From positions 1 to 40,220 of the IMG/VR virus record IMGVR_UViG_3300044699_000042: a stretch of DNA of 40,220 nucleotides, one strand, 5' to 3'. Position 1 is the stretch's first letter. The number at the start of each line of letters is the position of its first letter. The notes below the pieces were generated by a model. That model had not been told where the DNA came from and did not search any database. It saw nothing but the letters and a program-made list of their open reading frames with translations. The position numbers and the translations under genes were made by a program. This document shows positions 1 through 40,220 of this stretch, piece after piece. Source of the DNA: a virus.

Positions 1-178
1 GGGGTCGCGCAACCGCAAGGTCGGGGGCAAGACCATCCCGGCCGGCCGCCCGATCCTGCGGGCGCTGCGAGGCTCCTGGCCCAGCTAGCCGAGTTCGCTG
101 CGCCCAAGCTCAACAGGTCCGAGGTGGTCGGCGGAGGGCGGCGGCCCGCTGACGGTCGTCATCAGGAAGGAAGCCTGA
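1..178 (+). CDS. Small terminase subunit-like protein, C-terminal part (left-end copy, frameshifted)
   Basis: This is the 3' end of the gene that is complete at 39378-39738. Read against that copy it encodes the same tail (GRPP..AARLLAQLAEFAAPKLNRSE..GGGPLTVV), but one-base indels near 38-42 and 130-135 break the frame. The stop is TGA at 176-178, four bases before the next start. Several differences from the right copy are synonymous, for example Arg AGG/CGC and Glu-Phe-Ala GAGTTCGCT/GAATTCGCA, so it comes from a related strain and is not only a misread. The function is inferred from the position upstream of a methyltransferase and the large terminase. Confidence 0.6.
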
Positions 179-181
179 GGC

Positions 182-944
182 ATGGAGCAGCACGATGTAG
201 CGGCCGCCAAGGGCTGGCGGACGGTCCTGAAGCCCAACGGCACCGACGTCGAGCTATCCATTACGTCACTGGTAATTGGCCGCCCGACGGTCATCCCCTC
301 TATGCCGATGAAGCCCTGGTCGGTCGCGTCACCGACTGGCTGATCGACCACGGGCAGACGGTGTTCCAGATGTTCCTGCTCGACCGCGACGAGGCGAAGC
401 ACAGCATGCTGGTGCTGCAGCGTGTAAATGTCCCGCACGCCGGTCGCGTGCTGTCCCTCGGCACCGGCATCGGCGGCATGGAGGCGTACTGGAAGACGTG
501 CTGCGGCCCGACGTCCGCTTCACGCTCGTCAACGCATCCAGGGCGCAGCTGGTGCGCTCTCGCTGCCCTGGCGAGCGTGTGCAGTGCGACATGCGCTCGC
601 CCCTGGCTGCGCTGCCTGGGCGGCTGGGCTGGTACGACCTCGTGGTGATGGGCTACTCGCTGCACCACGTCGACGACGTGCCTGCGATGCTGCGCATGGC
701 TCGCTCGATGCTGCGGCCTGGGGGCACGCTGCTCGTGCTGGACGTGGTCGACGGCACGCACCGCTTCCACGAGGTGGTGAACTACTGCAGCCTGCGTAGC
801 TTCGAGCTACAGCATGCAGGGCTCGTGCGCCTCGACGGCGACTGCGAGTGGTACAGGCTGCCCACCGAGGTGATCGGCGAGCGTGCGGCCGAGGTGCTCG
901 ACGCTGGCGAGGTCGAGCCCTCGATGTGGATCGGCGCGGCCTGA
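182..944 (+). CDS. Class I SAM-dependent methyltransferase (frameshifted in this copy)
   Basis: The start ATG at 182 follows the small-terminase stop by three bases. Methyltransferase motifs are clear: motif I VLSLGTGIGGMEAYW (SAM-binding glycine loop), then YDLVVMGYSLHHVDD, then MLRPGGTLLVLDVV. The order matches the Methyltransf_11/UbiE-like Rossmann fold; the substrate is unknown. Two missing bases, near 255-262 and 503-505, split the frame. Comparison with the copy at 39742 shows that a single protein of about 254 aa is intended: between GAG and GTCACTGG the two copies have 11 and 13 bases where 12 restore the frame. A methyltransferase between terS and terL suggests modification of DNA, a virion protein or a small molecule; the sequence does not decide which. 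Confidence 0.75.
260..277 (-). repeat. 18-bp dyad motif, copy 1
   Basis: On the - strand this reads AATTACCAGTGACGTAAT, a full match to the genome-wide consensus. It lies inside the N-terminal part of the methyltransferase gene, exactly where the frame is disturbed. Confidence 0.7.
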
Positions 945-1135
945 TGCTGCGGCTCGTGGCGTTCGTCATCGTGGCCGTGCCTGCTCTCCTCTCATCGGAT
1001 GGTGCGCAGCATGATCTCGCTCGTGGTCGCCGATCCCTGGTGGACATATGGGCTCGACTTCCTCGTCGGCGTGCTGTCGGCGCTGCCGGCATGTACGTCT
1101 TCGACCGGTGGTCGACGTGGAAGGGCAAGCGATGA
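944..1135 (+). CDS. Small two-helix membrane protein
   Basis: ATG at 944 overlaps the methyltransferase stop (TGATG). The open frame gives 63 aa with a hydrophobic N-terminus (LVAFVIVAVPALL) and the tail MYVFDRWSTWKGKR. Between about 1000 and 1090 the neighbouring frame reads far better (PWWTYGLDFLVGVLSALPA, a second membrane helix). A pair of compensating indels is therefore likely, and the true product would be a protein of about 60 aa with two membrane helices. It could be a holin-like or other small phage membrane protein; no family was recognised. Confidence 0.5.
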   Translation: MLRLVAFVIVAVPALLSSDGAQHDLARGRRSLVDIWARLPRRRAVGAAGMYVFDRWSTWKGKR

Positions 1136-1233
1136 TCTGGCTGGCGTTCGCGGTCGGCATCGTCATCGGTGCCATCGGTGGAGCCCTGGCTGTCATCTTC
1201 GGCATGGGCGACGACCCCGACCCTGAGGCTGTT
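1132..1233 (+). other. Membrane-helix segment in frame ahead of the terminase
   Basis: A good ribosome site (GGAAGGGC) precedes ATG 1132. The first ~30 residues are a strong membrane helix (WLAFAVGIVIGAIGGALAVI) followed by an acidic stretch (GDDPDPEA). Large terminases normally start near the ITLPN-type sequence found here at about 1280. This is probably a separate small membrane gene merged with terL by a lost base near 1276. Confidence 0.5.
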
Positions 1234-2636
1234 GCAGCCTACCGGCGGCACGCGAGCCAGAGCGACCCACGCGATGCTGAGATCACCCTGCCCAACGGCT
1301 TCGTCGGTCGGCCGCCGCAGAAGGCGCTGATGCGCTACTTCGACCACGGCGGGCTGCGTGCAGCCTGCTGCTGGCCTCGTCGGTTCGGCAAGGACCTGAC
1401 GATGCTGCACCAGACCGCGAAGATGAGCTTCGAGCGGCCGGGCATGTACTTCCACATGCTGCCCACGCACAAGCACGCGCGGAAGGTCGTCTGGGACGGC
1501 TTCGACAACGAGGGCAAGAAGACGCTCGATGTGGTGTTCCCCGAAGCAGTTGCGCGAGGACACCAACAAGACCGAGATGAAGATCACCCTGCGCTCGGGG
1601 GCGATCTGGCAGTTGGTCGGGCAGCGACTACTACGACAGCTTGGTGGGCTCCAACCCCTTCGGCATCGTGATGAGCGAGGCTGCGCTCTCCGACCCGAGG
1701 GCGTGGTCGATGTTCCGGCCCATGCTCGCGGGCAATGGCGGCTGGGCAGCGCACATCAGCACACCTCGGGGCTACAACCACTTCCACGACCTGATCCAGC
1801 TTGCCAAGAGCAGCGACCACTGGTTCCACTCGCACCTCGGCGTGCAGGACACGCACCACATCCCGCAGCATGTCCTCGACGACGAGCGCCGCGAGATGCC
1901 CGACGAGTTGTACCGCCAGGAGTACGACTGCGACTTCAGCGCGGCGAACGTCGGCGCGATCTTCGGCCGCTACGTCGAGCAGGCCGAGAAGCAGGGCCGC
2001 ATCTGCTTCGTCGACCGGCCGAGCGTGAACGACGAGGTCTGGGTCACGAGCGACATCGGCTACCGGGACAAGGCGGCCTTCGTCTGGTGGAAGAGGATGC
2101 GCGGCGGCTTCGAGATATTCCACTACGACGACGGCAGCGGCATGGACGCCGAGGAGTGGATACCCAGGCTACAGAAGCAGCCCAGGGCCGACGTGCTGAT
2201 CCTGCCGCACGACGCCAGGGCCAAGAGCTTCGCCAGCAAGCGGTCGGTCGTCGAGACGTTCCTGGCCGACCGGCCCTGGGCCGGCTGCGATGTGCGTGTA
2301 AATGAGCAGCGCAAGAAGGCCGACAGCATCAACGCCGGGCGGCTGATGCTGCGCCGGGTCAGGATCAGCAACAACGAGGCGTGCAAGCCGTTCCTCCAGG
2401 CTCTGAGGGCGTACCACTTCAAGTACGACGAGGAGACGAAGACCTTCCGCAGCGAGCCCGAGCATGACTGGTCGAGCCACCCGGCCGATGCGTACATGGA
2501 AGGCGCTGCCAAGCTCGTCGAGGTCGAGCCCCCGCCGCCGGAGAAGACCATAATCGTGCCGCCGCTCAGTCACGCGTTCACCCTGGACCAGTTGCACGAG
2601 ACGGTCGGCATGCAATCCAAGCAAGGACGACTCTGA
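1132..2636 (+). CDS. terL: Terminase large subunit (DNA packaging ATPase/nuclease)
   Basis: This is the motor that cuts concatemers and pumps DNA into the prohead through the portal. The protein begins in earnest at EITLPNGFVGRPPQKALMRY (about 1280). The ATPase A loop is the terminase variant PRRFGKD (about 1377-1397), typical of families with RR.GKD in place of the classical P-loop. Walker B is FGIVMSEAAL (about 1660-1690), followed by NGGWAAHISTPRG. The RNase H-like nuclease half shows VTSDIGYRDKAAF (about 2045) and VLILPHDA (about 2195). One extra base near 1543 and one extra G near 1620 split the frame; together the three pieces make one protein of about 450-500 aa. It ends overlapping the portal start (TGATG). 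The true start may be near 1274 (see the membrane segment). Confidence 0.9.
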
Positions 2637-4718
2637 TGGCGACCTACGGACCCCCCAAGCCCGCGACACCCGGCAAGCCTGGAACTACCAGTGACGAAAA
2701 GCCGTCGGATGGCAAGGAGCATCAGGACATCCACGACGGCCGCAAGCCCGGCGATCAGGCTCTGGTGCCCGAGCAGGCCAAGGGCAAGAACCCGGCCGAG
2801 ATGGCGAAACGCTGGGAGCGGGAGCTTCAGGCTGCCAAGAAGGAGTTGTCGAAGTTCCACCAGACCGGCAAGCGGCTGGTGCAGCGGTATCTCGACGAGC
2901 GCGACTCGGCCGCCTACGACCAGAGCGACTCGAAGTTCAATCTGTTCTGGTCCAACATCGAGGTGCTGAAGTCCTCCTTGTATGCCAAGCCCCCCAACGT
3001 CGACGTCAGCAACACGCACAAGGACAGCGAGGACGACATCAGCCGCGTCGCCGCGAACATCCTGCAGCGGATGCTCAACAACGACTGCGAGGACGACGAC
3101 GAGTCGACCTACCCGGAGGTGACGCGGCAGGCGGTCAGTGACTACCTGATCATCGGCATGGGTCAGGTCTGGTATCGCTACGAGGTCGAGACGGAGAAGG
3201 CCAAGACCGAGCCGGTCGTCGACCAGCAGACCGGGGCTGTCCTGGCCGAGCCCATCGACTACGAGGTGATCACCAACGAGGACGCGCCGGCAGACTACGT
3301 CTACTGGGAGGACTTCTGGTGGAGCCCCGCCAGGGTCTGGCAGGACGTGCGCTGGGTCGCCCGCCGGGTGTTCATGAACCGCGAGGAGCTTTGCGCCCGG
3401 TTTGGCGACAAGATCGGCAAGGACATCCCGGTCAGCAAGCAGAAGAGCAGGAATGAAGCCCTGGGCAACATCAACGACCCGTGGGAGAAGGCCGGAGTCT
3501 TCGAGATATGGGACAAGACCACGAAGTGCGCCTACTGGCACGTCCTGGGCTACAACATCATCTGCGACTACAAGAAGGACCCGCTGGAGTTGAAGGGGTT
3601 CTTCCCGTGCCCGCAGCCGCTGATGGCGAACCTCACCACCAGCAAGTTCATCCCCAGGGGCGACTACCTGCTCGCGCAGGACCAGTACCAGCAGATCGAC
3701 GAGTTGACGACCCGCATCAAGTACCTGACGAAGGCTTGCAAGGTCGTCGGCGTGTACGACAAGAACAGCACCCCGGTCGGCCGTGTCTTCCAAGAGGGCA
3801 TGGAGAACCAGATGATCCCGGTCGACAACTGGGCCGCGTTCGCCGAGAAAGGCGGGCTCAAGGGGCAGATGGACTTCGTCCCCATCGAGATCATCGCCCA
3901 GGTCATCGAGCGCCTGACGGCGCAGCGCGACGTCATCAAGGGTGCCCTGTACGAGGTGCTGGGCATCGGCGACATCATGCGCGGCATGACCAACCCCGAT
4001 GAAACCCTGGGCGCGCAGCAGTTGAAGGCGCAGTTCGGCGGCAACCGGCTGCAGTTCAAGCAGCAGCAGATCGGAGCCTGGGTCGCTGGCGGCCAGCGCA
4101 TCCGCGCGCAGATCATCTGCGACCGCTACCAGCCGCAGACGATCCTTGAGCGCAGCAACATCGAACATTCCCCCGACAAGGACATGGCGCAGGAGGCGAT
4201 CCAGTTCCTGAAGACCTCGGGCGACTCGAAGTTCTACCGCATCAGCGTCGAGAGCGAGACGATGGCGATGGTCGACTGGGCGCAGGAGCGCGACAGCCGC
4301 ACCCAGTTCATGCAGGCGGTCGGCTCGTTCGTCCAGGCGGTCACGCCCCTCATCCAGGCGAAGCCTGCGGCTGGCCCCGTGGTGCTGCAGATGATGAAGT
4401 GGGGTCTGGGCGGCTTCCGCATCTCGAAAGGAGATCGAGACGGTGCTGGATCAGGCCATCGCCGCCGCGCAGCAGCCCGACCCGGAGAAGGAGCGCCCCG
4501 ACCCGCTGGTCGAGTCCCAGGTCAAGAAGAACATGGCCGACGCCACGCTCAAGAAGACCTCGGCGGTCAAGAACCTCGCCCAGGCCGACCAGATCACCAA
4601 GACCCCGGTCGGCGTCGACGGCGTGCCCGACAAGGGTCCCGGCGGCATGCCGATGCAGCCGCCCGTGGACAAGGTCCCCCTTCAACCCGCGCCGATGCAA
4701 GGCGCACCCATCCAGTAG
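2636..4718 (+). CDS. Portal protein (head-tail connector)
   Basis: The dodecameric ring at the packaging vertex. It is about 694 aa, long as in podovirus portals. Recognisable portal-type stretches are the N-terminal helical WERELQAAKKELSKFHQ, FNLFWSNIEVLKSSLYAKPP, and later IIAQVIERLTAQRDVIKGAL with MRGMTNPDETLGAQQLKAQ. The gene starts in overlap with terL. One extra A in the run at about 4427 shifts the frame; with it removed (SKEIETVLDQAI) the protein continues to a proline-rich end and TAG at 4716-4718. Without the correction the frame runs on as low-complexity Arg-rich noise. Confidence 0.9.
2683..2700 (+). repeat. 18-bp dyad motif, copy 2
   Basis: AACTACCAGTGACGAAAA lies within the portal N-terminal coding sequence (residues ~16-21, GTTSDEK). 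Fifteen of 18 positions are shared with the consensus. Confidence 0.55.
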
Positions 4719-4727
4719 GAGTCGACC

Positions 4728-4985
4728 ATGACCAAGAAGGAAGAGAAGCTCGTCGCGCAGGAACCCGACCCCGTGATGAAGAGGTACGAGGAAGAGGCGC
4801 TCGCCGAGCAGAAGGCGCTCGAAGCCAAGGGCTACACCGCCGAGGAGATGCCCGCGCGCTTCCGCACGGGCGGCGCGACCTACGACGAGAAGGTCGCCTG
4901 GGTCGCCGCGCACGGCGGCGCTCCCGAGGTCCTGGGCGTCGTCGAGCCGGGTCACGCCGAGCCGAAAGATGTCGCGCCTGAGTGA
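4728..4985 (+). CDS. Hypothetical acidic protein (85 aa)
   Basis: A GGAG ribosome site precedes ATG 4728, ten bases after the portal stop. The protein is highly charged (MTKKEEKLVAQEPDP, EEEALAEQKALEAKG) with a C-terminal part DEKVAWVAAHGGAPEVLG. There is no membrane segment and no recognised family. It overlaps the next gene by 17 bases, and its position between portal and a large virion-type gene suggests a minor head or assembly function. Confidence 0.7.
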   Translation: MTKKEEKLVAQEPDPVMKRYEEEALAEQKALEAKGYTAEEMPARFRTGGATYDEKVAWVAAHGGAPEVLGVVEPGHAEPKDVAPE

Positions 4986-6546
4986 CCTCCTGCGCGAGGC
5001 AGGGACCGAGGTCGCCGGTCAGGCCGACGCGACCGGGCAGTTGCTCTGGGGGCTTGCCAAGCAGCCCGTGGCTGGCCTGACCGGGGCCAGCACGGGCATC
5101 ACCAGCCTGCTGCGCGGCAAGGGCAAGGACGCCGCTCTGTCGGATGCGGTCGCCCAGATCGAGCGTGTAAATGCTGCGGGACCTGGGCCGCTCACCGAGC
5201 GCGGCGGCCAGCGGCTGCAGGAGATGGGCCAGACCATCGAGGGCGCTGGAGACTGGGCGACCAAGAACGTGCCCGGCGTGCAGGCGGCAGGCGAGGGCTG
5301 GGACCAGTACGCCATGCAGAACCCTGCGATGGCGGCCGGCATCGCCGGCTTGGTCGAGGCTGGCCCCGGCAAGGGTGCTGGCAGCGCCAAGAGGGCGGCC
5401 AAGAGCGCCATCGGCAAGGCCAAGACCGCCGCGACGGTCGAGGCGCTGCGTGCGCCCGTCATCGACCCCGAGCTTGGTGCTGCCCTGGCGAACCGCTACC
5501 CCGAGCCCGGCCCGCCGGAGATGAAGCTCGACAAGAAGAAGGGCACCACCTATCCCGGCAAGAAGCAGTCGCCCGAGGAGCAACAGCTTTGGGCTGCGCG
5601 CAAGCTCGCGCAGAAGGACATTGACGCCGGAGACTACACCCCGTACTACGACGTCGAAAAGCGGTTCCACACCGACCCCGCGCAGTTCCCCGGCGTCGGC
5701 GACACCCAGGTGTCGGCGCAGCCGGCCAAGCAGGCGACACGCGACCAGTACGCCGCGCAGTGGGACACGCCCGAGATTCGCGGCCGCCTCGAAGCGGCCT
5801 ACCTGAAGGGCGCGAAGGACCCGAAGGCCGACCGCTGGTACGGCATGGGCCAGTTGGTGGACGACTTCAACAAGGAGCTTGGGGCTGAAGGACCGATGGC
5901 CTTCCGCCAGAATTTCAGCCACCCGATGGCGGCGACGACGGCGATGTCGAGCCCCGAGATGAACCTGATGCAGTCGGCCTACGGCAATTACCTGCGCAAC
6001 AAGGGCATGGGGTTGCCCGAGGCTTCACATCAGATTCCGTCACCAGTAACCGGGCCGTCGACTCTGGGCAACCTCCAGATGTACGACAAGGTCGTCATGC
6101 AGGGCCAGGGGCTCGACCCGGCCGTGCAGCCCAAGCGCCACAACTTCGCGGCCAACTTCGAGGGTCATGTAGACCCCAGCACCATCGACACGCGGATGAT
6201 GGGCGGCGTCGACCCGACCGGCAAGAACATTGCGCCGCCGGGGATGACCTACGGGACCATCGAGAAGGTCGCCCAGGACATCGGCCGCAAGCACGGCGAC
6301 ACCGGGGCCGACTCCCAGGCCAAGATGTGGGTCGGCCTGGGCGACGAGCCCACCAAGCCCATGATTCAGGTCGTCAACGAGGCAATCGAGCGCACGCATC
6401 GGATCACGGGCAAGCCCAAGGATCAAATCGTGCGCGACAGCTTGATCAAGGGCACCCACCCTCTGTATCAGGCCGGCGGCGTTGCAGCCGGGGGCGCTGC
6501 CCTGGCAGAATTGCTCCGCGACGAAGAGACTGCGAAAGGGTTCTGA
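4969..6546 (+). CDS. Putative virion-associated protein (525 aa)
   Basis: A long intact frame starting with ATG inside the end of the previous gene. The N-terminal ~130 residues are Ala/Gly-rich and helical with a hydrophobic stretch (AMAAGIAGLVEAGPG). The middle is charged, and the C-terminal ~150 residues look globular (MTYGTIEKVAQDIGRKHGD, KMWVGLGDEPTKPMIQVVNEAIERTHRITG) before a final short hydrophobic Ala/Gly stretch. It resembles large unannotated structural or internal proteins next to portal genes; no enzymatic motif was seen. It contains one CGTGTAAATG site (5164) and one dyad motif (6034). TGA overlaps the next ATG. Confidence 0.65.
   Translation: MSRLSDLLREAGTEVAGQADATGQLLWGLAKQPVAGLTGASTGITSLLRGKGKDAALSDAVAQIERVNAAGPGPLTERGGQRLQEMGQTIEGAGDWATKNVPGVQAAGEGWDQYAMQNPAMAAGIAGLVEAGPGKGAGSAKRAAKSAIGKAKTAATVEALRAPVIDPELGAALANRYPEPGPPEMKLDKKKGTTYPGKKQSPEEQQLWAARKLAQKDIDAGDYTPYYDVEKRFHTDPAQFPGVGDTQVSAQPAKQATRDQYAAQWDTPEIRGRLEAAYLKGAKDPKADRWYGMGQLVDDFNKELGAEGPMAFRQNFSHPMAATTAMSSPEMNLMQSAYGNYLRNKGMGLPEASHQIPSPVTGPSTLGNLQMYDKVVMQGQGLDPAVQPKRHNFAANFEGHVDPSTIDTRMMGGVDPTGKNIAPPGMTYGTIEKVAQDIGRKHGDTGADSQAKMWVGLGDEPTKPMIQVVNEAIERTHRITGKPKDQIVRDSLIKGTHPLYQAGGVAAGGAALAELLRDEETAKGF
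6034..6051 (-). repeat. 18-bp dyad motif, copy 3
   Basis: The - strand reads GGTTACTGGTGACGGAAT inside the 4969-6546 gene. It is a weaker match, but the core TTACTGGTGACG is shared with the copy at 12650. Confidence 0.45.
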
Positions 6547-6944
6547 TGCCGACCTACAGCTTCAGGTGCCAGAAGTGCGAGAAGACCCTGGACGTCTTCC
6601 GCACGCTCAGTGACCACCTCAGGAGCCCCAGGCCGCTGATCTGCTGCGGCGAGACGGCCGACCGCTACTTCCCGCCGAGCGGCCGGTCGAGCGCCCAGGA
6701 CAACGCCCTGGCCGGCGACCGGCACTACATCGGCCTGTGCGCCCAGGACGGCACCGACATCTCCTCGCGGTCGAAGCACCGGGAGTACATGCACCGGCAT
6801 GGCCTGACGACAGCCGACGACTACACCGAAACCTGGGCCAAAGCCCAGAAAGCCAGGGAAGCCTATCGACGGGGCGAACGTGGCACCGGTGGAGTTACCC
6901 GTAACGATATTGCGGAGGCGTTTGCCCGAGCCAAGGGAGCCTGA
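6546..6944 (+). CDS. FmdB-type zinc-ribbon protein
   Basis: 132 aa. The N-terminus MPTYSFRCQKCEKTLDVF has the tyrosine-rich start and CxxC knuckle of FmdB-like zinc ribbons. The second metal pair is CC at about residues 38-39 (LICCGETADRYFPP), an unusual spacing. The C-terminal half is helical and charged (YTETWAKAQKAREAYRRGERG). Such small ribbons are common among phage head genes; a role in assembly or nucleic-acid binding is an inference. The gene is in a TGATG overlap with the preceding one. Confidence 0.7.
   Translation: MPTYSFRCQKCEKTLDVFRTLSDHLRSPRPLICCGETADRYFPPSGRSSAQDNALAGDRHYIGLCAQDGTDISSRSKHREYMHRHGLTTADDYTETWAKAQKAREAYRRGERGTGGVTRNDIAEAFARAKGA
6893..6910 (+). repeat. 18-bp dyad motif, copy 4
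   Basis: AGTTACCCGTAACGATAT near the 3' end of the zinc-ribbon gene. The core GTTACCCGTAAC is a near-perfect inverted repeat (GTTAC-CC-GTAAC). Confidence 0.65.
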
Positions 6945-6945
6945 G

Positions 6946-7128
6946 ATGACTATCACCTCGCTGCTGACCGTTCTGCTGGTCCTGGCCGTCTTCGGCCTGA
7001 TCGTCTGGCTGATCGTCACCTACATCCCGATGCCGCCACCCTTCAAGACCGTGATCATCGCCGTGGCGGCCATCGTCCTGATCATCTGGCTGGTCCAGTG
7101 GTCCGGCCTGCTGCGCCTGCACACCTAG
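6946..7128 (+). CDS. Small two-helix membrane protein (Thivi_2564-like), possible holin
   Basis: 60 aa: helix 1 LLTVLLVLAVFGLIVWLIV, a short loop YIPMPPPFK, helix 2 TVIIAVAAIVLIIWLVQW. The pattern (IP-M-P---K loop, two helices, under 65 aa) is that of the Thivi_2564 membrane protein family seen in bacteria and phages. It starts one base after the zinc-ribbon stop. With no lysis cassette recognised elsewhere, it is the best holin candidate in the late unit, but this is inference only. Confidence 0.7.
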   Translation: MTITSLLTVLLVLAVFGLIVWLIVTYIPMPPPFKTVIIAVAAIVLIIWLVQWSGLLRLHT

Positions 7129-7169
7129 CGTAGCCCCTTTCCCGCGTTCGTAAACCACAAGGAGAACCC

Positions 7170-8321
7170 ATGCCACCGCTGCCCGACGACGACGCTGCCG
7201 TAGACGACGGCCCCGACCTCCGCTCGACCATCGAGAGCGCCATCGACGGCGCGGAGCCCGATACCGGGGCGTCGGCCGAGCCTACGACTCCGGCGGCCGA
7301 GTCCACCCCAACTGGGGTGGAGAAGGACCAATCTGGGGTGCCTGCCCAGGCGAAGGGCGACCGCGACTCGCTCGGGCGGTTCCTGCCGAAGGCCGAGAAG
7401 GCCGCAGGAGCGCCTGGAGCGACTCCCGGCACCCCTGGCCCCACCCAGCCGACGAACGGGGCGCTGCCGCCCATCCAGCCCGCTCCGCTGGCCCCTGCGC
7501 TGCAGGCTCCGGCCTCGTGGTCGCCGTCGGCCAGGGAGCATTGGAAGACCGTCGCCCCGGCCGTGCAGCAGGAGATCGCCCGGCGCGAGTCGGAGATGGC
7601 CCGCTACGTCAACGAGATGGCCCCGGCGCGCAACATCGCCGAGCGGTTCACCCAGACGATCCAGCCGTTCCTGGGCACGATCCAGGCCGAGGGCGTCGAC
7701 CCGCTGACGGCCGTGCGCAACCTGATGTCGGTCACCCAGACGCTGCGCTCGGGCACCCAGTACGAGAAGGCGCAGACCCTGGCGCAGATCATCAAGGTCT
7801 ACGGGGTCGACATCAACACCCTCGATGCGGCCATCGTCGGCGCGGAGCCCCCGGAGGGCAGCCGCCAGGGCCAGGGCGTCGACGTCCAGCAGGCCGTGCA
7901 GCAGGCGCTCGCGCCCCTGTACCAAGCCGCCCAGCAGCGGCAGAACCAAGTGATGCAGGCGGCCGAGGGCGAGGCGCGCACCGAGCTTGAGGCTTTCGCG
8001 GCCGATCCGGCCAACGAATTCTTTCAGGACCTCCGGCAGGAGATGGCCGACATCATCGAGCTTGGCGAGCGCCACGGGCGGACGGTGACGATCCCCGAGG
8101 CGTACCAGCGCGCGGCGATGTTGCATCCTGAGGTGTCCAAGGTTATGCTCGCGCGGCAGCAGGGTGCGAACGCCCGCCAGTTGACCCAGAACGCCCAGCG
8201 GGCTCGTTCCGCAGCAGTCTCGGTCAGGGGCACCGCTCCCGTCGGCAATCCGACACCGCACGAACCGTCGTCGATACGCGAAAGCATCGAGGCGGCCATC
8301 GAGGCGCACTCGGGGTACTGA
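7170..8321 (+). CDS. Scaffold-like capsid assembly protein
   Basis: 383 aa, directly upstream of the coat gene as scaffolds usually are. A strong ribosome site (AAGGAG) precedes ATG 7170. The N-terminal ~120 residues are acidic and Pro/Ala-rich (disordered). The middle is long amphipathic helix (SAREHWKTVAPAVQQEIARRE, AERFTQTIQPFLGTIQAEG), with Gln/Ala-rich coiled-coil-like stretches around residue 235-265. The C-terminus repeats the acidic opening (SSIRESIEAAIE near the end, DLRSTIESAIDG near the start). A perfect 8-bp stem (TCCACCCC/GGGGTGGA, 7302-7321) lies in its coding region. Confidence 0.75.
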   Translation: MPPLPDDDAAVDDGPDLRSTIESAIDGAEPDTGASAEPTTPAAESTPTGVEKDQSGVPAQAKGDRDSLGRFLPKAEKAAGAPGATPGTPGPTQPTNGALPPIQPAPLAPALQAPASWSPSAREHWKTVAPAVQQEIARRESEMARYVNEMAPARNIAERFTQTIQPFLGTIQAEGVDPLTAVRNLMSVTQTLRSGTQYEKAQTLAQIIKVYGVDINTLDAAIVGAEPPEGSRQGQGVDVQQAVQQALAPLYQAAQQRQNQVMQAAEGEARTELEAFAADPANEFFQDLRQEMADIIELGERHGRTVTIPEAYQRAAMLHPEVSKVMLARQQGANARQLTQNAQRARSAAVSVRGTAPVGNPTPHEPSSIRESIEAAIEAHSGY

Positions 8322-8456
8322 GGTCCGTAGAACCGGGCCGGGGGAAGTAGGACCGCACGCGGCCACCGACACCCCCGGCAACGGCCATCGAAAGACTTCG
8401 GATGAGAACGGTCTGCGGCGTGTAGTCGCAGGGTACAACTTCATTCGGAGATAGCG

Positions 8457-9428
8457 ATGGCCTTTCCAAACGTCTCGGACATCGTCGCAACGACGATCCA
8501 GTCGCGCACCCGCAAGATCGCGGACAACGTGACCAAGAACAACGCCCTCTACATGCGCCTCGATCAGCGCGGCAACCGCAAGCCCTTCAGCGGCGGCAAC
8601 GTGATCTATCAGGAACTGTCCTTCGCCCAGAACGCGAACGGCGGCTGGTACTCGGGGTACGACCTTCTGCCGGTCGCTGCGTCGGACGTCATCTCGGCGG
8701 CCGAGTACAACATCAAGCAGCTTGCCTGCCCGGTCACCATGTCCGGCCTGGAGCAAATCCAGAACGCCGGCAAGGAGCAGATGATCGACCTCCTTGAGGC
8801 TCGCATCAACGTCGCCGAGGCGACGATGGCGAACCTGATGGCCGAGGGCATCTACAGCGACGGCACCACCTACGGTGGCAAGTCCCTCACGGGTCTTGCG
8901 GCTGCAGTGCCGGCGCTCGCGCCCGCCTCGCAGACGACCGCCTACGGTGGCATCGTCGGCTCGACGTGGACCTTCTGGACCAGCAAGTACACGCTGACGG
9001 CAGCGCAGACGGCGGCCAACATCCAGGGCTTCATGAACACGATGTGGGCGAGTCTCGTGCGCGGCACCGACCGGCCCGATCTGCTCGTGCAGGACAACGT
9101 GGCCTGGGGTGTGTACATGGCTTCGCTCCAGGCGCAGCAGCGGTTCACGTCGCCCGAGGTCGGCAACCTGGGGTTCCCGTCCATCAAGTTCATGGACGCG
9201 GACGTGGTTCTGGACGGCGGCATCGGCGGCTTCAACACCGCCAACACGACGTTCTTCCTGAACACGAAGTACCTCTTCCTGCGGCCGCACTCGGCGCGGG
9301 ACATGGTCGCCCTGGACCCCAACAAGCGGTACGCCGTCAATCAGGACGCTGAAGTCAGCATCCTGGCCTGGGCCGGCAACTTGACCTGCAGCGGCAGGCA
9401 GTTCCAGGGGCGGCTGGTCGGAGCTTGA
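8457..9428 (+). CDS. Major capsid (coat) protein
   Basis: 323 aa, intact. The ribosome site CGGAGATAGCG precedes ATG 8457. The sequence is typical of podovirus coat proteins: N-terminal IVATTIQSRTRKIADNVTKNN, then GGNVIYQELSF, TMSGLEQIQNAGKEQMIDLL, a Trp/Gly-rich centre and the C-terminal CSGRQFQGRL. It follows the scaffold after a 135-bp gap and is followed at once by a strong terminator, fitting a highly expressed gene. Confidence 0.85.
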   Translation: MAFPNVSDIVATTIQSRTRKIADNVTKNNALYMRLDQRGNRKPFSGGNVIYQELSFAQNANGGWYSGYDLLPVAASDVISAAEYNIKQLACPVTMSGLEQIQNAGKEQMIDLLEARINVAEATMANLMAEGIYSDGTTYGGKSLTGLAAAVPALAPASQTTAYGGIVGSTWTFWTSKYTLTAAQTAANIQGFMNTMWASLVRGTDRPDLLVQDNVAWGVYMASLQAQQRFTSPEVGNLGFPSIKFMDADVVLDGGIGGFNTANTTFFLNTKYLFLRPHSARDMVALDPNKRYAVNQDAEVSILAWAGNLTCSGRQFQGRLVGA

Positions 9429-9450
9429 TTTCGCCCTGATCAAGTGCGAA

Positions 9451-9490
9451 GACCGGGGGACGTGCGCCAATACGCCCCCGGTCGTTTTTT
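9451..9490 (+). terminator. Rho-independent terminator after the coat gene
   Basis: A 9-bp GC stem, GACCGGGGG (9451-9459) with CCCCCGGTC (9475-9483), a 15-base loop and the T-run GTTTTTT (9484-9490). It lies 22 bp after the coat stop and 18 bp before the next start. It likely lowers transcription of the minor virion genes relative to coat. Confidence 0.85.
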
Positions 9491-9508
9491 CAGCTTCAGG
9501 AGATACAC

Positions 9509-10111
9509 ATGCCCGCAGGACTTCCAGGCTCCACGCTTGTCCAGAACCTCGCCAATCCGAGCCTGGGCAACTTCGTCCTCTTCGACCTCCTCTCCGGCCC
9601 CAAGGGCTCGCCCAAGGACCGCGACGTCGACGTCCCCTACCTCGGCCTGCCGGCAGGCACGGGCTTCGCCGCGAGCGGCAACGCCTCGACCGGCGGCCTC
9701 TCGACCGGCATCGGTTTCGGCTCGCCGCCGATCATCGGCCTGACGGCCCCTGCGTCCATCCAAGCCGCAGGCTTCACCGACGACTACACGCCCGGCATCA
9801 CCAAGCCGGACGGCACCGCCTCGGCCAATAGCTCGATCATGTACATCGGCGGCGGCAAGTCCGACGCCTATGGCGTGTCGAGCCCGTACACGGCCGGCTG
9901 GGGCATCGGTGGTGCCGGCCAGGGCGGCAGCCGTGACGCTGGCGCAGGACCGGCCTTCACCGGCTTCGTCACCAAGCTGGTCACGGCGACCGGTGCGGTG
10001 GCGACGGGCGCTGCGGTCGAGACGGGCTACAGCAACCGCTCGGGCTCTGCCCTGGTGACGGGTCAGTCGGTGTTCGGCTCCTTCGGAACCGCCAGCGCCG
10101 CACCGGCCTGA
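9509..10111 (+). CDS. Hypothetical Gly/Ala-rich virion protein
   Basis: 200 aa after a good ribosome site (AGGAGATACAC). Rich in Gly, Ala, Ser and Thr with short beta-like repeats (GFAASGNASTGGLSTGIGFG, VATGAAVETGYSN) and no membrane helix. Such proteins directly after the coat gene are often decoration or minor capsid proteins; this one matches no family known to me. Confidence 0.6.
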   Translation: MPAGLPGSTLVQNLANPSLGNFVLFDLLSGPKGSPKDRDVDVPYLGLPAGTGFAASGNASTGGLSTGIGFGSPPIIGLTAPASIQAAGFTDDYTPGITKPDGTASANSSIMYIGGGKSDAYGVSSPYTAGWGIGGAGQGGSRDAGAGPAFTGFVTKLVTATGAVATGAAVETGYSNRSGSALVTGQSVFGSFGTASAAPA

Positions 10112-10124
10112 GAGGCAGCACGCC

Positions 10125-10523
10125 ATGCTCATCGCGGGCGTGCTGAAGTTCGACTCGCAGGGTCGGATCATCCTGTCGGCCGGGCCGCCGGTCGACTTCA
10201 ACGGGGGCACCCCCGTTGGAGCCGACGGCGGCCTTGCTGCAGCCGCAGGCTCCTCGCCTGATCTGCTCCTGGCCGGCATCGGTTACCTCGACAACGGGGC
10301 CATCACCGACAGCGACAACCCCCTGGTCGGTCCTGCCGGCCCGGTGACCAACGAGCTAGGCCAGATCAGGATCAGCTTCGATCCGCCGGCCTACTGGTAC
10401 GCCGGGCTGCCGCTGACCGCCGAGGGGTTCCTCTCGATCAGCGACGGCATCATCCCGCCAGTGATCGGCCCAGGAGCCTTCGACCAGGGCTTCGACAACG
10501 CCTTCGACAACGGGAGCCCCTGA
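10125..10523 (+). CDS. Hypothetical protein (132 aa), likely structural
   Basis: Starts 13 bp after the previous gene and ends in a TGATG overlap with the next. Beta-rich, with VLKFDSQGRIILSAG at the N-terminus and repeated FDQGFDNAFDNG at the C-terminus. A perfect inverted repeat (CAACGGGGG/CCCCCGTTG, 10199-10218) lies within the gene. Function unknown; the context is virion. Confidence 0.6.
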   Translation: MLIAGVLKFDSQGRIILSAGPPVDFNGGTPVGADGGLAAAAGSSPDLLLAGIGYLDNGAITDSDNPLVGPAGPVTNELGQIRISFDPPAYWYAGLPLTAEGFLSISDGIIPPVIGPGAFDQGFDNAFDNGSP

Positions 10524-11095
10524 TGGCACGCAAGACAATGTTCGCGTTGAAGGCTCAGGCTGACGCCACGCTGCCCGACAACGCCTCGCACCAGATCACC
10601 GCCGCCGCAGTGCGGACGATGATCAAGGACTTCATCGACACGATGACGCCGGGCTTCGGCGCGCTCGGTGCCGACACCGCCACCCTGGTCGGCCTGGGCG
10701 TCACCCCGGTGATGGTGGTCCTGCCCAACCTGATGGCGATCACCGCCGACTTCACGTCGTTCGGCCCGACCAGCGGACAGCTTCGGCGCAACGCCCTGGG
10801 GCTGCCCTCGACGAACACCCGCGTCACCTTCTACGTCGGCATCTCCTGCGACGTGGGCAACGAGGTGGTCTTCAGCCTGTTCCGCGACGGGGTCAACGTG
10901 CCCGGCGGCGTGACGATCAGCGGCCAGGGCAACACCAACATCGCCGAGGCGTCGTTTGAGGTCATCAACGCCGTGCCCGTCGCTGGCGATCCGGTCTACG
11001 AGATCAGGGCGAGCAAGATCAGCGGCGGCATCGACGACGTCGAGTTGACCGACGCGCGCCTGATCCTTGAGGTGGTCCCGACCATCGGCATCTGA
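10523..11095 (+). CDS. Hypothetical beta-rich protein (190 aa), possible head fibre or minor tail protein
   Basis: The N-terminal ~40 residues are helical (ALKAQADATLPDNASHQITAA) and the rest has alternating beta pattern (TRVTFYVGISCDVGNEVVF, GGVTISGQGNTNIAEASFEV) like a small C-terminal fibre or carbohydrate-binding-type sandwich. This is inferred from composition and context only. Confidence 0.55.
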   Translation: MARKTMFALKAQADATLPDNASHQITAAAVRTMIKDFIDTMTPGFGALGADTATLVGLGVTPVMVVLPNLMAITADFTSFGPTSGQLRRNALGLPSTNTRVTFYVGISCDVGNEVVFSLFRDGVNVPGGVTISGQGNTNIAEASFEVINAVPVAGDPVYEIRASKISGGIDDVELTDARLILEVVPTIGI

Positions 11096-11116
11096 CGATT
11101 TAAACTGCGGGCTTCA

Positions 11117-11152
11117 GTGGGATGGGCTCGCCGCGTTTTCCAAACATCCCAC
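11117..11152 (+). other. Intergenic hairpin upstream of the 11170 gene
   Basis: GTGGGATG (11117-11124) pairs perfectly with CATCCCAC (11145-11152) across a 20-base loop, ending 18 bp before the next start and next to its AAGGAG ribosome site. There is no T-run, so it is not a classical terminator; it may be an RNA processing or translation-control stem. Confidence 0.4.
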
Positions 11153-11169
11153 GCACAAGGAGAACCCAG

Positions 11170-11853
11170 ATGGCACTCGACGCGCAGCAGGTTGAAGCCC
11201 TGCAGAACAGCACCCCCACCGACTGGTCCAAGTTCGACCAGACCGTCGGGGCCGACGCACGCACCTTCGGACAAGCGCCCGGCGGGTTGCCCCCTGGCAT
11301 GGGACCGGGTCACGACGACAAGCTCCACGTCCACTTCTACATGAAGCCGCGCATCGACATCGCGGAGTCGACCAAGCAGAACCGGCCGATCTACAAGGAC
11401 GTGCCCTTCGTCACCGTGATGATCCCCGGCGACAAGAACAACATCGTCACCGCCGAGGTCTGGGACCTCCACATCCGCCGCTGGCCGCAGCACTGGGCGC
11501 AGTTCCAGGCTGGCGTCAAGGATCAGGTGGTCGGCACGCCGCTCAAGGTCGCGCCGTTCCTGACCGAGGCGCACATCGAGGAGCTTGCCTACTTCAAGAT
11601 TCGCACCATCGAGCAGTTGGCGAACCTGTCGGACACCAACATGACCTTCATGGGCGCACGCGAGATGTCCGACGCGGCCAAGAAGTACCTGCTGACCGTC
11701 AACGGCAACGAGGCGCTGCTGGAGCGCATCAAGGCACTCGAAGCCCAGCTTGCCCAGCCTCACGTCGCCCAGGGCGACCACGAGGTGTCCGACCAGAAGC
11801 GCCAGCAGGAACAGCTTTCTGGCGGCAAAGGCGTGAAGAATTTCGGCCGTTGA
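11170..11853 (+). CDS. Putative virion protein (227 aa)
   Basis: The start at 11170 was chosen over an upstream in-frame ATG (11122) because AAGGAG lies just before it and the protein then begins MALDAQQVEALQ. The core has VHFYMKPRIDIAESTKQNRPIYKD, a Trp-rich stretch (VWDLHIRRWPQHWAQF) and a C-terminal helix/coiled coil (NGNEALLERIKALEAQLAQ). Long conserved-looking, non-repetitive sequence between fibre-like and tail-hub genes suggests a structural protein; no named family was recognised. Confidence 0.65.
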   Translation: MALDAQQVEALQNSTPTDWSKFDQTVGADARTFGQAPGGLPPGMGPGHDDKLHVHFYMKPRIDIAESTKQNRPIYKDVPFVTVMIPGDKNNIVTAEVWDLHIRRWPQHWAQFQAGVKDQVVGTPLKVAPFLTEAHIEELAYFKIRTIEQLANLSDTNMTFMGAREMSDAAKKYLLTVNGNEALLERIKALEAQLAQPHVAQGDHEVSDQKRQQEQLSGGKGVKNFGR

Positions 11854-11870
11854 AGCCCTAGGAGAGCATC

Positions 11871-12650
11871 GTGCCCACCTATTCGATGACCAACTTCTCG
11901 ACGTTCCAGACGTTGATGCAACAGGTGTGCGCGATGCTCAACCTGCCGGTGCCGACCGACCCGGTCGGCTCCAGCGATCCCAACATGGTCCTGATGCGGT
12001 CGGTGGCGAACCTCGCCAGCCTGGAGATGCTCAACAGCTACGAGTGGAGCCAGTTGACCAAGGACGGCACGATCACCGTCGAGACGCTCGTGCCCCCGAC
12101 CCCCGGCGAGTCGACCGAGGTCGCCTTCGACCTCCCTGGCGACTTCTACCGGTTCATCGACCAGACCCAGTGGAACGGCGCGATGCGCTTCCCTGCGGTC
12201 GGCCCGGTGAGCCCCCAGGGCTGGATGACCTACCGTGTCTTCCCGATCAGCGCCAACTTCACGCTGACGTGGCAGATGCGCCAGCGCCAGCTTTGGTTCC
12301 TGAATCCCCCGGCTCCTCCCGGCCAGGACTTCAGGTTCATGTACCTGTCCCAGGCGCTCGTGCAGGACGCTGACAACCCCGACCTGTACAAGAACGTGGC
12401 GACGAAGGCCGGCGACATCTTCCAGCTTGACGGCATCCTGATGACGTTGCTGACCCGGATGAAGTGGCTTGAAGCCCGAGGCTTCGACAGCAGCGCGGCG
12501 GTGCGCGACTTCCTCCTGGCCTTCGACTCCCGTGTCGGCGCAGAGAAGGGCGCGAACATCCTGAACATGGCCGGCGGCCGCCACGACTACCCGTACATCG
12601 GCATCGGCAACCTGCCCGAGGCGAGCCTCTACGGCATGCGCCAGAACTGA
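11871..12650 (+). CDS. Putative head-tail adaptor / tail accessory protein
   Basis: 259 aa starting with GTG at 11871 behind TAGGAG. N-terminal FSTFQTLMQQVCAMLNL, then a beta region (LWFLNPPAPPGQDFRFMYLSQ) and a helical C-terminus (GDIFQLDGILMTLLTRMKWLEARGFD). This layout is like the tail accessory factors that seal the portal (P22 gp4-type or T7 tubular-A-type position) and is often seen just before the DNA-stabilising tail-hub gene, as here. Role inferred from layout and context. Confidence 0.6.
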   Translation: MPTYSMTNFSTFQTLMQQVCAMLNLPVPTDPVGSSDPNMVLMRSVANLASLEMLNSYEWSQLTKDGTITVETLVPPTPGESTEVAFDLPGDFYRFIDQTQWNGAMRFPAVGPVSPQGWMTYRVFPISANFTLTWQMRQRQLWFLNPPAPPGQDFRFMYLSQALVQDADNPDLYKNVATKAGDIFQLDGILMTLLTRMKWLEARGFDSSAAVRDFLLAFDSRVGAEKGANILNMAGGRHDYPYIGIGNLPEASLYGMRQN

Positions 12651-12667
12651 ATTACTGGTGACGAAAT
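12650..12667 (+). repeat. 18-bp dyad motif, copy 5
   Basis: AATTACTGGTGACGAAAT overlaps the preceding stop codon and runs into the ATG (12666) of the next gene, so it occupies the place of the ribosome site. Confidence 0.7.
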
Positions 12668-12899
12668 GGCAACTTTGCCCCCAGGCTGGGTGATCACTCC
12701 GACCGACGAAATCGTCCCTAATCCCAACGTAGGGACGCCGGCCGAGGGTGCCTTCTTTGCCCGCCGGACCTTCATCTGCACCGATGCAGCCGGCGGCTAC
12801 CTCTGCGCGTCCGGTGACCTGGGGGACTGCGAGTCGCAAGCCCAGGCGCTGGCCCAGCAGCGGACGCAGCAGCAGCCGTACTACGAGACGATTCCATGA
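12666..12899 (+). CDS. Hypothetical small protein (77 aa)
   Basis: Starts 15 bp after the tail-adaptor stop, with the dyad motif immediately upstream where a ribosome site would be expected; translation may be coupled. The sequence has PPGWVITPTDEIVPNPN, two Cys pairs (FICTDAAGGYLCAS) and a Gln-rich end. No family recognised. It overlaps the next start (ATGAG). Confidence 0.55.
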   Translation: MATLPPGWVITPTDEIVPNPNVGTPAEGAFFARRTFICTDAAGGYLCASGDLGDCESQAQALAQQRTQQQPYYETIP

Positions 12900-14530
12900 G
12901 CCTCGTCCCCCACCGTCACCCTCGCGGCACGATCCCCCGGCGGTCGAGCGCCACGCAGAACCATCAGGCGTTCCCGTTCGGTGCGCCGCTGCGCGGCCTG
13001 GACGTGACCCAGCCGCTGCCGGGCGGCGACCCCCAGACGGCGATCCGGCTGGAGAACCTCGTGCCTCGGGTGATGGGCTGCCAGATGCGCCGGGGCTACC
13101 TGCGCTGGGTCAGCCTGCTCTCGGGCGAGGTGCGGTCGCTGATGAAGTACCAGTCGCCGCTGGGGGTCAACAAGCTCCTGGCTGCAACGGCCTTCGGCGA
13201 CATCTACGACGTCACCACGGCGTCGTCCTCGATCACGGTGCCGGTGCCTGTCCTGGCGGTGCCGACCGGTGCGCCGGTCGGCGAGTGGACCTCGCTCAAC
13301 TTCACCACCTCGGCAGGCGTCCACGTCATGCTGATGGTGAATCCTGGGTCTGGCTACTGGATCTACGACGGCACGACGTTCACCCAGATCACGCTGGGCG
13401 CCGGACCCAACCAGATCGCCGGCATCGACCCGGCGCTCTTCAGCTTCGTCACCGTCTACAAGAACCGGGTCTGGTTCATCGAGAAGGACACGACGCGCGG
13501 CTGGTACTTGCCCTTCGGCCAGTACGCCGGGGCTGCGACCGCCTTCGACTTCGGTGCGATGCTGCCCAACGGGGGCAACCTCCAGGCGCTGATCAACTGG
13601 ACCTACGACGGCAGCAGCGGTGTCGGCGTGCAGAACCAGTTGATCATCGTCTCCAACATGGGCGACGTGCTGGTCTATGGCGGCGACGACCCGGCCTCGG
13701 CGACGACGTTCCAAGTGATCGGCCGCTGGTTCATCGGGCGCGTGCCTGTTGGAGCCCGGTTCTTCAGCAACTACCAGCAGGACGTGATCCTGCTGTCCGA
13801 GCGCGGCATGGTCTTCATGTCGGAGTTGATGCGCGGCCAGGGCTTCTTCCAGAACGCGCAGATCGCCAGTGCCATCAACAGTGCCCTGGCGCTGGAGATT
13901 TCGGCTTCGCTCGATACCCGCTACTGGGAGGTCAAGTTCCTGCCGCAGGAGCAGTTGCTGATCATCAACCGGGCCGAGACGAACATCGAGAACCTGCAGT
14001 GGGCATACGAGGTGAACAACAAGGCGTTCACCATGCTGCGCGGCTACCCGATGCTGACGGTCGAGAATTTCGAGGGCTTCACGTTCTCGGGCGACCTCGA
14101 AGGCAACATCTGGCAGTGCTTCGTCGGCGGGACCGACGGACAGGTCGACGACGTCCCTGGCAGCGACCTCCAGGGGCTCGTGGTGACCGCCTTCCAGCCG
14201 CTGGGCGAGGGCATCCGCGTCAAGCGGTTCCACATGGTCCGCCCGAGCTTCATCAGCGACTCGGCTCCTGGCATCCAGGCCGGGCTGAACAGTGAGTGGA
14301 ACCTTGAGATCGGCGGGGCCGTGCCGGCGTACCTGGGCGCGGGCTCTGGAGCCTGGGACGTCGGCCTCTGGGACTTCGCCGTCTGGTCGGGCACGGGGCA
14401 AAGCTACGAGGCGTGGACCGGTGCCGCCGGCAGCGGCCGCTACGGTGCCCTGGCGATGAAGGTCCGCGCTTCGGCCGACACGATCTTCGTCGGCTGGCAG
14501 GCGCTGGTCGAGCCTGGGGGTGTGCTGTGA
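12896..14530 (+). CDS. Putative DNA-stabilisation / tail-hub protein (beta-propeller-like)
   Basis: 544 aa, intact. Repeated blocks of the kind LLAATAFGDIYDVTT, GYWIYDGTTFTQI, VYKNRVWFIEKDT, IIVSNMGDVLVYGG and EGNIWQCFVGG suggest a beta-propeller, as in the P22 gp10-type packaged-DNA stabilising proteins that plug the connector. It follows the putative portal adaptor, which fits that role. The family assignment is by pattern, not by search. Confidence 0.65.
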   Translation: MSLVPHRHPRGTIPRRSSATQNHQAFPFGAPLRGLDVTQPLPGGDPQTAIRLENLVPRVMGCQMRRGYLRWVSLLSGEVRSLMKYQSPLGVNKLLAATAFGDIYDVTTASSSITVPVPVLAVPTGAPVGEWTSLNFTTSAGVHVMLMVNPGSGYWIYDGTTFTQITLGAGPNQIAGIDPALFSFVTVYKNRVWFIEKDTTRGWYLPFGQYAGAATAFDFGAMLPNGGNLQALINWTYDGSSGVGVQNQLIIVSNMGDVLVYGGDDPASATTFQVIGRWFIGRVPVGARFFSNYQQDVILLSERGMVFMSELMRGQGFFQNAQIASAINSALALEISASLDTRYWEVKFLPQEQLLIINRAETNIENLQWAYEVNNKAFTMLRGYPMLTVENFEGFTFSGDLEGNIWQCFVGGTDGQVDDVPGSDLQGLVVTAFQPLGEGIRVKRFHMVRPSFISDSAPGIQAGLNSEWNLEIGGAVPAYLGAGSGAWDVGLWDFAVWSGTGQSYEAWTGAAGSGRYGALAMKVRASADTIFVGWQALVEPGGVL

Positions 14531-14951
14531 TAGCGACCCAGCCGCAGACCGCCCTCGCCTACTGGCTCTGCCAGCGCATCGGCTCGTGCCCGTCGTCCAA
14601 CATCCAGTGCATCGGCAGCGTCTCCGACCGCGACCCGAGCGTGCTGCGCGGGCGTGATCGGGCTACGACAGCTACAACGAGGCGTCGTGCGTGATGCACA
14701 TGGCAGGCGAGCCTGGCTGGATCGACAAGCGCATGCTGCACGCTGCCTTCGACTATCCGTTCAACGTCATGGGCTGCAATCAGGTCCTGGCCTTCGTGCC
14801 GAGCGACAATGTCGTCGCGCTCGACATCAACCGTCGCCTGGGGTTCTCGCTCGTTGTCGAGCTTGACGGCGCTCACCCCGACGGCTCGCTCTTCCTCATG
14901 CGGATGCGCCGCGACGAATGCAAGTGGCTCGCGCCACGGAGGACCCACTGA
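14527..14951 (+). CDS. GNAT-family N-acetyltransferase (frameshifted)
   Basis: GTG start at 14527 overlaps the previous stop. The second half is GNAT-like: CNQVLAFVPSDNVVALDINRRLGF (the acetyl-CoA-binding helix region with N..A...N..LGF) and ending FLMRMRRDECKWL, as in phage acetyltransferases of the ElaA/RimJ type. Two extra G bases in the GC-rich run at about 14648-14665 break the frame; with them removed the protein reads ..VIGYDSYNEASCVMHMAG.. and is about 140 aa. The substrate is unknown; phage GNATs in virion operons may modify host or virion proteins. Confidence 0.7.
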
Positions 14952-16080
14952 TGGGCAAGAAGTCAGGACCCCCGCCCCCGCCCGACTACACGGGCATGGC
15001 CGAGAAGACTGCGGCTTCAAGCCAGGAAGCGCAGACCCGTGCAGACTGGGCCAACCGGCCCGATCAGGTCACGCCCTGGGGATCGCAGAAGTGGTCCTCG
15101 GAGGCGATGGTCGACCCGGCCACGGGCAAGACCGTCACCAAGTGGGTCCAGAACACCACCGTCGACCCGAAGATGCAGGAGGCGCTCGACGCCCAGCAGA
15201 ACGTCGACAACGCCAAGAGCCAGCTTGCCCAGGCGCAGATCGGCCGGGCCGGCGAGGCGATGGCGAACGAATTCGACTGGGACAGCCTCGCCAAGGGCGG
15301 CGAACGTGTCTCGGCCCAGAAGCTCGATCCCAGCGCCTACCTGTCCAGCGGTGCAGGCCAGGGCATCATGGGCAGCCTCGGCAAGACCAACGTCATGCAG
15401 GCCGGCGGCGACCTCGGCCGCCAGCGCACCGAGCAGGCGCTGATGGCCCGCATGCAGCCGCAGAACGACCGTGCCCAGTCGGCCCTGGAGGGCAAGCTCG
15501 CCAACATGGGGCTGACCCGTGGCAGCCAAGCCTGGAAGCAGGAGATGCAGAACCTGCAGGACAACCAGTCGCGGCAGGCGTTCGACGCCATGCAGACTGC
15601 CGGCACCGAGCAGCAGCGCAACTACCAGATGGAGCTTCAGGGTCAAGGCCAGCAGTTCCAGCAGGACCTCGCCGGGGCCGGGTTCCAGAACGCCGCCCAG
15701 CAGCAGGCGTGGCAGCAGGGCATGGGCCAGAACCAGCAAAACTTCGGGATGATGTCTGGGGCTGGTGCGCAGAATTTCAGCCAGGAGATGGCCGCCTCGC
15801 AGTACGCCAACACCCTGCGCCAGCAGCAGATCGCCGAGCAGATGCAGAAGCGGTCGATGCCGCTCAACGAGATGAACGCGCTGCTGACCGGTGCCCAGGT
15901 GGCGATGCCGACGATGCCGAGCTTCAACACCTCGCAGTCAGCCGGGGGCGTCAACTACACGGGGCAGCCAAGGACACCTACGGTGCCAACATGGATGCCT
16001 ACAACGCGAAGCAGCAGCAGAGTCAAGCCCTCATGTCCGGTATCGGCTCGGTCGCCGGTATCGCAGCAATGGCGATCTAG
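14951..16080 (+). CDS. Putative internal virion protein, Gln-rich (frameshifted near the end)
   Basis: About 376 aa. N-terminal PPPPPDYTGMAEKTAASSQ and VTPWGSQKWSSEA; the middle is long Gln/Ala/Met-rich helix (ALMARMQPQNDRAQSALEG, NAAQQQAWQQGMGQNQQNF), typical of ejected internal proteins of podoviruses. A missing G near 15962 shifts the frame; restored, it ends AAKDTYGANMDAY..SGIGSVAGIAAMAI with TAG at 16078-16080. The role is inferred from composition and position. Confidence 0.65.
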
Positions 16081-16089
16081 GAGAACGTG

Positions 16090-16518
16090 ATGCCCGTGAA
16101 CCCGCAGAACGAGGAGATGATCCTCAACTACATGATGCAGCAGGGCGGCAACAACGCCGCCGAGCAGAACATCGCCCGCAAGCAGGCGCTCGTGAACCAG
16201 TTGCGCCAGTCGACCGCGATGCCCGACATGATCCAGGGCGGCGGCGCTCGCACGGTCCAGGCGGCCCATCCGCTCTCGGCGGTCGCCAACGTCGCCGGCC
16301 AGTTCATGGGCGCGCAGAAGCAGCGCGGCATCGACACCGCCCAGGAGAACCTGATGGGCGACCGCCGGTCGCAGCTTGCCGACCTCGTCGAGCGCCAGCG
16401 GATGGCGCAGCAGTCGGCGCTGCCGCTGCAGCAGCGCCAGGGCTATGTGCCGCCCCAGGCGGCCGTGCCTGGAGCCCAGCCGCCGATGGACCCGACGATG
16501 ACGTACCAGGGTCCCTGA
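16090..16518 (+). CDS. Putative internal virion protein, small (142 aa)
   Basis: TAGGAG precedes GTG-ATG; ATG 16090 was taken as start. Gln/Met/Ala-rich helix (MILNYMMQQGGNNAAEQNI, SQLADLVERQRMAQQ) with a Pro-rich end. It has the same composition as its neighbours on both sides, suggesting a set of interacting internal proteins. Confidence 0.6.
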   Translation: MPVNPQNEEMILNYMMQQGGNNAAEQNIARKQALVNQLRQSTAMPDMIQGGGARTVQAAHPLSAVANVAGQFMGAQKQRGIDTAQENLMGDRRSQLADLVERQRMAQQSALPLQQRQGYVPPQAAVPGAQPPMDPTMTYQGP

Positions 16519-16527
16519 GGAGCTTCC

Positions 16528-17999
16528 ATGTACGAAGAGGTCATCGACTCGATCCTGGGCGACCTCACCCCAGGCTACAGCCCTGGACAGGCGCGTGTAA
16601 ATGCTCTGCGCGGCAACGAGCCTGGGTCGTTCGCTGCCGGCATGGGTGCGCCGGTCGGAGGTGCGAGCCCGATGATGCCGCAGCCGCCGATGCCCCAGGG
16701 GCCGCCGCTGCCCCAGCCTCGCCCGATGCCCCAGCAACAGCCCCAGGCGGCCCCTGGCGGGCCGCCGGGTGGCATGCCCATGCAACCCCCGCCACCCAGG
16801 ACTGCGCTGCCCCAGGCGACCGGCAGGGGCTTCCCGCAGCCTGCGCCGCCGCAGCCCAACACGCCGGACATCTCCGACCTGAACGCGCAGAACGATCCGC
16901 TGCTGCGCCAGGAAGCGGCGCTGCGCCAGCGGCAGCAGGACGCCTTCGCCGAGCAGGCGCGGCTGTCGGTGCCGGGCGACCGCACGGCGATGGAGGAAGC
17001 CTACGGCAAGCAGGCCGAGGGCGGCAACCGCAAGCTCCTGCTCGCCCTGGCGGCGCAGCAGGCGGGCAAGGGCTTCGAGCCCTTCCAAGAGCATGCGCTG
17101 AAGCAGGCCGCCGCCGCGACGGCACCGATGAAGATGACCGGCGGGACGATGACACCCGAGGGCTTCATCGCCGATCCGGGGCACGCCGAGGAGATGAACC
17201 TGAAGCGCGCCGACGCCAACCTGAAGGCCATCGACGCCGCGCTGCAGCAGAACCTCACGCAGCAGGAGCGCCGTCGCCTGGAGCAGCAGCAGAAGGAATG
17301 GCAGGCGTCGATGCAGCGGTCGCAGCTTGGCATGCAGTACAGCCTGGGCATGCAGGCCAGCGCCGACCGCAACCTCGCCACCAACCTCGCGCATCAGGAC
17401 CGTGTGGCCGCCGCTGGAGCCAAGGGCACCAAGTTCACCGCCAAGGAGCAGTCGGACCTCGACGCCCACAACGCGATGAGCCAGGGCTGGCCGGCGCGGT
17501 CGCCACGCTCTCGAAGGTGAAGAGCGACAAGGGCACCGGCTGGGTCGCCGGGCTCGCGCAGGAGAAGCTCCCCGGCGGCGAGACGCTGGTGTCGAAGATG
17601 CGCGACCCCTTGGTCAAGGCGGCCGTGTCGCAGTTGACCTACGTCACCGACGCCATCAGGCACGACCGGTTCGGCTCTGCGCTGACGGTGACCGAGAAGG
17701 CATCGGCCGCGCAGTACCTGCCGAGCCCCTACGACGACATCCGCGCATGCTGGAGAAGGCCAGGGAATTGCAGAACCTCGTGGCCCTGAACAACCAGCGG
17801 CTGGTCGCCAAGGGTCAGGCTCCCGAGACGATCACGCCAGGAGCCCAGGCACAGCCTGGGGCTGCAGCGCCCGCTGCACCCCAGGTGCGTGCGTCCCCGG
17901 CTCCTGGCCCCGTTCGCGTCAACACCCCGGCCGAGGCTGCCAGCTCGCGCCGGGCACTCCGTTCATCACCCTGACGGCCAGCGCCGGGTGCGCCAATGA
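16528..17999 (+). CDS. Putative internal virion protein, Pro/Gln-rich (multiple frameshifts)
   Basis: Starts MYEEVIDSILGDLTPGYSP. A long Pro/Met-rich linker (residues ~40-110) is followed by Gln/Arg helices (LLRQEAALRQRQQDAFAEQ, ERRRLEQQQKEWQASMQRS). Frame breaks near 17487, 17743, 17940 and 17972 are repaired by neighbouring frames: ..GLAGAVATLSKVKSDKGTGW.. then MLEKARELQNLVALNNQRL then APGTPFITL.. and TGA at 17997-17999. The GTPFI..DG-type tail is common at the end of phage internal proteins. About 490 aa. One CGTGTAAATG site lies at 16594. Confidence 0.6.
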
Positions 18000-19867
18000 A
18001 GATCGTCAACGACGACCCCTGGTCAGCAGTGTCCCGGCCCGCCACCGAGGCGGACTGGAACGCCATCTCGCACACCGACCGGCGCAAGCCGAGCCAGGAG
18101 AAGCTCGACGCCGACGCGGCCGAGGACCGGGAGAAGTACGACCCGACCAAGGGCATGGGCTGGGGCGAGAAGGCGCTCGTCAACGTCGGCGCTGGCATCG
18201 ACTCCGCGTGGCAGGGTGCCAAGCAACTGGTCGGCCAGGGCGAGAGCGACGAGGCGATCAAGGAGAAGCGGCGCATCGACCAGCACCTCGCCGACCAGAC
18301 GACCGGCGGCGGGCTGCTGCAGGTTGCCGGCGAGATCGCGCCGACGATCCCCTGGGGCTCGGTGCCGGTGCCTTGGCTGCCCGTGGGGGAGGTTGCTGCG
18401 CGCTATGGCAGCGAGCCCGACCGCTGTCGGCGATGGGCGGCGGTGCAGCCTCAGGCGCTCTGATGCCGGTCACCTCCGACGAGTCGCGGATGCAGAACAT
18501 CGGCCTGGGTGCTGCCGGCGGCGGCGTCGCCCCGACCGCCCTCAAGCTCGCCATGAAGGGTGCCAGGGGCGCTGGTCAGATCGGGCAGCGGTTCGCCGCC
18601 GCCCTGCCTGGGACCGTCGGCGAGAAGGCGGCCGAGGCGGTCGCCGGCCGCAAGACTGCCGGCGTCGTCGAGAAGAACCTGCCCAAGGGCGGCATGCCGG
18701 CGCAGGACGTCTACACGCCGCATCCGCACATCGGCGGGCCCGGCCCGAGCGCAGCGGTGGCGACCCAGAGCCCCGAGCTTGCGGCCCTGGAGCGCGGCAG
18801 CCGCACGACCGGCGGGCAGCACTGGCAGGACTTCGACGCGGCGACCCACACCGCCCGCTGGGAAGCCCTCGACCAGGGGCTTGCGACCGCCGACTGACGT
18901 CGCCAAGACCCTGCTGCGCGCCAACGAGATCGGGGCCGATGTAGCCTCGGTCTACGGCAAGGCGGGCAAGGTCCGCTTCAACGACGCGATGACCGACTTC
19001 CACGCCAACCTCCAGACGGCCAAGCAGTCGGCCGCCTACCACGGCAACCCTGCCGTCAAGGCGGCCGTCGACTACGTCGAGAACACGATGGCCCAGGCGG
19101 GTCAGGTGACGCCCGAGCTTCTGCACACGATGCGCCGCACGGTCGCCAAGGGGCTCGTGGGCGTGCCTGGAGCAGGCGAGGCAGGGGTGCGTGCCGCCAG
19201 CAGCGAGCCGTTCGTCCTGGGGCTTGCCAAGGCGATGGACGAGGTACTCGACACCGCCACCAAGGGCAAGTTCGGCAAGTGGAAGGGCGACTACGCCGAG
19301 ACGATGACCAAGGCCGAGGGGCAGAAGGCGGACGTCAACATCCGCTCGCGGTTCATCGACCCGGCGACCGGGACCCCCAGGAAGCCGGTCGCCGGCCTGG
19401 ACGGCGTGCCGGTCCTGACGCCGCACGCCCTCAAGGAAGCGATTGCCGCTGCCGGGTCGGCGAAGCGCGGCCCCAGGAAGGGCCAGAATCTGCTCTCCAC
19501 GGGCTCCGAGGACCTTGTCCAAGGGGTAAGGCGCGACTTGGACGCCGGGGCGCTCCTGCAGCGTTCTAAGGCCGCCAGCACTGGCGGCAGCGGATCGGAC
19601 ACCGGCAGCAACCTCGCCCAGATGGCGATCATGGAGATGGCGATGCCTGGAACCGGGCTTGCCCGGCTCGCCATCGGCCACGGCAGCCAGAAGGCCGACA
19701 AGGCGATGCAGCGCCAGCTAGCGGAGCTTCTGCAGGACCCTGCCAAGCTGCGGGCGTTCATCGCGCGCCAGGAGCAGCAGAGGCTCCTGCGTGCCCGACC
19801 ACCGAGCCTGCCTGGGGTAGGCGCTGCGGCCGGAGCGCCACTGCTGATAGGCGGCGGCGAGCAGTAG
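17996..19867 (+). CDS. Large internal / DNA-ejection protein (frameshifted)
   Basis: Starts ATGA in overlap with the previous stop: MKIVNDDPWSAVSRPATEADW. It continues DPTKGMGWGEKALVNVGAG and DSAWQGAKQLVGQGESDEAI, a hydrophobic Pro/Gly stretch (VAGEIAPTIPWGSVPVPWLP) and long Ala-rich helices. Frame breaks near 18430 and 18885 are repaired by adjacent frames; the whole is about 620 aa and ends AAAGAPLLIGGGEQ. The N-terminal pattern is seen in large internal proteins that follow the tail hub in podoviruses. No lytic transglycosylase motif was found. Confidence 0.65.
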
Positions 19868-19882
19868 GACAATCAGGCGCGC

Positions 19883-19900
19883 AATTACCAGTAACGAAAC
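19883..19900 (+). repeat. 18-bp dyad motif, copy 6
   Basis: AATTACCAGTAACGAAAC in the 87-bp gap between the internal-protein gene and the tail fibre, 15 bp after the stop codon. The core TTACCAGTAA is an inverted repeat. Confidence 0.7.
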
Positions 19901-19954
19901 GGCAACGAACGGTCGCAGCAGCCCAGCCCAGAATGCATCCAAAGAGAGCCTCCT

Positions 19955-21890
19955 ATGCCTCGTAATGTATCCGGCACCTACAGCCTTCCGCTGCCGCCCG
20001 TCGTCCCCAACACCGTCATCCAGTCGGCTTGGGCGAACACGACGACCGACGACATCGCGCAGGGCATCACCGACTCGCTAGACCGCAACGGCCGGGGCGG
20101 CATGATCGCCCCGTTCCGGCTGGTCGACGGCTCGGTCCTGCAGCCCGCCTTCGCCTTCTCGTCGGAGACTGGCACGGGGCTGTACCGTGAGTCTCCAGGC
20201 GTCATGGCTTGTCGGTCATGGGGGTGAAGATCGCCTCGTGGTCCGGCAGCGGCTACGACCTCCTGGCGACCTCGGGGTGACCGGCAACGTCGCCGTCACC
20301 GGCAACCTGTCCTTCCTGGGCAACCTCGTCCTGACGGGCGACATCGCCCTCGACGGCAACCTGGGGCTGACCGGCGGCATCTCGGTCACGGGCGGCATCT
20401 CCTCGACCGACGACATCAGCGTGGTCGAGAACTTCGACGGCATCGCCGGCTTCTTCTCGACCAACCTGTCGACCGGGGCCAACGCAGTCTCGGGCTTCAA
20501 GGGCACCAACGACGCCAACCGCAGCATCGCCATGCTGTCGACGGGCACGGGCTACACCGCCCTCCTGCCCGGCGAGCTTGACAGCACCGGGCTGATCTTC
20601 GCCGACGCCGCTCGCGGGATGGCGTTCGTCGCAACCGGCGCGGCAGGCGGCCAGAGGTGGTACACGGGCGCGTCGCCGGTCCAGCGGATGATGATGGATC
20701 AGGCCGGTCTGGTCGCCATCGGCAACAACTTCTTTCCGTCGACCCCAGGCACCACGCTCGATGTCAAGGGCACGATCCGGGGCATCGGTGGCGCGAGCGC
20801 CAGCGGCGCGGGCCAGGGGCTGCGGCTGCTGAACCTTGCCGGCACGCACGGCGCGTCCCTGACCGTCGGCGAGGTGTCGACCGACCTGACCCTGTCCAAC
20901 GACACCGGGCCGGTCATCATCAACAACACCGGGGCCAACCGGGCGTGGTTCGACATCAACGGCCGGTTCGGCGTCGGCGTAACCCCGAGCTACGGCATCC
21001 ACCTCACGGGCTCGACGACCAACGCCGTCATCGCCGTCACCGACCCGGCGGGCGTGACGACGTTCATGCAGGCCAACGCCAACGCCGACGGCCGCGTCGG
21101 CTCGCTGTCGAACCACCCGATGTACTTCGTCGCCAACGGGGCGGTGAAGGGCGAGTGGAACCCTGCCGGCAACTTCGGCTTCGGGATGACCGGCCCGGTC
21201 TTCCGGGTCGACGTGTCGAGCCCGGCCGGCGGCTACCCCGGCATCCACGTCGACGTGTCAGGCGCGCCCAACCAGGGCATGCTCCAGCTTGGCAACAATA
21301 TGTTCCTGCAGGGCGGGGGCGACTACACCGGGCTCCGGTTCAACCAGGGCGGCGCCGAGCTTGGGCACCTGTCGACCTCGGGCAACCTGGGGCTTGGTGT
21401 CTCCAACGCAGGCATCCGGCTGCACCTCAAGGCTGCCGGCGCAGGCGCTCGCTGCCGGGTCGAGTCGAGCGACGGCAGCGGCGTCATCGCCGACTGGCTC
21501 GCCGACGGCAGCGACTCGGCCCAGCTTGGCACGACGTCGGCGCACCCGATCAAGCTCTTCACCGCCTTCGCCATCAGGCAAATCTGGGGCGCTGGCACCA
21601 ACGCCGCCATCAAGCACGTCTACAACGCCACCGAGTACGTTGCCAGCAACGACCCTGGAGCGGTCGCTGCCGACATCCCCATCGGGTCCATCGTCTTCGG
21701 GCAGGCGGTGATCGTCGGGGGCAGCCCCGCCCTCACCGGCCTTGGGACCTTCACTTGCGGCGTCAGCGGCCAGCAAATCTCGTGGGGAGGCTTCACGGGC
21801 GGCAGCACCACCACCATCACCCACGGGACGTGGCGCAACATCGGCGCGCAGACCGCAGGCGGCGTCGGCCTTTTCCAACGAGTCGCCTAA
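19955..21890 (+). CDS. Tail fibre / receptor-binding protein (frameshifted near the N-terminus)
   Basis: The N-terminus MPRNVSGTYSLPLPPVVPNT, then QSAWANTTTDDIAQ, is the classic virion-attachment start of podovirus tail fibres. After residue ~85 the frame breaks (near 20207 and again near 20276); corrected, it reads GVKIASWSGSGYDLLATSG and runs into a long beta-repeat region (VTGNVAVTGNLSFLGNLVLT, IALDGNLGLTGGISVTGG) typical of trimeric shafts. The C-terminal ~150 residues (GSIVFGQAVIVGGSP..GTFTCGVSGQQISWGG..GTWRNIG) look like a globular tip. About 645 aa. No chaperone or depolymerase motif was seen. Confidence 0.85.
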
Positions 21891-21905
21891 CCCCTGGAGC
21901 TACAA

Positions 21906-22097
21906 ATGGCAGACATCTTCCGCAAGACCCTGAAGCGCCGCGAGGCAGCAGCCGACGCCGACGTCGGCACCCAGGTGGCGGCCGCCCCCGCGCCGGCACC
22001 CAAGCCCGCCGTCGACTTCTTCAAGCCCCAGCCGACCGATCCGGCGGCCGAGGCTGCCAAGCAGAAGAAGCTCGTCGAGATGCTCCGCAACCGGTAA
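21906..22097 (+). CDS. Small hypothetical protein (63 aa)
   Basis: The last gene of the late unit, after the ribosome leader CTGGAGCTACAA, which also precedes many early genes on the other strand. Basic N-terminus (IFRKTLKRREAAAD), an Ala/Pro linker (AAAPAPAPKPAVDFFKPQP) and a helical end. Function unknown; it may be a minor structural or assembly peptide. Confidence 0.65.
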   Translation: MADIFRKTLKRREAAADADVGTQVAAAPAPAPKPAVDFFKPQPTDPAAEAAKQKKLVEMLRNR

Positions 22098-22113
22098 CCC
22101 GGCATTTAAATCA

Positions 22114-22131
22114 AGTTACCCGTAACGAAAA
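22114..22131 (+). repeat. 18-bp dyad motif, copy 7
   Basis: AGTTACCCGTAACGAAAA lies 16 bp after the last late gene and directly joins the hairpin at 22133. On the - strand it forms the T-rich tail of that terminator. Confidence 0.7.
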
Positions 22132-22150
22132 AGGCCGCCCGAAGGCGGCC
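22126..22150 (-). terminator. Terminator at the convergence of early and late units
   Basis: A stem of GGCCGCC (22133-22139) and GGCGGCC (22144-22150) with a 4-base loop. Read on the - strand it is followed by TTTTTCG, giving a good rho-independent terminator for the PEP-CTERM genes. On the + strand there is no T-run after the stem, so it would stop late transcripts less well. Confidence 0.8.
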
Positions 22151-22172
22151 TGGGGTTGGTAGCCTGAGGCGC

Positions 22173-22772
22173 TTACCGTGCGTTCTCGGCCCGCTGGCGA
22201 CGCCGGGCAATGCCGGTGACGACAGCCAGACCGGCCAGCATCAGCGCATACGTCTCGGGCTCGGGGATCGCGGCGACCTGAAGGTTGCCGGCATAGGACG
22301 CCGACTGCCCAGGCACCAGACCGGACACCAAGCCGCTGACCTCGATGGCGTAGGTGCCGGCGGTCAGCGTCAGGAAGTCCAGGGCCGAGACGAACGCGGG
22401 AGCCGTAGTGCCCTCGGCGATCAGCGAGCCCAGCGTCAGGGCAGAGCAAGCCGCCCCGGTCCCGCCGCACGCCGAGGACTCGACGTTGAACAGCTTGGCG
22501 CTGAATTCGCTGACGTTCTGGATCGGCAGGAACACCGCATCGAGCGTGGCCGCTCCCTCCGGCGCGAGGCTGAAGACCCAGAAGTTGTCGAACGCCCCGT
22601 TGGTGCCGGTCGTGCTGTTGGTGAACGTGCTGTTGTCGAACGTCGTCGAGTCGTGCAGCCCCAGGTTGGTCGCAGGTGGCCCCTGGTAGGTGCAGCCGTC
22701 GCAGATCGTGACGGCCGCAGCCGGAAGAGCCAGGGCAGCGAGTGCCAGGGCCGCGAGGAATTTCTTCAGCAT
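22173..22772 (-). CDS. PEP-CTERM sorting-domain protein 1 (exosortase substrate)
   Basis: 199 aa. Residues 1-20 are a signal peptide (KKFLAALALAALALPAAA). The mature part starts with VTICDGCTYQGPP, has Asn/Thr/Ser-rich beta sequence and GAFDNFWVFSL, which resembles the FxDxF subgroup of PEP-CTERM proteins. The C-terminus is a full PEP-CTERM signal: PEP at residues 170-172 (PEPETYALMLAG), a hydrophobic helix and an Arg cluster (ARRRQR). In known systems the host exosortase cuts near PEP and the protein is placed at the surface or in exopolysaccharide. No exosortase is encoded here. Strong ribosome site (AAAGGAG). It is last in the early unit and followed by a terminator. Very unusual cargo for a phage. 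Confidence 0.9.
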   Translation of the reverse strand: MLKKFLAALALAALALPAAAVTICDGCTYQGPPATNLGLHDSTTFDNSTFTNSTTGTNGAFDNFWVFSLAPEGAATLDAVFLPIQNVSEFSAKLFNVESSACGGTGAACSALTLGSLIAEGTTAPAFVSALDFLTLTAGTYAIEVSGLVSGLVPGQSASYAGNLQVAAIPEPETYALMLAGLAVVTGIARRRQRAENAR

Positions 22773-22803
22773 GAGCGATTCTCCTTTGAGGTGATGGGAC
22801 GTT

Positions 22804-23451
22804 TTAACGCGGGAGCTTGCGACGCCGGGCGACGCCGCCGACCACTGCCAGACCGGCCAGCATCAGGGCATACGTCTCGGGCTCGGGGACCGGGGTGACG
22901 TCGAACGGCGTCGAGCCCGGCGTCAACTGGCCGTTGAACCAGCCGCTGCCGCCGTCGGCCAAGCCCTGGGCGTGCGTGGCGAACAGGAACCCGTTCTTGC
23001 CCTCGGGGCCGTTGACGCTGATGCTGTTGAACGACGCCAGCGTCGCGCCGGCAAAGTCCCAGGACAGGACGTCGACGCCGTCGAAGCGCGGCGGGTTGCT
23101 CGACAGGTCGATCTTCCAGTCGAAGTACCCGTCGCCGTCGGCCTTGAAGGCGTTGCTGGAGAAGCTGTAGCCCTCGTAGGCCGAGGCTCCAGTGCCGCCG
23201 ACGTTGCTGATGGCGAGCGGGCCGCCAGCGTAGTTGCCGTACAGGCTGGTGATGAATTCACCGGGGGCCATCGTGCCCTGGAGGTCGAAGTGGACCCCCG
23301 TGGCGGTCTGGGTGACCTCCAAGATCGAGCAGCCGGTGAGGGCGTTGGCGCAGTTGGTGCCCCCACTGAATTCGTTCTCGAATCCGATGGTGACGGCCCC
23401 GGCGCTGGCAGCGGCTGCTGCTAGCACGAGGGCGAGGATGGACTTCTTCAT
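22804..23451 (-). CDS. PEP-CTERM sorting-domain protein 2 (exosortase substrate)
   Basis: 215 aa. Signal peptide MKKSILALVLAAAAASAGAV; mature part beginning TIGFENEFSGGTNCANA with one Cys pair and a beta-rich body (SISVNGPEGKNGFLFATHA). C-terminal PEP at residues 189-191 (PVPEPETYALMLAG), a helix, then ARRRKLPR. The sorting tail is almost identical to that of the neighbouring gene, but the mature parts differ, so the pair is not a simple recent duplication of the whole gene. TAGGAG lies 11 bp before ATG. The gene is separated from the upstream gene by a 70-bp gap that holds a hairpin. The export and sorting role is firm; the biological effect is unknown. Confidence 0.9.
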   Translation of the reverse strand: MKKSILALVLAAAAASAGAVTIGFENEFSGGTNCANALTGCSILEVTQTATGVHFDLQGTMAPGEFITSLYGNYAGGPLAISNVGGTGASAYEGYSFSSNAFKADGDGYFDWKIDLSSNPPRFDGVDVLSWDFAGATLASFNSISVNGPEGKNGFLFATHAQGLADGGSGWFNGQLTPGSTPFDVTPVPEPETYALMLAGLAVVGGVARRRKLPR

Positions 23452-23471
23452 GGTGCGGTGACTCCTAGAAC

Positions 23472-23498
23472 GCCCAGGCTTAGGAGAGGTGCCTGGGC
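23472..23498 (-). other. Hairpin in the leader of PEP-CTERM gene 2
   Basis: GCCCAGGC (23472-23479) pairs with GCCTGGGC (23491-23498) over an 11-base loop, 20 bp upstream of the start on the transcript. There is no T-run. It could be an attenuator or RNA-processing stem that separates the PEP-CTERM genes from the rest of the early transcript. The palindrome CCCTGCAGGG (23503-23512) is next to it. Confidence 0.45.
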
Positions 23499-23521
23499 AA
23501 ACCCCTGCAGGGACTTAGATG

Positions 23522-23755
23522 TTACTGGACCGGCGGCGGCTGCGGCGCACTGGCTGCCGGCAAATCGCTGCCGGTGATGTGGGACGACGGCGGCGGCGGG
23601 TTCTGCCGGGCTTGGTTCTCCTGGGCGATCTCGTTCGCCATCCGGGTCAGGAGGTTGTAGCTGCGCTCTGCAGGGAGCTTGCCCAGCCCCTGCAGGACGA
23701 TCTCGGTTTCCTCGACGGTGAAGATGAAGTTGTACGGGTCGCGAATGCCGGCCAT
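23522..23755 (-). CDS. Hypothetical phage protein (77 aa)
   Basis: Starts three bases after the stop of the HTH gene behind GGGAG. N-terminal FIFTVEETEIVLQGLGKLPAE and SYNLLTRMANEIAQEN form a compact helical unit seen in small phage proteins of unknown role; the C-terminus is Pro/Gln-rich. Confidence 0.65.
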   Translation of the reverse strand: MAGIRDPYNFIFTVEETEIVLQGLGKLPAERSYNLLTRMANEIAQENQARQNPPPPSSHITGSDLPAASAPQPPPVQ

Positions 23756-23758
23756 GCC

Positions 23759-24079
23759 TCAGGCTCCCTTGAAGACGTCAGGCCGGAAGAGCGACGGCTT
23801 GACATTGAAGAACGTCGCCAGTTGCGCGGCGCGCACGGCGGGCAGGGGGTAGTTGCGGTCGCCCTTGCAGAGCCGCTCCCACTTGTACAGGGACTGCGGC
23901 CGCACGCCCAGGAAGCGGGCGAGGTCGGACTTGTTGCGCTCCTCGCCGAGCTTCTCGCGCATCAGCCAGAGGAACGGGTGCGAGGTCGAGGTCTTGCCGC
24001 CGGGCATCTCGCGGGGGAGCTTGATGATGGCAAGGCGGCTGCTCTCGGGCCGGTTGGCCGGGGCTTTCGGTTTTCTCAC
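23759..24079 (-). CDS. Helix-turn-helix DNA-binding protein (Cro/YdaS-like)
   Basis: 106 aa. The central region KSDLARFLGVRPQSLYKWE is a typical helix-turn-helix of the Cro/CI superfamily, flanked by FLWLMREKLGEE before and AVRAAQLATFFNVKPSLF after. The N-terminus is basic and Pro-rich. ATGA overlap with the SNF2 gene. It is the clearest transcription regulator in the window and thus a candidate to bind the dispersed 18-bp dyad, though nothing in the sequence proves this. Confidence 0.75.
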   Translation of the reverse strand: MRKPKAPANRPESSRLAIIKLPREMPGGKTSTSHPFLWLMREKLGEERNKSDLARFLGVRPQSLYKWERLCKGDRNYPLPAVRAAQLATFFNVKPSLFRPDVFKGA

Positions 24080-25479
24080 TTGGACCCTTTCAGGCGGTTG
24101 AGGATGGCAGACTGGAGGTCGGACTTGGCGACCAGGGCATCGGCGATGCTCTCGTCCACCGTGTCCTTCGCGGCGAGGTAGTGTATCACCACAGGCTTGG
24201 TTTGACCCTGGCGGTACACACGGGCGTTGGTCTGGATGTGTTCTTCAAGGTTCCACGTCAGGCCGAACCAGCAGACGGCGTGGCCGCCAGCCTGGAGGTT
24301 CAGGCCGTGCGCGACCGACGTCGGGTGGACCAGCAGCACCGGGAGCTTGCCGTCGTTCCAGTCAGCCATGATGTCGTTGGCTGCCGTCTTGCTGACGCCG
24401 CCGCCGAGGTAGGGGATGTTGGTGCCCTTGGGCAGGACCGACTCCAGCTTGACGCGGATCGCGTCGACCTCGTGCAGGAAGGCGACCGCCACCAGCAGCG
24501 GCGTGCCCTGCTGCTCCTCGACGAGGTCGGCCAGGGCGTCGAGCTTGGCGTCGTGGACGTGGACCGAGCCCGACTCGTTGTACGCCCAGCCGTTGGTGAT
24601 CTGGCGCAGCTTCATCGTCGCGGCGGCGGCGGTCACGGCAGTGAGCTTCTGGTCGCCGACCTGGGCGACGAGGTCGTCGGCCAGCGCCTTGTAGACCGAG
24701 CGCACAGCCTTGGGAAGCTCGACCGGGATCACGTTGTACGAGATGTCCGGCATCGTCAGGTAGTCCTCGGCCTGGAGCCTGAGGGAGACGTCGGCGATGG
24801 CGTTGGCGATCATCTGGGCAGCGCCAGGGCGGACATGCCACTCGTCGATGGTCCGGCCGCCGCCGATGCGCAGGGGCGTGGCGAACATGAAGAGGCGGCG
24901 GAAGTGGGTGATGAAGCGGCCCAGGCGCTTGCCGTCGTCGACGATCTGCATCTGCGCGAACAGGTCCTCGATGCCCTGGGGCGCAGGCGTGCCGGTCAGG
25001 ATCGTGCGGCGGTCGAACAGGGGCAGGATCGTCTTCAGCGCCTTGAAGCGCACCGACTGGGCGTTCTTGAAGCGGGTCGACTCGTCGACCACGAGCAGGC
25101 CGGGCTTGGTGCCGAAGAGCCCCAGGCTGCCCTGCAGCAGGGCCACCAGCCACGCCACGTTCTCCGGGTTGATCAGGTAGACGTCGGCCTTCGCCTCGAC
25201 CGCTGCCAGCCGCTGGGCGGCCGTGCCGTGGATCGTCGACACCTTGAGGTGCTTGAACTGGTCCCACTTCTTGACCTCGGCGGGCCACGTCAGGTGCATC
25301 GGCCGCAGGGGCACGATGACCAGGGTCGCCTGGATCGCGCCGTGGTGCTGCAGCACGCAGTGACCGGCCAGGGTGATGGCCGTCTTGCCCATGCCGGGGT
25401 CGAGGAGCAGGGCCGAGCCCGGCTGCTGGCAGACCAGGGAGATGGCGCGCTGCTGGAAGGGGAGGGGTTCGTACTGCAT
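24076..25479 (-). CDS. SNF2/DEAD-like superfamily II helicase
   Basis: 467 aa, intact. Motif I LDPGMGKT (residues 26-33), Ia VIVPLRPMHLTWPAE, II VVDEST (about residue 130), III LTGTPAPQG, and a C-terminal lobe with motif V-like HPTSVAHGLNLQAGGHAVCWF and VI-like QTNARVYRQGQTKPV. This is the short SNF2-type helicase/translocase common in replication modules of podoviruses. It is preceded by a sigma70-like promoter that overlaps the VRR-NUC gene, and overlaps the HTH gene at its end. Confidence 0.9.
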   Translation of the reverse strand: MQYEPLPFQQRAISLVCQQPGSALLLDPGMGKTAITLAGHCVLQHHGAIQATLVIVPLRPMHLTWPAEVKKWDQFKHLKVSTIHGTAAQRLAAVEAKADVYLINPENVAWLVALLQGSLGLFGTKPGLLVVDESTRFKNAQSVRFKALKTILPLFDRRTILTGTPAPQGIEDLFAQMQIVDDGKRLGRFITHFRRLFMFATPLRIGGGRTIDEWHVRPGAAQMIANAIADVSLRLQAEDYLTMPDISYNVIPVELPKAVRSVYKALADDLVAQVGDQKLTAVTAAAATMKLRQITNGWAYNESGSVHVHDAKLDALADLVEEQQGTPLLVAVAFLHEVDAIRVKLESVLPKGTNIPYLGGGVSKTAANDIMADWNDGKLPVLLVHPTSVAHGLNLQAGGHAVCWFGLTWNLEEHIQTNARVYRQGQTKPVVIHYLAAKDTVDESIADALVAKSDLQSAILNRLKGSK

Positions 25480-25503
25480 GGCTCGCTTTCAACTACTGAG
25501 CCT

Positions 25504-25791
25504 TCAGTCTACAGCAGCCTGGAGCTTCATGTCAAGCGCCTTCTTGAACTGGGGCATCGACCGGATCATGTCGACCTTGTGGCCGAGGTGCAGGTACTCC
25601 TCGTGGACGATCTTCTGCCGGGGCGACGCCCTGCCGTCCTTCGACTTGAATTCGACCAGCCAGCACCGCTCTGCCGGCAGGAAGAACACCCGGTCGGGCT
25701 CGCCGACGATGCCGCCCTGGAGCTTGGCCGAGCGGACCCCGCGCTTCTTGGCGTGCAGGCGCGCAGACCGCTCCAGGCTCGACTCGCTCAC
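25504..25791 (-). CDS. VRR-NUC domain nuclease
   Basis: 95 aa. The GTG start overlaps the primase stop (GTGA). The VRR-NUC fold is shown by SLERSARLHAKKRGVRSAKL, then GEPDRVFFLPAERCWLVEFK with the catalytic D, E and K pattern (PD..., EFK), and HEEYLHLGHKVDMI. Family members are PD-(D/E)XK nucleases acting on structured DNA such as branched intermediates. It is placed between primase and SNF2 helicase, as in many phages. Confidence 0.85.
   Translation of the reverse strand: MSESSLERSARLHAKKRGVRSAKLQGGIVGEPDRVFFLPAERCWLVEFKSKDGRASPRQKIVHEEYLHLGHKVDMIRSMPQFKKALDMKLQAAVD
25506..25535 (-). promoter_or_regulatory. Sigma70-like promoter upstream of the SNF2 gene
   Basis: On the - strand: TTGACA (25535-25530), 18 bp, TAGACT (25511-25506) preceded by TG. 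It lies in the last codons of the VRR-NUC gene and 27 bp before the helicase start. Confidence 0.6.
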
Positions 25792-28070
25792 GCCTTGCTC
25801 GGGCGCAGGAGCTTGCCTACGAGCTTCGAGTCGGCGCTGCTCAACCACAGCACCCAGCCGTCCCAGTGCCCGCCGCGCTTGTCCAGTTGCTGCTGCTTGC
25901 CCAGCACGGCGCGGAGTCCTGTGGCGACCTTGTTGGCGGTCGCCGCATCGAGCCGGAGCCCAGGCACCAACTGGATGACGTCGGACGCCCGCAGGCTGCA
26001 CTCGATGCAGTTGATCTCGGTGCGCTCCTTGTGCTTGTCAGCGAAGGCACTCGCTGCGTCGGCGATGGGATCGGCGGCTTGGTGCCGCTGGTTGTTGGCA
26101 GCCTGGAGCTTCTCCTCCTCGGCGGTCAGGTGGTACTGCTCCTTGGCCGCCCAGTAGGTGTGCATCTGCGCCCAGAACTGCTGCATGTCGGTCGCGTGGA
26201 ATTCGTCGCACTGCTCGACCCAGACCACGAGGTAGCGGCGGCTGCCGGTGTCGTCCTTCAGGAATTTGTCGTCGTTGACGCTGGCGCAGAAGGAGGTGCA
26301 GCGCGGCCGCCTTCCCCAGGCTTCAGCGTAGGGCAGCCGGTACTCGTCGGTGTGCTTGGACAGGAACGCCTTCAGGCTGCCGTTGGCGCTCTTGCTGAAC
26401 GTGGTGTCAAGCTCGCCAAGCTCGACGATCCAGCCCTGCAGCGCCTCGTGGATGCTGTCGCGTGCGGCCGAGGCGCTGGCGTCGAGGTTCAGGTGCTTGC
26501 CGCCGACGAAGTAGTCGGGTGCCAGCGACTCCAGCCAGCGGCTCTTGCGTCGGCCCTGCGGCCCCGCCAGGACGAAGCAGAGCGGCTTCTCCTGGCGCAG
26601 CCGCTTGGCTCCCCAGCCGCAGGCGGCCTCGACGGTTTGTAATGCCCAGCGACGAAAATACGTCTTGAACAGGTCGGGGGTCGGAGTCTCGACCGAGCCC
26701 AGGAGGTGCTGCAGCCGGTCCTGACCGTCCCAGGGAACCGACTCGATCCATGCCCTGACGGGGTGGTAGGGGCTCGACTCCGCGATCCGGGTCAGGTTGT
26801 CGTCGATCTCCTTCTTGGCGAGCCCCAGGCTGTTGATGGCGTCGCGCAGCGCGCCGTGGATCATCCGGTCGGCGATGTGGGGCAGCATGCTGCTGAAGCC
26901 TGCCGGGTCGATGCGGTCGGGCAGCCCGTAGGTGGTGATGCCGTTCATCAGGTTCAGCCTGGGCTGCACGCCCAGGTAGTTCAGGCAGGACAGGACGTTG
27001 GCGTTGCTGGTGTCCTGCTTGGCGGCGGGCTTGCCCTCGCCGGTCTTCCTGACCCGGTGCAGCGCCTTGAGCGGAAGGTCGCCGAGCCCCTCGGCCAGGG
27101 AGATGGCGTTGTAGGTGGCTCCAGGCTCCAGGGCGACCGGCTGGCCGGGCTTGGGCGGCGGCTCGAAGGGCTCGGTGCGGATCGCGGCGAACATCTCGGT
27201 AAGCTCGGGCCGCATGCCGCCGGGCTTGGGGCCACCCTGGTCGGTGACCCACTCGAAGAACCGCTTGCGGTAGGCACCGCCGTCGTCGCCGTGCCCGTGG
27301 AAGCACATCACGCCGGGGATGGCGGCCGGGCGGTACTTCGCCTCGGTGCGCTCGTCGGAATGCTCCTCGGGCCAGGGGCAGGCGATCTCCCACCAGCCCT
27401 CGCTCATCTCGTGGCGGACCATGCCGCGCTCGCCCAGCCACTTGAAGATCGGGTCTTCGAGGTCGACCGGGCCGCTGGTGCCGGTGTCCTTCTTCTCGAT
27501 CTTGGCAAACTTGAGGTTGAACGCCTTGGCTAGGCCGTTGAGGGTGAAGGTCCGCTTGCCCTCGATGGTGATCAGGTCGGCCTCGAAGCGTTCGTTGCCG
27601 GGCTTCTCGTTCACGCTGCCGGGTATGCGGAACAACCGGCAGGCGCGGTTGACGCCCTTGTCCTGATAGCCGTTGTCGACCAGCGCCTGCATCAGGCCGT
27701 CGGCCTTCTCGATGTCCGTATCCCAGGTCTTCAGCAGGTAGCCCCACTGGTAGTTGCCGGGGCTCGTCTCCAGCCGCCACGTTGGCTCGACCGTGATGCG
27801 GTCGGGGTCGACCTTGGTGCCGACGTCGTCGAGGATGATGGCGCGCACCGCCACCATGTTCTCCCGCGTGCGCTGCCACTTGCTGCTGCTCGCGCCGGTC
27901 GAGAAGTACCAGCGGCCGGCGAGGTGCTGCTCGTGCCACTCCTGGGCTGGCAGACCCTTGGCGCTGGGCTTGGCGACGAGGAAGTGCGTGCCCTCGGGCA
28001 GCCCCTCCTTCATCAAGGCCAGGAACTGCTGCTGCTCCGAAAGTCCTGTGCTAGCATTCGGCTGCTTCAT
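25788..28070 (-). CDS. VapE-like primase-helicase
   Basis: 760 aa, intact. The N-terminal part has a primase-like region (VAVRAIILDDVGTKVDPDRI, NRACRLFRIPGSVN) and a Cys/His region (ACPWPEE..VMCFHGHGDD). The C-terminal half is of the virulence-associated E/P4-type helicase family: VPWDGQDRLQHLLGS, Walker A AGPQGRRKSRW, WIVELGELD (Walker B), FLSKHTDEYRLPYAEAWGRR and DTGSRRYLVV. Walker A carries RRKS in place of the usual GxGKS/T. It primes and unwinds DNA for the polymerase downstream in the early unit. Ribosome site GGGAG before ATG. Confidence 0.85.
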   Translation of the reverse strand: MKQPNASTGLSEQQQFLALMKEGLPEGTHFLVAKPSAKGLPAQEWHEQHLAGRWYFSTGASSSKWQRTRENMVAVRAIILDDVGTKVDPDRITVEPTWRLETSPGNYQWGYLLKTWDTDIEKADGLMQALVDNGYQDKGVNRACRLFRIPGSVNEKPGNERFEADLITIEGKRTFTLNGLAKAFNLKFAKIEKKDTGTSGPVDLEDPIFKWLGERGMVRHEMSEGWWEIACPWPEEHSDERTEAKYRPAAIPGVMCFHGHGDDGGAYRKRFFEWVTDQGGPKPGGMRPELTEMFAAIRTEPFEPPPKPGQPVALEPGATYNAISLAEGLGDLPLKALHRVRKTGEGKPAAKQDTSNANVLSCLNYLGVQPRLNLMNGITTYGLPDRIDPAGFSSMLPHIADRMIHGALRDAINSLGLAKKEIDDNLTRIAESSPYHPVRAWIESVPWDGQDRLQHLLGSVETPTPDLFKTYFRRWALQTVEAACGWGAKRLRQEKPLCFVLAGPQGRRKSRWLESLAPDYFVGGKHLNLDASASAARDSIHEALQGWIVELGELDTTFSKSANGSLKAFLSKHTDEYRLPYAEAWGRRPRCTSFCASVNDDKFLKDDTGSRRYLVVWVEQCDEFHATDMQQFWAQMHTYWAAKEQYHLTAEEEKLQAANNQRHQAADPIADAASAFADKHKERTEINCIECSLRASDVIQLVPGLRLDAATANKVATGLRAVLGKQQQLDKRGGHWDGWVLWLSSADSKLVGKLLRPSKA

Positions 28071-28110
28071 GCGGAGGCTCCCTTAGACTGTGGTGGTTGA
28101 TGGGGGAAAG

Positions 28111-28144
28111 AGCCCCAGGGTTAACGCCCTGGGGCTTTTTCTTT
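28111..28144 (+). terminator. Strong hairpin terminator between primase and polymerase genes
   Basis: AGCCCCAGGG (28111-28120) pairs with CCCTGGGGCT (28127-28136) over a 6-base loop, followed on the + strand by TTTTTCTTT. The flanking genes read on the - strand, where the tail after the stem is CTTTCCCC and weaker. It therefore stops antisense (+) transcripts best, or works as a bidirectional or partial terminator. Confidence 0.75.
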
Positions 28145-28148
28145 GGAG

Positions 28149-30218
28149 CTACTTGCCGTACCTGTCAGCCGTCGTCACCGAGCAGTCGAGAGGGAAACCG
28201 GGCAACCATTTTGGCACCCTTTTCATCTCCTTCGACAGCAGCCCTGCCGCCACATCCGCGATCTCTTCGTCGGCTTCGAGGATGATCTCGTCGTGGGTGT
28301 GACCGATCACGTCGATGTGGCCGCGCCACCCTACCAGTGCCGCATTTACACGCTCGACGCAATCACGCAGCAACGCAGCGCAGAGCGCCTGGGTGGTGTT
28401 CTCGGCGAACAGGCCGTGCCAGATGCGCTCGATGCGGAAGCCGGCCGGCAGCGTCTTGGTGAAGACGATCTCCGTCTCCCAGGTGTTGATGGCCTCGCCG
28501 TCGTAGCCTGCATCTCCATCGCCGATGCTGACCAGGGCGAACCGGCCGGGATGGCTCGGGCTCGCCAGCGCGATGTGACCCTTGACCCCGTGGTAGTACA
28601 GGGTGGTGCCGCCAGGGAGGTCGCAGGCGATGCTGACGGTGCCCTCCAGCATCGGGATGATCTGCCGGTAGGTGATGCCGTAGAGGGTGCTGTCGACCCC
28701 CAGGCAGGCGGCGACGAACGCCTTGTACAGCCCGTAGCTGTACTCGGCCGCCCACCGGTTGCCGTTGCGCCATGCCTCGACGATGCTGTCGGCCTCGTGG
28801 TCGCGCAGGCTGATGCCGTAGTTGCGGGCCATCGACTTCAGGGCTCCCTTGGCACCACCGAACTGCAGCGACAACTCGGACACCTTGCCGATCTGCCGCT
28901 GGTGGTCGGTCGCCTCGGCGGCCGCCACGCCGAAGATGTTCTCGGCATTTACACGGTAGACGTCGGTGCCCTTGCGGTACAGGTCGAGCTTCCACTTGCA
29001 GCGGGCCAGCCAGGGCATGCCGCGAGCCTCGACCGCCGCCCAGTCGCCCCAGACCAGCACCTTGCCCTCGGACGCCTTGATGGTGGGGCGCAGCAGGCTC
29101 GCCAGGACGTGCATGACCTTGCCGGCTACCTGATGCCTCAGGACCGCTTCTATCGCCGCCTGGAGGTCGGGCGGTCCCTTCCTGAGGAGGTTGTGGACCT
29201 GCACGCCCCGGCTGCTGTACCGCTTCGTCTGGGCGGCCCCGTAGCAGAGGTACGAGCCCTCGGCGCGGCCGTTGTCGACCGCCCTGGCGGCCATCTTGGC
29301 GTACTTCGAGACGCTGGCCTTGCCGGCGTCGTCGACCACCTCGATCAACTCGATGACCTCGGGGTCGGCGTCCTTCGCCTCTTCACTGTTGAGGAAGTCG
29401 GCGCGGGCGTTCTTGTCGGTCGACACCTTCTCGCCCTTGACGAAGAACCGGGCGAAGGTCTTGGCCCCGAGCTTCTCGTTGAGCCACGTCTTGATGCGGG
29501 CGTGCTGGTTCACCGTGGTGATGCGGCCGCCGGTCATCCAGCCCAGCAGGGCGGATAGCTCGCGCTTCTCCTCGTCGCCATAGCCCTGGGCTGCGATGGC
29601 GAGGTCGACGTCGATGGGCAGCCCCCGGTCGTTGATGACCTCGGTCAGCATGTACTCCGCAAGCTCGACCTCGGTCAGCGGCACGAGCTTGCGGCCGATG
29701 AGGCGCTCGCTGGTGACGTCGCCCATGCAGTAGGAGAGAAGCTCGACGTACTCGCCGGGGTCGTTGGCCCAGACTGCGTTGGCGAGGTTGGGCGGCAGCG
29801 GCTTGCACCACTTCATCATGACGGCGTTGCCGCGCCTCTTCACTGCGAGGTCGGGGGCGAGCGCCAGGAAGTCGAGCGCCGTCTCCAGCTTGCCCGGCAG
29901 GCCACGCGCACGGGCGAGGGCGGCCGTGCAGCGGAACCGGTGGAGGGGCACGTCGATGTCCAGCACCTCGCGCAGGATCAGCCGCTCGAATTGAGCGTTC
30001 CAGGCGTGGACCTCGACGTCGGGGTGTCGCAGGGCACGAGCGAGAGCCGAGGGCATCGGGTTGTCGGCGGCGGCCGCCCAGTATTTGACCGGCGCATCGC
30101 CGAAGGCGTAGGCGGCGCAGAGGACCGAGGTCGAGGGGTGGCGGGCGTAGACATACGCGCCAGCCTCTTGCAGATCGCATTCGCTGCGAGTCTCGAAGTC
30201 GAGATGGAGGGGTTGCAT
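28149..30218 (-). CDS. Family A DNA polymerase (T7/Pol I type)
   Basis: 689 aa, intact. The N-terminal 3'-5' exonuclease has LDFETRS (Exo I, residues ~6-12) and HAWNAQFERLI (Exo II). Polymerase motif A is VWGDWAAVEARGMPWLA. Motif B is RQIGKVSELSLQFGGAKGA, the fingers helix (K, with L/F rather than Tyr near the usual position). Motif C is HTHDEIIL (His642-Asp643-Glu644). It is the replicative polymerase of the phage. Two CGTGTAAATG sites (as catttacacg at 28343 and 28946) lie in it, each coding Arg-Val-Asn. Confidence 0.95.
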   Translation of the reverse strand: MQPLHLDFETRSECDLQEAGAYVYARHPSTSVLCAAYAFGDAPVKYWAAAADNPMPSALARALRHPDVEVHAWNAQFERLILREVLDIDVPLHRFRCTAALARARGLPGKLETALDFLALAPDLAVKRRGNAVMMKWCKPLPPNLANAVWANDPGEYVELLSYCMGDVTSERLIGRKLVPLTEVELAEYMLTEVINDRGLPIDVDLAIAAQGYGDEEKRELSALLGWMTGGRITTVNQHARIKTWLNEKLGAKTFARFFVKGEKVSTDKNARADFLNSEEAKDADPEVIELIEVVDDAGKASVSKYAKMAARAVDNGRAEGSYLCYGAAQTKRYSSRGVQVHNLLRKGPPDLQAAIEAVLRHQVAGKVMHVLASLLRPTIKASEGKVLVWGDWAAVEARGMPWLARCKWKLDLYRKGTDVYRVNAENIFGVAAAEATDHQRQIGKVSELSLQFGGAKGALKSMARNYGISLRDHEADSIVEAWRNGNRWAAEYSYGLYKAFVAACLGVDSTLYGITYRQIIPMLEGTVSIACDLPGGTTLYYHGVKGHIALASPSHPGRFALVSIGDGDAGYDGEAINTWETEIVFTKTLPAGFRIERIWHGLFAENTTQALCAALLRDCVERVNAALVGWRGHIDVIGHTHDEIILEADEEIADVAAGLLSKEMKRVPKWLPGFPLDCSVTTADRYGK

Positions 30219-30272
30219 GCCAATTCCAAAATTGAAAAAACCGGCTTACGGTCGGGGTGTAGCCTGGGGCTT

Positions 30273-30290
30273 AATTACCCGTAACGAAAT
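30273..30290 (+). repeat. 18-bp dyad motif, copy 8
   Basis: AATTACCCGTAACGAAAT, a perfect consensus match, 32 bp past the stop of the 30322-30987 gene and joined to the hairpin at 30290-30315. Confidence 0.75.
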
Positions 30291-30315
30291 GGGCCAGGGA
30301 GCGACCCCTGGCCCA
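30290..30315 (-). terminator. Hairpin after the 30322-30987 gene
   Basis: TGGGCCAGGG (30290-30299) pairs with CCCTGGCCCA (30306-30315) over a 6-base loop. On the - strand the stem is followed by TTTCG, the reverse of the dyad motif, exactly as at 22133. The T-run is short, so termination may be partial. Confidence 0.6.
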
Positions 30316-30321
30316 GGTGGC

Positions 30322-30987
30322 TTACGACGCCCGGCGTGCCTTGGCGGGCTGCTTGGCGGCGACCTTCTTGCCGGCGGGCTTCTTGGCCGGAGCGACCGGC
30401 GCGGGCTTCTCGGCGGCGACCGCCGGGAGGTCCTTGTGCCACTTCACGATGGTGAAGACCGGGGTGTAGATGCGACCGTAGGTCTTGTTCTTGTGCTTGT
30501 AGCTGTCGCTGGACAAGCTCACCTCGGCGATCATCTTCTCCGGGTCCCGGTGGTACTGGGCGAGGTACTCCTCGGCCAGGGCGGCGAAGGCGTTCAGGCC
30601 GCCCACCGACGTGGTCGAGTAGACGAGCTTCTCGCCAGCCAGCAGGACCGACATGCCGCGCACCTCACCCCAGGGGCGGCCGTTCTCCGGCACCTTGGCC
30701 GGGCGATCCGGCAGCGGCTGGTCCATGCCCGCGATGACGTCGCCGAGAAGCTCGGACTGCACGCCAGCGAGGTCGGTGTCGGCCCAGCACTGCCAGCCGT
30801 GGACGAAGCCGTTGGGGTTGACGAAGACGTGGTCGTCCTCGGTCACCTCCGTCTCGTCGGAGCCATAGCTCCAGGCTCCGTCCTTGCCCATCTTCAGGAA
30901 GCCGACCCGCGTCGAGGCGGCCCGCTTCATGTTGGTGATGACGGTCGCGGCGAACTTGCTCGCGTCGAATTTGACTACTTCACCCAT
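30322..30987 (-). CDS. Putative DNA-binding replication accessory protein (221 aa)
   Basis: No named family was recognised. It has N-terminal KFDASKFAATVITNMKRAAST, an aromatic-rich core (GAWSYGSDETEV, FVHGWQCWAD, YTPVFTIVKWHKD) and a Lys/Ala/Pro-rich tail (PAKKPAGKKVAAKQPAKA). A globular aromatic core with a basic tail, next to a polymerase and a RecB-like protein, fits a single-strand-binding or annealing protein, but SSB proteins usually end acidic, so this is uncertain. A promoter overlaps the end of the upstream gene. Confidence 0.5.
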   Translation of the reverse strand: MGEVVKFDASKFAATVITNMKRAASTRVGFLKMGKDGAWSYGSDETEVTEDDHVFVNPNGFVHGWQCWADTDLAGVQSELLGDVIAGMDQPLPDRPAKVPENGRPWGEVRGMSVLLAGEKLVYSTTSVGGLNAFAALAEEYLAQYHRDPEKMIAEVSLSSDSYKHKNKTYGRIYTPVFTIVKWHKDLPAVAAEKPAPVAPAKKPAGKKVAAKQPAKARRAS

Positions 30988-31073
30988 GACTATCTCCTGT
31001 GTTTCAAAAGTGCAAGGTTTGCCATCAGCGGTGCCATCGGCTCTGCTTCAGACTTCAAGGCCACGAGAGGAGC

Positions 31074-32115
31074 TCAGGGCTTGCCCTTGCTCTTCACGAG
31101 GTTCGAGCCGGAGGATACAGCAACGATGCATGCTGTCAACTCCTCGGGCATGTTCTTGTGCGCCTTCTCGGCCATCGCAGGCGACATGAGCTTGTCCTGC
31201 CAGATTTTGATGCGGCGGCGGCGGGCGATCTCCAGCACCTTCTCCTCGTCGACCCACTGGCGCGTCGCACGCTTGGGCTTCAACTCGTAGCCGGGGATCG
31301 GGTGACCGCTCGACGCGAGGTCGTGCGCCACCTCGCGCAGCGAGTCGAGCCACTGCTGCATCAGGTCGGCCTTGTCGAGCCAGCCGGCGAGGTTCTGCGG
31401 CCGAAGCTCGCGGACGACGACCGGCAGCGCCTCGACGACGTGGCCCATGAGCTTGGGGCAGACCGGCTTGGCCTTGCAGAACCGGCAGTGGTCGCCGGGC
31501 ACGAGGTCGAAGGAGCCTGCCAGGGCGGCCTTGATGGCAGCCTCGGCCTTGACGCCCCAGGCCAGGACGTGGTCGCTGGTCGTCTCCCAGGACTTGACCG
31601 GTTTGTCCTCGTCGGGCGGCTGCACGATGGTCAGGGTGACGCCCTTGGGCATCGGGAGGTCGAACCGCTTGCGCTTGAGCAGGATCATGTAGGCGTAGGC
31701 CAGCAACTGGTCGTTCTCCTCAGGCTCCACCATGATGCCGGCACCGGTCTTCAGGTCGACCACCTCCAGCCACTCGTCGTCGATGGCGGTCAGGTCGGGC
31801 GTGCCGAAGAGGAGGTCGGAATGCTCGACCCGCTCCTCGATGCGGACGACGCCGCCGCTCTTCTTGTACGCCTTCACCACCTTGGCCGCGTGGTCGAGGT
31901 AGGGCTTCAGGAACGCGAAGTCCTCGGCCGACATCGTCGGCTTGGTGGCGTTCTGCGGCAGCAGGTAGGCAGGCCGCGACGTCGTGCAGCCGGGTGCCCT
32001 CGGTCGCGTAAGGACCCTCGGGCGGCTCGGGCAGTTGGAGCCCCAGGCCGAAGGACCCGGTGCAGGTAAGCCAGCGGGTGGCGCTGGAGGGGGCGAAGGG
32101 GGCGTGTGCGCTCAT
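31074..32115 (-). CDS. DUF2800 (RecB-like PD-(D/E)XK) nuclease, frameshifted
   Basis: The start MSAHAPFAPSSATRWLTCTG is the hallmark of DUF2800 proteins (SS..HRWL.C.GS). After TRLHDVAA one extra base near 31977 shifts the frame, which resumes as YLLPQNATKPTMSAEDFAF. Nuclease motifs follow: GTPDLTAIDDEWLEVVDLKTG (catalytic D...D.K) and QLLAYAYM. The Cys pattern C-R-F-C..PVCPKL (CRFCKAKPVC) is that of an Fe-S or zinc cluster. About 345 aa. Probably a recombination exonuclease working with the adjacent 30322 gene. The C-terminus overlaps a promoter for that gene. Confidence 0.85.
31112..31139 (-). promoter_or_regulatory. Sigma70-like promoter upstream of the 30322 gene
   Basis: On the - strand: TTGACA (31139-31134), 16 bp, TATCCT (31117-31112) preceded by TG. 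It is within the last codons of the DUF2800 gene. The 15-mer GAGCCGGAGGATACA (+ strand) here is also found at the 32749 promoter. Confidence 0.6.
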
Positions 32116-32624
32116 GCGATCCTCAGGGTGGTTGCGTTCTTGGGTTGCCTCGGCCGCGCGCCGAGGTCACGAGGGGGGCGGGCGCTGCTGTCGTCGACCA
32201 CCGAGAGCGGACCAGCACCGCAGCAGCATGACGGCGCACCGACCTCCAACCACTTGCGGGTGGTCCGCGCGACATAGCCGCAGCCGCTGCACTCCAGCTT
32301 CAGCATGCGGGTCCCCTGCGTGGCGAGCCCAAGCACGTTGTGCTGATTCTTCAGCGGCTTCAGCTTGGCGATGGTGCGAAGCTCCAGGGTCTTGGCCTCG
32401 GCGGAAGTGAGCTTCTCGCGCACGCGCACTATCTCGATTTTCTTGCCGGTCGCGGCCGCCTTCTGCAATTCGACATGCCAGGGCCGCACGTTGTAGTTGC
32501 CGGGGTCCTTCTCCGACAGCCGGGCCAGCGCCAGATGGTGGGTGTCCCGGCTTCGACAGCCAGCGCCGACGTACCAGACCTCGCCGCCGACGACGTACTT
32601 GTAGACGTAGTAGTCCATCCGCAT
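32112..32624 (-). CDS. GIY-YIG-like endonuclease with C-terminal zinc ribbon
   Basis: 170 aa. The N-terminus YYVYKYVVGGEVWYVGAGCRS resembles the GIY-YIG core (YVY..., WYVG.G followed by R and H), with SAEAKTLELRTIAKLKPL as the expected Glu-bearing helix. The C-terminal part is a zinc ribbon (MLKLECSGCGYV and PSCCCGAG) closely like that of the SprT-like protein encoded next door. ATG 32624 has GGAG six bases upstream. Overlaps the DUF2800 start by four bases. Could be a free-standing homing-type nuclease or a repair enzyme. Confidence 0.7.
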   Translation of the reverse strand: MRMDYYVYKYVVGGEVWYVGAGCRSRDTHHLALARLSEKDPGNYNVRPWHVELQKAAATGKKIEIVRVREKLTSAEAKTLELRTIAKLKPLKNQHNVLGLATQGTRMLKLECSGCGYVARTTRKWLEVGAPSCCCGAGPLSVVDDSSARPPRDLGARPRQPKNATTLRIA

Positions 32625-32639
32625 TTAAATCTCCAGGGT

Positions 32640-32726
32640 TCAGTTGCAGCTATTGCTCAGGCAGAGGAAGAGGGAGATCGCCAGCCAGATGGCACCGACG
32701 AGAATCCAGCAGAGGATGCGCTTCAC
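32640..32726 (-). CDS. Very small membrane peptide (28 aa, GTG start)
   Basis: GTG at 32726-32724 follows TTTGGAGACTTAT (GGAG seven bases upstream). It encodes a peptide with a basic start and one membrane helix (RILCWILVGAIWLAISLFLC) and ends at TGA 32642-32640, 16 bp before the next gene. It sits downstream of a clear promoter. Possibly a small toxin or lysis/membrane peptide; no family known. Confidence 0.5.
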   Translation of the reverse strand: MKRILCWILVGAIWLAISLFLCLSNSCN

Positions 32727-32748
32727 ATAAGTCTCCAAAGGGAGCCGG

Positions 32749-32778
32749 AGGATACATCTCCGGCTCTCAGGTTGTCAA
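32749..32778 (-). promoter_or_regulatory. Sigma70-like promoter upstream of the small peptide and GIY-YIG genes
   Basis: On the - strand: TTGACA (32778-32773), 18 bp, TATCCT (32754-32749) preceded by TG. It overlaps the end of the SprT-like gene. The palindromes GGTTGTCAACC and GAGCCGGAG..CTCCGGCTC frame it and could be operator-like. Confidence 0.65.
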
Positions 32779-33353
32779 CCGACCTGCACGCCCTCCTCGG
32801 CGTGGCAGATCGGGCAGGACATCTCGCCGACGACGGCGTCGACCATCTTCTGGGTCAGACGCCAGAGCGCGCCGCAGTCGCTGCACTCGCACTTCAGCAT
32901 CCGGGTCGGCTGCTTCTTGCGGCTCGACAAGTCGAGCGTCGAGTGCGGGAACTTGCCGACCTTGGCGATGACGGCCGCAGCGATGGCGCTCGACAGGGCT
33001 TCGGGAAGCTCCATCTGGGTCGGCTTGCCGGTCAGCCCCAGGCTCTTGCCGATGGCGACGAAGGCCGCCTTGTGGCCGCTCTTGCAGTCGTCGATGGCGT
33101 GGGCAAGCTCGTGCGCCAGGATGCTGACGACGCGGGCCGGGTCGGCGATCTTGGGCGAGATGAAAATCTCGTTGATGCCAGCCTTCGACATCTTGCGCGC
33201 CCAGCACTCGCCGATCCGCTTGCGGGCCGATCCGCCGCCGGGCCAGGAGCAGGACACCTTGACCGGCGGGAACGTGATGGATGGGTTCGCCTGGGCGACG
33301 GCGACGACGGCGGCTTCGAGCCACTGCTCGCGGGTGATGGGGGCTTGTGTCAT
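32775..33353 (-). CDS. SprT-like zinc metalloprotease with zinc ribbon
   Basis: 192 aa. The active site is HELAH (residues 81-85, in ILAHELAHAID) with a further His at GH (94), as in SprT/Spartan proteases that digest proteins cross-linked to DNA. The upstream region CSWPGGGSARKRIGECW and NEIFISPKI fit the family. The C-terminus is a zinc ribbon: TRMLKCECSDCGALWRL..MSCPICH. It is placed among early nuclease genes, so a role in clearing host or roadblock proteins from DNA is plausible. Confidence 0.85.
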   Translation of the reverse strand: MTQAPITREQWLEAAVVAVAQANPSITFPPVKVSCSWPGGGSARKRIGECWARKMSKAGINEIFISPKIADPARVVSILAHELAHAIDDCKSGHKAAFVAIGKSLGLTGKPTQMELPEALSSAIAAAVIAKVGKFPHSTLDLSSRKKQPTRMLKCECSDCGALWRLTQKMVDAVVGEMSCPICHAEEGVQVG

Positions 33354-33384
33354 TTCAGGGTCCGGTTGGTGGAGGAGAGCCTCT

Positions 33385-33414
33385 ATTGTAGACCCAGGCT
33401 TTAAATCCTCACAA
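33385..33414 (-). promoter_or_regulatory. Promoter-like site upstream of the SprT-like gene
   Basis: On the - strand: TTGTGA (33414-33409), 18 bp, TACAAT (33390-33385). Immediately upstream is one of three copies of the ACCGTYTGTCKGG element (33417-33434). Confidence 0.5.
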
Positions 33415-33613
33415 CTACCGTCTGTCGGTTTAGCCGACGGACGTCGGCTTCGAGGTTGCGCAGGCCACGGTAGTCGGAAGGGGTCTTGGCGCTGGTGTAG
33501 CAGGCACCGGACGCCAGGACCAGCCGGAGGTGCCCGGCGTTGGTGATGACCTTGTCGACGACGAGCCCCTCGCGCTCCAGCCGCTTGATGATCTGGTTCA
33601 TGTCCTTCTTCAT
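33401..33613 (-). CDS. HicA-like small protein
   Basis: 70 aa. NQIIKRLEREGLVVDKVITNAGHLRL..TPSDYRGLRNLEADVRRL has the dsRBD-like layout of HicA mRNA interferases and of the related small phage proteins (K-L-x-x-x-G, H-x-R, TPSD-R-x-x-x-N). No HicB antitoxin is beside it. The catalytic His (GHLRL) is present. A dyad motif sits directly before the start in place of a clear ribosome site. Confidence 0.6.
   Translation of the reverse strand: MKKDMNQIIKRLEREGLVVDKVITNAGHLRLVLASGACYTSAKTPSDYRGLRNLEADVRRLNRQTVVVRI
33417..33434 (-). promoter_or_regulatory. Early-promoter upstream element, copy 1
   Basis: ACCGTCTGTCGGTTTAGC (+ strand). Matching elements are at 35538 and 39088; each lies about 25-35 bp upstream of a -10-like hexamer for a - strand gene. 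Confidence 0.45.
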
Positions 33614-33615
33614 GG

Positions 33616-33633
33616 AATTCCCCGTAACGTAAT
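33616..33633 (+). repeat. 18-bp dyad motif, copy 9
   Basis: AATTCCCCGTAACGTAAT, three bases before the HicA-like start and 30 bp after the stop of the gene upstream. Confidence 0.65.
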
Positions 33634-33662
33634 GGTGGTCGATGGGAGCCCTGGGCTTGGTG

Positions 33663-33897
33663 TCACTTCTTCTTCCGCGCCTCCTTGCGGGCTTTTTTCA
33701 GCGCCCACATCCTGGCCTTGACCGCGCCCTGGTAGATCGCGGCGATGTCGACCTCCTCGCGCTGCCGCAGACCCTTGCAGCGCAGGACGAGCAGCGGGCC
33801 GTCGAGCGTGGCGATGATCTGGCCGGTAGCCCTTGTCGCGGGTGTAGGCCAGGGTGATCCGGGTGACCGGCTTGCTGGTGTCTGTGAGGCTGCTCAT
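33663..33897 (-). CDS. Small basic protein (about 77 aa, frameshifted)
   Basis: Starts MSSLTDTSKPVTRITLAYTR; a one-base error near 33832 shifts the frame, which continues IIATLDGPLLVLRCKGLRQR and VDIAAIYQGAVKARMWALKK, ending in a Lys/Arg cluster. This looks like a small nucleic-acid-binding phage protein; no family recognised. ATGA overlap with the HNH gene. Confidence 0.55.
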
Positions 33898-34346
33898 GGT
33901 GGTCCTAGAAGGGGCAGGGGTCGAAGAGTCGGGCGCGGGGCACCGGCATGGGTCTGGAAGAGCGAGTCGAAGCTCCAGGCTGCCGGGTCGAGCATCGGCG
34001 GGTAGGTCTGGCGCTGGCGGCCGTTGAGCTTGGCGTGCATGTCGCGGACGTTCTCGGCGTTGGGGATCAGGTCGAAGTGCCAGGGGTTGATGCAGAGCGT
34101 GACGTCGCAGCCGTGCTGCACCGTCTCAAGGATCGGGTGCAGCGTGCGGCCCAGGATGACCTCGGCCATCGCCCGGTGCGCCTTGACCGTCCTGTGGCGG
34201 CCGTCGACGCGCACGTTCAGGTGCCCGTAGCGCAGGGGCTGGTCGGTCTTGCCCTGCCAGAGCCAGCAGACGCAGCCCCGGTAGAGGGTCGAGCCCTCCA
34301 CCGTGTTGGCTACCAGCCGCTCGAAGAGCGTGCGGTAGCGGGCCAT
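33894..34346 (-). CDS. HNH endonuclease
   Basis: 150 aa. The motif order fits phage HNH nucleases: CWLWQGKTDQPLRYGHLNVR, AHRAMAEVILGRTL, then TVQHGCDVTLCINPWHFDLIP (first H, Cys pair, N and H) and NVRDMHAKL. The C-terminal ~25 residues look off-frame (PRPTLRPLPLLGPP), so one indel near the end is possible. Overlaps the upstream gene by one base. Confidence 0.8.
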   Translation of the reverse strand: MARYRTLFERLVANTVEGSTLYRGCVCWLWQGKTDQPLRYGHLNVRVDGRHRTVKAHRAMAEVILGRTLHPILETVQHGCDVTLCINPWHFDLIPNAENVRDMHAKLNGRQRQTYPPMLDPAAWSFDSLFQTHAGAPRPTLRPLPLLGPP

Positions 34347-34677
34347 CAGATCGGCTCGCCGGCCTCGCTCTGCCGCAGCGGCCTCGCGGCCGACTGGCCG
34401 GCCTGGAGGGCTCGCGTCGCTTCCTGCTCTGCCATGAAGGCGTCGAGGGCGACCTGGACGCGCCTTGATGTGGGCGGTCGTGTGGATGTCGGCGTCGCGC
34501 AGCCCCAGGCCCTTCGCCCTTGGCGATGTCGATGGAGCGGCTGACCAGGGTCGAGTAGGCGGCCTGGGCTCGGATCGTCCTGGCGCTCGCCAGGGCAGCC
34601 CTGAGGGCGTGCTGGGCGAGCTTGGCCTGGGCTTCCGCCTTGGCGGCTTCCTTGGCGAGGTTGGCGGGATGGTTCAT
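34346..34677 (-). CDS. Small helical protein (about 110 aa, frameshifted)
   Basis: Start after the repeated leader GGAGCTACAGC. The N-terminal helix is Ala/Lys-rich (NLAKEAAKAEAQAKLAQHAL), then IRAQAAYSTLVSRSIDIAKG. Indels near 34465 and 34510 shift the frame; it resumes QVALDAFMAEQEATRALQAG and ends in TGA overlapping the HNH start. No family recognised. Confidence 0.55.
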
Positions 34678-34767
34678 GCTGTAGCTCCGGGTTGGTGGTG
34701 AAGGTGGGCAGTTCGTCGCATGCCCAGGCCAAGCCACTTGGTTCGCTGATATGGGCGGGTGGCAATC

Positions 34768-35469
34768 TCAGAAATACTTGCCGGCGCAGATCGGGCCGAT
34801 GCCGCGCTCGATGGACTCCGGGTCGGTCAGGTCGCGGCCGCAGATCGAGCAGTTGCCGCTGGCCTTGCCGTACAGGACGGCGGCCGCCTCGGGGTCTTGG
34901 TCGATGGCGAGGAGCTTGGTGGTCAGGTCGCCCAGGTCGACGCCGATGCGCTGCCACAGGGTCAGCACGCCGCGCTCGATCTTGCCGACGACCTTCTCGA
35001 CGCCCTCGACCTTGATCCAGCACAGGCTGTCGCCGTTCTTGCGGGCGATGGTCAGGCCGTCGAAGCGGAGCTTCGAGAGCCGCTGCATCAGGTCGAAGAG
35101 CTTGTTCAGCGTGACGACGACGACCGGGGCCGGGGCCGGTGCCGGCACGGGGGCGGCCACGGGCGGGCGGACGGTCGCCTCGATGACCGCGCTGTAGGGC
35201 TTCGGCAGGCTCCAGGCGATGAGCTTGGCGGCGTAGCCGGCCTGCTTCTCGGAGACGAAGGAGCCGAACCGGTCGAGCTTGTCGGCCATGTCGAAGCAGG
35301 TGTCGGCCTTGCCGTCGGCGAACTGGTCGTGGCGCTTCAGCCAGCGGTTGCCGGCCTCGCGCAGGGCGACGGCGGTGACGGTCGTCTCGACCGTCGCGGG
35401 CTGTGGGCGCTCCTCCTGGCGGGCGGTCTGGGCGTAGGGAGCGAAGTTGGCGGGGTTGAACGTGGACAT
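34768..35469 (-). CDS. DUF6011-domain protein
   Basis: 233 aa, intact. The C-terminus GNCSICGRDLTDPESIERGIGPICAGKYF is the DUF6011 signature (CxxCGR.L.dP.S...GIGP.C..K), a small zinc knuckle found in many phage early proteins. The middle has a Pro/Ala/Val linker (AAPVPAPAPAPVVVV) followed by LNKLFDLMQRLSKLRFDGL. Function unknown. Upstream are promoter element copy 2 and a 12-mer repeat. Confidence 0.75.
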   Translation of the reverse strand: MSTFNPANFAPYAQTARQEERPQPATVETTVTAVALREAGNRWLKRHDQFADGKADTCFDMADKLDRFGSFVSEKQAGYAAKLIAWSLPKPYSAVIEATVRPPVAAPVPAPAPAPVVVVTLNKLFDLMQRLSKLRFDGLTIARKNGDSLCWIKVEGVEKVVGKIERGVLTLWQRIGVDLGDLTTKLLAIDQDPEAAAVLYGKASGNCSICGRDLTDPESIERGIGPICAGKYF

Positions 35470-35519
35470 GGTTGGCTTCCAGGGTTGTGGCGGGGACTGA
35501 CAGACGAGAGTATGAACCT

Positions 35520-35555
35520 GTAGCCTGGGGCTGTGTGACCGTCTGTCGGGTTAGT
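35520..35555 (-). promoter_or_regulatory. Early-promoter region for the DUF6011 gene
   Basis: This holds the 12-mer GTAGCCTGGGGC (35520-35531) and upstream-element copy 2 (ACCGTCTGTCGGGTTAGT, 35538-35555). On the - strand a CATACT hexamer follows at about 35513-35508. There is no good -35. Confidence 0.4.
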
Positions 35556-35567
35556 CGAAGAGAATGG

Positions 35568-35585
35568 AATTCCCAGTGACGTTAA
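35568..35585 (+). repeat. 18-bp dyad motif, copy 10
   Basis: AATTCCCAGTGACGTTAA; with flanks it shares 22 identical bases with the copy at 37485. TTCCCAGT here pairs with ACTGGGAA (35590-35597) to make a hairpin just after the stop of the 35604 gene. Confidence 0.7.
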
Positions 35586-35603
35586 TCGACTGGGAACCCA
35601 CGG

Positions 35604-35795
35604 CTACATCGCCTTCAGAACGGCCAGGGCGACCGCCAGGACGACGATGACGCCGACCCAGACCCGGAAGATCGTCCGCCTGGGAATGCGGGGTCCCTCG
35701 ATGGCGCAGGCGTAGTGGGTGTCGGGCACTTGCTCGCCCATCCGGCGGCTGAAGCGGACCCCGGTGCCGGAGTCGTGAAGGGTTGCGGTGGTCAT
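35604..35795 (-). CDS. Small membrane protein (63 aa)
   Basis: Basic/polar N-terminus and a C-terminal membrane helix (RVWVGVIVVLAVALAVLKAM). ATGA overlap with the upstream gene. Looks like a tail-anchored phage membrane peptide; function unknown. Confidence 0.6.
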   Translation of the reverse strand: MTTATLHDSGTGVRFSRRMGEQVPDTHYACAIEGPRIPRRTIFRVWVGVIVVLAVALAVLKAM

Positions 35796-35992
35796 GGCTG
35801 CTCTCCAGTGTGCGGGTTGGCGGCGGTCCTGGCCTTGTAGATGCGCTCGGCCTGCTCCCAGGCTTCGAGGGCACGCTCGGCGTGGCGGCGGCGCTCCTGC
35901 TCCTCGGCATGGTCGACCCAGGGGGCGATGACGAAGAGGTACAGCAGCACCAGCACGAGGAAGAGCGTCAGGCCGCTCCAGAGCCACTGCAT
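35792..35992 (-). CDS. Small membrane protein with cytoplasmic helix (66 aa)
   Basis: N-terminal membrane helix (LTLFLVLVLLYLFVIAPWV), then a charged coiled-coil-like stretch (HAEEQERRRHAERALEAWEQ). The start ATG at 35992 follows the previous stop by five bases. One helix plus a coiled coil recalls spanin- or anti-holin-like proteins, but the early location argues against lysis. Confidence 0.6.
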   Translation of the reverse strand: MQWLWSGLTLFLVLVLLYLFVIAPWVDHAEEQERRRHAERALEAWEQAERIYKARTAANPHTGEQP

Positions 35993-35997
35993 GGCGC

Positions 35998-36227
35998 TCA
36001 CGGCTGCCGCCCCTTGCGCACGTTGACGCCCGTACTCGCCCGAGGTCAGGCGGATGGTGTTCTGGAGCTTCTCCCGCTCGCGGGCGGCGACGTCGGGGCG
36101 GCGGCGTGTAGACGACGCTGCTCTTGAACGGGTTGCGGCAGGCGTTGATGACCCAGGCCACCAGGCCAGGAGGAGCAGCGGCCAGACGTTCCAGACGGCT
36201 GCGAAGAGGTAGGCGATGAGGTCCCAT
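35998..36227 (-). CDS. Small membrane protein (about 75 aa, frameshifted)
   Basis: ATG at 36227 directly follows the upstream stop. After one extra G the protein reads DLIAYLFAAVWNVWPLLLL, then VAWVINACRNPFKSSVVYT, then REREKLQNTIRLTSGEYG; three indels are needed. The proposed stop TGA at 36000-35998 is five bases before the next start. Two membrane helices. Confidence 0.45.
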
Positions 36228-36228
36228 G

Positions 36229-36437
36229 TCAGTTCCTGATGATGTCGATGGTGTCGCACAGCTTCTCGATCTGCTGCAGCCGGGTGATCTCGCGACGGCG
36301 CACTCGCGCCCGGTGCGTAGGGCTGGCTGAAGCAGTCGTCCTTGTGGCGCTTCAGCGCCTCGAAGATGGCTTCCCAGGTGCGCTCGACCTCAGCGCAGGC
36401 GCGTGTACTCGTGGGTGCTGATGGTGGTCATGCTCAT
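36229..36437 (-). CDS. Small early protein (about 69 aa, frameshifted)
   Basis: Leader TGGAGCATCAAC before ATG 36437. Reads MSMTTISTHEYTRLR, then EVERTWEAIFEALKRHKDD after an indel near 36390, then EITRLQQIEKLCDTIDIIRN after another near 36305. Helical and charged; no family recognised. Confidence 0.5.
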
Positions 36438-36461
36438 GTTGATGCTCCAGGCTGGTGGTGG

Positions 36462-37069
36462 TCAGTCGATGTTGGCGATGATGCTGCGGGCGATCTCGTC
36501 GATGTACGTCTCGTAGAAGTCGTCCTTGTCCTCCTCCTCCTTGTAGTCGTCGGGGTACTCCTCGCGGGCGCTGGCCTTGGCGTCGGTCAGCAGCGGCTTC
36601 AGGAGCTTGCGCAGGGCGAGGTGGCGGGCCGGCTCCTTGACGATGCAAAGCTCGACGCCACAGAAGGCGGGCAGGCGGCCGCCGACCTCCTCGCCGACCT
36701 CGGCCCAGACCCGGTACTCCCAGTGGAACTGGTCGAGCTTGAACGCCTTGCGAATCTCGTCGACGACGAAGGCCGCCTCGGCCTTGCGCACGTTGCGCGC
36801 ACGCTCCTCGACGATGTGCTTGCTGGCCTGGGCGGCCGCCGCGTCGTTCTCCTTCTGGCGGTAGGCGGCGAAGGCGATGATGCTCTCGACGTTGCCGTAG
36901 CTCATGTTGGAGCGGACCCAGACCTCGGGGTCCTTGGTCGGCTGCATCGGGTACACAGACAGGCCGAACTTCGCCGGCTCGTACTCGTACCGCTCGGTGC
37001 GCTCCAGGCTCTTGCCAGGGCTCGCCTCGATGGGCGACTTGAGGGTCAGGGTGATGCGTTGGTGGTCAT
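36462..37069 (-). CDS. Early protein of unknown function (about 202 aa)
   Basis: Leader GGAGCTACAGC before ATG 37069; one missing base near 37056, after which the frame is open: ITLTLKSPIEASPGKSLERT, YEYEPAKFGLSVYPMQ, EVWVRSNMSYGNVESIIAFA. The centre is helical and charged (ASKHIVEERARNVRKAEAAF) and the end very acidic (DDYKEEEDKDDFYETYIDE). No family recognised. Confidence 0.6.
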
Positions 37070-37084
37070 GCTGTAGCTCCAGGG

Positions 37085-37395
37085 TCAGAAGGTGAAGGTC
37101 ATGCCGAAGGCACGCTTGGCCTTGAACTGCTTGTAAGGATGGGGAGCCGACTTCACGTCGAGCGCGCCGCGCTTGCCGACCTTGACGAACCAGTGCTGCC
37201 TGGGCGACGAAGCGCAGCAGGTTGTCTCGGGCAGGCCGAGCCATGGTCGGTGGTGGCCTTGACCCAGATGACACCGTAGTCGGTCGGCTGCAGGTCGAGG
37301 TCGAGCGTGTCCTGGCGCTCTGGGTTGGTCGTCCAGTTGCTGGGCGCATGTATCGGCGGAAGGACTCGATGGCGCGGGTCTGCGATGGTGTTCAT
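37085..37395 (-). CDS. Small early protein (about 103 aa, frameshifted)
   Basis: Starts MNTIADPRHRVLPPIHAPSN and TLDLDLQPTDYGVIWVKATT. After two indels (near 37245 and 37205) it continues HWFVKVGKRGALDVKSAPHP and KAKRAFGMTFTF. Beta-rich; function unknown. Confidence 0.55.
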
Positions 37396-37484
37396 GCGTT
37401 GGGCTCGGTGGTGGCGGTGGTCTGACAGGGCGAATGCTGGGGGCTGGAGCCTGGGGTGTCAACCCCCTGGCAGGGGGCCGACTG

Positions 37485-37502
37485 AATTCCCAGTGACGTT
37501 AA
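37485..37502 (+). repeat. 18-bp dyad motif, copy 11
   Basis: AATTCCCAGTGACGTTAA, five bases past the stop of the 37507 gene on the - strand. Confidence 0.7.
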
Positions 37503-37506
37503 TCGG

Positions 37507-37864
37507 TCAGCCGACGACCGAGGGTGCGGCCGCAGCGGGGGGGTCTTGCGTGCCTTGGCGGCCTTGACCTGAACGGGCACCACCGAGATCGAGCAGCACA
37601 TCCAGGCGAGGTTCTTGGCGACCGCCGCAGCGTGCGCGAGGCGGGCGGTCGCGGTGGTACGAGATGACCGCAGGGCTGGTGGCGCTTCCTGCACGTCTCG
37701 TCGAGGTACTCGTTGCGCTAGTGCGAGTGGGCGGCCTTCTTCATCCGCTCGCGGAATTCGGCCTCGCGGAAGCGAGTGGGCGACCAGCGCCCAGGTGTAC
37801 TCGCGGTCGGTCTTGCGCTGGTGCCGACGACGGCACCGTTGAGAGTGACTTGCAGGGTCTTCAT
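37507..37864 (-). CDS. Small early protein (about 118 aa, several frameshifts)
   Basis: Leader GGAGCTACACC before ATG 37864. Starts MKTLQVTLNGAVVGT. Pieces in different frames follow in order: TDREYTWALVAH, FREAEFRERMKKAAHS, RNEYLDETCRKRH, then VAKNLAWMCCSISVVPVQVK and a Lys/Ala/Pro end. At least three indels are needed. It could be truly decayed, but the same pattern in neighbouring genes favours sequence error. Confidence 0.45.
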
Positions 37865-37892
37865 GGTGTAGCTCCAGGGTTGAGGTGAGGGA

Positions 37893-38283
37893 TCAGCCAC
37901 CGATGCGAGCCCAACGCTCGTCGTCGGCCTCGCGGGCTTCGAGGGCGAGGTCGTCGGCCTGCCCGTACTCGACGTAGGCGTCGGAGCCGTAGATCGGGCG
38001 GCCTTCGGGCCAGAGGTCGAAGCCGACCGCAGGCGCTTGAGGTCGGTGACGCGGGCGTTGAGGCGCGTGGCGAGCTTGGCGGCGGCGATGGCGCTGGGCT
38101 CGGTCGAGGAGATCACGGCAAGCTCGGCGGTGTCGCCGTGCTCGTTGGAGCCCTGGACGTACCAGTAGCAGGCCGAAGGACTCGCGCCGTGGGTTGGTGA
38201 TGTCGGCGTTCTCGGGGTTGACGTCGACGACCACGAGGTCGCTGCGGGTGGTGAAGGACCAGCGTTGGTCGAGGGGTGTGCAG
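37893..38283 (-). CDS. Small early protein (about 128 aa, frameshifted, start codon damaged)
   Basis: The repeated leader GGAGCTACACC is followed by TG where ATG is expected, so one A seems lost at about 38283. Reading pieces: DQRWSFTTRSDLVVVDVNPE, NADITNPRRESFG, GDTAELAVISSTEPSAIAAA, KLATRLNARVTDLKRL, then VGFDLWPEGRPIYGSDAYVE and a charged end. Function unknown. Confidence 0.5.
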
Positions 38284-38356
38284 GTGTAGCTCCTGGGTGG
38301 TGGTGGTGACTCTGCCAGATGGCAGCCCCCTGGGCTGGTTGCCAGGAGGCTGCCGA

Positions 38357-38617
38357 CTAGCGTGCGGTGGCCTTGAGGAAGTCGGCGGCGGCCTGGGCGG
38401 CCTTGATCTCGGCACCCTCCAGGGCGTCGTCGATGCCCGCCAGGGAGCCGACCACGCGGGCCAGTTGTCGGCGGGCGACTCGCGGACGAAGTCCTGTGTG
38501 GCGCGGGCTGCTGGCTTCCTTGCGCAGGGTCACTCGCGGTCGAGGAGGGCGATGCGGACCTCGTGGAAGCTCGACGGTCAGTTCGACGGCGACGTTGGCG
38601 TTGATGGCGAGTGTCAT
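38357..38617 (-). CDS. Small early protein (about 87 aa, frameshifted)
   Basis: Leader GAGCTACACC before ATG 38617. Starts MTLAINANVAVELTVEL, then EVRIALLDRE and ATQDFVRESPADN in another frame, then RVVGSLAGIDDALEGAEIKA and AADFLKATAR with stop TAG at 38359-38357. Mostly helical; no family recognised. Confidence 0.5.
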   Translation of the reverse strand: MTLAINANVAVELTVELPRGPHRPPRPRVTLRKEASSPRHTGLRPRVARRQLARVVGSLAGIDDALEGAEIKAAQAAADFLKATAR

Positions 38618-38648
38618 GGTGTAGCTCAGTGGTGGTGGGTTTAAATGA

Positions 38649-39024
38649 TCACTTGACGATGGGGAACTCGGCGTCCAGGGCGGACAGGTCGACGACCGGG
38701 GCAGCCCACTTGCCGCCACGCACGCGCTTGTCGCTGATGGCCCAGCCGCCGATGCCGCACTGCTTCCAGTTGTAGTTCGCCAGGGCGAAGCGCAGCATGT
38801 TGTTGACGACGTGCGTCTCGGTGGTGTCGAACTGGGCAGCAAGCTCGGCGATGGTCGGGGCCAGCTTGCCGTCGAGGCGCAGGGTCTTGACGTTGTTGGC
38901 TTCACGGTAGGCGCGCTGGCGAGCGGCTGCGTCGGCATGCTTGGCATGGGCGGCCGCGCTTGCCCTTGGCCGCCTGGGGCAGGGGACCGACGAAGGCTGC
39001 TTCGGTGGTGGCGATCTGTGTCAT
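38649..39024 (-). CDS. First early gene: possible DNA-binding protein (about 124 aa, one frameshift)
   Basis: ATG 39024 after CGGAGCTTAAAC. Starts MTQIATTEAAFVGPLPQAAK; one extra base near 38960 shifts the frame, which continues HAKHADAAARQRAYREANNV, KTLRLDGKLAPTIAELAAQF and DTTETHVVNNMLRFALANYN. The AARQRAYRE helix and the following predicted helix-turn-helix-like part suggest DNA binding. As the promoter-proximal early gene it could be an early regulator. No close family recognised. Confidence 0.5.
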
Positions 39025-39377
39025 GTTTAAGCTCCGCTTAGTGGTGGTGTCAAGCTTGTATTCTAGTGAGTTTTGGAGCCTCAGGCTACCGTTTGTCTGG
39101 GTTGTCGTGAGAAAGCACCGGAATGAGGGGGCGTGGCACCACTGTGGGCTACGCCCGGCAGGCATACAGGCACCCTGGGCAGCACCCCCTGCAAAAGAGC
39201 CTCTACGCCCGGTAGCACTACTGGCACTACTCTCTTCTACACTAAGGTGTTGAATTAAAGGTAAGAGGGCCTGCTGGGGATCGGTCGGGGAATTGACGCA
39301 ATCGCGAGGGAAAACAGGCGGGTGCCGGCTAGTGCGGTGGTGCTGGCCTTCGGCCGTTTGGGGGTACATTTGCGCGC
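39025..39377. promoter_or_regulatory. Divergent control region between early and late units
   Basis: 353 bp with no convincing gene. It holds the early-promoter upstream element copy 3 (39088-39105), the 12-mer as GCCTCAGGCTAC (39078-39089) and a - strand TAGAAT -10-like box (39065-39060). It also has the direct repeats CTACGCCCGG (39149-39158, 39203-39212) and GCACTACT (39215-39222, 39224-39231). An A/T-rich stretch lies at about 39248-39260, and GGGGG sits before the small-terminase start. It is likely to hold the early and late promoters and perhaps an origin or packaging site; none is proven. Confidence 0.6.
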
Positions 39378-39738
39378 ATGTCAACCCCTCATTCACCGGG
39401 CGACAACGAAAAACTGTCGGACCCTGTCGGCAACCTGAACCGCGCCGGGCGCAAGCCGGGCGTGCCCAACAAGAGCACGGTCGCCTTCCGCGAGACGGTG
39501 CAGGCGCTGCTCGACGACAACAGGGAGAAACGTCGCCCTGTGGCTCAAGCAGACGGCCGAGGGCTCGCGCAACAGGAAGGTCGGGGGCAAGACCATCCCC
39601 GGCCGGCCGCCCGATCCTGCAGGCGCTGCGAGGCTGCTGGCCCAGCTAGCCGAATTCGCAGCGCCCAAGCTCAACAGGTCCGAGGTCGTCGGCGAGGGCG
39701 GCGGCCCGCTGACGGTCGTCATACGCAAGGAAGCCTGA
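39378..39738 (+). CDS. Small terminase subunit-like protein (right-end copy)
   Basis: ATG 39378 follows GGGGG by 12 bases. Reads MSTPHSPGDNEKLSDPVGN, RAGRKPGVPNKSTVAFRETV, then (after removing one extra A in the run at 39526-39528) NRENVALWLKQTAEGSRN, and ends AARLLAQLAEFAAPKLNRSE.. GGGPLTVVIRKEA. About 120 aa. The GRKPGVPNKST-type start and short length are common in small terminase-like proteins upstream of terL, but no ring-forming domain can be proven by eye. Confidence 0.65.
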
Positions 39739-39741
39739 GGC

Positions 39742-40220
39742 ATGGAGCAGCACGATGTAGCGGCCGCCAAGGGCTGGCGCACGGTCCTGAAGCCCAACGG
39801 CCACGACGTCGAGCGTTCGCCATTCCGTCACTGGTAATTGGCCGCCCGACGGTCCACCCGCTCTACGCTGACGAGGCGCTGGTCGGGTCGCGTCACCGAC
39901 TGGCTGATCGAGCACGGCCAGACGGTGTTCCAGATGTTCCTGCTCGACCGCGACGAGAGCACGCACAGCCTGATGGTGCTGCAGCGTGTAAATGTCCCGC
40001 ACGCTGGTCGCGTGCTGTCCCTGGGCTCCGGCATCGCAGGCATGGAGGCGTACTGGAAGACGGCGCGACCCGACGTCCAGTTCACGCTCGTCAACGCATC
40101 CAGGGCGCAGCTAGTGCGCTCTCGCTGCCCTGGCGAGCGGGTGCAGTGCGACATGCGCTCGCCTCTCGCTGCGCTGCCTGGGCGGCTGGGCTGGTACGAC
40201 CTCGTGGTGATGGGCTACTC
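39742..40220 (+). CDS. Class I methyltransferase, 5' part (right-end copy, cut by window end)
   Basis: The same gene as 182-944. Extra bases near 39820-39832, 39855 and 39888 break the N-terminal frame; downstream it is open through VLSLGSGIAGMEAYW (motif I) and YDLVVMGYS to the window end. Amino-acid changes relative to the left copy include ESTHSLM for EAKHSML. Confidence 0.7.
39822..39839 (-). repeat. 18-bp dyad motif, right-end duplicate of copy 1
   Basis: The - strand reads AATTACCAGTGACGGAAT. The motif is kept in both strain copies although flanking bases have changed. Confidence 0.65.

Follow-up and report, generated by a model that had tools for sequence, protein, structure and literature searches.

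Phage genes for PEP-CTERM proteins: candidate substrates of a host exosortase

The P1-P2 locus

The sequence analysed here, a virus record of 40,220 bases from IMG/VR, is termed the window. Its plus strand carries genes for terminase, portal, major capsid protein, a tail protein and an amidase-like protein, and its minus strand carries genes for a helicase, a VapE-like protein and a DNA polymerase. Two adjacent open reading frames, P1 (upstream) and P2 (downstream), are situated at the end of this early/replication cluster, and a fibre gene adjoins them on the opposite strand. The features of the locus are listed in Table 1.

Table 1. Features at the P1-P2 locus of the window, and copies of the P3 gene in other records.
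Record	Feature	Position	Strand	Description
Window	567-aa fibre-like protein	20187-21890	plus	convergent with P2; other edge of the slot; from position and synteny
Window	terminator-like hairpin and T run	22132-22151	minus	directly 3′ of P2
Window	P2	22173-22772	minus	199 aa; complete open reading frame; FxDxF family (NF038126); putative signal peptide, PEP-CTERM tail
Window	P2 PEP-CTERM tail	22191-22268	minus	TIGR02595, 26.4 bits, above cut-off
Window	P1-P2 gap	22773-22803	minus	31 bases; Shine-Dalgarno-like AAAGGAG 5′ of P2
Window	P1	22804-23451	minus	215 aa; complete open reading frame; putative signal peptide, body, PEP-CTERM tail
Window	P1 PEP-CTERM tail	22816-22890	minus	TIGR02595, 28.1 bits, above cut-off
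Window	small gene 5′ of P1	23522-23755	minus	kept in the slot by synteny
Window	106-aa gene	23759-24079	minus	HTH-like by eye; kept in the slot by synteny; no PHROG match
Window	DNA helicase	24076-25479	minus	phrog_62; replication cluster preceding P1
G739 (L282)	P3	3907-4743
G742 (L284)	P3	4632-5462
G748 (L283)	P3	4962-5786
G041 (L171)	P3	3005-3820

P1 and P2 are each preceded by a Shine-Dalgarno-like site. The terminator-like hairpin 3′ of P2 recurs in L003, L011 and L021, but sites of this kind are equally frequent in shuffled sequence of the region. The fibre-like protein has neither a PHROG nor a Pfam match.

Elsewhere in the window, the terminase large subunit appears to be split into two open reading frames (1048-1671 and 1641-2636, plus strand). 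It is a single 500-aa open frame in record G004, and the split reflects either an error in sequencing or a genuine frameshift. Weak, sub-cut-off matches to GIY-YIG nuclease and SprT-like domains are found at positions 32112-32624 and 32775-33353 (minus strand).

A search of 21 records, the window among them, for tyrosine integrases (PF00589) gave a weak match in G016 and none in the remaining 20; this search covers tyrosine integrases only, and the records may be fragments. The phages with P1/P2-type genes may be mostly virulent, judging by their gene content.

P1 and P2 proteins

An earlier note on this DNA, made from the letters alone, had described two adjacent genes for PEP-CTERM proteins at positions 22173-23451 and proposed a search with the PEP-CTERM models. 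The search confirms both genes. TIGR02595 matches the 40,220-base record exactly twice, at the P1 tail and the P2 tail, both above the curated cut-off, and has zero matches in 14 control genomes. PF07589 (gathering score 20.7) gives 34.0 for P1 and 27.6 for P2. P2 also belongs to the FxDxF family (NF038126, whole protein, 76 bits against a cut-off of 50). P1 is not a member; its 41.7 bits with NF038126 come from the tail only and are under the 50-bit cut-off. Both proteins end in the tail PEPETYALMLAGLAVV..ARRR.

The rest of the protein make-up given in the note, signal peptides and a beta-rich mature part, stands less firmly than the tails. The putative signal peptides, MKKSILALVLAAAAASAGA and MLKKFLAALALAALALPAAA, each followed by V, were recognised by reading the sequence alone, and by the same reading signal peptides are present in all full-length relatives. 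AlphaFold2 models are mostly beta with a helix at either end, but are of low confidence (mean pLDDT 60.5 and 63.0), and so the beta-rich character is weakly supported. A Foldseek search of the PDB at E ≤ 0.001 lists 83 matches for the P2 model and zero for the P1 model. As the models are of low confidence and the query-normalised TM-scores listed are all below 0.4, no conclusion on function is drawn from structure.

Alignment of the P1 relatives shows two conserved motifs in the body, FKADGDGxFDW and GFLFATHxQG..GGSGWF. Purifying selection on the bodies is moderate, with a pooled pN/pS of about 0.45, a value that is probably raised by high third-position GC.

P1 and P2 in other phage contigs

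Relatives of P1 are found in 20 IMG/VR contigs and relatives of P2 in 20 (26 distinct contigs). When the third protein described below (P3) is included, P1, P2 or P3 is present in 44 IMG/VR contigs besides the window, on several phage backbones; this count includes near-identical contigs or fragments of one population, and phage identity was checked for some only. Among 50,697 phage records there is no relative of P1, P2 or P3, and no isolated phage matches. A DNA search of isolated phages likewise gave zero matches, and a search of plasmids with the P1 body gave none.

In independent metagenomes the P1-P2 pair occupies the same slot, with the replication genes on one side and the tail fibre on the other. 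The gene order in the closest contigs is polymerase, primase/helicase, helicase, small HTH-like gene, small gene, P1, P2 and the convergent fibre gene, and in contigs from other metagenomes the same phage genes flank the pair in diverged form. This bears on whether the two genes are a host fragment joined to phage DNA through misassembly, as might be supposed from the abundance of PEP-CTERM genes in bacteria and the finding of none in isolated phages. The occurrence of the same genes in the same place in different metagenomes, with diverged phage flanks, argues strongly against this, and the codon bias of P1 and P2 fits that of the neighbouring phage genes. Misassembly, whose probability is now close to nil, is rejected on the conserved synteny in independent contigs; the genes are carried by a phage, as the note had stated.

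Three contigs (G011, G012 and G032) display the reversed order, P2 followed by P1, directly 5′ of the DNA polymerase gene. They represent a different phage type, with portal, terminase and capsid proteins (read in G012) that belong to other PHROGs. P1 and P2 adjoin, in either order, in most contigs that hold both, and this adjacency suggests a joint function. A sorting-type tail is present on every complete copy of P1 and P2 that was read.

The identities of P1 and of the capsid protein are discordant. Between the window and G003 the capsid is 64% identical and P1 83%, and between the window and G036 the capsid is 91% identical and P1 50%. This suggests gene transfer between phages.

A PEP-CTERM tail is found in 7 of 47 capsid-related records. 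Where capsid identity is at least 81% and the record at least 35 kb in length, five of seven are positive and two negative: G731 stops at the slot, and G741 shows the slot with no PEP-CTERM gene in it. The genes are thus not essential, since they are missing from some contigs within this capsid group, e.g. G741. At a capsid identity of 80% or less, none of the nine records of this set that are at least 35 kb long has a PEP-CTERM tail; G003, G035 and G040, at about 64% capsid identity, do hold P1 or P2.

Several single contigs show variant arrangements. P1 is split into two open reading frames next to an intact P2 in G043 (L177, positions 8300-8971, minus strand). A P1-like protein is followed by an unrelated PEP-CTERM protein in the 116-kb contig G037 (L175, 9384-10829, plus strand). 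G038 (L176, 8925-10373, minus strand) has two neighbouring putatively exported proteins with PDxG-type tails, one of which has a P1-like body. G016 (L132, 4795-5463, plus strand) encodes a different PEP-CTERM protein of 222 aa that adjoins lysis-like genes; this record also has an integrase-like gene and a tape-measure protein and is temperate-looking.

A third body in the slot

P3 is a third PEP-CTERM body, unrelated to P1 and P2, and is present in 19 viral contigs. The four copies in Table 1 are 58%-65% identical to one another. In G739, G742 and G748, which are three of the PEP-CTERM-positive capsid-related records, P3 is in the same slot, and in G041 it adjoins P2. The tail is found at 13 of 13 loci, save that one ends at the contig edge with the start of the tail visible. 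P3 is under the NF038126 cut-off and is not an FxDxF member.

Histories of bodies and tails

The bodies are nearly absent from bacterial genomes sampled. An alignment of the P1 body found a match in one of 300 genomes of the order Burkholderiales (E-value = 2.5e-4), and one of the P2 body in 0 of 300, an empty answer that is weak because it lacks a positive control. The NF038126 model, by comparison, is matched in 110 of 300 genomes of the same kind of sample. A genome-wide search with P2 yields distant relatives only (30%-38% identity over the covered body), mostly in Burkholderiales. The P1 alignment gives 3 to 67 matches in each of fifteen host-like genomes, mostly on the tail.

These results bear on a further explanation, that P1 and P2 are host genes carried without benefit, by recent accidental capture or as lysogenic baggage. 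Membership of P2 in a cellular family would fit this, as would the unrelated PEP-CTERM gene of the temperate-looking G016. The near absence of the bodies from sampled hosts is difficult to reconcile with it, as are a slot and an adjacency that are conserved across diverged phages and a pN/pS below 1, and the explanation is considered improbable.

The tails present a different picture. In a DNA-level comparison of positions 20001-40000 of the window with 401 genomes (the family around Roseateles toxinivorans), the strongest matches are almost all on the P1 and P2 tails, at up to 86%-88% identity over 72-78 bases. No other DNA in this half of the window is as host-like. No spacer-like match was recognised among the matches listed in this comparison. 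Separately, many unrelated host genomes give short DNA matches to positions 30343-30421, a stretch that is probably of low complexity.

Codon usage in the tails is also distinctive. At fixed positions, both tails encode tyrosine by TAT and glycine by GGT. In the larger genes of the window TAT makes up 20 of 228 tyrosine codons and GGT 80 of 922 glycine codons. Host tails of the P1/P2 type have TAT in 62 of 97 cases against a background of 23%, and GGT in 33 of 97 against 11%. The host DNA matches, together with the TAT and GGT preference in both, are suggestive of shared descent of phage and host tail DNA. They do not prove recent capture of the tails, because the best matches were picked from many and the P1 and P2 tails may have copied each other. 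The host tails point to Burkholderiales, a wider group than the Zoogloea-type sludge bacteria named in the note.

In L003 (positions 6001-6648) a single gene consists of a P1 body, a P2-type tail and the sequence downstream of P2. This fusion is best explained by recombination through the tails.

Tails also differ within one body family; PETYALM, PSEWALM, PGSLALAG, PTTLMLAG, PASLVLLG and others are found. With the VPDSG-CTERM model, the P1-like protein of G038 reaches 21.2 bits, slightly below the cut-off of 22. By analogy with known tail types, the tails may match the hosts of these contigs. The bodies are thus likely to be long-standing phage genes that move between phages, and the tails exchangeable parts that resemble those of possible hosts.

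Tails that are host-like and change in type might be expected if the proteins were decoys, i.e. if an excess of tails occupied the host exosortase and starved the host's own surface proteins. A decoy would have no need of conserved bodies, and those of P1 and P2 have many invariant residues across distant phages; this function appears unlikely.

The finding goes beyond the first description, in that many phages share a mobile, conserved cargo whose tails are exchangeable. There is about an even chance that the locus is a dedicated phage cargo slot, in which the bodies P1, P2 and P3 are combined with exchangeable tails suited to the sorting enzyme of the host, across bacterial groups. The tail forms PETYA, PSEWA, PGSLA, PASLV and the sub-cut-off VPDSG-like form are cited for this proposal.

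Discussion

P1 and P2 are probably phage-encoded substrates of a host exosortase that act at the surface of the infected cell. At the sequence level, each combines a putative export signal with a conserved body and a PEP-CTERM tail. The Sec machinery of the host would export both proteins, and the tail would anchor them in the inner membrane. As in the known system, the host exosortase would then cut off the tail, and a host route would take the bodies to the surface or matrix. The need for a host enzyme, which the note had also supposed, follows from nine phage records tested, the window included, having no exosortase genes; a matching exosortase is assumed to be present in the host.

Expression would be early or midway in infection, because P1 and P2 lie next to the replication genes, on the same strand, and outside the structural operon. 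This position is also relevant to a role as head or tail decorations of the virion, where the tail would merely hold the proteins at the envelope for assembly or matrix adsorption. The proximity of the fibre gene is compatible with such a role, but in two phage types P1 and P2 are on the strand opposite to the structural genes and beside replication genes. In addition, an exported, membrane-held protein would be inaccessible to assembly in the cytoplasm. A virion function is therefore very improbable.

As exosortase substrates at the surface, P1 and P2 would alter the infected cell in favour of the phage. The most plausible routes would be receptor masking against competing phages and a change of the exopolysaccharide layer. 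The first is plausible because exported phage proteins are generally known to mask receptors in other systems. The second is plausible because overexpression of the flocculation protein PepA in Aquincola can lower soluble polymer and raise bound polymer (PMC9850573), yet P1 and P2 are not PepA: with NF033554 they score 26.2 and 23.1 bits, respectively, against a cut-off of 80.

The central proposal of the earlier note, that the phage uses the exosortase of its host to place its own proteins in the envelope or matrix, is thus partly supported and is the best available explanation. The note knew of no phage system of this kind, and in the open-access literature, a scope outside which most subscription papers and preprints lie, no description of phage-encoded exosortase substrates was found. 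This supports the novelty of the finding but is not proof of it.

Exosortase sorting is regarded as a cellular process linked with the exopolysaccharide matrix, and for most substrates no role is known. If the proposal is true, it would be the first case described of a virus that uses exosortase sorting. Phage substrates would be small and well defined, with a likely phenotype in adsorption, aggregation or release, and the phage genes would offer a route to the surface roles of PEP-CTERM proteins. The type of tail could serve as a host signature, a sequence feature that may connect uncultured phages with their hosts.

With respect to known phages, Stenotrophomonas phage BUCT555 has a capsid protein 66% identical to that of the window and the same convergent layout of late and early genes, and Myxococcus phages Mx8 and Mx9 have capsid proteins of 56%-58% identity; all three are without a relative of P1, P2 or P3. 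P1 and P2 would resemble the surface proteins of phage superinfection exclusion in acting at the envelope of the infected cell; we know of no such protein that is an exosortase substrate.

PepA is likewise an exported PEP-CTERM protein of Burkholderiales-type bacteria. In Aquincola its signal peptide is functional, and C-terminal cleavage is still unproven (PMC9850573). The FxDxF family, to which P2 belongs, is common in Burkholderiales, but in their bodies P2 and its phage relatives form a group of their own. P1 and P2 share with the substrates of the PEP-CTERM/exosortase (EpsH) system (PMC1569441) a variable body, the PEP motif, a hydrophobic helix and a basic end, and a putative signal peptide would be a further likeness. 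They differ from them in being encoded by phages, with no exosortase in the nine records tested, and in having bodies that are phage families and not host genes.
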